Part shown: piece by piece, positions 1-64,000 of the stretch | How the letters are laid out: each line of letters opens with the position of its first letter | Position numbering within the stretch: the stretch's first letter is position 1 | Source of the DNA: Burhinus oedicnemus | Lineage: Eukaryota > Chordata > Aves > Charadriiformes > Burhinidae | DNA length: 64,000 bases | Assembly (NCBI GenBank): GCA_008921705.1 | Contig: VFFE01009164.1 | Coordinates: 2,656,785-2,720,784 of the forward strand | Reading direction: 5' to 3' | Position numbers and translations under genes: made by a program | Notes under the pieces: model-generated | The model's input: only the letters and a program-made list of their open reading frames with translations | Told to the model about the DNA's origin: nothing | Database searches by the model: none

Positions 1-1440
1 CCACTCCCTAGCCCTGTCTTTCTGCTAAGAGTTGTTCCAGCCATTTTATGGTTTCTTTTAAAAGGTAGAGAATAAAGACAAAAATAGATCTCAATTCATT
101 CATATAGGTTTCTCTTGGGCTGTGAAGAATTTAAAGGTCCGCTCACCTCACCTCTTGTTTATCTAGCAGCCTCAGGCCTCATCTACATGAAAGAGTTGCA
201 CCCATTCAACTAGATGTTAATTTACCCAATTCATTAAACTAATACAAACCCTGGAGCAAGTGGAGGGATGGACGCTCCTGTACCGTATTAAAACCAGACT
301 CCTATCGGATTGCTTTAATCTGGTGAGAAACTAAACCGAAGCAAGGAGCGCCCATGGACAGGTTTGCTCTGGTTTTACTGAACATATGGAAAAGAGCAAT
401 GCAAATCACACCAGGGAGTTCTCACTCCGCACAGCTCTGCTGTTCATTCACCTGCAGGGACCAAGTCATGACTTGAAACGAATGCCTTCCGCTCCAACCC
501 CCTGCCTCTGGTGCAAGACTTTGCTTTCCTTTCTTGCAGAAGAGAAGCAATCTGTCTCCATCTTAATGCTTTAGAAAGGATTCTTTGAGGCATTCGGATA
601 AACCTGCTTGAGTGGACAAGCTCCAGCAGATCTGAAAAGCGCTGCTGCTGCCCGCTGCCCGCTCCAGCAGCTCCTGGCAGGCAGCACAGCTGCCGGAGAG
701 CAGGCAGGGGCGAAAATGTGTCCTGGGCTGCTCAAGTCCCAGCCCAGAGCCTTCACACAAACTGCCAAGGACGGGGTGGGAACTGAGGCAGCAGGTTGTG
801 CAGGAGGTTGGTTGGAAAGCGGGCACAGAAACTTTGCTGGAAGTGCCATGACCTTCTCCACAACAAGCAGACAAGGGGGGAGCAGAAGCTTCTCGTGCCA
901 CCCCTGCAAAGTTCACCAGATCTATCCGTGCCCTTGATCCTGGCCTCAAGCTCAGCTATTTGGCCGAGATCTGGAATCACCGAAAAAATGGCCAGGAGCC
1001 TTCAACATACACTGGGCTGCTGTAAGCCTCTCTCTTGCACTGGAGTGCATCGTGGAGGTCTCATACCTCTTACCCAACGCAGGAGCTCTGTTTCAGGTCT
1101 TGACTTCATGGCCAGTATCCCTGCAGATAGGAATAAAGTCATAACAGTGTTCTGTACCATGGTAATGGGGGCTAAATAAGAAGCCAGGTAGAATATAGCT
1201 CACCTGAAAAAAATGTGATGCCAGTGGGAGCCAAAAAAAGGAAAAAGAAGTGCAAGGAACACCACCCCAAGGCCCCAAGCAAAGTCACTATTCAATGAAA
1301 ACAGTCCCAAAAAGGAAAGAGGGGAGGGATGGGACTGGAGCATTTCTGCTATACAGCTCTGCCCTCCTTGCAGTGGTTGGAAAGGACTAATCACCTGTTG
1401 TCAATATCTAATGGGGATTATAGAGAACATGAAGCCAGAC
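1..1440. other. Non-coding stretch, no gene recognised
   Basis: I see no exon of a known family here. A moderately GC-rich patch at about 600-940 opens short reading frames on both strands, but none has recognisable motifs. In other vertebrates FAM53A lies on this side of SLBP, so this could be its intron, UTR or flank; nothing in the sequence shows that. Confidence 0.5.
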
Positions 1441-1444
1441 TGCT

Positions 1445-1722
1445 CGCACAGGTGTCTAGTGAGAGGATGAGAGGCAACAGATCCAAGCTGCATCAATGAC
1501 ATTCCAATGGATAATAAGAAAAAAATACTTCACAATGAGGGTGGTTAAATGTGAGGCCAGAGAGATGGTGGTATCTCCATCCGTGGAGATACTCAAAACT
1601 AAACCAGATGAGGCCCTGAGCAACCTGATCTAATGTTGAAGCTATCTGTCTTTTGAATGGGGAGGAAGTTTGACCTGATAGTTTTAAGTCCCTGCTGACC
1701 TAAATTATTCTGTTTTATTCAA
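1445..1722 (+). repeat. Old CR1 LINE 3' fragment
   Basis: The stretch follows the CR1 3' end consensus: a degraded TTCTTCAC-like block (1529-1550), a GAGGGTGGTTAA block, a 'CATCC..GGAGATACTCAAAACT' block and GGCCCTGAGCAACCTGATCTA (about 1610-1632). It ends in a decayed ATTCT repeat near 1710-1722. It is strongly diverged and has no open frame, so it is a fossil insertion. Confidence 0.75.
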
Positions 1723-4700
1723 GGAAAATATGGCAGAAATTGCATATTTGAAGCCAGCTTCCCCCACGTTCTGAAGACCGGGGCTATCACACAGGTAGTA
1801 AATTCACCTGGCTATTACCCAGGTGTTTACTCTTCCTGAAGAGAGAAGGCAAAAAGAAACTAAGAGAGCCAAGTGTCTGCAAAATGGTGCCAATCACCGC
1901 AGTGCAATTCCATAGAGTAACACAGAAGATCTTCCATGAAGAAGGTGCAAGTGGGAAAGTGGAAGCCTACAGTGAAAGCTCCTCAGCAGCTACCTACCTG
2001 CTGAGTGGGCTACACTGAGATGTCTTGGCTCCGGGGGCCCCATCTAGGCTAGGGAAGTTGCTAAAACGTTTGCTGATAATATCAGTTGGCTTCCCCGTGC
2101 GTTGGTAGGCACTGGGAGTCTGGGTGTAGGTGGGTGCTGGCTGGTTCTGGCACTTCAAAGCTATGACAGCGAGACGTGCTCTGAGCAGCACCACACCATG
2201 GTGCATAGACCTCTGGCAGCAGCCACGACTCCTAAATTTCCATCATTCCGAGTATTCAAGGCAGGAAGGGAAAGAGAGTCACTGTTAATATAGGCAAAAC
2301 CCCTTAGCACGCGTAGGTAGGGGTGGTGTAACTATAACAAGATTCTCGTTATTTAAAGGGGGGAAAAAAGATAAAAGAAGGAATGGTTTTGCAAAAGATA
2401 CACAGATGTTACCAATATTTGAATATTTTTACCTTTTTTGGTTTTGTTTCCAGATACAGATATGTATTTCAGGAAAAACACTTGAAACTGTTGTTTACAC
2501 AAAATTTCCAGCATAGTGGAGAAATCCCGGTGTTTTCTGCTAGATTTGTTTTTATATTACTATGGTTCTTTTCATCCAAGGACGTCAAATTATTATGCCA
2601 AAGTTTTCATGGATTCAAATAAATTTGCAGAAGGAAAGTGTGTCAAGGGCCATGAAACACAAAAGCATGATCTCTAACTCAGGAAGCCTTTAAGCCACAG
2701 ATAGCTGGAAGCTAGGAGAGCATACCAGAGAAATCTCAGAATGTACTTCTGTCCTTACCTTCTTTTCTAGCACCCAGCAGAGACAGGATATTGGCCACGT
2801 GCTATCATCATGTTCTTAACAAGCTCCTTACATCTTTGGTCAGAGGAAAGTGATGATGGTTACTCTCAATTTCACTCATCCACTCACCCTAGGGACTGAC
2901 CTTTGCAGTTTGTCCATACTACAGCACCTTCAACTTGCACAGACTGAGGGTACAAACTCCCCCTTTCTCCCCACCCCTCCCTCACGCTGACCCTTTGCTG
3001 CGTTGGTTCAGACCCCTTTGAGATGCAAACTCTTTTTTACTCTCCGTGTGGTTTTCTGCCTGCTTAACGAGTTGATTCAACGTGTGCCAGAGCTGGCCCA
3101 AGGGAGAGGAAGGGAAAGTACAGCTGGAAGCAGAAGGAAGAAGAGCAAGATTTTCCCTCGCCACGACAAGCTGTTAGATTTGCTTTTGCCGTAACAGAAC
3201 TTCTGCCTTCGGGCACAGCTCCACCCGACCGGAAGATCTTCAGTGCATCTCCAGTGTACTCTCTCAGCCTCCTGGTCCTTCTAAATTTTTGCACTGGCTG
3301 TGGCTCTTTGTGTGACCTTCACTGAACTAAACCAACTGACTGATCTACGAATTATTTGGCTTACAAAGGAGCCTGGCAACTACAAGAGACGGTACAAAAT
3401 AAGTAGCAGGACCATGTGGTTGGCTGGAGATAAAAGGAGAGGGGGAACAGTGGGAGAAAACAAGGTCCTCCCTTTCAGCAGCAGTGAGTTGTTAAACTGC
3501 TTATACATAACTTCATCTCCATCTGTCTTTTGGGTATTTTCCCCTTACAAGGGCCAGGATCTTGGCACAACAGCCCCAAAATCACTTGCCATTAACAAAG
3601 CAGCAGCAGTCTTCACACAAAACTGCATCAGATCTTCCAGGCTTGAAAATTTCTCACACAAGCTGGAGAAGGGAGGCCACATGTACTTCCTCCAGGCACA
3701 AGGCTGGTCTGAGTACCATTTAACACTTTCTCATTTGCTCGGGATGGGGGAAGCTGTCCCACAAAAGAGATGAGATATGGCAGGGAAGGGCTGGTGCATC
3801 ACAAATGGACATTAAGTCACGGCAGCATTGCCAACCTTAATACTTCTGAACTGCTGCACTTGCAAGAGCCTAAACCATGGCTCGGGCAAGAAAAGAAGAA
3901 AAAACATTTCCTTCTATAATATTTACTGCATAGAGATTCCAAGGGGCAAAGCACCAGAAATAGGTTATTAATAAACAGCTTGCAGACTTAACGTGCAAAA
4001 TCTTCTGTTTGGTGCATCTGTTAGATGAGTTTGTGGTCTCAGTACAACTCCCACACAGTAAGGAGCTTACAGTGTCTTCCAGTGTTCCACGCCCATGGTG
4101 GATTGAAGGAGACGTAATTGGTGTAAAGTACCACAAGAAAGAAGAGCATCTTTAGGAAGAGTTTTCTTCATAGTAAAGATACTGAAACACTGGAAATGAT
4201 CCACTGGAGAGGTTTCAGAACCTCAGAGATGCATCTGGGGTTAGGAAGAGTTCTGGCAATGTGATGGGTGAAGCTGATCCTACCTTGGGCAAGGGCATTG
4301 TCTTGAGGTCTCTTCCAATCTTAAATGATGTTGGGCATTTCTTAGACCTTGTGTCAGCTGTTGAATTTGACTCACCTCTTCCACCGCACTCCACAAAACA
4401 GATGTGGTTATAAATTATAGCCAGATTAGAAGGATCAGTGGAGTATAAGAATGCAAGAACAACTAACAGATTTTAAACTCTGTTCGGCTGTGACTTACGT
4501 AAACAATTTTCAAGTGGCTGTGACCTTCAGCACAACACAGTCCTAAGTGGTTGTGCAACATGAACAGAAAATGAGTCTGCTCTGCTGCATTTCTTTGACA
4601 ATACAACTGCAAAGGATGGAGGAGCAAGTTCCCAGAGATCTCACAGAGCTTTCCAAAAGTCTTTTGATAATTGCTGTGAGATGCCTCACAGACACCCTAA

Positions 4701-7700
4701 TCTTGCCCCTAGCTGTTCATGGAAGACGCTAAAGACAATCCAATTACAACTGTAGATGCAAGAATTCAAATCTGACCACCCACCAGGCTGGGTGCCTGAG
4801 GAAGGCCCTATGTTCAGAAACGATATTCAGCAAGTGCACAAGAAAAGAAGCCCAGCACAATTAACACACTGCCGTAGTCTAGAATAAGAAATCAGATAGA
4901 GGCAGAAAATGTGATATAATACAACTTGAATTGCTTCTCTGTCACAGGCGGTGTTTGTGGCCTTGCCAAACACCTAATCCGGGAGCCACTTGAAGTCAGT
5001 GGGAGGTTTCCATTTACTGCAGCAGATCTTATATCAGACAAATTATCTATAGAGCATTTATATATGAGTATCTTTCAGCCCCCAGAGTCCATTGAACTAG
5101 CTACCTGGTCACATTCATACAAGTGCTGAAGTTATTTTCTAGTATGAGGTCTGGGCATAGTTGAGGGGAGAGGGTGCTTAGAGAAGAAATCGTAATGAAA
5201 TTATTTTTAAAAGTATAAAAGTGATCCTCCTATTGCCAAGGAAACTTCATGATTTTTCATACTCCATTGGTCTGAAGGCCAGTTTCTATTTGCTCAGAAA
5301 GCGTTGCAGAAAGTTGACAGAAGTTTTAAGAAATTATACTGAAATGGGTAGCATAGTTGTCACTGGGCTTGTCTCTTGTTTGGTTAACGAGATTAGCACT
5401 CAGGCAGTGGTAAGCCTTTGATGTTGAAGAGACACTTTTCTTCAGATTTCTACACACAAGAGACCTCCCAGTATTTTATGTCTGCTCCATTACATACCCT
5501 CACCCCAATACAAGAGATTAAATCTTTGAACACAGAAGATGAAGTATTTTTCAATTGTATTTAACATATGGTGCAGCAGTATGGATTACTCACAGCTGTA
5601 AAATAAAGAAAATAAGTGAGAATATAAACAGTTTCTTCCAGTCAGCCTACACATGCTGACAGAAGAAACAAGAACATGTATCTCATCTTGTTTGGACAGC
5701 ATGGGAAAGATGGGGGGGGAACAGCCAGAGCAGCTGCAAATTACTATGTCTGTTTCAAATTCAGAACAAATCATCTTCTTGCTGTAATTCCTGACAAATA
5801 ATTTTCTTGTCCAACAATTTTTAGGTTGATCCCGTAGGACTGCTGGGATAATCATCCTGACACTGCAGATAACAGGATTGTGATCATAAATCTTAAGATT
5901 CAAGTACATTCACCATGGTTGAGTGACCACCAGCATTTTAAGAGAATGAGAATATTTTTCCCCTGAAAAGACAACAGCACGAAGGGCACATATGCAGAAA
6001 GTGAAGCCTCTGAATTATAGAACAATGCATCATTTTTATTTTCAATTTGCCACGTGCTCCTTATCATTTCACCCACATTCTGCCCACTAATCAAGGCAAG
6101 AAGGCTTGGCTGGTGCAACTGGTTCTGGACAGATCTATTTGTGGCTGTTGCTATTGCAGCAACAGCAAAAAAGCCTTTTTTATAGAAGAATCTAGGCTCT
6201 GTCCCAGAATGTGACTTATTCTGAGAACAATTATTTTTGTCTACAGAGTGAAAGAACCTTTACTCCAGACTGGCCTTGTGCAGAGCTATTCCAGTCATGT
6301 ATGTGTAAATGATGAAGGGAACCACGCCTGTTCTCATTATTTGGCCCTGGTTCGTACAATTCTGCCTTTTCCCCACGGAAGAGGAGAAATCAGGTATTTA
6401 AGCAATATTAATATTACAGAACTACAGAGCTGTTGTTTTCTTTAGGCACAGTGAATTTTGCCTTTTGAAGCTGGTTTGTCTTCTGCGAGCAAAATGAGAA
6501 AAAATGCAAAATCGCACGGAGTTGTTTATCAATATAAAACATTCAGCTGATGAGATGCACTAATGCACAGCCAAACCCTGATAACGGCCCGGCTGACTCA
6601 TATATAAGCCACTACCTTACTCCACGGGTTTTATATGTGAGTGCATTCAAATCCTTGACAATACCTACAGTTTGAGCCAATTCTACAGTCAACCACAGTC
6701 CTACATATCCATGGCGATCAAAAACATGATCACCTTCCAAAATGTGAGGAATTTGACATTAACAAAGGCATGCTACACCCTGCCAGGCAATATACTAACC
6801 TAGCAGACATGCCACATTGGGTCACTTGCAAACTAGCAGCAACCCAGGGCAAGCACGTTAATTGAGATACTGCTGTGCAAAGGAGAAGGAGAAGTCTGGA
6901 GTTACTTGCTACCCCAAGGACCTCTCCAGCAACCAGCAGCTTCTCCTTAAATAGCTGTCACATATTGCGCATAATTCTCTTTTACTAGAAATACGTGGTA
7001 GGTCTTGTAATTTCTGTCCTAATGTTGCAAAGCAAAAAAAAATGTTGCCCCTACTGCACTCTGTGTACTCGAATCACTGATTGTCATCCTCAGGCCACGG
7101 GAGATACCCTCTTTAGAAGAACGCAAACCGCAACTGAGCTAAAAACCAGAAGCGGTGGAAGTAAATGACTCCGGAAAAACGAGAGCAAGGATGTATGCTG
7201 GACTGCAGTCTTGGCCAATGGGGTCTAACAAGGGGTCCCCTTTGCTTCCATTTTCCCTGTGCTGCAGGTAGCCTGGTAAAGCAAACAGACCTCTACAAAC
7301 AAAGCACCGCTGCTTCCCAGGATGCCCAAGACTTTCTGGAAAAAGTTGGTTAAGTCAGTGAGTAAACAGTTTGGTTCAGATTGCAACGAAAGTGACTTGG
7401 AGTACAGTGAAAGCTTCTTTCCTTCTTTCTTTCCAATTGCAAAGCTCATGCGACAGGACCCTTATGCTCTTGCTGCGTGATTTATATATTCCGTGTGCGT
7501 GGGAGTGAGTGCTCAGGGATTTGGGAAGGGAGGGGGAAGGGGGAAGAGTCCAAACAAGACATTTAAATGCAATTCCTTTGATGGTGCAGCTGTGAGAGGG
7601 CAACTATCTGAGACTATTTTGCTATGATATTTCAGAGGCTGCACGGTTTCACTGTCCTTTATTAAATATGCTTCGGGAGCAGCACAGCAATCATGTTTCC

Positions 7701-10700
7701 ACAGCCAGCCTCTCCTCGAGTCATCTCTCCTGTCTGCAGAGCAGATCTGTTCTACATTCATACACCACACCAACCCATGCTTCATTTTCCACCTTTCCTG
7801 TGACCCCATCTGTTTCCCACCTTCTCTCCTGAACTTTGCATACAAGAAGAATTTCCTAAACGGTGCGAACAAGAAAAGTACGAATGAGCCCTGTCTGCTT
7901 TGTGAAAAAACTGCATGATAGCCCCTAAATGAGAAAGATGAGTCAGGGCGTTACGCCTGGGAGCGGGGCAGCCTGCTGCCTGGTTCGTTCCTTTATGTGC
8001 CTGTACACTCCTTTACGTTGCGCCTGACAAGTGCACCACTTAATCCTGGTCTCCACAGTGGAAGAGGCACAGAGCAGAGACGCCCCAGCTAAGGGCGATC
8101 CAGCAGCGTCGGGAATTGTGGCAGTATAGCCGGATAATGCAGCCGTACTGCTGCCGGTGCAAGCAGTTCTGTGCATGGCGCTACGCTGAACGACTCGTCC
8201 AAGAGCGCAGATCACTGCCAACTTCAGCGTGTCCATGCCATGCTTCTGCACAGAGTAGGTATCTCCCTACCTGCCCTATCAAATAGGCTGGAAATACCCG
8301 TCCCGTCAGACAGGAACAAGGGCAGTAAGCGACTTTAGAGGGGATGTCTTCAGAAGAAAACACACTGCAAGGCAGCCCTCTTTGCTTCAGTGTTCACTTC
8401 CATGAACCTGCAACCCTTAGCTCACAAACTATTCGGCCCTTTCTCTCTAACGTTGGTTAAACCAGTAGCTAAGGTGACAAATTCAGGAGTGCTGCAGGGC
8501 CAGGCTCATGTCAGTGGACTGCAGTTTCTCGGATAAATGACCACAGGCGAGGCCAGGAATCGGCTACCTGCAGTGTTACGCTGGTTTATTGCAATGGAAA
8601 TGGAGGGTGGGGGGAGGCAGGGGAGGTTTTGCAGTTCTCTTTTCAGTTTTGCCCCAAAGGCTTTTCAAGCTGATGCGCAGAAATCACTCTTCTAGAAGGA
8701 ATATGATAGTTGAGCCTTTCCTGATAGGGCGGAACCATTCAGAAACATAGCAAAGAAACACCAGGAGGCAGCAAAAAAGTATCTCCTCGACCACTAGCAC
8801 CTCTAACAAGCAGCGGTGTGACACGTACAGAGTAAAATTTAAATGCCCTCCCTCCCAAACCATTTGTTCTCATCTTCTTAGCCTAGCACCTGGCTCCCCG
8901 GCTAAGCTCCCCAGTACCTCTGCACACTTGTATTTGCATCATTACTCCCAGGTCTGCGAAAACAAGAAACTTCTGTCGCACTCCAAACTGCATCTAATAG
9001 CCTCTAGAAAGGGGGGCGCGTGGGGAGGGAAAGTGTTACCTAGGAGCTTCAGGATTTTCTCCGATAGACTTGGTTCATTTTCTCTGAAGCTTCTGTGTTT
9101 TCTTTTTTCCCCTTTCACCCCGCTTCTCTCAATGGTCTAGTGCCCTCAGAGAGTCCAGGAGCAGACACCAGCTGGCCCTAGCAAAGGCCACATCCCCCAC
9201 TGCCTGTGTTGTTCTCTCCAGCTCAGCTATATGGATCCCTTAATTGCATGCATGTCTTTCAGGCTATTCTCCATGCATGAGCTGTCAGCAAAACCTTGCT
9301 GGAAACACTGGAATTTCACATTTTTCATGGAGATTTTCCATATCAAATGGGCAGTTTTACATTTTCCATGAAATTCCTAATGACTACAAAAAAAATACAA
9401 CCCCAGTGTTTGGAAGGACTTGCTCAGCTTGCCTTCAGGCACCGTTTGAGCGTTTAATGCATGTGTGTGAATTTACTTAGCATATCATTTCAGGGATAGG
9501 ATTGGAATATTTTTTTCGTTGTTGTTGCAGATGACAGGAGAGAAGCACGCATTCATCCATTCATTCATAAACTCAACTTGTGGCACTGCACGCTGGGGAA
9601 GGGATCTTTCGCATCGTTTTTAAAACAGAGAGAGTGCAAAGCCCTGTCAACTGACAATATCCATCCAAGCTGTCATTGCCAATCACTTGAATGGACTGCA
9701 GCAGAGAGTATTTTCCACAATGAGATACCAATGGGGGTGACCATTAGGTCAGGAATCTTATTTTCTCAGCTCACCAACCCCTGCAAATAAATTCTCACCA
9801 AAAGGAGAGAAAAGCCTCATTGATTTGACAAGCGATCAGACACTGCAGTTGTCATTTTCCCAGCAGTTGCTAGCATATTTTTGCCTGGTGCATGAGATAT
9901 GAATTTCCAGACTTAACCTATCAAGCTCTTAAAGGGATCATCCCTTTTTCATCTGCATCCTTGTGAAAAGTAGAACTCACAGCAATAAGACTCTGAAAGC
10001 AAGCTATGCTTTAATATACTACGAGCTGATTTACAACAAAGTTCACGTAGAGGATCTACTTTGCTGTTAATAGTCAGACATACTTATTTGACCTGCAAGA
10101 ATGTGGGGGTTTTCCCCCTTGAATACCCATTTTAATTTGTAAAACACATCTTTACAAAGTTTGTTTTTCTTTGTGAATGCATCAAAACCAAACCAAGAGA
10201 GGCTATGAAAGCAAGAAAAACTGCATTCTTCAGTGAAAGAATTCTGTCACATTTTCAGGTCTGTGTGTTCTTCGACACATACATTGGGTTTTCCTAACTT
10301 TTTAAAATGCTGCACTGCTGTAAAAAAACAAAAAAAATTTATGCTGAATTCCAGCAAAGGGCCTAAATTCTACTCCTTGTTCTAATGAAATCAGATTGGT
10401 AATGGAAGACAAAGTATATCTTACACCATGCTACCCAAAATCCACTTCACCTCTAAGAATTATAGCTTGAAAATTCATGTTAGATTTGTTTGGGAGTTTT
10501 TGGAGGGAATATCTTAGCATCATCCAAAATTTATTCATTTACTGATGTAAAAACATAGACCTTGCTGACATTTTTACAGGGAGGTTCTTTGCGTATATTT
10601 TCTGACCACAAGGACTGCCTGGTCCCTCGCTGAAGAACAGTCAAGGGCCTGCAGGGATGCGAGTCCTTGGTTTAACTGCCTTCTTCACAGCAGGCATAGC

Positions 10701-13700
10701 AAAGATCCGAATCCAAGTTCCCCAGAGTGACATCTTCGCTTTTTTCATTAAAAGCAAAAGTTTGGTATATAGAAATTTTTCACAGCATGAGAAGCTTGTC
10801 CGTGTCCAGTTCTAGACACTTTCTAGACCTGCTTGAATACAACTACTTCAACCAGCCCATATTATGGTTTGCAAAACCTATAATTCCATCCTGCCATCCT
10901 TTATTTAATTCCCAATAATAAAACTGCATTAGGTCTCGCTTAATCTGTGGCATGATTATTATTTAGAGAAATAACAGCATCCACTAATACTGGAAGCACT
11001 TATGTCAACATTTCAGTAGATTTTAAAAATATTACATATGTAAAAAAATATTTTCATCCCAATAATTAATGTATCTATATTTACTCTTGGGAGGAGAAAC
11101 TGACCAAGTCAGAATGCTTCTTTATATACATATTCTAAAGACTGGTCAGAATGCCATTAAAAATAGATTGAGTTAAGTAAAGCCTCACCTCTGTGCTTTA
11201 CACTGCACACCATCCTTGGTCTAGCATAAAGATCGTTCCTGCCAATTTAGTTTGTCCAATAAGAATGGGGGGAAGCAGTTTTATGATCAAATGTCACTAG
11301 AATTGTAATTGATTATTTTGGTAAACTGACAGTTTGCTAGACTTAATATCAAATGCTTTTAAGCATCTTCAGACCATTCTTTGTTAGTACTGTATATTTT
11401 CCTACTAGTCTTATCTTTGGAGTACATTGTTCCAGAAATTCTAGCAGCATATAGAGGCATGAGTCTGCTTCCAGATAAGCCTGGCTGGCTTAAAATTTCT
11501 TCTTTTTTTCATGCCAGATAAGTGCTAAGTGCTGGGGACCACCAGAATGTCATTTTATTCCTTATACATCTATTGATTCTAGCTTTGCCATATCCTTGCG
11601 TACAATGTTCAGCTACTCGGGCTACAAGCAGTCTCTAGGTCGGACTGACTTTCTTTCAATTCTCTTTTTCTAGCGTTCTTTCCTCTGTGCTCTGTATGTG
11701 ATAACCCTACCAACACATTCTTTTCAGTTGCTGCTAATTCCCTGCTTTGATTTCACACCCAACACTCCAACTACGATGTATAATTTTAATTCAGATGGCA
11801 GTGATTTTAGAGCACTGAGGATTTAGTAGGTATAAAAGACAAACACATTCTAACAAACATCCAAGAATACGGATTCACTGCTCAAGAATATTCTGAAAAT
11901 AGTTAACTGTGGATAAAATCCTGAAATTATTTTTCCCTGGGAAATCTCAAACCCTCAGGAAAAAGAATTAGTTTTCTCTATTCTTTACAAAAGTAAAAAA
12001 AAAAAGGTGTCATCTTCAAGCAATTTAAATAAGCATTTTCAGATACTTCCGCTGTATAGCACTAAGGATTTTAAATGCAAGCAGGCTAGTACTATCTGTC
12101 AGGAGGACTTTTTCCCCCCCTGAAGTCCATTTTTTCTGTCTGCTGTTAAGTTACCATTATCTTCCATTCCCTGTAATAATGGGCTTAAGATCAAGTGAAA
12201 CTGGAAATGGAAAGAACAGTGAAAGATGACAGACTTGAAGGGGTTTTATTGGAACTATGGGTTGCTCCTAAGGTCAGAATCAGTAAGTATAATTAGATTC
12301 CTGGCATTTACAACAAATGTAAAGCAACTCTGAGATCTCTTTTGTGTGCGTGTAATTAAACATGCACTTTTACTGCCCTCTGCAGTATTGCAAAGTGACT
12401 TTGATTTTAGCACATGAAAGCTGATTGAAAGACCACGCGCAAATCTTCATCTTTATATTGCACTCATATTTCTGAAAACGAAGCACTTTTCAGAAAAAAT
12501 GGAATAATCCCTTTCTAAAGAAACACAAAAGGGAACGTTGTTTTTGCTAATAAGCAGAGCCATTTCAGTACCTCCCAGGAACTTTCTCAATAGAAACTTG
12601 AATAGATGGAAAGCTCCCAGCGTAGACAGCTGAACCCCAGTTTAACCCACAAATTAAGTTCCAACTTTCCCCTTAAAATTAAGTTATTTCTTAAGTGTAT
12701 GAATTGGCAGTTTTTGGATAAATTAGTTTGTTCTTATGCTTAAACACAATCTAAGGGAGGTAAGTGGCAAGCTCAAAGATTAAATAACACCGGTAATCCA
12801 AAACCACAGTGGGGGCCAGAAGTGAGAGATGCTATATTGCAATTCCTTGAATGTTTTGTATTTAAGTGCTACCCAGATGCCACAAAATTAAATACTACAC
12901 GTATAATTCTGCTCACAATACTGCTATCTCTCCTAACCAATTTAAGTATATACACTACATCCTAACTACACCATTTTCTTTGAAAATAAAATGGACTTTT
13001 GACACTTCCCAAAGTATATTCAGTCTCTTAACTATTTATATATAGTATTTTGCCAAAATTATCCCTTTTTGTCAGGAAGCACTAAAAAAGTTAGTTTTAA
13101 ACACATTTTGAGAAACCATTTAGAAGAAGACAACACAGAATAACTACCAGTAAGTTATAATTCTTTCAAAAGGGCTCTTTTACCAGTCCAGTTTTGATAA
13201 ATGCTTGAACTCCCGGCAGACTTCCACAGAGATCCATACCCAAGCATACATAGTTGCCCTGTGCATGCCGTGCCTCTCCACAGGGGTTTTATCTGCATTA
13301 GCAACATAATCCTGAAAATAAATTTAGTAAGTACATGCATAATCAAGATGTTGTTTGAATGGTATTTTTGACTTAAAAATGGATTCATGGAACAAAGATA
13401 GTTTTAGCTTGGCTTCCTTAAAGAGGCTTAAATCGCTGTACTGTCAAGTCTTTTTCAAAACATCTGTCCTGCCCCCTCTACTTTTTGAACTAGCTTTCCA
13501 GGTATTTAGCAAAAAGATATATATGTTCCTTTAAGTGACAACAGCTAAGCAATGAAGGAAGACTCAATTAATGCCCAAGTGAAGGAAAATTTGGGCAGCT
13601 TAGCTCTTAAACATTCTGCTTGCCATCCTATCGGCACATGTATACCAACTATCCAGTCAAAACAGATGGAGCTTTAAATTAGCCATAGCTGAGACTACTG

Positions 13701-16700
13701 TCAGTTAGCCAGGCATGGTATGAAGGATGCTGAAAGAGGACAAGACTTGGTGTGAAGGGAGTAGAAGAAACATGAAGCAGAAGGCACAAATCTATAAAAA
13801 GCAGGGTTGACAGGTTTTGCTGCCTACACAACAACCTGTTCCTTTTTATTTTTAGAGGAATTTAACCTAATAAGCCTATGGTTTGAGAGCGGTACTTGCC
13901 AATTCTCCGTCTGAAGCAAACTCCACTGTAGGCAGCTATGCACAACTGAGCATACGGATGTTATTTTTCCGTAAGATTACCAGACATTAACCTAAATGGA
14001 TGAGGTTATCCCACATTTAGCCACTGGAGGGCTTTATTCTATTGCAAAAAAGTTGTTTTCCAATTCAGTGTTCAGCAGCTTTGAAGAAACATCCAAACTC
14101 AGACAACATGAGCGCTCTCTTTAAATGCAATCCATAAAATTAAGTTCTCTAAGTAATTGAAGCAAAGGGGAATAATTTGTAGGAATAAAGACACTGTCAT
14201 GGATGTCCAGCTGTTTCAGGATAAATTGAAAGATCTAAGCCTGTTTCACAAACAGCTACTGAATACGGACCAGCTACATTTCTAGGCTGAAGTATTTTAC
14301 CAACACGTACCTAGTTCCTGGGTGAGCATGCATGCTGAACAGCAGAGACCTGAGGAGCTGAACAGCACCTAAGGTTTGCTTTTAATGAAGCCACCAGAAT
14401 TAAGTGATCTGTAAGTTTGCCGAAGTACATTAGAGGAAAAGAAAACAAGGGGTAAATTAGCACAGAAAAAGGAACAGTAACATAGGACCTTACACTCTGA
14501 AGCAGAAGTGACACAGCATACTCTGAAAGGTGAAAGGATGGAACTGACGGAGAGCAGCACAGTGAAAAGCAACACTCACCTCAACAGGGCAGACAGTTGT
14601 GTATGCAAGAGGGCAGGTTGCATGCAATGCTGACAGCAAGATGATCGTACCCTCCAAGGCATGTGCCGAAAGCATTGCCTGAGTAGTAGCAGGTTACTTG
14701 ACTTTGTCTCAGATTATACGTAATCTTATGGACTAACCACTGAGAAGTGACTCTGCAGAAATTTAAAAAGCACCTTAAGACATTTGCCAAAGTAGAACTA
14801 TTTGTTGTACATTCCATTGTAACAGAAAAGTACTAGTCTCAGGTGTTTGGCTAGTATCTTTCTATTCTGCATAAGTATTATGGTTCTTCACGATGTTTTT
14901 CCCCCCATACCTGAATCTTTTAGTCAAAGAGAGACTCCTACATTTCCTTCTCCAGTACAGACTCCAAAGAACACAAGTCACAAATCATGAAGACTAAAGA
15001 CTGTCACAGAGAACTCAAATTACTCAAAAAGAATGGTTTTGGTTTTCTTTGGGGGGGGATTTTTTTTTTTGTCTGTTCATGTATTATCTTCTCACTAAGA
15101 ACCATATTAACAGTCTCAGATACCATACCTAGGTGCTTTCTGGAATTAATATTTTTTGTGAAGTTATGGAAAAAGCTTGCCAAAAATTGATTTTCAGAGA
15201 CATGGACATTTTTCAGACTAGTAGAGTAACAAATTTTTGTACAATAAGCTCTGAAATGTATGCATCTCCTCTGGCTATCTCAGTGGATAATCACTGCGTT
15301 CAATATTCTTACTTAGAAACCAGGTGTAAGTCACCTTACCCTTTGGAAGCCTCTAAACAATCTTCTGAATATGCTGCTGATCCAACCTGGTTGGCTCAGC
15401 TACAGTGGTGTAGAAAAACTTTAAAAAAAAAAATAAATCATTCTACTGCCTGTTCTGATACTCAGGTAGAGATTAATACACCACCACCCCATACCCCCCC
15501 TTAAAAGTTTCATCTAATTGTTTCTCTTCTAGCACAGGGACTCTGATACTGCCTCATTCTGGTTCTCCACATAAAATATTGAAGTTACTGATTCACTCCA
15601 GGATTAGCTAAGGTGGTATTTTATGGCCTGTGTTACTCAGGATATCAGATTACATATATCTGTTAGTACCTCAAGACTTAAATTCAAGATATCCTGAACA
15701 GCCTGGGTGTACCCTTGAAAAGTTCTGTGGCTTTATTCTTGCAAAATTTAGATACACCCTGAGGTTGAGAATAGCATGAATAGAAGCCAATTCACTGATC
15801 ACCTAATTCACTGCATAGACATTCCAGTGTAACACCAAACTAGACAGGTTAAGTATTACTACTTGCTACAGCAAGTGTAGAAGCAGCATGAGTACCTGGT
15901 GTCTCCTGATATCATGCAAACTGTGACACATCTAAATGTCAGCTACTAACCTGCACTTCGAGATTATGAAGACAGCATCAAGTTGACACAGAATATTAGT
16001 TTCCAGGTCTGCAATATGTAGTTTTCTACAGAAATCTTGACTTACCCATTTCACATTGGGTAAAAACACCACATCATTTAACATTATTACTTTATTCTAC
16101 ACTGAAGTTCAACTGTGTGAACTATTTGTAGCTTATTTAAGACATGAATGGTTTTGTTCTTGGCTTCACATTACTCATTATTAACCTTTAAAACATTCAG
16201 AAGTAACACATGTATTCTCAAAAAATCACTCTTATGAAAATAGTTTAGTACCATTAGTAACTCATGGTACTAAAGAAGCACAGAGACAGAACTGTGCTAA
16301 GCTTTAAGTGGCCGACTCAGATGCATTAAAAAAACTAATAGTAAGTAGCCATGACTTGAAATACTGTTCCCAAGTAGCTTCATATGCAATTGTCTTGTCA
16401 GGCCTATCATCAAAGTTAAAACCCGAGACACTCAGAGCAGTTACTGTGCTACCTGGGAAGTCTAGTTTAAACCCCTTTTAGGCATTAGGTAGAACCCTTA
16501 AGTAAAGGCATCAAATGATTCTAGTTAGGCATGGAAGAGTTTGGCTTGACCTTAAGACCACTTTTATTGAAGGGGATATAGGAAAAAAAGTTCCAAAGGA
16601 AATTACGGATCAAGCCACAATTAAGTATTCAACAACAAAAACACATAAGAACAACCAGGGACAGTGTGGTCAGAAAGTCTGCCATAAGGAAAATAATCTG

Positions 16701-17385
16701 GGGAGGGCAGAGAGGTCTTACTCCAGGTACTAAGCAAGAAGAACTATCACTTTGATGCCTTCTCTGGAAAAAAGATGTTCTAGGGAGGCTATCTCCTTAA
16801 CACTAGAACATAGCTCCATCCTTTTCCCCATGCCACAGCTTCCTCTTGGAAGTTTCCCCATCAGATCAAGCTACTGAATTCAGAGTGCCTAACAAATCAG
16901 ATAGCTAGTAATGCTGGTTACAGCTAGGATACTCACTTGATAGTTGAAAAGTTTAAGTATCTCCACTGAACCTGACAGTGTTGTAACACCAACACCCAGA
17001 AATTCCATTTTAGAGATAAAACCAGGTGAGGTGACTAAACAAAAGGTCCTGTACAATAAACAAGATTTAAGTATCCACCTAGCTCTTCTAGCAGTTATAG
17101 AGAACAGAACTTGGTAAACAGCTAGTGGACATCTACTAATGTAAACTGCTTCTAAGGAGTCTCCAAAAGGTCAACAACAGGCTTGCCCATTATAGCTAGG
17201 TCTTAAATTCACTCCAGTGGCCTGCACACAAATAAGTAGTTTTTAAAGTCTCCCTCAAAGTCAGAGGATGGTGCTAACACACACATATCCTAGCCTAGTA
17301 TCAGTATCAAGTCTCGATACATGGCTTTCAGTATTTTCTTGCATTTTGTTATCCACAGAACATCACTAGTAAGAAATGAAGAGTC
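1723..17385. other. Long non-coding stretch left of SLBP
   Basis: AT-rich sequence with only short random reading frames. I recognise no FAM53A coding exon or other conserved protein motif on either strand. Good donor-like sites occur (for example near 14,575 on the minus strand) but are not tied to a plausible coding exon. Apart from a probable CR1 relic at 4.1-4.3 kb I see nothing to annotate. Confidence 0.5.
4139..4345 (+). repeat. Probable ancient CR1 fragment
   Basis: The order of blocks fits a CR1 3' end: TTCTTCATAGTAAAGATACTGAAACACTGGAA-like, then GAGGTTTCAGAACCTC, then GGTCTCTTCCAATCTTAAATGAT at the end. Divergence is high, so this is a tentative call. Confidence 0.45.
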
Positions 17386-18259
17386 AAAAGTAAATGCAAT
17401 TCCATTTATTTTCCAGCAACATCCCATACAAAAGCAATAGAAACATTAACTGCTTTCAGCAGAAAGTCTGTACAGTGTTATCATTTACAACAGTTTTACA
17501 TTTAAAATCAGCAAATTAAAAAGGAATGAAGCACTTTACCTACACATTGTTTTCTTGACTTTATTAACAAATGACTCATTACTATTTACAAATTTCAAAT
17601 TCAGACTACTGCTTCTTAAAGCATTATTGCCTGGGCTTTACCATACTGACCTCCAATTTCTTGAGAGTATTTAATTTCCAGAAAGTTTCAGAAATATTTT
17701 TGCAAACAAGAAACAATCTGCCTTTTTTTTAAAAAAAAAAAAAAGGTAAGGCAGTTGAATTTTACAGTAAAGAATTGCAGTAGATGAGTTTACTAGTACT
17801 AATCAGCAGTATGGTTCAGCTACCACCTGTATTACTTCAAGTCAGATCTTTGTAGTAAAGCCAGATAGAAAAGCAAGGTAACATACAGAGGCTCAAAAAT
17901 ATCTCCCTACTTTTCTCTTGATCTGCAGGTGGATAACCTAAATTATTGGGGGGGAGGCCAGAATCAGTATGATCTTGCTGAATGATTTATAATTACTTAA
18001 GGATAGCATTGCCTTTGGCTATTTTTTTCTATTGAAAGGTTTTATAAAAAAATCTGATATACATAAATTAAAAGTTAAAAAAAGTCACACAACTTAATTG
18101 TATTTTTACACAAGTTTGGTCCAGAGAATATGTAGACCAATCACAACTTAGAGAACAGTCTTCAACTTTGCTTAAACTTTCTTACTATTAACAGTTTACG
18201 AATCAAGCTAACGTCTCAAATTTAAAAGAAACTTCCTCTAAAACAGTTTGCACAAGACT
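17386..18259 (-). other. SLBP: 3' UTR of canonical SLBP
   Basis: This region follows the SLBP stop codon on the minus strand. It is AT-rich with no conserved frame. The likely end is set by the AATAAA at 17405-17410 (read as TTTATT on the plus strand). Another TTTATT at about 17,561 could give a shorter UTR. Confidence 0.65.
17405..17410 (-). promoter_or_regulatory. Poly(A) signal AATAAA for SLBP
   Basis: A perfect AATAAA on the minus strand, about 850 bases after the SLBP stop. Cleavage would be expected roughly 10-25 bases further left. Confidence 0.55.
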
Positions 18260-18376
18260 TTAACTCACAGTATCAAAATCTTTAAGTGGTTCACTCAAAC
18301 ACACTTCCAAGTCAAATTCACCTTCTGCTTGATAGTCAACATGTCTAACTTTGGTGGGAGTGCCAGAGCAGGTGTC
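18260..18376 (-). CDS. SLBP: SLBP last coding exon
   Basis: 117 bases including TAA at 18260-18262. It encodes [20 protein letters not shown] and [12 protein letters not shown], the acidic C-terminal tail needed with the RNA-binding domain for histone pre-mRNA processing. Confidence 0.96.
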
Positions 18377-21300
18377 CTGGAATTCAAAGTCAGTTAATAA
18401 TTAGCAGTTAAATACAGGCTTAGTTAGACAATAATTCATTTCACTTCTGTAATTCATTTAGACCACCCTATACCAGAGGCTTACAAACACTTTAAAGGCC
18501 ATGCAAAAAACCAAGGTTAGTCTTAAGATTGAAGAGATTTAAATGAAGGCGTCTGCCCATTCAATCACATTCTAAGATTTCTTGCAAATGTTTTAAGGAT
18601 GTATATATGCATACATTAAAACATGATACAGATTCAATATTCATCAGAGAAATAAATCCAGTAAGAAAAACATTTCTAGATCTTTACTGAAGGTTATTGC
18701 TCAGCTGTACTAAGTGCTTTCTGGATATAAGAAGAACCTACTTCAAGAACTCTGAATATGCCACGAAAATTACATCCTATTTTAACATTAAGATACTGCA
18801 ATCTAAAGTAGCATTTCCACTGTACACCACAATTCATAACTGACATGCTTTGAACAGATAAAGTTTCTTTTGCAGGCTATGAAAAATGAGATTTCTGTCA
18901 TTTGAGACGGTCACTTAAGTTCTCTCTGAACTCAGACTACAAACATATTGGCTGTAGCTGGGAAAATGTCTGAATTTAAAGATTGCTCAGCTTTATAAAC
19001 AGTCCCTAAACACAGTGGATTATGGGATTTCTCATGTATTCAGGCTGGTCTGGATCTAATGCCAAGTAAGAACCAATTATTAACAAATATTTATGCAAGT
19101 GAGAGGTATGCTTACATCATTATCTTGACAGCTGGTTTGAGATTCAGTAGAATTGCTTCCAACAGATTCTGTCTCCATCTCACCAAGGTCAACAGGACTA
19201 CTGTAAAATAATTAACACGCATACAGCTGAAAACAAATTCAGTTGTTTTAGCAGTAAGTTGCACTTTGTAGGTGTAGTTCTGAAAACGATGGCCAAACAA
19301 GAGCAAAGAGACCTACAGAGATTATAGGGACAGTGGTGGCAAATTGCAGAGACCAAACAGAATAGCAGGTCAACCGAATACAGCCAAAAATCAACAAGGA
19401 CTAAATTAAAGTCTTGAGATTGAATATGGCAACTTGTCAAAGATGAATACCCAACACTCAAACAATGCCTCAATACAAATGAAGAAAAATGTTATGGAAG
19501 AGCAAAGAATTTGTATTTTTTTTTCCCCAAGACAAGGTTTTCATCAATTTATTTGGCAACATAAGATTTAATATCCACTATACATAGAACTAGACCCCAG
19601 CATCTGAAGATAGACTAGCATTTCAACACCAACATACACAATAGGCTTCAGGCTGAAATACCAGCTCCTCTCACGAGTACAAGTAAAGGGAAGCTAAAAG
19701 TAACCCTTTGCTTTTATATCCCATTGCTCCATACTGGTATTAAAATCAGCATCACTGCTAGGGAAAAACAGTAGTTTATTACGACAAAACTTTCCTCAGG
19801 AATTAGTTACATCTGTGTACTTTCATTCTGTAGTCCCACAGCTTTAGTGTGGATGTTCCCTGATTAGCTTTATTGCTTTTCTATGGAGGAAAGTAACCAG
19901 TTACATTATTCTACATCTTGTAGAGCAGAATACCACAGTGGCTTGGACTGTGAACACTTGTGGCCATACTTTTAATTTAATGGCACCTTGAGGTGATTTT
20001 ACAAATACTTCTTTCTTTTTCTCTCCTCAAGAAACAAGACTATTTACCACTGTTCTTGAACTAGCAAGTGAGAAGGCTATGAGGCAGGTTCTTGTACATT
20101 GTATTGGTCCAAGCTCAATATTCATGAGATCTGTCAAATAGTTAGAAGTCTCCAGCACTGCATATAGCACAGATTAATCCGCAGACTGCTCTGAAAGAAA
20201 CAGCTTGCCTCAATGGTATGATACTTTCTTTTACAGAGCACTGCAGAACGAGCGCTGATGTCACCCAGTGGACATACATTAAAGAAGTGAGGGATATCTA
20301 TGTATGCCCTAGCAAAGACAGAGGGTAAGTCTAGTCATACCAACTAGGTCTAGAAAGCTATTGCATATTTTGACTGAGAAGGAACTGAATAGCACTAAGC
20401 GTGGACAAGTAACTAAAGAAAACATTCAGCAATCACTGACTTGTCTCAAAAAGGGCTATGCTGTTTTGAGTGGGGTTTTTGTTTTGGGGTTGGGTTTTTT
20501 TTGCCTTTTTTTTTTTTTTTACCATGAGATTTAATATATTAATTTCTATAAAGGTATCTTGAATACTCTATACATACATTTCTTGCAGATCACATCCTTC
20601 TTCAGTAGGTGGATCCCAGGAATGCAATGCAACTTTCCATAGTTTAATTTGCTGGTCCCATGACCGACGGCTGTACTTCTTAAATTTATTTGGAGTTCTG
20701 GGATGAACTCCTGGTATACGATGGCATCTATTCAGATATTAGACATGAAAAATTCATTAATGCTTTTCACACAGCTTTGATAAAACTGATTTATGTTAAG
20801 ACTGACTGCTACACAGAATTTGCTGGGTTGTAATGAGCCTAAGTGATTATATTATTTATGAGAAAAGACTACTGCACAATTCCAGCACTCAAGTGAAAAG
20901 CTGTCAACTCCATATGAACATTTTAGTTTTTCTGTCTTCAACTCAAATGAAAAAAAAATATGGATTATCAATCTTAGGTCTGAAAACGTCAGCATGAAAT
21001 TTCTGCCTAAAATGTATTCCAAACTTAAGAACAACTGTAGTCCATTTTGTCTTTTCGTTCACTAATGAGAATATTGACTGCAAAAAGGAGTTTCATTTCT
21101 TCTAGTTGACAAGCACAACCAAAAGAACTTTCATTTTCATTTCCGCAGCATGAGAAAGTTTGAAGGAATATTCCTCACGTACCAGCTAGTAAAAAAAAAG
21201 TAATCCACATCTCATTTGATTATTAGTGTCACTTATCTGTTAAAAAAATATCTTAGAAGGTTTAATTTGTAGATGCCTTCTGTTTGAAGACCTCAGATAA

Positions 21301-24300
21301 CACATTTAGTATGTTAATATCCTTATAAAGAACAGGTATGACTTACAACCAAACATTTCATTTTCCAGAAACAAAAGCAGCTTACCTAGGAACTTCTTTA
21401 ATGTATCTATCATATGCAATTGTGTTTTTTCCATAGTTTATCTGTTTTTGCCTTCTCATCAAAACCACTTCATCTGTCTCAAGTTCTACTGTCACAGTGG
21501 ACTCTTTTGAATCAGAACTAAAGAAAAAAAAAACATTGTAGATTTGGGACACTAGAAAACAAGAAATACTCAAACTCACGTGTATAAAATTACAAAGAAA
21601 CATGCTAAAACTTTTCAAATGAATGCTTGGGATGTTACTGACCTATGATGTTGGCGCAGACTTAAGATGAACTATTTCAAACTGAGCATTTCCAGAAGCA
21701 ACATGGTACATGGGAAAATTCAGACCTGTTGTTAGGATTTTTCTCAGCTACGCTAGAAATTTAACCTACCTTCCAGAGGATGACTTCCTTTCTCTTGCAA
21801 ATTCATTGATCAGGAGTTTTCTTCTGTATCTGTAAGAGTTCAAATCAGTATTAAGAATATACATACACAAAGAGAACATGTAAGGCTGCACTGTTGCAGC
21901 TCACAGTTGATTTTACTTCTCGGCTAAGCAGCAGTCTTGAAGAAGTCAACCCAGACACTGTAAACACCTTTCCACAGTGGAATGAATGTTTCAGTTTTCT
22001 CCTAGAAAAAATGAAATCTGAGGACCTTCTTTTCCTAAGTCTTTTCCCTAAAAATCTTTTTATAGCAATGATATGCAAAACCAGTAATTAGTGAAAGGAC
22101 AGTCAAGGTAATTCAATCTAAGACATTCAGGAAAGGACTCTTCCAAAAGGGAGATATTTAGTGATACACATCAACTCTCCAGAGCATGCTATCTCGTCGC
22201 TGCAGGACTTAAGCCAAAGCTGACCTAAAAGCAGCAGACAAGAAGCTAAGGTTGGTCAGACTTTACTACAAAGGTGAAGTTGAAAATAAAAGTCAATACA
22301 GATTCTACAAGACAACTACCATTTTGCCCTCCTTTCCCCGCTTCATCTTAAACACCCATGGGTACCTTGCAATCTCTTTGTTAACGCTGGTCCTCATTTC
22401 ATCTTCTTCCACTGCAGTTCCCCAATCTGAACACCGGGAAAGGGGTCCAGGGCCTTCTGGCGTGGTAAAACTAGAAAGAAAAAAACCCAAACCTCAACAT
22501 TAAAATTTTATTTTATTGTATTTCCCACCGCACCCCCAGCATCTCCCCCATTCACAGCTTGATAGCTATTTTATATATTCATTTATAGTACTCATAATGG
22601 CTCTGAAAATCTTGTATTGTTCTAATAAAATGTCATCATTGTAAAATTAAGCATCAGTTGAGAGTTCCACCTTGAGGTTGTGTGGTTTGGGATTTGGTTT
22701 TGGGTTTTTCTTCCTCTTTAAAAGTTTATGTAGAAATCTATAGAAACATATCACTGCAGCACATAACCTAGCCTACACTTTCAATAACTTTAAGCTAGTG
22801 TCCTTCCGAAAACGGCACGTGAAATACCAACTTTACTCATTTACTCACTTATTGTCACTCCACTAAATGAGTTAACAAATACTTATTCTTTCATAATCGT
22901 AGACTCATTAGCTGTTTAAGAGACAAAAGTTAGAACACAAAATTTGTACAGCTAATTAAAATTACACAATAGCACCGGAAGTTTCTCCATGTGAGAGTAT
23001 GCCTAGTAGAAAAGGCAAAGGCACAAAAAGAGCAGTCAATTTTTATCTAGTAAACTGCGATTTGCTACGACTTTGGAAGTTGGTATTTCACAGATTCAGA
23101 TTGTTGCAGGGGAATAAGCTTATAACACCTTCCCAGCCAACAACAGTTGCCTACATTCAGATTATTGAATGTTTTCCAGTTTCTGTCCTCCTGATGACTG
23201 ATTTTCCTAAAATACAAACTCAAAACCATATCCTACAGACCAGAGCTTTTTCCGTAGATCTGGAAACGCTCTGGAGACTTACCAGGATTCTGCGCAGAGA
23301 GTCCCTTGAAGTCAGGGAATTAGATCCATCTGCACTAAAACCAGTTCCAACTCCCTCCCTGCTCCCAGCTCAGAAATTGGTTTGCACTACTTTGAAGTTT
23401 TTGTTAAATTCAAACTAAAAGTTCTTTTTAGATGAAACCCAGTTACCAACTCAGAAAAATTAAAGACTCATAGCAAAGAGTACAGGTCCCTCTACAAGTA
23501 TCTGTTCAGCCTCCAAGGATTTTTAGCATTTGCTTATATTGATTTTTTAACTTTGCTGAAAACGCAGGCCACATTCAGTTATTGCTCTCCCATGGTACAG
23601 AATAGCTCAATCCCAGAGGTACCCAGCTAGTCCCACCACCTGAACTTTTTCCTCAACACTGCATCATACCTTTTTGCACTTGTTTGATTCTGTACCTGTG
23701 CTGTGTATACATAGAATTAGGGACAATGTGGGACAGTCCACAGCTTTTTCTCTCAATTCATTTGCTCTGTGACAGTACTGGTGCCAGACATACTAAGCTT
23801 AGCCGCCTTTATTCAGACACTCATCCCCACGTGCCATTTCACAGTTGGTGAGAAGCTCTGGTGCTGTGCTAGGACTGCAAATCGTGCTCAAACTCTTGCC
23901 AGACGTACAGAAAAGCAAGGCTATAACTGCCCCCCCTTCGCCCCACACTGAATCTGTTGCATGATCCAGCCTCCATCCTGATCCTCTCCCCATTTTAAAG
24001 TTTTATTTTGACAATGTTAAACTGGTGTAAACAAAGAGTAGTTTTAGTACAGGAAAATCACAACTTCAATGAGAGTTGAATCCAAACTAAACCAGAAAGA
24101 ATACCTGTTCAATTCAGTACTGGAAGACACAAAAATCATTGCTTGTTTAGGCTGAAACTGATGGAGCAATCTGTAAAGTTTCATCTTTGTACTCCTATTC
24201 AAACATGCTTCCTGAAATTAATTTCATTTACTCTAGGTGTTTTAATTTGAGCCACTGACCAATGTCTTCCCCGATTATTATCGGGAAAGAAAAGAGGGTA

Positions 24301-25736
24301 GTTACAGGGCGCAACTCATCTCGTTCTAGATTCAATCAGCTGGGCTGCAGGCCACAACTCCCATCCACTGATAAAAGGGACCGTGGCATGAATAGCTCCA
24401 ATGTAGACAGGGATATAAGATACTTTCACTAAACTGAAATTTACCTGTGTTGGGAAATGGTAAGGAAGGCAGCGAGCAGCAGTATGAACAGAGTGAGCGA
24501 CCTCAGAAGCGGACCCCACCACACATGTGCTGACATATTCAGATACAACTTTTCAAGATGGTCTGTACTGACTTGAGAAATATGAGGACAGATGACTTTT
24601 AAGACTTGAATTTTTAATTTGTCATCTCGTTTAATTTTACCACAACAGCATGTACAGTCTATATCCACAAACAAACATAACTGGCTTGCGCAGTTATTGC
24701 TTCGTGATAAATGGCAATAACAAAGAATGAAATAGGACAGAAAATGATGAAGAATATAATTAAAGACATAAGACTGAAAAATGGTTATTCCTAAGAAGTT
24801 CTAAGAAAAGAATGCTGCACTAAATTCTTTTCCTTTGTTTAAGATGAACTATTTACAGTCGACAAGTGATTTATAAGTAGGCAAGGCTTGAAAAAACGAG
24901 TACAACAGCCAATTCAACAGCTCCTGATGAACAAAAGAGCAGAGTTGTCTCTATAGCAAGCGCTGCCTACCTGTCCAGCCTGTTGTCAGAAGGCCTGCAC
25001 TTGTTTTCATCAAACACGGATGAATCGGATTCATTCTGTTTTCTCCGCTTTCCATCTGCGCCACGTTTCCTCCCTTGGGACCAGCGAGGTGGAGGCTGTG
25101 GGCTGGCAGCAGACAAGCCAAGACAAGGTGAGCATGTTAAATGGTTTCATTTTATTAACCTCTCTGAAACATCATCCCATGCAGGCACCATAGCTTATTT
25201 AATAATTCTACTTCCAATAAATGAAGCTTAGCGACACAAGCAGGTGCGGGCCTTAAGAGTCCCTCAGAGGGAAGGGAACTCCGCGATCAACGGCCCCGCA
25301 GCCTGCCCCTCACCGCCCGCCCCCGCAGGCAACGCAGGGAACGGGAGACCCGGGCATTTACACCGCTTCCCCCCTCCCGCAGGAGCTGCAGCCCCGCTCC
25401 CCTCCAGGCGGCCCGGCCCAGCTCCGCTCTCGCTGGGGGACCCGCACCTCAGCGAGGGGCGAGCGGCGGCCCCACGGGGGAACATGGCGGCCCCCGGGCG
25501 GCGGCCGTTGGGGCGCGGAGGCCACGCGCAGGTGCGGGCCGGCCGCGGCTCGCTCCCCCCGCCCGCCCGGCGCGCGGCCCGCCCGAGGGACGGGGAGCGA
25601 GGGCGGCTCGCCGCTGTCTCCGCGGCCGGAGAGCGGGGAGGAGGGGAGGGACGAGTGCCGCTACCCCTCACCTCAGCCCGGGGCAGCCCTACCTGCTCTT
25701 CGTGCCGCCGTGCGGGCTCCTCTGGCGGAAAGACAT
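18260..25736 (-). CDS. SLBP: SLBP, histone RNA stem-loop-binding protein (complete, 8 exons)
   Basis: SLBP binds the conserved 3' stem-loop of replication-dependent histone mRNAs. It guides their 3' processing, export and translation, and normally peaks in S phase. Join on the minus strand: 25736-25693, 25102-24971, 22470-22366, 21829-21770, 21517-21386, 20727-20578, 19200-19116, 18376-18260. The sum is 825 bases, 274 residues plus TAA; human SLBP is 270. All introns are GT/AG. The introns after exons 1-5 are phase 2. Visible motifs: SFTTPEGP at residues 59-66 (the phospho-degron that triggers end-of-S destruction), [14 protein letters not shown] at about 70-83 (the SLIP1/translation motif), YRRKLLI at 95-101 (cyclin A docking), an RNA-binding domain at about 131-203 containing [22 protein letters not shown] and TPNK (T169), and an acidic C-terminal tail ending [12 protein letters not shown]. 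Every regulatory element of the somatic protein is present. The start ATG at 25736 lies in a CpG island and gives MSFRQRSP. Confidence 0.97.
19116..19200 (-). CDS. SLBP: SLBP coding exon 7
   Basis: 85 bases, completing the split Ile codon. It encodes [16 protein letters not shown] and [11 protein letters not shown], an acidic/serine-rich linker that lines up with human ESAESSSEPQTSSQDD. Donor GTAAGC, phase 0. Confidence 0.94.
20578..20727 (-). CDS. SLBP: SLBP coding exon 6 (RNA-binding domain, second half)
   Basis: 150 bases. It encodes [17 protein letters not shown] and [19 protein letters not shown], including the TPNK loop whose threonine is phosphorylated in known SLBPs. Donor GTATGTA, phase 2. 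Confidence 0.97.
21386..21517 (-). CDS. SLBP: SLBP coding exon 5 (RNA-binding domain, first half)
   Basis: 132 bases, phase 2-2. After an SDSKES linker it encodes [20 protein letters not shown] and YDRYIKEVP, the first half of the SLBP RNA-binding domain. Confidence 0.97.
21770..21829 (-). CDS. SLBP: SLBP coding exon 4 (cyclin-docking YRRKLL)
   Basis: 60 bases, phase 2-2, encoding [19 protein letters not shown]. This holds the cyclin A docking site (KRKL in human) and part of a basic nuclear-localisation region. I find no intact equivalent in the second SLBP copy. Confidence 0.96.
22366..22470 (-). CDS. SLBP: SLBP coding exon 3 (TTP degron and SLIP1 motif)
   Basis: 105 bases, phase 2-2. It carries FTTPEGP and the [13 protein letters not shown] block. 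Acceptor TTTCTAG and donor GTACCC are good. Confidence 0.96.
24971..25102 (-). CDS. SLBP: SLBP coding exon 2
   Basis: 132 bases, phase 2 at both ends. It encodes a basic [17 protein letters not shown] stretch, then [13 protein letters not shown] and RLD at the end. Its symmetrical phase means it can be duplicated without breaking frame; relatives of this exon recur at 35.6-38.3 and 44.4 kb. Donor GTAGGC. Confidence 0.93.
25693..25736 (-). CDS. SLBP: SLBP coding exon 1
   Basis: 44 coding bases from the [17 protein letters not shown] plus two bases of a split codon, then donor GTAGGG. It lies in the CpG island. It continues in frame into exon 2 only if the CCAG|CCCACAG acceptor is used. Confidence 0.92.
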
Positions 25737-26166
25737 GGCGCGGGGTGCCCTCCGGAGGGCTGGAGGGAGAGCCGGGCGGCGCAGGGACCGGAACGGACTG
25801 CGAGGGAGCGGCGGGCGGTGAGGGAGAGCAGCCTTCCTTCCCGCTCAGCCCCTTCGCATCTCCCGCCAGCGCTGACTGACACCGCCCGCCCCGCCTCCCC
25901 GCGGGGCGCCTGCGCCGGCCCCTCCATGGGGACAGGCACGCGGGGGGGAGGGGGAGGAGGAGGGGTAAAGCGCAGCCGCCAACCCGTGTCCTTTCCCCGC
26001 CCGCACCGCTGAGAGGGGCCCGAATCAAACACGCTGCTCATGGCGGCGGCCGCAGGCCCGAGAACGTTTACCTCTCCACCCCCCCTCCCCTCCCCGGCGG
26101 AATGGTTTAGCCCGCTCGCGCCGGCCCCGCCCCGCCCCGTCCCGCCCGGCTCCGCCCCGGGGCGTG

Positions 26167-26207
26167 TTGGCGGGAGAATCGAGCGCGGCGGCGCGCGGTT
26201 TTGGCGC
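26167..26207. promoter_or_regulatory. Two E2F-like sites upstream of SLBP
   Basis: TTGGCGGGA at 26167-26175 and TTTTGGCGC at 26199-26207 match the E2F consensus TTTSSCGC closely. They lie about 430-470 bases upstream of the SLBP ATG. They fit a gene needed at the G1/S transition, but binding is inferred. Confidence 0.5.
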
Positions 26208-26289
26208 GCGCTGGCTGTGGGGCGGGGCCGGGGCCCGCAACACGGCGAACCTGCGGCCCATGTTAAACGACAAAAAACTTGCTGAAACA

Positions 26290-28595
26290 AAAGGATGATT
26301 ATAGGTTGCCGAGATTTAAAGATGAGGGGTCGCAGTCATCAGCACGGCTCTTCAACCCGCGAGGAGCACGTGGTATTTCCACAGCCACTTCAAACCTGTA
26401 GCAGACCGTCATGACATAAATTTACGTTTTATGAAACGACGTGGCATTAAGCAACATATCATATCAATATTGAATAGGTTTGGGTAATGCCGTAATGCTT
26501 TAGTAAGTGGAGTTTTCAGGTGGTTTTGATGGCAAATGGGCAGGGTGAGCTCCTATTGGTCTGTGAGGTGTGGTATGTGCTGCCGCTTTTAACAGTGGTT
26601 TAGAAACAACCTGGAGGAGTCCCGCAGCAGCACAGGAGCACAGCTTTACATAAAAATACCTCATGGGCTGAAGGCTGGCGGGACGCTTCACAGAGAGATG
26701 CGTACAAACTGGGCGGCGTTTGCTTCTTCTGGCCTTGGTGGTGCTGCTTCTTGGACACGGGACGTAGCTACCACAGCAATAACGGCACGGGTGGTAAAGT
26801 TACCTCTAGGTAAAGTGATTTCGTCTCCAACAAGCAAGCAAGCGTTCATATTTAAAAAGGCATTGGATTATTTTTGGAATGTCATACAACCTTCAGATTT
26901 CTGCAGGTTTGGTATTCAAAATGTGATACGGCAGCAATGAGAACGGGATGTTTCTCCCATTGTAGAACCAGATTAGAGTTTTCTTTTTTTCAAGGGGCAT
27001 TTTTCTTGCTTCTCAGACGAGCAAACATATCAACTGGTGTCAGATTAAGGTTAAAACAATCAGCAAAGAGATACAATATTCTTTAATTAACAAAATTTAT
27101 TGGTATTAGTAAGATATAAAGCACAGGAAATAACACTGTTCTCAAAAGATAATTTCTTTTTCTGTCCTAGAATTCAGTTTCTAAAGGTATGCAGTTATCC
27201 CTGAGAGTGTTTTATTATGTATTATATTTCTGCTTGTTCAGACGCAGTCTGCATATTCTGATTTAGCTCTACAGGATATAGTCTGTTTTCAGTATACTAC
27301 AATAATCCCCTTTTATGATGCCTCAACTGAAACCTTAAAAATTACAAAAAAAAAGTGCCTCCTGCTTTAGTTCATAGGAGCAACATGTGAGAGGAGAAAG
27401 CTGACAATCAGGATACCCATCCTTTTTTCTCTCTAATGAGCCCCAGCCAATTTCATTAAATCCATTTCTTCCCAGCACACTTAGGCAATACTCATTCATC
27501 CTGCGCTTTCTGGTCATAAATTTGCTGCTGTCAAAAGGTAAGTTCTCAGGAATTACAGGCTTTGTAGGAGCTATTGTCACCTACGGCCATAGTGGCTCTT
27601 GCTTGCTGTAGAAGCTGGCACAATTTTGCATGGATTCTAATAATGCAGTTTCTTCTAACAACATCTCACCTGCGTGTCATGAACTGAGTCATCTGCTGCA
27701 CTGGCCCAGTTGGCCTCTCCATTACTGGTGTTGGTTACTGCCTGCAGCATGCAGTTAACTTCTTTTCACTATCCATATCTTCATTGCCTCTCTAAAAAAA
27801 AAATAAAAATTACCATTGTACAACAGTTATGATAACAAAAGTTCAAAAAAGCAAAGCAGAACTATAGTTATGGTATCAGGATACAGAAAATCAGATTTGT
27901 AAACTTAGTTTTAGCAAGCTTTCTTCTGGATCATACATGGTTTGCATGTCAGTCTACGTTTTTACCGGATCAGCCTCACCTTTCTCTCAGAGGTAGCAGA
28001 AAGCCAGCAAACCTTGGCTCTGGTTACTTGACAGAAACGCAGTTACGCATTCAGAGTGAATCTGGCTCATACAAGGTAAATGCATGGAGTCAGTGCGAGT
28101 AAATTACCGAGCTCTGAAAACAATACAACAATTCTGCAGGTTTCACCAGTAAGCTTTCTGCTGCACAGGTGGCCTTAATCCAAAATGCCTCTGATGATAT
28201 TTAGGGACTATTTGAAAAGCTGCAACTAGATTTACTTTTTTTCTTTGACTTGCATAAAGTTTTACTTTCATAAGGTTAGTAGGTTTGTGCAAAGTTTTAC
28301 TTTAGTAAGGTTGCAGCAACCGCTGCTGTTCTTGAGAATCTCTGCTCTGTGGCTCATTCGAAGACCGGACACCTGAAGAGCAGTAAGGCAAAATTCAGCT
28401 GTTGGCTGAGCAAGTGCAAAGCAGCCCTGGAGTAGGTATTTGACAGATTAAAGAGCATAAACATGTCTTCCAACAAACCTGGGTGAAGTGAACCTTATAT
28501 TCATTACTATGACAGGCTGCATTTGAGTAACACTTGCAAGGTCAACAATGAAATGTCTTTGATGGATGGCAGAAGTAGCAAATGAAAGTTTGTGT
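26290..28595. other. Intergenic stretch between the SLBP copies
   Basis: No convincing exon. A minus-strand reading frame at 27,335-27,580 and an adjacent piece ending at a GTGAGA donor (about 27,668) look faintly exon-like, but I cannot match them to a family. Confidence 0.45.
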
Positions 28596-28599
28596 GGTG

Positions 28600-29683
28600 G
28601 TTGTTTTTTTGGGTATACCCTTTGCTGGGTCAAAAACTGGCTGGACAGCCAGGCCCAAAGAGTGGTGGTGAATGGAGTTAAATCCAGTTGGTGGCTGGTC
28701 ACAAGTCGTGTTCCCCAGGGCTCAGTATTGGGGCTGGTTCTGTTTAATATCTTTATCAATGACCTGGACAAGGGGATCGAGTGTACCCTTGGTAAGTTTG
28801 CAGATGACACCAAGTTAGGTGGGAGTGTCAACCTGCTTGAGGGTAGGATGGCTCTACAGAGGGATCTGGACAGGCTGGATTGACGGGCCGAGGACAATGG
28901 TATGAAGTTTAACAAGGCCAAGTGCCGGGTCCTGCACTTGGGTCACAACAACCCCATGAGGCACTATAGACTTGGGGAAGAATGGCTGGAAAGCTACCTG
29001 GCAGAAAAGGACCTAGGGATGTTGGTCAACAGCCAGCCGAATATGAGCCAGCAGTGTGCCCAGGTGGCCAAGAAGGCCAATAGCATCCTGGCTTGTATCA
29101 GGAATAGTGTGGCCAGCAAGACTAGGGAAGTGATTGTCCCCCTGTACTCAGCACTGGTGAGGCCCCACCTTGAATACTGTGTTCAGTTTTGGGCCCCTCA
29201 CTACAAGAAAGACATTGAGGTGCTGGAGCAAGTCCAGAGAAGGGCAACAAAGCTGGTGAGGGTCTACAGAACAAGTCTTACGAGGGGCAGCTGAGGGAAC
29301 TGGGATTTTTAGCCTGAAGAAGAGGAGGCTGAGGGGGGACCTTATTGCTTTCTACAACTACCCGAGAGGAGGTTGTAGAGAGGTGGGGATCGATCTCTTC
29401 TCCCAAGTAACAACTGATAGGACGAGAGGAAATGGCCTCAAGTCATGCCAGGGGAGGTTTAGATTGGATATTAGGAAAAATTTCTTCACTGAAAGGGTTA
29501 TCAAACATTGGAACAGGCCACTCAGGGAAGTGGTGGAATTGCCATCCCTGGAGGTATTTAAAAGACAGGTAGATACAGTGCTGAGGGATATGGTTTAGTG
29601 GTGGTTTTGGCAGTGTTAGGTTGATGGTTGGACTCAATGATCTTAAAGGTCTCTTCCAACGTAGGTGATTCTATGATTCTATG
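28600..29683 (+). mobile_element. CR1 LINE, 5'-truncated, reverse transcriptase C-terminal half and 3' end
   Basis: CR1 is the dominant non-LTR retrotransposon of birds. On the plus strand, frames at 28,600-28,883 and 28,902-29,294 encode the late reverse transcriptase region ([27 protein letters not shown]) and the following CR1 segment ([20 protein letters not shown]). It ends with the CR1 tail: GATCTTAAAGGTCTCTTCCAAC and the repeated octamer ATTCTATG. The FADD active-site motif is kept, but stop codons and frame changes break the ORF, so the copy is dead. It is 5'-truncated, as is usual. Confidence 0.95.
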
Positions 29684-29689
29684 AAATAC

Positions 29690-32600
29690 TATTCAATCCC
29701 TTGGCTGAATTTTTTTTTTTTTGCAAAGCTCTGCCAGACAACAGATGCGATGAACACACGCAGATGCTCACACTAACTTCCCAGCAAAACTAACAGCTTC
29801 AGAAGTAGAAAGACAACTGCTCCCTGCCAGTCTGCCTTGGAACTGCACCAGGCCAGACCAAGAGTCTTCAGACAGTAATTTGCAATGGCTTTTAGAAATT
29901 AAACAGTTTGAAATCTCAGCAGCTAGCTTACTATTGATTTTTAATTTTTTTTGCATTATTTTGCTTGACTTTTCAATAATTTTACACTTCTTTTCCCATT
30001 TGTGAATGCACTGAATTAAAATGTTTTATTTCTACAAATTGCATCTGCATTCTCATTGTATGTATGTATCTCAAAGACTCCTGCTAAGAATGTATTTGGA
30101 AATGGTATTTTACCTGTTTAATAATGCTTTTTGGGTGGAATGTCTACACACCTGGTGCTCCTGGCTGAAATCAGTAGTATTTTGAGAAGAGGTAAGGGAG
30201 AACTGTGTTCACTTTCCATGAACTCATTGGTTTTTCCTCAAAGGTTGTACACAGGTCTTGTACTTTTCTCTTCAGAGATCTCTCTTGTAGAGTGTCTCCA
30301 AAATGCCTGCCTTTGGGCGGTAACAGTCGGGCTGGCTCCATACTCAGTGAAACACTTAGATCAGAAAATTGTACAGTGTAAAGGATTTAGCTTGGAAGTT
30401 CCTTTTCCTTTGCCTGGCCTTACTGTAATTATACGCACACACATCTTCTGTTTGACGTCAGCATGAACATCTGTGCTCCTGCAGGAAAGTTTGCTATGCT
30501 ACCACCTCTCCTTTCCCACACACTGCTATGGGAAACAGAACTGTGTTCCTGAATCAAGGACATGCTTGAAGTACAGCAGAGGTTCAAAACACGTACAAAC
30601 AAACTCCATTTCCTCCAGCCTTGCTCTGAGATGAGATGACTTGAACGGCATGTTTACCTGAACACGTCCAAGCTAGCCAGACAGAGCACAGCTCCAGCCT
30701 GGAAGCCACACAGTACTTCTGGCATAACAAGTTAAATTCAGTTTATCAAGCAGAACTATCTGCTGTAAAACAGCTTAGGGATTACAGCTGCCTTGCATCT
30801 TTCCGTCCTTGTGAGCAAAGAAAATGCTTCAGAAAAAGCACTTTCACACCGCACTGGGAATTTTAAGGGGAGAAGGAGATATCCTCACTACCGTGACCTC
30901 TAAGGAGCAGTTTTAAAAACAAAACAAAGTACACATAACCAATGGCATTTCAGAACTGTTAGTGGACTGTTTCTACAAGCACAGATAATGTATCATCTGT
31001 GAGGAGATTCTCCCAGTGGAAGCATGCCAACAGAAGATTCATGTCATTTCTTATAAGAAAATTAAACCTGGCTGGTGAAGTTCAGGGTTTATTTTGGCTT
31101 AATTACAAACTGAGGACAGATTTATGCAAACTGGATTTATTTAAAATAGGAAAAATTAATGGAAGGATATCAAATACAAATTGGAAGCGGACTGCCAGAC
31201 TTCAGCTTTACTTACCTCAGTTGTAAACTCTTACATCAAATAGCCTTGGATAGATAAACAAGTGAACGGATGGATTGCATTCCAGTTTTCACTGCTCTGT
31301 TTAGACTGATGAGGATATTGTTACTAATTAGGAGACATTACAATGGTTCTACATCCAGTGGCAGCAGCGCATGAAATGACTTTAGCAGACCTCAAACCTG
31401 ATCTGCTCAGTATCATTCCTTTCCTTGTGCTAGCATAACTTGTCCAAGCATACAGAACCTGGATTAGGGAACAGATCTGCCCAAAATATAACTGCCGCAG
31501 GCAGATTGGTTATTCTACTTCAAGTCTAGGTATCTTCAACTGAGAAATACAAGATCTTTTAAGGACTGCTGAGTTACAAATCCTATGGATTTGTGTCTAT
31601 TAATCTGCTGCAGACCCCATCCATCACAGGCAAAAGCTTAAGGGCTCTGACAGCTAAGCTTAAGTATTTCATGACAGCCTATTACTCTCACCTAACAGTT
31701 CCGTCCTTTCCAGGAGGACACCTTGCTCCTGGAAGAATGGGTGCTGGGGCTTCAGCTGCTCCCTTCCACTAGGTTACAATGCACTAAATACAAGTTCATG
31801 ACAAGATGTCAAAATAGAAACTGAGGGGCTGGACAGAACCCACGCTGTAAACTCCCTTCAAGAGTTTGATTTAATCTCTGAAGAGTCCCTCCTTCCCCCT
31901 TTTAGCAAGGGCTAAAGAAAACCCAAAATAAACAAAACACCCTAAAACAAACCAAAAAAAGGACTACTGAACCCAGATGTTCCTTTTATAATGAAACTCT
32001 GAAAACATAACAGCAAAAGCAGACTAACTGAGATTTTTAAAGTTAAAGACTTTACTTCTGCATTAAAGACAAAATGCCAAAAATGTAACATATTCCCTTA
32101 TTTACAATCATCATAAATCACATGAAAGCACGCACACTGGAACAACAAGGTTCTAAATATTACTTCTTTAAAAAGTGCTGTACAGGTGTGTTTCTTACAT
32201 ACACACGCTCCATGCTCCGTGATGTGTGACTAAGCCACCCTTGTGCTGGGACACTACTCCCTGAGCATGCCTGGAAAGAATGTTATGGAAGGGACTGGAA
32301 GCAGTTTCTGGAGAAGCAGCTCACTTCCACATCACTAGCACAATGGGCTTTTGGCCCGTGGATACACTGCCAGCCCCACAGCAAGGCTGCTGTATGTCAT
32401 CCCTAACACTGCCACAGTGCCCTCACAAAAAGTGAAACTGAAATCCTGCAAAGAGACAGTTCCCAGCTCTAACAGACATTTGTATCCCAGTACACACTAC
32501 ATAAAATGCCACAAGGACTGTAAAAAATTCTTGTAACTGGCACATGAATCTGGTCTAAACTCTGCTGTAGCCACAGTCCTCACTTTGATCTTCTGAGCGC

Positions 32601-34340
32601 AGTGCTAAGAGAAAAACAAAGGAGAGCCTGTTTCAACCCTGTCACAACCCTTAGCCTGGACACCCCATGCCTAAGAGCAGCTCCCAATCTGTAAATACTG
32701 CTGCTCACCTCCAATTCCTGTAGGAACAGCAGGCACTGAACTCCTCCTTTTATACTCTTAGAAGTAGATTGACCCTTCGGGTCAGGCTGCACCACTCATA
32801 AAAGCAAAATCCAGGTATTTAGGCTATGTTGCTGTTCAAACAGTCACTCATCCCCTTGAAGAGAGTGATCTGATTTTGATAAACCGTCTACCTTCCCTTT
32901 CTCTTCTCTCACTAGGCTTAGGCAAATGCTAGCTTAATATACTTTATCTCAGAGTGGTAAATATGCCAAATGGACGATCACCCAATCCAAAAGCTAAGAA
33001 CAGTTTGTCTTTAATAGTGGAGAAAGGTTGAAATTATCTACATTCTTTTGAAGCGGTTCTTCGGGTTGGATGTACAATCCTGGTCCAGTAGAGGAAACAA
33101 GGTTTAACTCCTTGATTTAAGGGGTGGCATTCTTCAGTTTGACTTGGCATTGGACCAATTCACCAGCATAACAGTAGTGGACTCTAAGTAGCATGATCTC
33201 CAAATGGCAACAGTGGGATCCATCAACTGAAGTAGCCTTTACAATATGATGCACATGTCATCTGTCAACGCAGGTAAAGCAGAAACAGTCTCACAAAAGC
33301 TTTAAGGAACATCCATCATCGTTGTAGCACAGGCTTAATGAAATCTGGTTTTACACTTGAGGCAGAGTTTGCAGAAAACAATCTATCCTTAAAGATGTGG
33401 AGAAACCTAAACAGAAAGGTAGATAACAGCATTTTATAAATATGATACATCTAGTCATCAACAGCAAAACACTTACACTTCTAAGCTCTAGTGTTACAGA
33501 AGTAAATGGAAGACAGCACTGCATATGGGGACCTTAAAGCACAGCAGAAAAGACAAAGCCATATTCTCCATACTAAAGAAAGTGTTACAGATAGTATGAA
33601 CACTTTGAGAATGTAAGTTGTTGGAAAAACAAAGGGTACTGCATACTCTATATTCCTGAAGTATTTGTCAAAGAGAAAATGAAGCAGTTGAGCCTATCTT
33701 TCCCAACCCCTTGCATCATTTTCATTATTAATTCATAGAACACATTTTCCTCTCAATTCTAATTAACACATTGCTGCCGTATCTTAACTGTCCTGCTGAC
33801 TAAGGTTTTTTCCTTTAAAAAGCATCCAGATACATTCAAAACTTATGGACATTTAACTGGGCTCCAAAACAGCCACATTTATTTTTCTTGTTTAAGACAA
33901 AAATTTTCTTATAGCAAAAAGGCAGGTGTGTGGAATTCTACCATGTAACCTGCTATCTGGTTTTCAAGCAACATTCACCTTCCACAGATGAAGTTCCTGC
34001 CATTTGAGAGTTAGAGCTCATCACACTTAACAAACGTGGTTCAAGGCAGTGTCTCTCTCAAATATTGAGCTTTGCATCCCAGGAAACCAATGTGTTGCTT
34101 CACAGATAAGCTATTTAACTCACTTTCTACATTTTTCATGCCACAAAGATAGTTCTTCAATTAGAATGAGCAATTATGAACCCACTGAGTATATGCACTC
34201 CTTATTAGAGCCTTATTTACAACAAAGAACTGCAAAGTAGCTAAATATCAACTGTGTAGAAGATCAGAAAGGCTCTCAACTGTTATGTACAGAGGCATGC
34301 TTCTTTTACCTTCACATTTCACCTTACGTTGATTGCACAT
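29690..34340. other. Intergenic and possible 3' UTR sequence downstream of the SLBP2-like locus
   Basis: No intact gene. On the minus strand a strong acceptor (TTTCTGTTTAG at about 33,410) opens a short frame that stops quickly. A segment at about 33,050-33,110 resembles a badly decayed first half of SLBP exon 6 (CCAGGA..GTACATCC..AAC). AATAAA signals occur on the minus strand, for example 33,878-33,883. Confidence 0.4.
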
Positions 34341-34344
34341 ATGC

Positions 34345-34487
34345 TGACTGTAAATCTCTTCCTCTTTCAGTGCAGATTTTATGCGACTGCACCAGTTTTC
34401 CAAGACTTGATCTGCTGATCTCAGGCTATATCCCTATTCTTCAAATCATTTTCTGTCACAGGAGAAAGTCCTCCTTCTTCGATACTT
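34345..34487 (-). pseudogene. Decayed SLBP exon 4/6-like remnant
   Basis: On the minus strand a pyrimidine-rich acceptor ends at 34,488. It is followed by a stretch that can be read as YRRRR in one frame, recalling exon 4 (YRRKLL). Just downstream, GATCAGCAGATCAAG..TGGAAA recalls the exon 6 segment encoding DQQIKLWK. Stops interrupt both. The resemblance is by eye and weak, but it sits in the order expected after the exon 2/3-like copies. Confidence 0.35.
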
Positions 34488-35241
34488 CTATATACAAAGA
34501 GAGACTAGATATTTTCAAATATTGAATTAGCACTTTAGAAGAGTGAATCCATATTAAGTCTTATTCACGCTCAAAGAATTTAAATTAAAAATTAATAAAG
34601 TCACTAGAAAAAATGCCATTACCCCGATTTTTTTTTAAAAGCTCTGCCTTTTCTTCATTTTGCTAGAATTCAAAACCTAAGTAGTGTATAACTGTGTGCC
34701 ATAGTCTTAATACCATATTCTCAATGAGTTTTATTATGCAAAATATTCCAAGATCACTGTTAAACAGACCTTTATATCTTAGTCCATAATGTTTCAGAGC
34801 CTGCATTAAGTATAGATCAAAGATAACCAAATTACACAACAGACTACTGATTAAAAAAAGCTGCCTGACTCAAGATACTACCCATCCTATTAATGAACCA
34901 CATCTACAGTCCAAAGAAAATTTTCATTAAAATCTACCGCTGCAAATGTAAAGTTGTGGCTTCCTCACAAAAATATTAAGAGGCAGAAAAGCTGCTACTG
35001 ACATAGTTTTAAGAAAACTGGCACTTTTCATTTGGCTGATAAGATAAAATACGTTGTTTTCGGCTGAACAGGAAAATAATTAAGGTGCTGCACTAAATAC
35101 ATGAGGATGGGATAAAATACTAATATAATCAAGGAATAAAGAGAGAAACTGATTTGCTTGAACAGTTTGCTTCTGTAGAACAATACTGCTTATAGGCTAC
35201 TGAAACAGAACAGGTAAAATAAGTAGTCAGCACAAACTCAC

Positions 35242-35355
35242 CTTGGTATTTAAATTTTCTTCCTCATTATTCTATCTTCAGCACTTGCACTTCTCCATCC
35301 CCTTTCAGGGTATTCTGACTGATGTCCTTCCAATAAACCGCTACAAAGTTTAAGC
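35242..35355 (-). CDS. SLBP exon-3-like segment with in-frame stop (possible terminal exon)
   Basis: 114 bases between a good acceptor (TTATTTGTAG) and a strong donor (GTGAGT), phase 2-2 in length. Read in phase 2 it gives SEYPERGWRSASAEDRIMRK, aligning with exon 3 of the second SLBP ([13 protein letters not shown] and [12 protein letters not shown]). A TAA at 35250-35252 stops the frame four codons before the donor. If transcribed with the exons upstream, this is where the reading path would end. It may equally be a decaying exon copy. Confidence 0.5.
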
Positions 35356-35647
35356 CTACAAATAAAAAGAAAAAAAAAACCACCAAAGACTAAGTAGCTT
35401 TATTATGATAACTTTTTTATACTTAAATACAGCTGCAACCTGCTACTTACTCTAAGACAGACTATAATGTGAGAACATACGGACAGAATTTTACCACACA
35501 ACACAAATATTGGCCAATCCATCCCTAAGAATAGTAAAGAAATCCATATTTATAATAAAAGCTTGGATTGAAATACAGCAATAAGGTAACTATGCTTCTA
35601 ACTTAATACACAAAAGAAGCCCCCGATTGATAAGCTGAGTTTTATAC

Positions 35648-35761
35648 CTCTCCAGCCTGCAGTCTGTATCTCTCCAAGTTTTGCTGTCAGGCAGAAACAA
35701 GCTGGTTTTTTTCTGTTTCTCATTGTTCCATCCTGAAGAACAACTGGCTGGAATTGGGTCA
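35648..35761 (-). CDS. SLBP exon-2-like copy (most diverged)
   Basis: 114 bases, open throughout in phase 2-2, acceptor TTTTTATGCAG and donor GTATAA. It encodes SSGWNNEKQKKTSLFLPDSK and ends CRLE plus AG, the ending of the exon-2 family (canonical RLD, other copies WLE, TLE). The VFDE core is not preserved. Homology rests on the ending, length, phase and order. Confidence 0.5.
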
Positions 35762-36179
35762 CTGCATAAAAACAAGTAACTATCATTGTTGTCAGCTGCA
35801 AAACAACTTAATCTCTCAAAAGACAGAAAGGAAGCTTACAGCTCCTATGCTGAGGAGGTGAGAGGCTAGTAACAACCATGGGGACCAGTTCTGTAAAATG
35901 CCACGGCTTTCCATTAAGACAAAGCGGGTTTAAGGGGCTCAGCATCTTCCAGCATTACTTAATAGTAGAAGCAGCAGAAAGTAATAGATGGAGAGCCAAA
36001 CTGGAAAAAGCCAAGCGAACTCAAAGAACAACAAACAAACATACCACACGTTGGAGGAAGTGTAAGTAGGAAAAGAGTAGTATTAAACAGCGAAGGAAAA
36101 AGAAGATAAAAAAAGCCAAGAACACCTTCACAGCACAAGCAATAAACAGAAAGAACTTCATAATCTTTATGGTATTTAC

Positions 36180-36287
36180 CTTGTTATTTCTATACCACGT
36201 TGTACTGTCATTACTTCGTCATTTTCACCAAAGGCTTCCCACTCTGTGCACTTTGAAAAAGCCTCTTGATGTCCTGATTCAGTAAGA
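36180..36287 (-). CDS. SLBP exon-3-like copy
   Basis: 108 bases, open in phase 2-2. It has a very good acceptor (CTTTCTTTCTAG) and donor GTAAAT. It encodes LTESGHQEAFSKCTEWEAFG and then ENDEVMT, aligning with canonical [20 protein letters not shown] and EEDEMRT. The TTPE phospho-site is lost (LTES), and the DW of the translation motif is changed to EW. Confidence 0.65.
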
Positions 36288-37355
36288 CTAGAAAGAAAGT
36301 GAAAAGGTCTGAAACCATGGATCTTTGTGTCACAGTTCCTCTTAATTCTTCTGAAGATAAGGGGGCTAAGTAGAGAGAAAAAAGCACACCTGTATAAACA
36401 TTTTTACTAAGATTAGTATGAAAAGTCTACTAAACCCCAAAAAACTTAAATCACTGTTACAGTTTTCTTGTGGTTCTGACAAAACTGTATACGGTGTTAA
36501 ACCATGCTCTCCTCTACATAGCCTATTATTTCCCATTTATAGGAAGACTTCTTATGCAGCAGCTAGGAAAGGGGAAAAAAAGAAGTACGAATAAAACCAA
36601 TTCCTAGCGGAGTAGTTTAATTCCTGAACAACTCAGAATAATGAAGGTGTTAGCCTGAAAAAATTTACCCTTCTATTATCCATTTTTTAACATTAACCTC
36701 ACTCTGTCCCAGTCCCGGGCTGGGTGACCAATTCCTTGCTGTTCCAACAAGCATTTTCTTCCGTATCATCTTTCGTAAGGCAGGGAAAAGCTTAATCAAA
36801 ATACACAAAGCTTCTTTCACATCCCTTCACGAATACATATTCTCTGTAATACCTGTAGCCAATGTAACATGGCAGTAATTAAACAGGCAGTGAGTTTCAG
36901 TATTCACTGACTGACTTAGGAGTGCACATTGGGCTCCATTCCTTTACTGTAACATTCATCAACTTGCACACACTCTGCATGCCAAAAAGCACAATGCAGT
37001 GCATGTAAGAGGTACGGGAAATAACCATGGCAGACACCTAACAATTTCAGAATGACAGCCCCTGAAGCAGAAACCAGGTTCCATGAGAAACCAAGAACAA
37101 CACATTAGTGTTGCCTAAAAATAACCTGCATTGTGTCTTCTGACACTGAAGTTTCTTCACCTTAGCAAATATTTACAGTGGTCCATTGCAATCATACAAC
37201 ACAATTATTCTGGCATGATTTCCTTTTCTCATTAAATTGCACACACATTTAGAGAAAATTAAAGCTATTTAACAAATGGAGGGATAAATACCAGTCATAT
37301 TCCGAAAGTCGGTTCATAATGTCAATAAATCTCCATACGGAGAATGATTTCATAC

Positions 37356-37472
37356 CTTTCCAGTGTGTGGTACATATGCACATAATGGTTTTTGCTCTTT
37401 GAAACCACAGAGGAGTCAGAATTGTTTCTTTTTCTGCGTTTCCATACTGGAGAAGAATCAGGAGAACAGGGA
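37356..37472 (-). CDS. SLBP exon-2-like copy
   Basis: 117 bases, open in phase 2-2, acceptor TTATTTTTATAG and donor GTATGA. It encodes [20 protein letters not shown] and ends HTLE plus AG. It aligns with canonical exon 2 (basic patch, then [10 protein letters not shown]). It is the same length as exon 2 of the second SLBP at 44.4 kb. Confidence 0.65.
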
Positions 37473-38138
37473 CTATAAAAATAAGACACAGATTTTACAC
37501 ACACATTTTCCATCTGTGTTTAAATGCTTATCAGAGTTCTGCAAAATAATGGCACATGCTACACAGGAAAACTTTTTGAGGTATGATTCTTCAGTCACAA
37601 CAGAGGAAAACAGAGAAAACAGCTCAAATTTTGGTAACAACTCCACTGTATTTTGAAAAGTGAACCCAATCACAATCACACAAGAAACTTGGAAGCACAA
37701 CCATTTTTGGCTCCACACTCATACCCTCAGATCAAGATATCTCAGTGAACAGGGAAGTGCATGAGGTGCTTCACTGTTAGTCTCCCTGGTCTTCTGCAGA
37801 CATGAATAATACTGTTAATTAAGGATTCTTCTGAAAAAGGTATCCTATTTTCAGCACTTGCCAACAGTGGTTAAAGAAACCTCAGTACTCCACTGTATAA
37901 ACAGAGAAGCTGAAAAAACACTGCCTTTTTCTGCTGTTAATCATGCAATTCTGTAATTCTGACAATTCTTCCATTCGGTGCTCTGTACCAGTGATGGATT
38001 ACATTTAACAGCAAAAGTGCCAAACTCCGAGTCTGAGCGTTAACTGCACTCCCTCATTAAACATTTCCTAAAAACCTGACAGCATTGACATGTATTGAAT
38101 TATTTCAGTAAGTTAACCACAAAAGTTTTATCTCATAC

Positions 38139-38276
38139 CTTTCCGGTGTGTAGTCAGTCTGTCTGCATTCATCTTCACACTCATTTCTCTTCTGCTTTTC
38201 GTCAAATACAAGGGAGCCAGAATCGTCCTGATGTTTGCAGAACCATTCTTGGGAACTGCCTGAGGGTTCCGTACTA
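38139..38276 (-). CDS. SLBP exon-2-like copy (best conserved)
   Basis: 138 bases, open in phase 2-2, acceptor CCTGTTTTTAG and donor GTATGA. It encodes [20 protein letters not shown] and ends TDYTPE plus AG. The [10 protein letters not shown] core matches [10 protein letters not shown] (exon 2 of the second SLBP) and [10 protein letters not shown] (canonical). It lies 0.8 kb downstream of the RNA-binding-domain exon of the second SLBP. In the homologous phase-2 junction it would follow that exon in frame. Confidence 0.65.
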
Positions 38277-39105
38277 CTAAAAACAGGAAAGAAAAAAAAA
38301 AAAAAAAGGATTTAAAAAACTACCCATCTAGCTTACCACTCCAAGCAGAAGACAGTTAAGCTGCAGTAATAATTAATAGTTCATCTCATATGACATCCAA
38401 ATGGTACAAACGACTGCAACTTCTACTGTAGGCCAATTACAACACAGCTAAAACTATTTACCCAATGCAGTTACAGAACTAATAGATTTCCCGCTCTTTT
38501 TCTCCCAGTTTACTAGTCAAGACCTTGTAAATTATTAGGTGGTGTCAGTTAGCAGACCTAGCCTTGTTACAGAAATTCAAAGTTCTGAAAAGATATCAAA
38601 GATATAAAAAAAATTCCACCTTGAACAGTTGCCACTCTCCTGCAGAGAGCACAGAAATCTCTCACTAATCTTCTTACACTTTTCAAATCCTCTAACATAT
38701 TGTTATTGCAGAAGAAAGGTGGTTCCACTGACATCAGAAAAAGGAAAGATGGAAAGGTTATCAAGGCCAAGGAACAGTAATCACTGAATTTCTGCTTATG
38801 CCTATCCCTTTCTACAGAAATAATTTTCCTTATGCTCACCAGTGTAAACGCAGAGAGGAAGGGAGTATACTACTGTAGATAGACCACATGCCGTCCTGCC
38901 CAAAGTATCTTATTGGAAATTAATTTAAAGTAAATAATGAGAATATCTTGAAGACTAACAGAATTCAAAAGGAAAACAAGGTATTCCAGGAGACTGCCAT
39001 TTCTGAGCCTGATCTCGTCTCTTGCTCCCAGTTAGAAATGCTCCAAAGGAAACAGAGTCCTCCTGTGAAGCAAGAAACGTGCTGACTTAATTCACTCATA
39101 CACAC

Positions 39106-39255
39106 ACTGGCTGCAGATCCCAGTTTTCTTCACTAGGAGGATCCCAGGCATGTAGTGCTATCTTCCACAGCCTGATCTGCTGGTCCCAGGATCTACGGCT
39201 GTACTTCTTGAATTTGTTGGGAGTTCTAGGATGAACTCCTGGTATTCGCTGATTC
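39106..39255 (-). CDS. SLBP2-like exon 6 equivalent (RNA-binding domain, second half)
   Basis: 150 bases, the same length as the canonical exon. It encodes [17 protein letters not shown] and [19 protein letters not shown]. The donor is ambiguous. The homologous position gives CCAGT|GTGTGT (phase 2, joins the 38.28-kb exon in frame). A better-looking GTATGA four bases on (end 39102, phase 0) would place TAG at the start of that next exon. Read-through stops at TGA one codon later. Confidence 0.93.
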
Positions 39256-42200
39256 CTGTAAATATACAGTAACATTTATTATTTCAGAACAAGATTTTCG
39301 TTCTTAAAAAAAAAATCCTCAGTCCATCAGATCACAGAGGCACCAGTGGTCTAATACATAAAATATTCATATTTTTAAACATGTAGCTGAAATACGTATG
39401 CTCTAAAACACTGTCAAAAACAGACCGCACAAGCAACAACTAACAATGACATGCTGAGTCAGACCAGAGGTTCATCCAGTCCAGCACCCACAGCTGCCAA
39501 AAGCAGATCCCTACTACCCATGGAGAAAAACGAAACAGAAGCAGCATAATTCATACCCCCTCAATAGTAACCTAGCCTCCAGCTACTTCTGTCTCAGTTT
39601 TTTCCTTTGTATCTAGTATCATACTGAGTCTGGCTGGGATGGAGTTAACCTCCTTTACAGCAGTCCCTGTAGTGCTGTGTTTTGGATTTATGGCTAGAAC
39701 AGTGCTGATAACATACTAATTTTTGGCTGTTGCTGAACAATGCTTGCACAGCTTCAAGGCCTTCTCTTTTACCTGCCCTGCCCCCTCCCACAGCCACTAA
39801 GCTGAGGGTGAACAAGAAGCTGAGAGGGGAAGCCACTGGGACAGCTGACTTGAATTACCCAAAGAGAAATTCCACACCATATAATGTCATGCTCAGCAAT
39901 AAAAAAGGGGCAGAGGAAGAAGGGGAGATGTCTTCCGAAGTGGCCACTGCTCAGAGACTGTCACGGCACCTGTCTGCGAGTGACTGCTTTTGCATTACTT
40001 GCCNNNNNNNNNNNNNNNNNNNNGCCCCCCCCCCCCCGCCCCCTTTTTTTCCTTCACCTACTAAACTGCCCTTATCTCAATCCATCAGTTTGCTTGCTTT
40101 TGCTCTTCCTGTTTCCCCATCCCACCAGGGAGAGGAAAGGGAGCAAGTAGCTGTGTGGGTACTTGGCTGCTGGCAGGGGTCAACCCATAAGTATCTTCAA
40201 TGAACTTTTATTCCACCATTGTCCGTGCAATATTACAATGGGGATTACTATAATTCTAAAGAGCATTTGTTTTTTGGGAGCATAGACAACAAAGTACCCC
40301 CACTCTCTAGGTAAAATGTAAATAATATGCCCTTCCACTGAACCTACGCTGGGCAGACATTATAACAATGCTGTCCGGGACCAACCAATGGCTTGAAGTG
40401 CTATTTTTCCAATGGTAACCCAAATGCCGATCCTGCCCACCACAGATCACTGGCGAGCTCACTCAAACTGTATCTTCAATATAAAATAATCCTGTTTATA
40501 GTCCTACCATATTGGAGTCATTTTTAAGTTTTAAATCACACAAAGTACCTTGGTCTCAAGTGGTTCCCCCTATCAGCTTCACAGACCAATGGACTTAGCC
40601 ATAACATTTTTTGTAAGATAAAAACACACCCCTGCTAAAGAACATTATTATAAACCACCCCATTAAAATGCCACCCAGAACACTCTTTTTAATTTTATCC
40701 CATGTTTTTTTCTGAACATTGTTCTCACCCTTTCCTATTCTCCACCTGTGGTTTAACAGATCACAGCACAGCTATCCAAGTCCCAGGCATCACCATAAGT
40801 GATGTCCTACCACTGAGGACAAAATTACAATTCACAAAGCAATTCAAGACTCTTTGGAGAAATAAGTGTTACTGAAGATGTGATCACGATATTGTGTGGT
40901 ATCTGTGATCAATTACTGTATCTGTTGTTGATTTTTAGTCATCTAGTCTAATCTTTCAAGTTTAGCTCAACAACAAGCTTGCAGTGTCCACTGCACTTCG
41001 CTGGCAATTTTCACAACAGACTCCTGCAAGTAGAATACAGAGAAAGCTGGCAACTCTAAGTAGTAAGCCATATTTAGAAAAACACCTCTAAAAATAACCC
41101 TCAAAACAAAAAAACGCAAGAACACAGATGCACATCCACACATTAGTACAGACTAGCTTCTGAATCTTGACAGATTACTCTGCAGTAATCAGAGGGGGCT
41201 GGCTAAGAAATCTTGATTTCAAGTGCCACAATTCACAGACTCTGAAGCTCAAAGTGGAATGACAGAGAAAGCAAGAAATCCAGGTTTTCATTTGTTAGTT
41301 ACTGATGAATCACTGAAGACTGGTTTCCCTTACCAATACTTAAATGCAAGGCTTTATTCAGTCCTCATTCAAAGATGTAATTTCCTAGTATCAATTAACT
41401 TCACCCTGGCCTAGCAACACAGTCACCAGAAGTGTCACAGGGAGCTGATTAATACAGAATTTATTTAAATTATATATGCTACTAGCAACGGCAATACACA
41501 AAGGGAATATTTAGCTTTAAATTTTCGCTACCTACATTTTCTTGTATGCAGAAAATACCTGGCTTCTCTTTGATAAAAATAATTTTTTTTAAAGTTTTCT
41601 TCACTTACTGTTCATATAATTTTAAGAGAACTAAAGCTGTGTGCTGACCTACAGACACGTCAGGAACAAATAAGAGTTTATTTGGAAACATACAACATAG
41701 TACAACTTACTTCGGAACTTCTTTAATGTATCTGTCATAGGCAAGGGTGTTCTTTCCAAAATTGATCTGTTTCTGTCTTCTCCTAAGAACCACTTCATCT
41801 GTTTCCCTTTCAGCTGGATTAGCAGAAGCACTTGAAACAGAACTTAAAAATAAAAATTAGAATTAAGTTGAAAAGAACCTTAATAGCTTTACAACAAGTT
41901 ATATAAACACATACTCTAGAACTGCATGTATTCTTACTCTGATAGCGCAACTCTTACTTCACTGGTTTGCAGAAGTGAAAGTTGTGCAAACCAAATAAAT
42001 CACTACAACAAAAAGAGTAGGTTTTGCAAGTTAACGCAATTGCTCAGGTTTGTAACAAGTAAACATACACTCAAGGGTACCAGTGCTAGAGCTGCCTTAC
42101 TAAAAGCTTATAGCTAGTCCTACAACAAGCAAATCAAATGGTACATGATTACTGCATATACGTCTAACAGCCTCCCAATATAAATATGAAAAGGCTTAAA

Positions 42201-45200
42201 TTCAATAAAACGAAGATGAATAATGTAAAGGAGGCTAGTTTGAATGATCTAATAGCCATTTCTCTTTATAGGCATTGACAGTTGTTTTTCATTTTTCCTT
42301 TCATTATCCAATATTTTCTCTTATGGAAAGTTGCAATGAATACGCAATTTAAGCTGAAAAAGAAGAGCATATGAAATGATCATACAAGTAGCTTTTGAGA
42401 TAAGACTTCTCAGTGCTAGTCTCTCCTTAAGGCTTCCTTTAGGTTTGACAAAACAGCCTGGCTATGTTTCAAATCTTCACTAATGCACGTAAAGTAGCCG
42501 GAGATCATCAGATGGCTATTGCTAAAACCAATGCAACAATAGTTAAGAATTACTCAATACCTACTTTGTAATTTTTTTATTTGATGTCCTCATTGTTTTG
42601 CCTTCTTCAATTCTACCTTCCCAGTCAGGGCAACCAGAAAGAGGCCTAGAATATTCTGCCGTTGTAGAGCTGGAAAATAACGAGGACTCGATATGAACAT
42701 TTGATGCTCATAACATATTTAATGAACAGAAACTTCAATAGTGGACAAAAACAGCTCCACAATTGTAACACCATGGGCATGCCTCTACTCTATTTCAGTT
42801 CGAAGTCAAACGAATTGAAACACTTCAACTCAAGTCACCTTCAGCAGCAATGTAAGATTATCAGTTTTACTTTGCAGGGAAAGAAAATGGTCATGAAGTG
42901 AAATTCACGTCAGAATATAGACCTGAACATCTCTTAAAATACTCTCAGCTTAGCCAATGCTTCTTTCTACTCCTTGAGGACCTTCTCAATACCGCCATTC
43001 CATCAAAGAGCACAATAAATGGTCAAAATCATCAGTCTGTGCCCTGCTCTCTGTCATCAGCTAAGGACTTTGTAAAAGACAGAGGAGACACTGAAGAAAC
43101 AGAAAAATGCCTATCACATCAGCAGAACAAACATTTTGTCAGACACCATTGTATCCCAATATATTATTTCAAGAATGTAAGCTCTGCTGTGTAAAGCCAA
43201 AAAGGGAGCCAGGAAACTCTTAGTTAAATAACAGTTGGATCACTGCTGTTCTCTGAGTGAAGGAACGCTTACCGGGTTCCTCATTAACTTAAAAAAAAAA
43301 ATATAATAAATGACAACTGTAGAATGCTGTAATATTCTGAAGCGCTGAAAACTCCTCCTTTCAGTCTGTCCGCTTCTTTCAATGTTAATACCTCAACATT
43401 TAGCGCAAGTAATACGGATTTAGCTTATGATCTTCCTTTCCCTAAGCAGTTCCACATCCACAGATAAAACTACTATCCAAGCTGCCAATGTCATTTTAAC
43501 ACATGACAAAGATTCCACACTAAGAAGAAACATATCTACTCAGCAAAAGCAAAACACAAAATGCTGCTAGCACATCCAGTTTGACTCACAATTGTAACAT
43601 ACTGTTACTATTTTTTATGATAGCATCAAAGACATAGAAAACACTCCTGAATACAAGATCTTTCCTAAGCTCTTCAAAAGATTCATTTATTAACTGAAGC
43701 AATATTAAACATGCCATCAGAAATTACAGTTGCCTTCATATAACGTAATACTCAGAAATAGATATGATATATTATTTTCATGTGCCCTCAGTAAAATATT
43801 TCTTCTCTTCTAACTTATGTTCTACTCAGTTTTCTGCACATATCCAAGCACTCACCACTTTTCATACTTCCCGTCAGACATTAAGATACCAATCTCAACC
43901 ACTTCCTCCACCTGAGGCCTTTAGTCTAGAACATCCAAAAGCAAAGCAAAATACTCCTGGAACTACCTATAACATCTCAAATTGTACTTGGTACTAGACT
44001 ACCAAAAAAAAAAAAAAATTTCTAAAAACTGTAGTACAGCTGAATATACCAAGTGCACTGCCAAGTGAAGAGACAAACATGGTTTGCCCATACTTACATC
44101 TAGATGCGTAAGCAAAGCATAAAAAGTAAAAGCATATTGCTTCAATGGGAGTTTTATAATAACATTGAAGATTTCAGCAATAAAGGGCTTAAACTACTGC
44201 ATCAGTATATACCATTTCTCTCTTTCATATGGAATACTTGCTAATATTATGGCATGTATTTTAATTAGCCAGACTGAATGGTCTACTCTTGCATAATGCA
44301 GGTATCATTTGCTAACTCTGTGCTACTGTATTGTTAGTAAAAAATTAATTTAATCACGTCCAAGGTTTTGTTGGATTCCGAAAGAAAAGAATGCAGCAAA
44401 GTGAAGATTTAAAGAAACTTCACATTCATTCCGTACCTCTCCAGCCATTGGTCTAAATGCCTACATTGATATTCATCAAACACCAAAGAATCTGAATCAT
44501 TCCAGCTTCTATATTCCTGTTCTTGATGCCAGAAGTGTGGATGTTGCAAAGAACTAGAAAATAAGAATTTTCATCAGAAATCAAGTCACTGGTAGTCACC
44601 GAACATTGCCTATACAAAATAAATATGGACAATCTGAGTATAATCATTTATAGTTACAAAATGCTGATTTGGCACAGGTATGTGATTTGCATCAACTTAC
44701 TCATTCAGGCAACACTAACTTAAGAAAGGTGTTAGACGATGCAATTGCTGAGAAAAGGTCTTTGACTAATGCAATTAAGACATCAGAATTTTAAAATAAA
44801 CTGTTAATATTTAGACAATCAAAAGTATATCCCTTCTCTATTTGCAAACAAAAAGGGGGAAAAAACCCACTGAAGACTGTCATCAGTATTTACGGAACTG
44901 CTGACATGTGCCAGCATTCATAGATCCTCTCTCAGCAGTGCATTATTTGACATTTATATACCATACTATCCAGCACTAAACTCATGGAAGAGGCAAATAC
45001 AGAAACATCACTTCAACACAGGAAAATCGCGTGTCTAAGGAGAAGTAGGTCAAACGTTTATGTGGAAATAGTTTTACACAGGAAATTCTTTACCAGAAGC
45101 TGCTGCGGAGTCGTCACAAGTAAGTACGGGACAAGGAGCTACAGCAGGGTGCTTGCAACATGCTGGAAGGACAGCCAGAGATTGCTTAAGGATTAAGAGT

Positions 45201-46420
45201 TACCTACGTTTTCTTCCTCAGTTTTGGCAGCTTTGACATCTTAGATGATAGATTATTAAACAAAACGCTGTCATAGCATCTGCTAACATCAGACCTGGCT
45301 TCTGGGTAAGGACCACACCTGCAGACCAGCCACAACCTGCCTGACAGAATGACCCTCTATTGCAGACTCCACACAGTAAATACGCTGTTGCTCTGTATGT
45401 GCAAGTAAACAGTAAACGTACTGTTCTGTATGTGTGAGGTCTCTGTGCTCTTTAAGTCAACAAGTGAGAGGGAAGGAAGGTTTTTGTTATTTTAATCCTG
45501 GATTACCAGCCTATGTTTTTTTTCCCTTCCTCCTCCTCCACACTGGCCGGCTTTGGGAGTTCCCTCCTCCCAGAGGGCTCAAAGTTACTAACACACACCA
45601 CAAACAGCTTAATCCGAATCACAGATCTAGGCAAAAGGACGCTTTCAACACATTCGTTTTTTGCAAAGACAGTGAATGGATAAAACCTTTCTCTAAGCAT
45701 TCTCAATAACGATTCAATTTAAAGACTTGAAAGAAACAAAACAAGAAAAGAAGCAGCACAGCACCTAACATGCCTTAGCTACAACGCTATTTGAAAATCT
45801 AGGGAAAAATGCTCACCGAAGATTATGCCTTTTGGAAATACTGCACTATTTCGTTATCTCCAGTGCTTTGCAGTCCCCGCCCACGCCAGCATAAGCCTTA
45901 AGGCAGGCCCCAGGGCCCCAGCCGGGCCGGCGGCGCTTCACCCGAGCCCACACACCGCTGCCGGGGCTGCGGCGCACCTTCCGCTCCGAGCCCGACTCTC
46001 TCCCCGCCGCCGGAAGACAGCAAAGCAGCCTCACTCAGCAAGGAGACTCCCTCAGCGAGGGCGCCCGCCCGCAGGGCCCAGGAGGAGACGCCTGCTGGAG
46101 GGCAGCAAACTGCCAGCAGCTGCCTCTCCCCGCTACCCCTCGGGGCTACCGAGGGGGCTGCGGCTGAAGGCGGTAGAGGGTGGACGAAGCCCACCCTGCG
46201 ACCTCCCCACCGCCTACCCCAACAGGCGTCCTGCGACAGGCAGTGCCACACCCCCGCCCGCCGCCACACACCGGAGCCCCGGGAGCTCTACAGACGCCCC
46301 GAGGGAGCAATACCCCCCCCACGCCCCAGCCACCCCGGCCCTCCGCGGCAGCTCCCACCTGCGCAGCTCGTCCGGCTCCCCACCAGCGTGGCGCGGCAGG
46401 CCCCGCTGCCCGCCGAACAT
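39106..46420 (-). CDS. Second SLBP, SLBP2-like (core five exons)
   Basis: A tandem paralogue of SLBP with a full RNA-binding domain, most like the family annotated as oocyte-type SLBP2. Join on the minus strand: 46420-46359, 44553-44437, 42669-42565, 41842-41711, 39255-39106 (566 bases, about 189 residues). It begins [15 protein letters not shown]. Exon 3 has STTAEYS where the canonical gene has FTTPEGP, so the proline-directed phospho-site is gone. The translation motif is partly kept (DWEGRIEEG). No exon equivalent to exon 4 (cyclin docking YRRKLL) is found between 42,565 and 41,842, and skipping it keeps phase. The domain reads [40 protein letters not shown] (TPNK from residue 150). No canonical tail exon is visible. 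The gene may end just after exon 6 or continue into the exon array at 35.2-38.3 kb. Confidence 0.9.
39445..39600. repeat. Possible ancient LINE (L3/CR1-like) fragment
   Basis: TGCTGAGTCAGACCAGAGG followed by TTCATCCAGTCCAGCA resembles the conserved 3' block of ancient amniote L3/CR1 elements. It is very diverged and lies next to the LTR in the same intron. Confidence 0.4.
39621..40189 (+). mobile_element. Solo LTR of an avian endogenous retrovirus
   Basis: The stretch follows a common avian LTR: GAGTCTGGCTGGGATGGAGT at the start, GTCATGCTCAGCAATAAAA in the middle, then a CTACTAAACTGCCCTTATCTC block. It ends TTGGCTGCTGGCAGGGGTCA. Six-base direct repeats AGTATC at 39615-39620 and 40190-40195 bracket it, as expected of a target-site duplication. 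No internal region is present, so it is a solo LTR. It lies in the intron between the two RNA-binding-domain exons of the second SLBP and contains the assembly gap. Confidence 0.8.
40004..40023. other. Assembly gap (20 N)
   Basis: Twenty N bases inside the solo LTR, followed at once by a C-rich run (40,024-40,043). The gap is probably a polymerase or assembly failure at a C homopolymer, so its true length is unknown. Confidence 0.95.
41711..41842 (-). CDS. SLBP2-like exon 5 equivalent (RNA-binding domain, first half)
   Basis: 132 bases, identical in length to the canonical exon, phase 2-2, donor GTAAGT. It encodes [20 protein letters not shown] and [10 protein letters not shown]. One notable change from the canonical copy is Tyr to Phe in INYGKNT. 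Confidence 0.95.
42565..42669 (-). CDS. SLBP2-like exon 3 equivalent
   Basis: 105 bases, identical in length to the canonical exon, phase 2-2, acceptor TTTTCCAG and donor GTAGGT. It encodes [20 protein letters not shown] followed by [12 protein letters not shown]. The degron TTP is TTA, while the DW..xEE translation motif is recognisable. Confidence 0.92.
44437..44553 (-). CDS. SLBP2-like exon 2 equivalent
   Basis: 117 bases, phase 2-2, acceptor TTATTTTCTAG and donor GTACGG. It encodes [20 protein letters not shown] and ends WLE plus AG, aligning with canonical [18 protein letters not shown] and RLD. Confidence 0.92.
46359..46420 (-). CDS. SLBP2-like coding exon 1
   Basis: 62 bases: [20 protein letters not shown] plus two bases, donor GTGGGA. 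Phase 2 matches exon 2. An ATG 37 bases upstream (46457) has almost the same context, but it is out of frame and reaches a stop in exon 2, so 46420 is the better start. Confidence 0.8.
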
Positions 46421-46533
46421 GGCTGAGGCGAGCGGCGCTGCCGCCGCCACCGAACATGGCTGCGCCCCCGGCGCGGCGCCAGTCAGCGCGCAGGCGCGGC
46501 CCTTCCTCCTGCGAGGAGGCCGCCGTGAGCAGC

Positions 46534-46600
46534 GCGCATGCGCTGCATTCCTGCCGAGCGGGGTGCGCGGGGGGGAGGGGGCGGCCGCTGCGCATGCGCA
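46534..46600. promoter_or_regulatory. Two NRF1-type palindromes
   Basis: GCGCATGCGC at 46534-46543 and TGCGCATGCGCA at 46589-46600. The second is a perfect match to the NRF1 consensus YGCGCAYGCGCR. They lie 115-180 bases upstream of the ATG. I found no equivalent in the canonical SLBP promoter. Confidence 0.7.
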
Positions 46601-46641
46601 CAAAGTGCGGTGGGGCGGTGTGAGGGTGCTGCCGCCGCAGC

Positions 46642-46650
46642 GGCGGGAAA
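46642..46650. promoter_or_regulatory. E2F-like site upstream of SLBP2-like gene
   Basis: GGCGGGAAA, the reverse complement of TTTCCCGCC, a strong E2F consensus, about 225 bases upstream of the ATG. Confidence 0.5.
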
Positions 46651-46899
46651 GGGCCGCGGGGCGAGAGCGGTCGTTCAGCGCGGCTGGGGACAAAATAGGT
46701 TGCTCCTGCTAAAAAGCCGGTCGGTGGGTGAGGGAGGGAGGGAGGGAGGTGTCGCGTCCTGCAGGCTGCGCCGCCGTGAGGCGGCAGGACGCAGCTTCCC
46801 TCACGCCTACGGCAGCGTTTCCCTCACGGCCTCCCCCTCGCCCCCCCCAGGCCCGCCTCGCTAATCCGGCGGAACCGGCGTCCTGCCGTGGGAGCGTTA

Positions 46900-49800
46900 C
46901 TTCGCTCCTTAGCCAAGGGTTCGGCTTTGGGCAGGTTCGTGGTCTGCTGGGCGCGGTGAGCTGTCAGCTCAGCAAAGGCGGCTGATGGGCGCCACAACGT
47001 GCGCTCCAGAGAAACGTCCCACGTTTCATACCACTAATGGCATGCACTGCCACCTTCTATTGCCTGCGCTTGTTAACGCACCTAAGCAATGCCACAATGA
47101 AAAAAAATGTGTTTTATACGGGGCACGTCATTGCTATATGCCGGTGCTCCCCTGGAAAGACAAATTTCTAGTCATGGCTCCTGATTTCATGACATCCAGT
47201 GTCACTCCTTCACCCCGCTAGTTATGGAAAGTGCTTTTTTGTTTTTTCCCCTGGGATATATATATATGTTTTACACACCACCTTTCATTTATGTAACCCT
47301 CTGCATTCAGGTTATAGTAGGAAAATTATCAAAGAAGGAATTATCAGGTGCACCTTCAGGAGAATTTAAGCCCTCTTTGTATTCACGTGTTCTCAGCTAG
47401 AACATTGTATACACAAGTCAGAATGATTTTCACCCATACGAAGTTTTAACTGGCAAACATAACTTTAAAATGAAAACCAGAAGCCTTACATAAAATCAAT
47501 TGTATTTTTATTCAGCTCTTCCAAGAGTTGTAAGATTAACTACACGTATTCATTAAGCCTTTTCCTTAAAGGCTATCCAAATAATACTGTCCATTTTAAA
47601 ACAGGTAAGCTAGCTAGGTAAAAAAAAAAAAAAAAATTACAACCAAACCCTGTGGTATATCTTTGGAAGAAATGCATGTAAGAGCTCGAATATTTATATC
47701 TCAAGTCCTTAAATATATCAAAGTCAACATTTCTTAAGAAATGCACTCAGAACTTTAGTCAGTTGTGTCTTACGAGGTTTAGCCTGACTGGAATGGTACA
47801 TAGCTGCAGCCTACCAAGTTTCAACACAGTAAAAATACTCATACTGAAGAGATCACATAATAACCCGGTATTTTGGTTTCAAGTTACGGCAAGCCTCATG
47901 GTAAACCACTGCATTCATATCATGGATTCAAAATATGTCCTGCTTGGACAAAATGCCTTTTTTGGGTTAGCAAACTATGTTAACCTAAAAATCAACAGAT
48001 AACATATTTTGCCAATATTTTCTGGAATGCTACAGTTACAGAAATAACACAACTGTGGAAATAAATAATATAGCCACAGCCCATATTTTCTGAAACAAGT
48101 GTTCAGATGCAGCACAGAGGGAAATTTGGGCTATACATATATACATACATATGGAGTATTTACACTGACACTGTGCACCCACATATGGATTGTCTTATTG
48201 TAATGACATTACATTTATATAACATACTTCAGATTACTAACATTGCCTACCCAGAAATCAGTGATGTGGAAAAGCACAGACATAGCTGAAAATGCAACAC
48301 TAAATCACTAATAATTCAATAAAATTCTTTAAGTAAATATTTTAGCCCATCACATTACTTGGTTTGGTTTTTTTCTTAGAAAAGTGCTGTAAAAAACCTG
48401 ATTCTAAACCCCATGCTTATGTTTAAGAAACACACCAAGATTGGGTGGGAGGCAATGTATTTCTTTGTACTGCAAACAGAGATCTTCTCTAGAAACAGCC
48501 CTATACGTGCACATGGTTTTTCAGATGATGACCTGAAACTATCACGAAGACAAATTCTTATTTTTGTACTCTATTATTTCCATGTTCAGTGATTTATTTA
48601 AGACAAATAAGATATCAAATGACTGTGCAGGGAGAGGTCATGGTTTCTCCTACTGTCTCTAAAAATACGTCATACAAATTTTTAACAAGTTGGTTCTCTA
48701 ACACAGCCTTTAAGAAGCTTACAAACTTTGGAGGCATGCCAGATTACTTTGAGAATTTAAACTTGGAAAAAAAATATGCTTGTTTTAAGGAATTTAAGCC
48801 AGACACTTATTAACATAAATCATAATTTTATTTTGGTAGTTATTACTAAGTTTTCTACGAGGCACTTCTGTGTATAGAGCACTACCATTAAAAGATGCAA
48901 GAGTATTATACATTTATGACTTCCTTTGTCACGCTGTTATACTGGCAAAAGCAGTAAGATGAATAAAAGCAAAGTTCCACTGAAATGAAAACTTCCAATC
49001 AATTCAAAGTAGATTTCTGTAAAGAAATCCAGAACTCCACAGAAATCCACAGAACTCCACTGCACAAGCAATTAGGAAACTAAAGCTCTTATTACATGAG
49101 ATACTACTGGCAACTGACCTGTTTTTCGTGTATAAAACCATCTGCAACTACATGTATCTATTACCTAAGTTTCTTAAGGCCTTTAGGATTTTAACTTCAC
49201 AGATCTTTACAATAAGTATTTTTATTCCAAACAGGAAAAGAGTTGAATGACTGTCAGTAGCAAAACCACAACTCCAAAATTCTACCCTCTCTTCTGCAAC
49301 TATTTCAAGGACCACATCCCTCCTATCTGTGCCACCTTATGTAAACTTTCCAGAAGTAAATGTTACAAAAAGCTTATTTGTAAAGGCTGCTGTGTAATGA
49401 GGAGGTGCATGTCAGGTGACACCACCCAGCCCTGTAAGAATCTTCCAAAGGTTAAAAAATTCTGCAGAGACCATTTCAAACTTCCAAATAACCTTCTCAC
49501 AGAAGTACTGGAAAATATTTGAAATTCAATCACTGAACAGCTCCTTGATTTTTTATTAATTTTCAGACTTGTCAACAAATCTGTCTGAAACTCAGGAAAT
49601 CAATCCTATTCAGACAAAAAGGGACATGCCACTTAAGATCACTTCGAGAAAGAGGGACAAATCCAGTCTCAGTGTCAAATTTTCACTCTATACAATCCAA
49701 AACAATAGGTAATGAAAACCAGAATAATCACCCTTATCACTAGGTAGTACAGATAGTTGCATAGTAAATGTTGTATATGTAACAACTGAGATATGCTCAA

Positions 49801-51336
49801 GCAATTAGTGTCCTTAAACCCAGTTGGGACTTTTCTAAGTGCGTATTATTCAAAAAGCCCAAACAAAAACTCCAACACCAACAATGTAACATATATGTTA
49901 GTTCTCAAATAAGGTTGTCAAATCTGTTCTCAATTCTTTATACCTCTCCAAAAATATGGCTTGCAGCAACATTTGTAACCGTTTCCTGGCTGGCTGGCTC
50001 TAACCACAGTTCGGTGTGTTCACCACGCAACCTGTAGCTAGGCTGAGACTAGTGAAATCTTTCAGGGTTGTGATTCCAGTACTTCACCATTTTTAATATC
50101 CTGCCACCTAATTCCTGCTGAAACCTGTTCTGCCTATCATAGCAATCAAGACGTTTTCAGTTAACCACTGGCATGTCACCTATGCTAGTGATTTACTGAT
50201 ATGATCCTTCTGATCATACACGTGGGAGGTATGAGGGCTTTTATTCTCCTAGACCAAAGCATTAAAATCTTCCTTTCTCTCACTATTTGACCCACCTGTC
50301 TGCCTGAGGTTAATACCCCTCTAAATCGGACAACCCAAGCAAGCAAATATCTGCATCTCAGCCTCTGCAGTGCACGGGTCAGTGTAAGAAATCAAACACA
50401 CATTGTCCAACAGACTGAGGCTTTCCACCAAGCCGTATGCCAAATAATTGTTCATTGAAAGGTGTGATGGACAGCTAGAACACTAAGCACTACAGTTAGG
50501 TCTAGGAGTAGGGCTTTCTTAAATGTATGGAAAATGCTTTGATTTTAATTTAGAAATCATTCTGATGCAGAGCAGGTCAAGAAGTGCATCACCTAAAAAG
50601 AATCGAAACCCTAAGCAATGTAGCTCCTGGAAAACAACAGATTTAATGATGCGTAGCATTAGCAGTGTAGGTAAATGGGATATGTTTCTGAATCCTTCTG
50701 TTGTTTGAAATAAATAAATCTATCAAAAAATAAGCTAAAGGCAGATTAATGGAATAAAAGGTCCCTATGGGAGTTGTACATCTTCAGGGATTAAATTCCT
50801 TAGCCAACAGAAACTGATCTCCTTTTAAGTGGAGGGGACCAGCAGAAGGAACACAACTGGTCTACTTGTTTGGTGAATGCTTGCAAAGATTAATAAGAAC
50901 TGTACAAATGGATTAAAGAAGAACAAAAGTATCAATGAAGTCTAATCAAAGTAATTTTCTCAGTTAGCCCTTTAGTAAAGAATCAAAACCCAAGTTAAAT
51001 TTAAAAATTCAACAAATTTAGCCTACATTAAAACTTGAAAAGATAACAGTACTGCAAATACAGAGGGATACACTTTTTCCATCCAAGACATAAGAAAGCA
51101 AAGTATGTTTTAAAATATAATAACCCAGAAACTGACATCTGGTGAATAAAAACCAAAGATACCAGTAAAAGTGGAGAGGAACTGAAAAGACATTTGTTTT
51201 CAACACTCTAAAAGAAAGCTTTGGATTTTGCACCCCTGTAGAACGTGAAGTCTCAAACAAATCAAACAGGCCTTTTAGCCAAAACCATTATGAAATACAT
51301 TCAAATTTAAAAAGTTAAAACATACCCAAGTATTAT
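46900..51336 (-). other. TMEM129 3' UTR and downstream sequence
   Basis: AT-rich, without coding exons. It follows the TMEM129 stop on the minus strand. Several AATAAA signals occur on that strand (for example 49,552-49,557, 49,221-49,226, 48,593-48,598 and 47,507-47,512), so the UTR end cannot be fixed. If the last is used, the transcript ends about 1 kb from the SLBP2-like promoter. Confidence 0.45.
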
Positions 51337-51585
51337 TCATCGTATTATGCAAACATCCAAAATGCAAAATTTGGCTCGGCAAGTTGGACAAGGCACTTGG
51401 CTCGACAGCCATGTCTCTGGGTGCTGCTGATCCTGCCGGCTGGCAAACCATTTGCCCATGCAGGTGAGGCACCACATGGGACGACAGTAGCATTGCTGGC
51501 ATTCCCCTTCGTTTGGCTCCTGGCAGTTCTTGATGAGCTTGATGTTAGCGATAGTCTGCATACACCCTATGCATGGCTCCAGCTC
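51337..51585 (-). CDS. TMEM129: TMEM129 last coding exon (RING domain)
   Basis: 249 bases including TGA (51337-51339). Acceptor CTCCTTTAG, then GAG CTG GAG. It holds eight or more conserved cysteines in CxxC pairs (CIGC, CQQC, CLTC, CPTC), which form the zinc-binding ligase domain. It is fully open. Confidence 0.97.
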   Translation of the reverse strand, partial: ELEPCIGCMQTIANIKLIKNCQEPNEGECQQCYCRPMWCLTCMGKWFASRQDQQHPETWLSSQVPCPTCRAKFCILDVCIIR

Positions 51586-54500
51586 CTAAAGGAGGAGAAA
51601 AACATCAAAATTATGAACTGCACAGAATGGTTTCTGTTATTGCTCTTCAAAGGCTTTTAGAAAATTAGGTGCAGGCAAACATAGCAGGCACCTGAGTTGG
51701 GCAGAGCCTCAAGGCAGAACTGCGCCACCAGAAGACAGCAAGTGGTTTCAATCTCCAGAGCCATGTTTTATTAGAACACCCTCTAATGAATGACAACAAA
51801 GTATCTCTTCAAACAGAAAACCCAGAACTCCTGCCTGAGACTGATTAAACAAAAATGACTGAAAAGAAACATTCTTTGTCTGAAGAGCTCCACCTGTTTC
51901 CAGAGCACAGCAGCCAGAGCAAGGTAAGCAAGCAGCCATCTTTATCATTCAGACATACTACTTTTCAAAAAACATACCAATATTTAGTAAGGAAAATAAA
52001 CAAAGCAAACAGTTCTTACCACTTATTACAGCAAATGGCTGTTCCTATCTTCCATCTTTGTAAGAGACATAAATAACAGAGGAAATTGGGGCTCTACTGA
52101 ACACAATGGGTACTGATCTTGAAGGACCAGAAATTTACTTAATTTTTCTTGGATAATATTGGAATAATTGGTATTTCCCCACCGTTAATTATGCCACATG
52201 AACTTGCAGTTGCATATAGGGAGATGATCTTGCTATGAAGTGTTTTACAATTAATAATAATTAGCATTTCCCATGTGTGTTCCAGCCAAAGCTCTCCAAG
52301 AACTTGACAAAGTTCAAACGACAGCACGCCGAACAGACATGGACACCTGAATCCTATTCATACTGCTATTGGTGTCACAAAAAGCAGCTCTGCTTTGTGA
52401 TCTCTAGTTCCCACCTCCAGTGTCTCTTCCCTTGTCAGCTCAAGTGTCTGTTCAACCTCACTGGCAGCTTGACTGTGGAGCAGATTCAGATGAAAACTAG
52501 ACATCTTTCTTTGCCTCTTTTCACTTTGATTGTTTCCCCCAACCAGGTTCACCACAGACAAAGTCTTGTGTCAACAGGGGAATGAGGAGAGTGCAGGAAG
52601 CAGGACTGCTGCTTTCATAAGCCATATCAGGTTTAACTTGTGAAATTAGGGCTTATCTTAGTTTTTAGGCTAGAAAAACTCTAGCACAGACAGGTTAACT
52701 AACTTTTTCAACTTATTAATGGAGCTTCAGAATAGGGAAAAATCCCATGTTGTATTTTTAATGTCCATATCATATAATTTCTGATGTTACTTATCACTCA
52801 ATGTCAAGCCAAAATTCAGTAGCTCAGCTGACACTAATAAATAAATGTCACAAAATAAAAGCCCTGCAAGACGGCAACTCTCTCAAATGAACAGCATCTT
52901 CTCTTTATTTTGAACATCTCTTTTTACTATACGCTGGCACTACAATCAGAACGCACAATCACATTATGTGCAGACTTACCTGATTCAGTTTTATTTTAGC
53001 TAGTTCATGTAACCATACAGGGAAGACACTATATAAGCTGCATGACACTACGAAAGATAGCAAGTACACACTCATAAGCTGGAACGTCTGACACAGACTC
53101 ACTGCAAGGTCACCAGAACTAGTTTAATTAGTTACCTCTGGTACACTGAACAGTGCTCTAGTCACACTTCGGATTGCAGCACAAGTGTAATAATGACCAG
53201 GTCTCCGCGAATATTACTGAAGGAAGGACTTCAGGGCGTTAGTTACAATTAAACCAAGCCCCACAAGAATCATGAATTTTTTTCAGCAGAAGATCCAGAA
53301 AAAAATGGCTGTCTAGAAAAGCAAGCTGTAATGGTGCAAACTGCCTAAAGAACAGTAACAACATCTGTGATTCTAGCTGCTCATAAACTTTCTGCAAATG
53401 TAACATCATTTCCAAATGTTTTCAAGCATAATTTTAACGTGGATTATTATAGGGGACTTTCTTCCACTATGCTATTTCTCATGTCTCAAAAAGGTAATGC
53501 TCACAATACAGTTTGTCTCCTCATGGAAGGAAAAGAAGCAGCAGCCAGAACTTCATTTATTACATATTTACTGAAATGGACGGTGTGCCCTTGTGACGGG
53601 GAGCACCCACCCTGACTTGAGCAGACAGTACTGTGGTTCAGGCATCACTGACAGGGAGGCCTGACTGGAGTCAGCCCTGCTGTACAGACCTTGAGAAATT
53701 GTGCTGGGCAGTATCTTCTCAGGAAGTTAAGGAATGTAGGCTATGTCTTATCAGGAGCTAACGGTGCCAGCCTGACCTGGAACTAGTCAAAACTAAAATT
53801 GCTACAGCTGCACACCCTCACCAAAGGGGAGTTTGACTATAAGTCAATCACTTCATGCTATAAATATCTGTAGCCGCCCCTCCAAGCCCGTTCAGCTCTC
53901 CTGCACGGCAGCAGGCTGCATGGTGGTGATCTCCCCTTGGTTAGGATGCCTCTCAAGGTTACCCCTCGAGGTCTAGAGATTCTTTGCCTGGCATCTGTTA
54001 TCTACAGCAAGGTAAGTGACATTTTATATTAGATATAAAGCATATTGTATATAAGCTAGCTTAGCTATTAGAAGTGCAGCAAGTAGTAGAGTATTTGACT
54101 GCCATTTAACTACTGTTTGATTACTGCTTAATTACCAGTTAATAATAGTTTAATAATTATTGTCTAATCATCATTTAATCATTGTTTAATAAAAACTTTT
54201 GTTTAACACCACAACTTCTCTTAATAATTCACATGAGACAAAAATTAGCATAGTCACCAGAACGCCAAGTTCAGTCACTGACTACTTATGGAGGCAAGGA
54301 GTTAGCCCTTCACTGAAATTTTTGGAAGATTTGGGCATGTGAAAATTGGGATAAGTAGAATAAGACAGAGGAACAGTTAAACCTCACAAGAGGGAAAGTG
54401 AAAGATGGTAAAGAAAAGGGAGTAATACACAAAATGTTGGGAATATGTTTGGAAGCAGCCTGTCACTGTAAGGAAAGCAAGGAAAGGGAAATGCAAATAC

Positions 54501-57500
54501 TAAAAGACGAGGTTGAACAAAGAAAGCGACAAGAAATGTTCTTATCTCTGCCAATACACCAATTGCTGAAACAGCTGAGGGAGGAAAAAGAAAAATGAAG
54601 GAAGGTAGAGGATAAACTAGAATTCATGATTACTTGGGCTCCCAACTGCCCAGATCCTGTAAAAATCTGTAAACTAATCGTATCCTCGGAAGACTGGGAT
54701 GGAGATATTTGGGAGGATCCCGATCAAGAACTTAGTGAGGAGAGTGAATTAGATGAATCAGAATTTAAGGTAGCCCCTGATATTAAAACTAAGGCATCTG
54801 CTGGACCCCAAGGGGGCAAGCAGAGAAACACTACAAGGACCATTCTATGGGACCACCTTCAGCTGGCCAATCTGCAAGAAAAATATGAGCGGAAGCCTGG
54901 TGAGAGCGAGACTGAGTATCTGTTGCATGTCTCCATAACTGGAGGAGACTGTATTATGTTAGATTAGGGTGAAGCTTTTGGGGACCAGGAGTGCTCTTGA
55001 ACAAGGGACCAGAACCTAACAGTAAGCCACACTCTATCATGCAATGAGTGGCATATTGGGTAGGGGACACAGACCCTCGGGATAGAGGGGAGCCCACTGC
55101 TATACCAATAAGATCATTAAGTGAACTTTCTACTGTTGTTACAAAAGGAGCCTGCCTTCAGCCTAAGAACAACAGGGGTGCACATGCTGATTACCCTATC
55201 ACTGCCCCTGTAGACCCTCAAGCTATGAAACCACTGATAAGGGGAGTCACTGCTATCTTGAAACCATACCTCATTGCAAAAAGGGTCAAAATAAGACAAA
55301 ATATAGAGCATAACACTCAGGAGGGCACAGACAGCCAACTCTGCCTCTGATCCATCCTGACCGGGGCAGAACTGTTGCATGGCATTGCCAGTCATGGTCA
55401 ACAGATGAGGTGGGATGGACCGGCGCCAACTGGGCAATCTCAAGCTGAAGCAGACAGCAGACGGATCTGGCAAGTAAAACAGACTCCCCAGAACCCCCGA
55501 CACCTTTCCTGACTTCATAAACCCCCTGGTGAGGTAGTGGGCCCTCAAAAAAGGCGAAATAAACTATGGAGAAAAGCCGTAGCACTAGGCATACCTCAGG
55601 TAGCCATACAGGACCAACTGATGGGGACTATACTTAGTCTGATCAAGGCTTTCCAAAAACGAGGGGTATTAGGGAATCCAGAACAAGCCAAACAGCCATC
55701 TGCCCCCAAAGAGCCTGTGAATAACCCTTTTAGACCTCTTAGGGAGGAATTGCAAACCTTGAAGCCAAAAGAAGTCCCGGATGGCAACTTGGGCTGCCTT
55801 TCTGGAGGACTGAAACTTATCAATGGGGTAACACAGACAGCCATCACATTTATGTCCCAATCGGCCTCCAAAGACAGCTAGGAGCTCAAATTTCAATAAG
55901 CTCAAGTTTGGATGCCCAAATAACTTATGTTAAGCCTGGTCAATGGAGGGTTAAAAATAACAAGATTTGCCTGCAAAAGTAAAACATGCCCCATAGCTCA
56001 TGTAAACTTGTTATTGACAGGGCAGAAAAGGCTATGAAGGCACCAATTAGCAGTAGTGTCAGGGAAAGAAAATGTGTTAGGCTTTGATGTATTACAAGGA
56101 CAAGTTTGGAAATTGCCAGACAGTAGTGTTTGGTCTTTTGGCTGCCCGGAGTGTCCTTTAGGTGAGTGAAAATTAGCAGCTACCCGTGGGTGTCAGTGAA
56201 CCCGTGTAGTGAGCTTACTGCGAGCTGCATCCATGCTGCCTGACTCAAAAATAACTAACTTCCCTCAGTATCCTAGCTCAGCTGATGCCCAGAAGAGTAT
56301 TGCAGAGGTCATAGGTGACCAAGGAAAAAGACACATTATCTCCTGAATGCACCACCCATACAATTCCCCAGTGTGGCCAGTTAAAGAAACAGGAAGTAGC
56401 ACTTAACCATAGACTATAGAAAGTTAAATGCAAACACTGCCCCTCTTAAGGCCACTGTCCCGAACATTGCTACATTAACCGCCACCTTCCAGGCTGCTGC
56501 TCACCCCTGGATGGTGGTACTAGATATAAAAAAATACAGGTTTTTATGGTGCTGTTGCAGGAGGAGGATAAAAGAAAATTCACTTTTAATAGCCTTCCTC
56601 AGGGCTATAAGCATTCACCCACAATAGCTCAATGAAGCTAAATACTATATTAGCACTAAGTGGATATATCCTAGCTATTTATCAAACATATATAATTTAT
56701 ATATGTTCCTTTTCTATGTTAAGTAAAGGTGGCCTGTTCACCTAGGTAAGCCCTGTAATTGGTGTCTGTGGGGAAAAATGACACATCGTGATACTGAGTC
56801 CCTTTTCATCCCTACATACTGTCAGTCATCTCCCACCTCACTCCTTCACTCCTCATTGGGGCCCAGCTCCTGCCTTAGAAAAAAACACCAAAACAGTTTA
56901 TTTACAGTCAATTAAGATTTTACAATAGCTCTTGCTTGGCTCACAAATATACATACAATGTCCACAGATGTAAATAAAGCTCAATTCAAAAGACAATGAG
57001 CAACCTTCTCTTGCCGGAAACTTCAGAGTCCAAATTCTGCTAGTAGTCCATAATTGCCCTGATACCACTACCCTTGTGCACCTATAGGAATCACAGAATG
57101 GTTTGAGTTGGAAGGGACTTTTAAAGGTCATCTAGTCCAACCCCCCTTGCAATGAGCAGGACATCTTCAACTCGATCAGGTTTCTCAGAGCTCCATCCAA
57201 CCTGAAGTTGAATGTTTCCAAGGATGGGGCATCTACCACCTCTCTGGGCAACCTGTGCCAGTGCTTCACCACCCTAATCGTAAAAAAAAAAATCCTTCCT
57301 TATATCTAGTCTAAATCTACCTTCTTTTAGTTTAAAACCATTACCCCTTGTCCTATTGCAACACGCCCTACTAAAAAGTTTGTCCCCATCTTTCTTCTAA
57401 GTCCCCTTTAGGTATGGACAGCCTGCAATAAGGTCTCCTCAGAGCCTTCTCTTCTCCAGGCTGAACAACCCCAACTCCTTCAGCCTGTCCTCATAGGACA

Positions 57501-60500
57501 GATGTTCCATCCCTCTGATCATTTTTGTGGCCCTTTTCTGGACCAGCTCCAACAGGTCCGTGTCTTTCCTGTGCTGAGAGCTCCAGAAGCTGGATGCAGT
57601 ACTCCAGGTGGGGTCTCACCAGAGTGGAGTAGAGGGGCAGAATCACCTCCCTCAACCTGCTGGCCACACTTCTCTTGATGCAGCCCAGGATACAGTTGGC
57701 TGCCTGGGCTGTGAGTGCCCATTGCCAGCTCACGTCCAGCTTTTCATCCACCAGTACCCCCAAGTCCTTCTCAGCAGAGCTGCTCTCAATCCCTTCATCA
57801 CCCAGCCTGTATTGATACTGGCAGTTGCACCAACCCAGGTGCATGACCTTACACTTGGCCTTGTTGAACCTCTTGATGGTCACATGTGCCCACTTCTCAA
57901 GCTTGTCTAGGTCTGGCATCCCATCTCTCCAGTGTGTCAACTGCACCACTCAGCTTGGTGTCATCTGCAAACTTGCTAAGGGTGCACTCAATCCCACTGT
58001 CTATGTCATTGATGGAGATATTAAACAGTACTGGTCCCAGTTACGGACCCTGAGGAACACCACGTGTCACTGATGTCCATCCAGGCATTGAACCACTGAC
58101 CAGTACTCTCTGGATGTGACCATCCAGGAAATCCAATTAATTTTATATTAGCAGCATTTGTCACCTCCTGGACTTGCTCCTTAATATGTTGGTATTTTCT
58201 AACTTTCTTAGCCACTGCTAGGTTGACCCTAGCTGGACACCAGGTGCCCACCAAAGCTGCTCTATCACTCCCCTTCCTCAGCTGGACAGTGGAGAGAAAA
58301 ATATGACAAAAGGCTCATGGGTCAAAATAAGGACAGGGAGAGATCACTCAGCAATTATGTCATGGGCAAACCAGATTTGACTTGGGGAAAAAGAATTCAA
58401 TTTAATTTATTACCAATCAAATCAGACTAGGATAATGAGAAATAAAACCAAATCTTAAAAACACCTTCCCTCCAGCCCTCCCCTCTTCCCAGGCCTAATT
58501 TTACTCGCAAATTCTCTACCTACTCCCACCGAGTGGCATAGGGAGACAGGGAATGGGGGTTGCGGTCAGTTCATCACATGTTGTTTCTGCTGCTCGTTCC
58601 TCCTCAGGTGGAAGACTCCTCACACTCTTTCCTTGCTCTGGCATGAGGTCCCTCCCATGGGAGACAGTTCTCCACAAACTGCTCCAGCATGGGTCCCTTC
58701 CATGGGGTGCAGTCCTTCAGGAACAGACTTCTCCAGCATGGGTCCCCTGTTGCTCAAACGAGGACAACTACATAGCACCTGATTCAATAAATGATGACCA
58801 ACTTCCTCCTGTCAGGAACTGCAGAGCCCTAGTTCTTTTAACAACTCATAATTGCCTTCATACCACTTACCACATACTCCTAAAGGAAATCCTATAAATT
58901 TGATAAAAGTGGCATTTGTCTGTTCCTGGATTTGATCTCTAGTGTTGATTTTTATTTTTTTTTAACTTTCTCAGCTGCTGCATCCACCAGAGATGTCAAT
59001 TTGCTCTCATACCTAACTGAGATCTACTACAAAAGTCTGGTCTCCTTTAACAAATACCAGGTCTGGTTTATGCAATTTATTTTGTTGGTCTTTCAGCAGC
59101 AGCTCCTGGAATACTACCCGGTCTTTCTTTTTGGCCTCATCCACCAACAGTTCACGTAGTTGGTTATGCCCTTTAATCCTAGCATCTTGTACTGCTGGAC
59201 AGTATCCAAGAATATGCAAACAGGTCTCATTTTCTGCTTTACAATGCTGACATGACTTGATTTGAGTCTCTTGTCTTCCCCTTACTAGAAATTTTCTGGT
59301 GAGATAGACATTAGCTCTTAGGTGTAATGCTGTGATGAGCTTTCCCTGGGGAATGCCTCTGTAATATACAATCCAGCTGTTACTGATTTTATCCCTCTCA
59401 GAGTTGGAAATTCCACAGCCCTGGGACAGCAACTTAGTCCAATTAACAAACATCTACTCCCAGGCCTCACGTTATACCAACAACTACCCCTACTACCTAT
59501 CAACCTACTCTCTATTCTATTACTCCCACAACCGACCAAGCTATGCATCCGCGAGCTTCGATGACTGGACCCTATGCTATTAAATGTCCAGAACAGTCAT
59601 ATTTAGCCTGTCGTGGTCCCTGAAAAGGGTAGAACTGTCCATGTGCACTAACCTGTATAAGAACACTTTGTGAAGACTTAATTGTTGATAGAAATTTTCC
59701 CCTATAACGTGTCCAATCAATCAAATGTATTAGTTTGTAACTTTGTAAACATCACTGGATGAGATTTTAATTACAGAGCCTCAGTGACCTCATAGGCACT
59801 GTTTAAGGAAAACAACACACTGTATCAAGACCTCTTACCTTCCCCCATTGGAACAAATTTGATGCTGTTTCACAAGCTACTGAAACAAAGACTTACAGGC
59901 CTTACTACAAAAAGTACACCACCACCACAAAAACACATTAATAACTCTACATCATGATGGAGAAGAAATATACCGTATACTACGAAGAGTGAAGAAGGAT
60001 GGGGAACACCACCAGTGGGAAACTACGAGGCAGCAATGTGCCCTTGTGGCCAAGAAGGCCAATGGCATCCTGGGGTGCATCAAGAAGGGTGTGGCAAGCA
60101 GGTCGAGGGAGGTCATCCTCCCCCTTTACTCTGCCCTGGTGAGGCCGCATCTGGAGTCCTGTGTCCAGTTCTGGGCTCCCCAGTTCAAGAAGGACAGGGA
60201 ACTGCTGGAGAGGGTACAGCAAAGGGCTATGAAGATGATTAGGGGGCTGGAACATCTCTCTTATGAGGAAAGGTTGAGGGACTTGGCTCTGTTTAGCCTG
60301 GAGAAGAGAAGACTGAGGGGGGATTTTATCAATGCTTATAAATATCTAAAGGGCAGGCGTCAAGAGGATGGGACCAGACTCTTTTCAGTGGTGCCCAGCA
60401 ACAGGCACACACTGGAACACAGAAAATTCCATCTCAACACGAGGAGGAACTTCTTTCCTTTGAGAGTGGCAGAGCACTGGAACAGGCTGCCCAGACAGAT

Positions 60501-61894
60501 GGTGGTGTCTCCTTCTCTACAGATATTCAAAACTTGCCTGGATGGTTTCCTGTCCAACCTGCTCTAGGTGAACCTGCTCTGGCAGAGGGGGTTGGACCAG
60601 ATGATCTCTGAAGGTCCCTTCCAACCCCTACCATTCTGTGATTCTATTAGGTTGGTCTCAAACAGGAACAGATGTATTGAACGCCATGTTACATCATGTA
60701 GTAATAATGTTTGCCCTTCTGGTAGCTTGTAATGCTATTACTGTCTTCTTAGATATTCGAGTCTGGTTTTTGGCCTGATCAGTATATCTCACTGTAAGAG
60801 ACACAGAATATCTTGCTACTGATTGTGTGGAACTATCTTATAATTAACCTTTTAAATTTTGTATTCATTGCTTAATCCTCCAGTAGACAACATGATGCTA
60901 TTACCACCTCATATTGATAGCACAGAGGCAAGAGGTGACCGTACCACTACTCTGTGAAGTAAAGTGAATTGACAGTAGTCACAGGGTGGAGTGTGAAGGC
61001 TGCACCCACCCTGACTGAGTGAACAGCACTTTGGTTCAGGCATCGCCAACAAGGAGGCCTGACTGAAGACAGCCCTGCAGTGCAGATCTTGAGAAACTGT
61101 GATGGGCCGTATCTTCTCAGGAACTAAGGGATCTAGGGCATTTCTTATCACGAGGTTACAGTGCCAGCCTGAGCTGGAACGAGATGAAACTAGAACTGCT
61201 GCAGTTGCACACCCTCACTAAAGGGGAGTTTGACTACAAGTCAATCACTTTACTCTATAAATATCTGCAGCCGCCCCTCCAAGCCCATTCAGCTCTCCTG
61301 CACGGCAGCAGGCTGCATGGTGGTGATCTCCCCTTGGTTAGGATGCCTCTCATGGTTACTCCTCAAGGTGTAGAGATCCCTTACCCGGCATCTGTTATCT
61401 ACAGTGAGGTAAATGACATTTTATATTGGACATAAAGCATACTGCTTACAAACTAGCTTAAATATTAGAAGTGCAGTAAGTAGCAGAGTGTTTGACTACC
61501 ATTACCATTTAATGACCATCTGAGTACTGATTACTTACCGTTTAATAATCATAGGTTAATAATTACCATTTGATCATCATTCTGTCATTGTTTAATCAGT
61601 GTTTAATAAAACCTTTTGGTTAACCCCACAATGATGACTTCTCTTAATTCACCTGTGACAGCGCTAAGTAAACAGTTATCACAGGCTTACCTATATTGAA
61701 AAGTGTAATTATTACAGTGGATAGAAAGTCTCACCTGAGTGCTTGGAACAGGATATGTCTGGTTAATTTCCACCAGAGATGTAAAGGTTTCTAGAAATAA
61801 ATCACTAAGGCTTTGATGGATCACAACATTAGCTGCATTGCTGATGGGAGCACGGAGCTTTTCTCGGAGCTCTCCATACTCTGCGGAGTTCAAC
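51337..61894 (-). CDS. TMEM129: TMEM129, ER E3 ubiquitin-protein ligase (3' part, last two coding exons)
   Basis: TMEM129 is a multi-spanning ER membrane E3 ligase that works with Derlin-1 in ER-associated degradation. Only the C-terminal part is in the window: 61894-61735 joined to 51585-51337. The N-terminal membrane-spanning exons lie beyond 64,000. The first exon encodes [20 protein letters not shown] and [17 protein letters not shown]. The last encodes [31 protein letters not shown] and [17 protein letters not shown], the cysteine-only RING-type domain. The intervening 10.1-kb intron contains an antisense endogenous retrovirus. Position next to SLBP agrees with the conserved vertebrate order. 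Confidence 0.96.
51586..53591. other. TMEM129 intron, left part
   Basis: No exon, repeat family or RNA gene recognised between the last TMEM129 exon and the retroviral LTR. Confidence 0.5.
53592..54240 (+). repeat. 5' LTR
   Basis: Begins TGTGAC and ends GAGACA (TG..CA). It has TATAAAT at 53859-53865 and AATAAA at 54188-54193. Between them is an AT-rich run of degenerate repeats of a motif like ATTACnGTTTAATAA (54,105-54,190). Over about 215 bases aligned by eye it differs from the 3' LTR at roughly 8% of positions, so the insertion is not recent. No standard TGG primer-binding site follows directly, which leaves the right end uncertain. Confidence 0.85.
54398..55881 (+). pseudogene. Retroviral gag-like remnant
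   Basis: Successive open segments (54398-54598, 54626-54967, 55048-55350, 55537-55881) are separated by stops and frame changes. The first is rich in Lys/Glu and looks like a coiled coil. The second has an acidic stretch, then [14 protein letters not shown]. The third has [12 protein letters not shown], a capsid-like pattern of avian retroviral elements. No CCHC zinc knuckle is visible. Classification rests on position between LTR and RT and on general resemblance. Confidence 0.65.
56030..56640 (+). pseudogene. Retroviral protease/reverse transcriptase remnant
   Basis: [14 protein letters not shown] (about 56,080-56,125) resembles the junction after a retroviral protease. DYRKLN at 56412-56429, a following VLDIK, and LPQGYKHSP from 56594 are reverse transcriptase hallmarks, the last in a different frame. 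Stops are frequent. The catalytic YxDD region and the rest of pol are absent or unrecognisable. Confidence 0.75.
56990..57087 (-). mobile_element. Endonuclease-type LINE 3' fragment, copy 1 (part a)
   Basis: CTTCTCTTGCCGGAAACTTC and the following CATAATTGCC..CATACCACT-like blocks match the segment at 58,800-58,885. That segment is the 3' end of the same kind of element (copy 2). It ends at an AGGAA where a CR1 has inserted; the matching continuation appears beyond the CR1 at 58.12 kb. Confidence 0.55.
57088..58118 (-). mobile_element. CR1 LINE inserted in an older retrotransposon
   Basis: Minus-strand CR1. Its 3' tail appears on the plus strand as ATCACAGAATGGTTTGAGTT and GGTCATCTAGTCCAACC. 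The frame at 57,949-57,491 encodes the CR1 C-terminal region ([35 protein letters not shown]). It interrupts sequence that is continuous in the related copy at 58.8-58.9 kb, giving relative age: ERV, then endonuclease LINE, then this CR1. Confidence 0.92.
58119..58224 (-). mobile_element. Endonuclease-type LINE fragment, copy 1 (part b)
   Basis: On the minus strand it encodes [20 protein letters not shown] followed by KLIGFPG. This matches the region of copy 2 reading [16 protein letters not shown]. It continues part a across the inserted CR1. Confidence 0.6.
58225..58785 (-). repeat. Avian LTR-type interspersed repeat
   Basis: Contains phrases of a familiar high-copy avian repeat: GACCCTAGCTGGACACCAGG, GACAGGGAGAGATCACTCA, TTAATTTATTACCAATCAAA, and tandem units of CTCCAGCATGGGTCCC (58,681-58,750). 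Assignment to an ERV LTR is from memory of its general form and not from a search. The orientation is uncertain. Confidence 0.6.
58790..59457 (-). mobile_element. R2/NeSL-like retrotransposon C-terminus (restriction-like endonuclease), copy 2
   Basis: The minus-strand frame (59453-59013) has the layout of a restriction-like-endonuclease [37 protein letters not shown], a zinc-knuckle pattern [30 protein letters not shown], then KPDLV (59055-59069) with a downstream VVDL. These last two are the PD..D core of the endonuclease. A one-base shift follows, after which [17 protein letters not shown] and [14 protein letters not shown] extend to the C-terminus. Such elements are rare in bird genomes compared with CR1. 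The copy is 5'-truncated and broken. Confidence 0.75.
59458..60024 (+). pseudogene. Probable retroviral env remnant, part 1
   Basis: Lies between the nested LINE and a CR1 on the ERV coding strand. Short open pieces with several N-x-S/T sites can be read, but stops are frequent. The call depends on position upstream of the clearer membrane segment at 60.65 kb. Confidence 0.4.
60025..60648 (+). mobile_element. CR1 LINE 3' fragment inserted in the ERV
   Basis: The plus-strand frame runs to 60,567 with the CR1 C-terminal pattern: [58 protein letters not shown]. It ends with GGTCCCTTCCAACC and a GTGATTCTATT tail. It is well preserved and interrupts the env remnant. Confidence 0.95.
60649..60778 (+). 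pseudogene. Retroviral env membrane-anchor remnant
   Basis: An open stretch ending at TGA (60776-60778) contains a hydrophobic run of about 20 residues (including [17 protein letters not shown]) followed by a short charged tail. This is the shape of a transmembrane-subunit C-terminus. It sits about 210 bases before the 3' LTR, where the env end belongs. Confidence 0.55.
60992..61660 (+). repeat. 3' LTR
   Basis: Starts TGTGAAGG after a short purine-rich AGGGTGGAG (possible polypurine tract) and ends TGTGACA. It has CTATAAATAT near 61,253 and an AATAAA near 61,604. It shares the same promoter and the AT-rich degenerate repeat block as the 5' LTR. Confidence 0.85.
61735..61894 (-). CDS. TMEM129: TMEM129 penultimate coding exon
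   Basis: 160 bases, acceptor TTCTTCTTCAG and donor GTGAGA, ending PSTQ in phase 0 so that ELEPCIGC follows directly. The sequence [20 protein letters not shown] is typical of TMEM129. Confidence 0.95.
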
Positions 61895-62142
61895 CTGAAG
61901 AAGAAAAGACGGAACAAAATGTTACCTTGATTATGCATTCAAATACCTTGATAATACATTGCAGAGGTTAACATCACAGAAGTAAATCCACAGAAAAGTT
62001 ATTTAGGTTGGTACATACTAGTCAGAGTAAATACACAGTGAGCATTTTGTTTTCTTTTGCTGTTTAGTTATTGTTGATTTTGACATAACTTAGACAACAG
62101 AACAAGCTATCCTCCATTTCTGTGTCAGATTGCCAACAGGAT

Positions 62143-62206
62143 ATACCAGAGAGTAGCTAAAACATCACACAAAAATACCAGAGAGTAGCTAAAACATCAC
62201 ACAAAA
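62143..62206. repeat. Perfect tandem duplication of 32 bases
   Basis: The unit starting ATACCAGAGAGTAGCTAAAA occurs twice head to tail, starting at 62143 and 62175, without visible difference. This suggests a recent slippage duplication or an assembly artefact. Confidence 0.9.
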
Positions 62207-63213
62207 ATAAAGGCAGGGTTTTGAAGTAATCAGCATGAACAAAAGCAATACAGGTACCTAAATCATGCATTAACTGTACAGTACTACATGCACAATTTCT
62301 GCCCACCTTTTTAATGCCTATTTACTTATACCATAGTTAAACTCTAGTTTATAAACTCCTGAGGACATAAATTAGAGTCACATCATGTGGCATGTATCAC
62401 ATGATGATATAGTACATAAAGTATCAGAAGAATGTCAATCAGTATCAGTTTCTGTGATTTTATGATACAATTTTAGATAAAACATGAAATTTCACAAAGG
62501 TTACAAACAGCTGCTGAATGTGACTTACACTTTGATTTAAGGCTGTAACAAGCTGTGTTTCACACTAGGTTGCTTCTGCTAAAGTCTCTCTAAGTCAGGC
62601 CCACAGACCTCAAGTGGCACATGAGACCTTGTGCAGTTCCTGTAGTGACACATTACTGTTGTTACCCCTTTTTAATATAACTGTTCTGAACTGCAGGTTC
62701 AGAACTCCCCAGCTCAATGTTTCTTCTCATTAAACAGCTTTCATGGAGAAGCCCAGGGAACATCGCCCTGAAATTCCTCATTCTTCGTACCACTCACTGA
62801 CTTCCCAGAGCCCAATACAATGAAACACTCAGTTCTAGCTCCCGGTGGTCTTCATTGTTTTAATTATTATAGGATAATGCTGTTTGTTAACAGATACTAT
62901 CTGTGCAAATAACAGAAACCTTTGTATCCAGAGGAAAATTTCTCCTTGAACCCGCAGGGAAACGTGGCCTACCTACATAAAAGCATTTCTCTTCCAGAAA
63001 CATCCCACTGTATCTAATTCCGATTCTGGATACGTACAATGATCCTATAGCCTTAAATAGGGGAATTTTGTCCTATGGCACTTTTCTTAAATCCCGTATG
63101 GCTGCATTTTAGCAGAGATTTGCTATTTCTGACATCTTATTACATGAACTTTGAAACACTCTTCTCAGTGCTGTTCTGTTTAGCCACAAAATAAAATTTT
63201 GGGGTTTAGATTT

Positions 63214-63232
63214 CCCCCCCCCCCCCCCCCCC
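63214..63232 (+). repeat. C homopolymer (19 bases)
   Basis: An uninterrupted run of C flanked by TTT and AAAA. Its length is likely to be unreliable in sequencing and variable between individuals. Confidence 0.9.
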
Positions 63233-64000
63233 AAAAGGAATTGCCAAGGAAGCCATGGTTTTCTCAGCTAGGGATGTAGTTTTATCACTCTGGCACTGAA
63301 GCACTTACAGAAGAAAATAATTAATTGCTTAATACTTATCTGGTTACCACTCTCACAGGTCTATAAAAGTCTCTTCTTTTCTTAGGGTAGTCACCCTTAC
63401 CTTAACTAACCTCTCCTTCTGAGCTCTGTTCACCTGGATATCTAACACAATCACCTCTATGCCTTCCTCGTGCTTGCTAGGACCCCTCTGCTCACCTACA
63501 AGTCTGGTGATCTGCCTACTTTTAAGTACCTAGTAAATAAATGCTGCTGATACACAAATTTACAGCAAACAGACACCCAAATGCCTTTCAAATATATAGT
63601 TTTAGGAGTGCTAGCATGGCTTTGTGTACTCTTTTTAATGACACAACAACAACAACAAAAGATTTAGCACCATTCCAGTCAGTGTTACAGGTTTCTGCAG
63701 CACTTGCACTTTTGCCCAGCTACACAGAGAGACTGCTGAAAAAAATAGCATGGGCCTTTGGAAAACAAGTCCTAACGGTTCACAGCACATTTCCTATAAT
63801 TTACTGCTACAAAAACACATAAATCAGAAATGGACCAAAATTACTTCGTTGCTTTAAGGGCAGTTGGCTTGCAGTAGCTCAGCAAGAGCTCCTCTGAGCA
63901 GTAGCAAAAATTATGAGCCTTGAGCAGAAGGCAGCAAAAACTCCCAAAAGTCATGGGTGAACAACAGCCAGTTTTAGAAAAGTAACTATTTCTCCTCCCC

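Follow-up and report, generated by a model that had tools for sequence, protein, structure and literature searches.

Introduction

Behind the second of two SLBP genes that lie in tandem in Burhinus oedicnemus (SLBP-A, the usual gene, and SLBP-B), five segments, S1 to S5, resemble SLBP exons 2 and 3, and the question that they raise is whether they are the remains of a dead gene or coding exons that another gene has taken up. The window, that is, the whole stretch of DNA analysed, measures 64 kb. In human SLBP/HBP both exons are naturally skippable cassettes, as isoforms without exon 2 and/or exon 3 are described (isoform passages of PMC3764509), and an oocyte paralogue, SLBP2, is described in frog, fish and several mammals (passages of PMC7179931 and PMC7226043). 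Tandem exon duplication, often accompanied by alternative splicing, is described for U2AF1 (in a passage of PMC5224494) and for Dscam-type arrays (in a passage of PMC4835542).

Results

The two genes

The RNA-binding domain PF15247 (SLBP_RNA_bind) has four matches in the genome, all of them exons of SLBP-A and SLBP-B (A1 to A8 and B1 to B6 in what follows; Table 1), SLBP-B reaching 105.3 bits against a cut-off of 27 and matching the human SLBP chain 4l8r_C with E 1.9e-44. All internal SLBP exons from 2 to 6 have an identical phase. The tandem place and the high similarity of B5 and B6 to A5 and A6 (74% for exon 5 in tblastn) argue for SLBP-B being a duplicate of SLBP-A, and dN/dS between their RNA-binding exons is low (dN 0.15, dS 1.02). 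The introns of the two genes do not align outside the exons, except for one GC-rich match. B1 was assigned from position, open reading frame and phase, homology to A1 being no part of the basis; the bins covering 24-27 and 33-48 kb show CpG-rich DNA only around A1 and B1, and none at the array.

SLBP-B lacks the TTP phosphodegron, having TTAE where SLBP-A has TTPE (tblastn/peptide comparison), and an exon-4 cyclin-binding site for it was not found in the window; these two elements mark SLBP1 regulation and not the SLBP family as such. Single-sequence queries of the window found exons 4, 7 and 8 only for SLBP-A, a kind of query that might miss exons 7 and 8 of SLBP-B.

Table 1. Positions in the window of the SLBP exons, the array segments and the decayed exon behind them.
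Feature	Positions	Strand	Remarks
SLBP-B exon 1	46359..46420	-	ATG 46420, CpG-rich DNA
SLBP-B exon 2	44437..44553	-	
SLBP-B exon 3	42565..42669	-	TTA in place of degron TTP
SLBP-B exon 5	41711..41842	-	RNA-binding domain, first half
SLBP-B exon 6	39106..39255	-	RNA-binding domain, second half
S1, exon-2-like	38139..38276	-	138 nt, open, phase 2-2
S2, exon-2-like	37356..37472	-	117 nt, open, phase 2-2
S3, exon-3-like	36180..36287	-	108 nt, open, phase 2-2
S4, exon-2-like	35648..35761	-	114 nt, open, phase 2-2
S5, probable exon-3-like	35242..35355	-	114 nt, strong splice sites, phase 2-2
Decayed exon 6	34338..34487	-	RNA-binding domain, second half; two in-frame stops and a frameshift
SLBP-A exon 1	25693..25736	-	
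SLBP-A exon 2	24971..25102	-	
SLBP-A exon 3	22366..22470	-	FTTPEG degron, SDW
SLBP-A exon 4	21770..21829	-	YRRKLL
SLBP-A exon 5	21386..21517	-	
SLBP-A exon 6	20578..20727	-	
SLBP-A exon 7	19116..19200	-	
SLBP-A exon 8	18260..18376	-	with stop

The array segments and their homology

The five segments have the places, the AG and GT borders, the lengths divisible by three and the phase 2 at both ends that the earlier note had given them, and it was likewise right that S1 to S4 are fully open and that S5 has a stop near its end (TAA at 35252-35250, 8 nt ahead of the donor); S5 may be a terminal coding exon. The donor flank AG/GTATGA, said there to be shared by several, belongs to only two of the five (S1 and S2), the remaining donors being GTATAA in S4, GTAAAT in S3 and GTGAGT in S5. 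The acceptor of S1 is a tandem TAGTAG, which places the exon start at 38276 or 38273. S2 encodes a basic, NLS-like cluster, WKRRKRNN, and S3 retains, within CTEW, the CTIF/SLIP1-region Trp, a Trp being retained in S5 as well. S1 to S4 are neighbouring, mutually homologous exons of one phase, as in tandem exon duplication. None of the five segments is exon-5- or exon-6-like and the exon 6 that follows is disrupted, so that by themselves they have no RNA-binding domain. No RNA family in the window scored above its gathering score.

Comparison with exons 2 and 3 of both genes supports the proposed order 2, 2, 3, 2, 3 for S1 to S4 and only weakly for S5. Searching the 64 kb on both strands with a DNA profile of A2 and B2 yielded S1 (E 2.0e-4), S2 (1.7e-4) and S4 (7.4e-4) as the only extra matches with E below 1, and the profile of A3 and B3 yielded S3 (4.9e-7), with S5 (0.83) ranked behind two unrelated places. 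With profiles made without the tested copy, the values were 2.6e-10 for S1, 2.8e-10 for S2, 1.1e-5 for S4, 6.9e-6 for S3 and 2.1 for S5; all these profiles take in 15 and 10 nt of flank, which slightly favours the detection of copies with kept splice sites. Support from tblastn of the A2 and A3 peptides is weaker (S2 0.001, S3 0.044, S1 0.36, S4 14), and S5 has no match there. S4 aligns with A2 at 64% over 90 nt (E 0.022), but globally with a z of 2.4 only, reached by 13 of 500 shuffles, and the wrong-family pair A3-S1 does at least as well (z 2.6, 5 of 500). The global alignment of S5 with S3 gives z 4.3, reached by none of 500 shuffles, as against 26 of 500 with A3 and 12 of 500 with B3; the identity of S5 as exon 3 is doubtful, the label being drawn mainly from its place, its splice sites and the alignment with S3.

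Divergence and the survival of the frames

Each copy is 0.52-0.67 K80 substitutions per site from the node of A and B, and S1, S2 and S4 share 46-56% of aligned sites with exon 2 of either gene. The recent origin that the earlier note allowed as an explanation is excluded at 0.5-0.7 substitutions per site, and a recent duplication is excluded both by this divergence and by the non-aligning introns of A and B. Its other expectation, that such frames and splice sites are unlikely by chance, is borne out by decoy counts and neutral simulations. Decoys, defined as phase-2 segments of 102-141 nt that are open, lie between AG and GT and have splice scores no lower than the weakest of S1 to S4, thresholds therefore set by these segments themselves, number seven that are not SLBP-like in the 64 kb on both strands (four minus, three plus), against four within the 3 kb of the array; of the ten exons scored from the two genes, A3 and A5 alone satisfy both the thresholds and the length range. 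All four copies of exon 2 or 3 that the A/B DNA profiles detect have remained open and splice-ready. Under neutrality, the simulated probability of all four surviving so amounts to 0.012-0.031 for d = 0.05, 0.00017-0.001 for d = 0.1 and 2.4e-8 or less for d = 0.3, and another neutral simulation over d 0.2-0.6 agrees. In other words, already at 0.1 substitutions per site neutral drift would seldom spare all of S1 to S4, which supports the view that something other than chance kept the frames.

The substitutions themselves do not carry the mark of strong constraint. When codon positions were compared on a protein-guided alignment, the outcome looked favourable against A but mixed against B; since this comparison carries a bias and the A branch confounds it, it was replaced by a DNA-only test of low power, which used only sites identical in A and B and pooled 279 comparisons over S1 to S4. 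In this test, identity on the S branches is 61%, 69% and 61% at positions 1, 2 and 3 (p = 0.30); this lack of a third-position excess counts against strong constraint. Between the copies dN is close to dS (S1-S2 0.86/0.95, S2-S4 0.95/0.93), and dN exceeds dS in two of the eight comparisons with A or B (B2-S4 and B3-S3).

A third copy and other SLBP loci

Just beyond S5 lies a decayed exon 6 (E 0.019 against B6; 34470-34337, E 9.4e-4, with the profile of A6 and B6), whose branch of about 0.62 is similar to those of S1 to S4, yet which has the stops and the frameshift listed in Table 1. The earlier description as an array of duplicated N-terminal exons thus holds for the copies of exons 2 and 3, but the array is more than that: a third gene copy was probably once there, and the array is probably its debris. 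Relics of exons 4, 5, 7 and 8 in or near the array were none better than chance, and the 14-residue A1 peptide had no tblastn match at 33-39.1 kb.

A search of the genome with a longer SLBP-A query produced 11 matches, nine on the contig of the window, one on contig C1253 and one on contig C1291. The last has 30% identity, two TGA and E 0.29; against exon 6 this locus gives E 1.8e-4, with 36% over 39 residues (tblastn against two extracted loci alone), and it holds no match to the exon 6 DNA profile. No retrocopy of a spliced array transcript was found in a genome search, all four matches of the S1-S4 protein being in its own place; such a retrocopy, had one existed, would have proved splicing. 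The match on C1253 is a decayed SLBP locus elsewhere in the genome. It cannot be named SLBP2 by its neighbours, because the adjacency of Slbp2 to Zmat2 is a feature of teleosts, land vertebrates having other genes there (in the passage concerned of PMC7255616).

Discussion

New here are the decayed exon 6, a degron-free SLBP-B for which exons 4, 7 and 8 were not found in the window, a 382-codon frame and the decayed SLBP locus elsewhere. We give an even chance to S1 to S4, probably ending in S5, being genuine coding exons, or having been so until very recently, at the C-terminal end of SLBP-B. A third tandem SLBP copy would once have lain behind SLBP-B, its exon 2-3 block duplicated; its RNA-binding exons would have died, while its symmetric phase-2 exons 2 and 3 would have come to be spliced directly onto B6, in the place of exons 7-8 of SLBP-B. 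Since B6 ends in phase 2 and the S exons are symmetric, direct splicing is possible, and the B exons with S1 to S5 form a single frame of 382 codons ending at the S5 stop. In favour of such tail exons count the survival of the four frames beside an exon 6 that decayed on a similar branch, the low dN/dS between the RNA-binding exons of A and B, the want of CpG-rich DNA at the array, the failure to find exons 4, 7 and 8 other than those of SLBP-A, and the fact that human exons 2 and 3 are skippable (isoform passages, PMC3764509). The lack of AATAAA/ATTAAA between 39280 and 36621 and the AATAAA at 34735, 0.5 kb behind S5, point the same way but weakly, there being 28 such hexamers in the 20.5 kb scanned. 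Against it count the near-neutral substitutions of S1 to S4, the stop and the weak homology of S5, an AATAAA at 35404, between S4 and S5, the low score of the B6 donor GTGTGT (-0.5 in a home-made matrix) and the unspliced reading of B6, DLQPVCV and then a stop, which ends three codons after DLQP. The donor of A3 scores only 0 in a home-made splice matrix.

The predicted product would keep the histone hairpin-binding domain and have neither TTP degron nor exon-4 cyclin-binding site, so that it would probably be stable outside S phase, with a putative role in oocytes or the early embryo. Its tail would bring the NLS-like KRRKR, four S/T-P sites clustered where S1 joins S2, and one or two additional Trp motifs belonging to the translation region.

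A different history, possible although on the unlikely side, is that the array is what remains of a third SLBP gene in the tandem, functional until a short time ago and now in decay, its RNA-binding exon hit before S5, and S1 to S4 not yet. The decayed exon 6 behind S5 and the stop in S5 agree with it, as do the near-neutral substitution pattern and the gene-like order 2-2-3-2-3-6. However, exon 6, at a divergence of about 0.6, has acquired stops and a frameshift and S1 to S4 have none, and for these a neutral time beyond about 0.05-0.1 substitutions per site is improbable; in addition, this gene has left no exon 5 that could be found, the A1 peptide has no match at 33-39.1 kb, and CpG-rich DNA is lacking at the array. 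It is very unlikely that S1 to S4 are alternative upstream exons of SLBP-A, reached by a transcript with an upstream start or by read-through from SLBP-B that splices onto A2: the array and A share a strand, with the array upstream, and with every exon in phase 2-2 the join of S4 to A2 is in frame, but about 9.5 kb and the CpG-rich region of A1 intervene, the S5 stop must be skipped, and the array has no promoter-like CpG signal. The same want of CpG-rich DNA, at 38-40 kb, makes slightly less probable still a third gene that is alive, consists of N-terminal exons alone and has a promoter of its own, whose product would act as a decoy that binds the partners of SLBP without RNA, even though the Trp is kept in S3 and S5 and the frames of S1 to S4 are open. 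Accidental similarity and open frames in intronic or intergenic DNA would fit S5 taken alone, and S4 is weak at the protein level; for S1 to S4, such chance frames are ruled out by the DNA profile E-values and the decoy counts, which leaves this explanation a negligible share.

Known systems resemble the array in part. Like U2AF1 and Dscam-type tandem exons, as passages of PMC5224494 and PMC4835542 present them, S1 to S4 are neighbouring homologous exons of one phase with introns between; unlike them, they lie beyond the limits of the recognised gene, behind exons of other types and near a dead exon 6. The human isoforms, in the passages of PMC3764509, concern the same two in-frame exons with NLS, degron and CTIF/SLIP1 region, but there the exons are skipped and N-terminal to the RNA-binding domain, whereas here copies lie behind the domain, after a second gene. 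SLBP2 and SLBP-B are alike in being a second SLBP whose differences from SLBP1 lie outside the RNA-binding domain; SLBP-B, however, is in tandem with SLBP-A, and the SLBP2 passages of PMC7179931 and PMC7226043 describe no exon array. With a tandem (unprocessed) duplicate pseudogene the array shares retained introns, a dead exon 6 and missing exons, and it differs in its four remaining exons, open and splice-ready despite great divergence; disabled frames or splice sites are absent from S1 to S4, and are present in the exon 6 relic, with a stop in S5.

If the segments are spliced as tail exons of SLBP-B, a gene would have taken exons from a dead neighbour, enabled by the common phase of SLBP exons 2 to 6, and a bird-type SLBP would be free of S-phase degradation. 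This would bear on the open question of how maternal histone mRNA is stored and translated in species without SLBP2. More speculatively, and quite improbable as a whole, a degron-free tandem SLBP of this lineage might have taken the maternal role while another locus, perhaps SLBP2, decayed, and a multivalent C-terminal tail, made of duplicated N-terminal exons captured from a dying sister, might have rebuilt behind the RNA-binding domain a regulation that earlier stood in front of it.

An array of SLBP exons beside SLBP-B

The five minus-strand segments that lie 3′ of SLBP-B, the second SLBP gene (S1–S5, together the array), are best read as exons of a dead third SLBP copy rescued by this living neighbour. 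The coordinates, AG/GT sites, lengths and phases that an earlier note gave for all five were confirmed in the sequence, and its description of them as an SLBP exon array holds for S1–S4, which are real and old, S5 being only a probable copy of exon 3.

Features of the SLBP loci and related matches (L013 and L014, genomic DNA around the matches on contigs C1253 and C1291)
Feature	Position	Strand	Character
SLBP-A	25736-18260	minus	eight exons; to all appearance a normal SLBP
SLBP-B	46420-39106	minus	exons 1, 2, 3, 5, 6; splice sites and open frame throughout
S1	38276-38139	minus	exon 2-like
S2	37472-37356	minus	exon 2-like
S3	36287-36180	minus	exon 3-like
S4	35761-35648	minus	exon 2-like
S5	35355-35242	minus	probably exon 3-like
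Exon-6 relic	34514-34398 (sensitive comparison); 34470-34337 (A6 and B6 profile)		exon 6-like
Decayed SLBP relic	C1253 ~267850-268360 (L013 4862-4353)		remains of exons 5 and 6, intron between; frameshift, two stops
Doubtful match	C1291, L014 2845-2961		exon 6-like; protein 36% over 39 residues

Homology was tested with DNA profiles of each exon and its flanks (15 and 10 nt) over both strands of the 64 kb. The profile of the second exons of the two genes (A2 and B2) found S2 (E 1.7e-4), S1 (2.0e-4) and S4 (7.4e-4), the next match standing at E 1, and that of A3 and B3 found S3 at 4.9e-7 and S5 at 0.83, ranked below two unrelated places; leave-one-out profiles gave 2.6e-10 for S1, 2.8e-10 for S2, 1.1e-5 for S4, 6.9e-6 for S3 and 2.1 for S5. 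Protein comparison was weaker than DNA: tblastn with the A2 or A3 peptides returned S2 (0.001), S3 (0.044), S1 (0.36) and S4 (14), and no match to S5. The score of the S4–A2 alignment was reached by 13 of 500 shuffles, and its z of 2.4 lies below that of the wrong-family pair A3–S1 (2.6); for S5 the corresponding counts were 0/500 with S3, 26/500 with A3 and 12/500 with B3. On this evidence S1–S3 are held to be certain copies of SLBP exons, S4 a nearly certain one, on its DNA, and S5 a probable one. Across the genome (1.17 Gb, 1504 contigs) the array was found nowhere else, four of four matches falling at its own locus. The acceptor of S1 is tandem (TAGTAG, 38279-38274) and would add or drop one residue.

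A decayed exon 6 was also detected, in a sensitive comparison (E 0.019 with B6) and by the A6 and B6 profile (E 9.4e-4, third best in the window behind A6 and B6); it aligns to A6 over most of the exon and carries two in-frame stops and one frameshift. The order 2-2-3-2-3-6 matches an SLBP gene whose exon 2–3 block has been duplicated. In the window no exons 4, 5, 7 or 8 of a third copy were found, nor, at 33–39.1 kb, any match to the short A1 peptide.

The two SLBP genes and other loci

The RNA-binding domain of SLBP-B scores 105.3 bits in Pfam against a cut-off of 27, and matches human SLBP (4l8r). In SLBP-A each of exons 2–6 is in phase 2 at both ends, so that skipping, repeating or moving any of them leaves the frame intact. 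The alignable parts of the two genes are exons 2, 3, 5 and 6 and one GC-rich match, probably compositional, that pairs the B1 region with SLBP-A intron 1 (25516-25374); the remaining introns have diverged past recognition. At exons 5 and 6 dN is 0.15 and dS 1.02, which marks the duplication as old and suggests purifying selection on both RNA-binding domains. Birds accumulate about 2e-9 substitutions per site and year, which would place the duplication, very roughly, on the order of 250 million years ago. An assembly gap (20 N, 40004-40023) lies beside a G run in the SLBP-B intron that separates exons 5 and 6, and 37 nt 5′ of the SLBP-B start (46420) there is an extra ATG at 46457, in another frame and a near-identical context (CCATGTTCGG), possibly an overlapping uORF.

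Beyond these genes, the genome search with SLBP-A returned one decayed locus, on C1253 (E 1.7e-5), whose ‘GYQ...LQQVP’ we take to be reminiscent of SLBP2, and which is perhaps a lost SLBP2. The match on C1291 (E 0.29 genome-wide) gained no support from the DNA profile. In frog and fish SLBP2 is described as the oocyte form of SLBP, whose human, mouse and rabbit counterpart is a pseudogene (PMC7226043, PMC7179931), and in chicken one SLBP is reported, on chromosome 4, among the oocyte-enriched genes (PMC9570461). Among the matches listed in the open-access literature, no title or abstract opening is concerned with a bird tandem SLBP duplicate or a bird SLBP exon array.

Age and constraint of the array

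Chance would hardly produce the array, as the earlier note had argued: with open phase-2 segments of 102–141 nt and splice thresholds set at the weakest of S1–S4, the minus strand of the window holds 11 qualifying segments, seven of these rows being SLBP pieces (S1 twice, S2, S3, S4, A3 and A5) and four not, and the plus strand three; the expectation for 3 kb is some 0.2, against four distinct segments in the array. The recent origin that the note allowed is contradicted by K80 branches from the A/B node of 0.52 (S1), 0.53 (S2), 0.58 (S3) and 0.67 (S4), with 0.69 for S5, rough values from protein-guided alignment near saturation. In neutral simulations starting from B2 three times and B3 once (1500 runs per exon; indels 0.05 or 0.1 per substitution), all four exons stayed open and splice-ready with a joint probability of 0.031/0.012 at a distance of 0.05, 0.001/0.00017 at 0.1 and 2.4e-8/2.1e-11 at 0.3, and a fuller indel model agreed at 0.2–0.6; profile detection is blind to open frames, its flanks slightly favouring retained splice sites. 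Because neutral survival is so low at long branches, S1–S4 would have been working exons for most of their history, and can have been neutral for at most the last 0.05–0.1 substitutions per site.

The main rival is that the array is a dying gene. In DNA-only alignments, at sites where SLBP-A and SLBP-B agree, S1–S4 retain the shared base at 63/103 first, 67/97 second and 48/79 third positions (p = 0.30), the decayed exon 6 at 23/41, 25/43 and 16/28, and S5 at 16/21, 10/22 and 11/16. As codon positions do not differ significantly in S1–S4, amino-acid constraint on them would be weak or undetectable. Moreover, dN is near dS between S1 and S2 and between S2 and S4 (0.73 and 2.14 for S1 and S4), and exceeds it in two of eight comparisons of S1–S4 with SLBP-A or SLBP-B. 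Frame and splice sites were retained and the sequence hardly, a pattern to be expected of a disordered, linker-like tail but just as much of exons recently deprived of function.

Transcription and regulation

In the bins examined (24–27 and 33–48 kb) CpG-rich DNA lies only around A1 and B1, and the ATTAAA nearest to B6 on its 3′ side stands at 36621, AATAAA following between S4 and S5 (35404) and again at 34735; from these positions, the array would most simply be part of the SLBP-B transcription unit. The joined frame would end at the S5 stop, 8 nt ahead of the S5 donor, and B6 could itself end transcripts (DLQPVCV stop).

In human SLBP, Thr61-Thr62-Pro63 (exon 3) and KRKL (exon 4) are described as mediating degradation after S phase, and RKRR (exon 2), KRKL and KVRH, the last close to the C-terminus, as serving nuclear import; CTIF binding is reported to require Trp75, and the region of exon 3 to be important for SLIP1 and translation (PMC3764509). 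The degron of SLBP-B reads TTAE in place of TTPE and its exon 2 is without RKRR; its exons 4, 7 and 8 were not found in the window, nor was a recognisable exon 4 in its intron 3 (42564-41843). Given TTA for TTP and no exon 4 found, SLBP-B looks free of S-phase degradation. In the frame of SLBP-B joined to S1–S5 (382 residues), basic clusters, defined as four or more K/R in 6, occur within the RNA-binding domain, in S2 (KRRKR) and at the S5 end, and of the five S/T-P sites four lie at the S1–S2 junction, the fifth being TPNK of the RNA-binding domain; a Trp is retained in S3. These features are to be regarded as motif resemblances.

Elsewhere in the window, direct, LTR-like repeats (53618-54214 and 61016-61631; 83–88% alike, ~7.4 kb apart) probably mark an old provirus, and reverse-transcriptase-like fragments and related direct and inverted copies, presumably CR1-like, occur at 28448-29598 (RVT_1 in 28563-28883) and 57080-60652.
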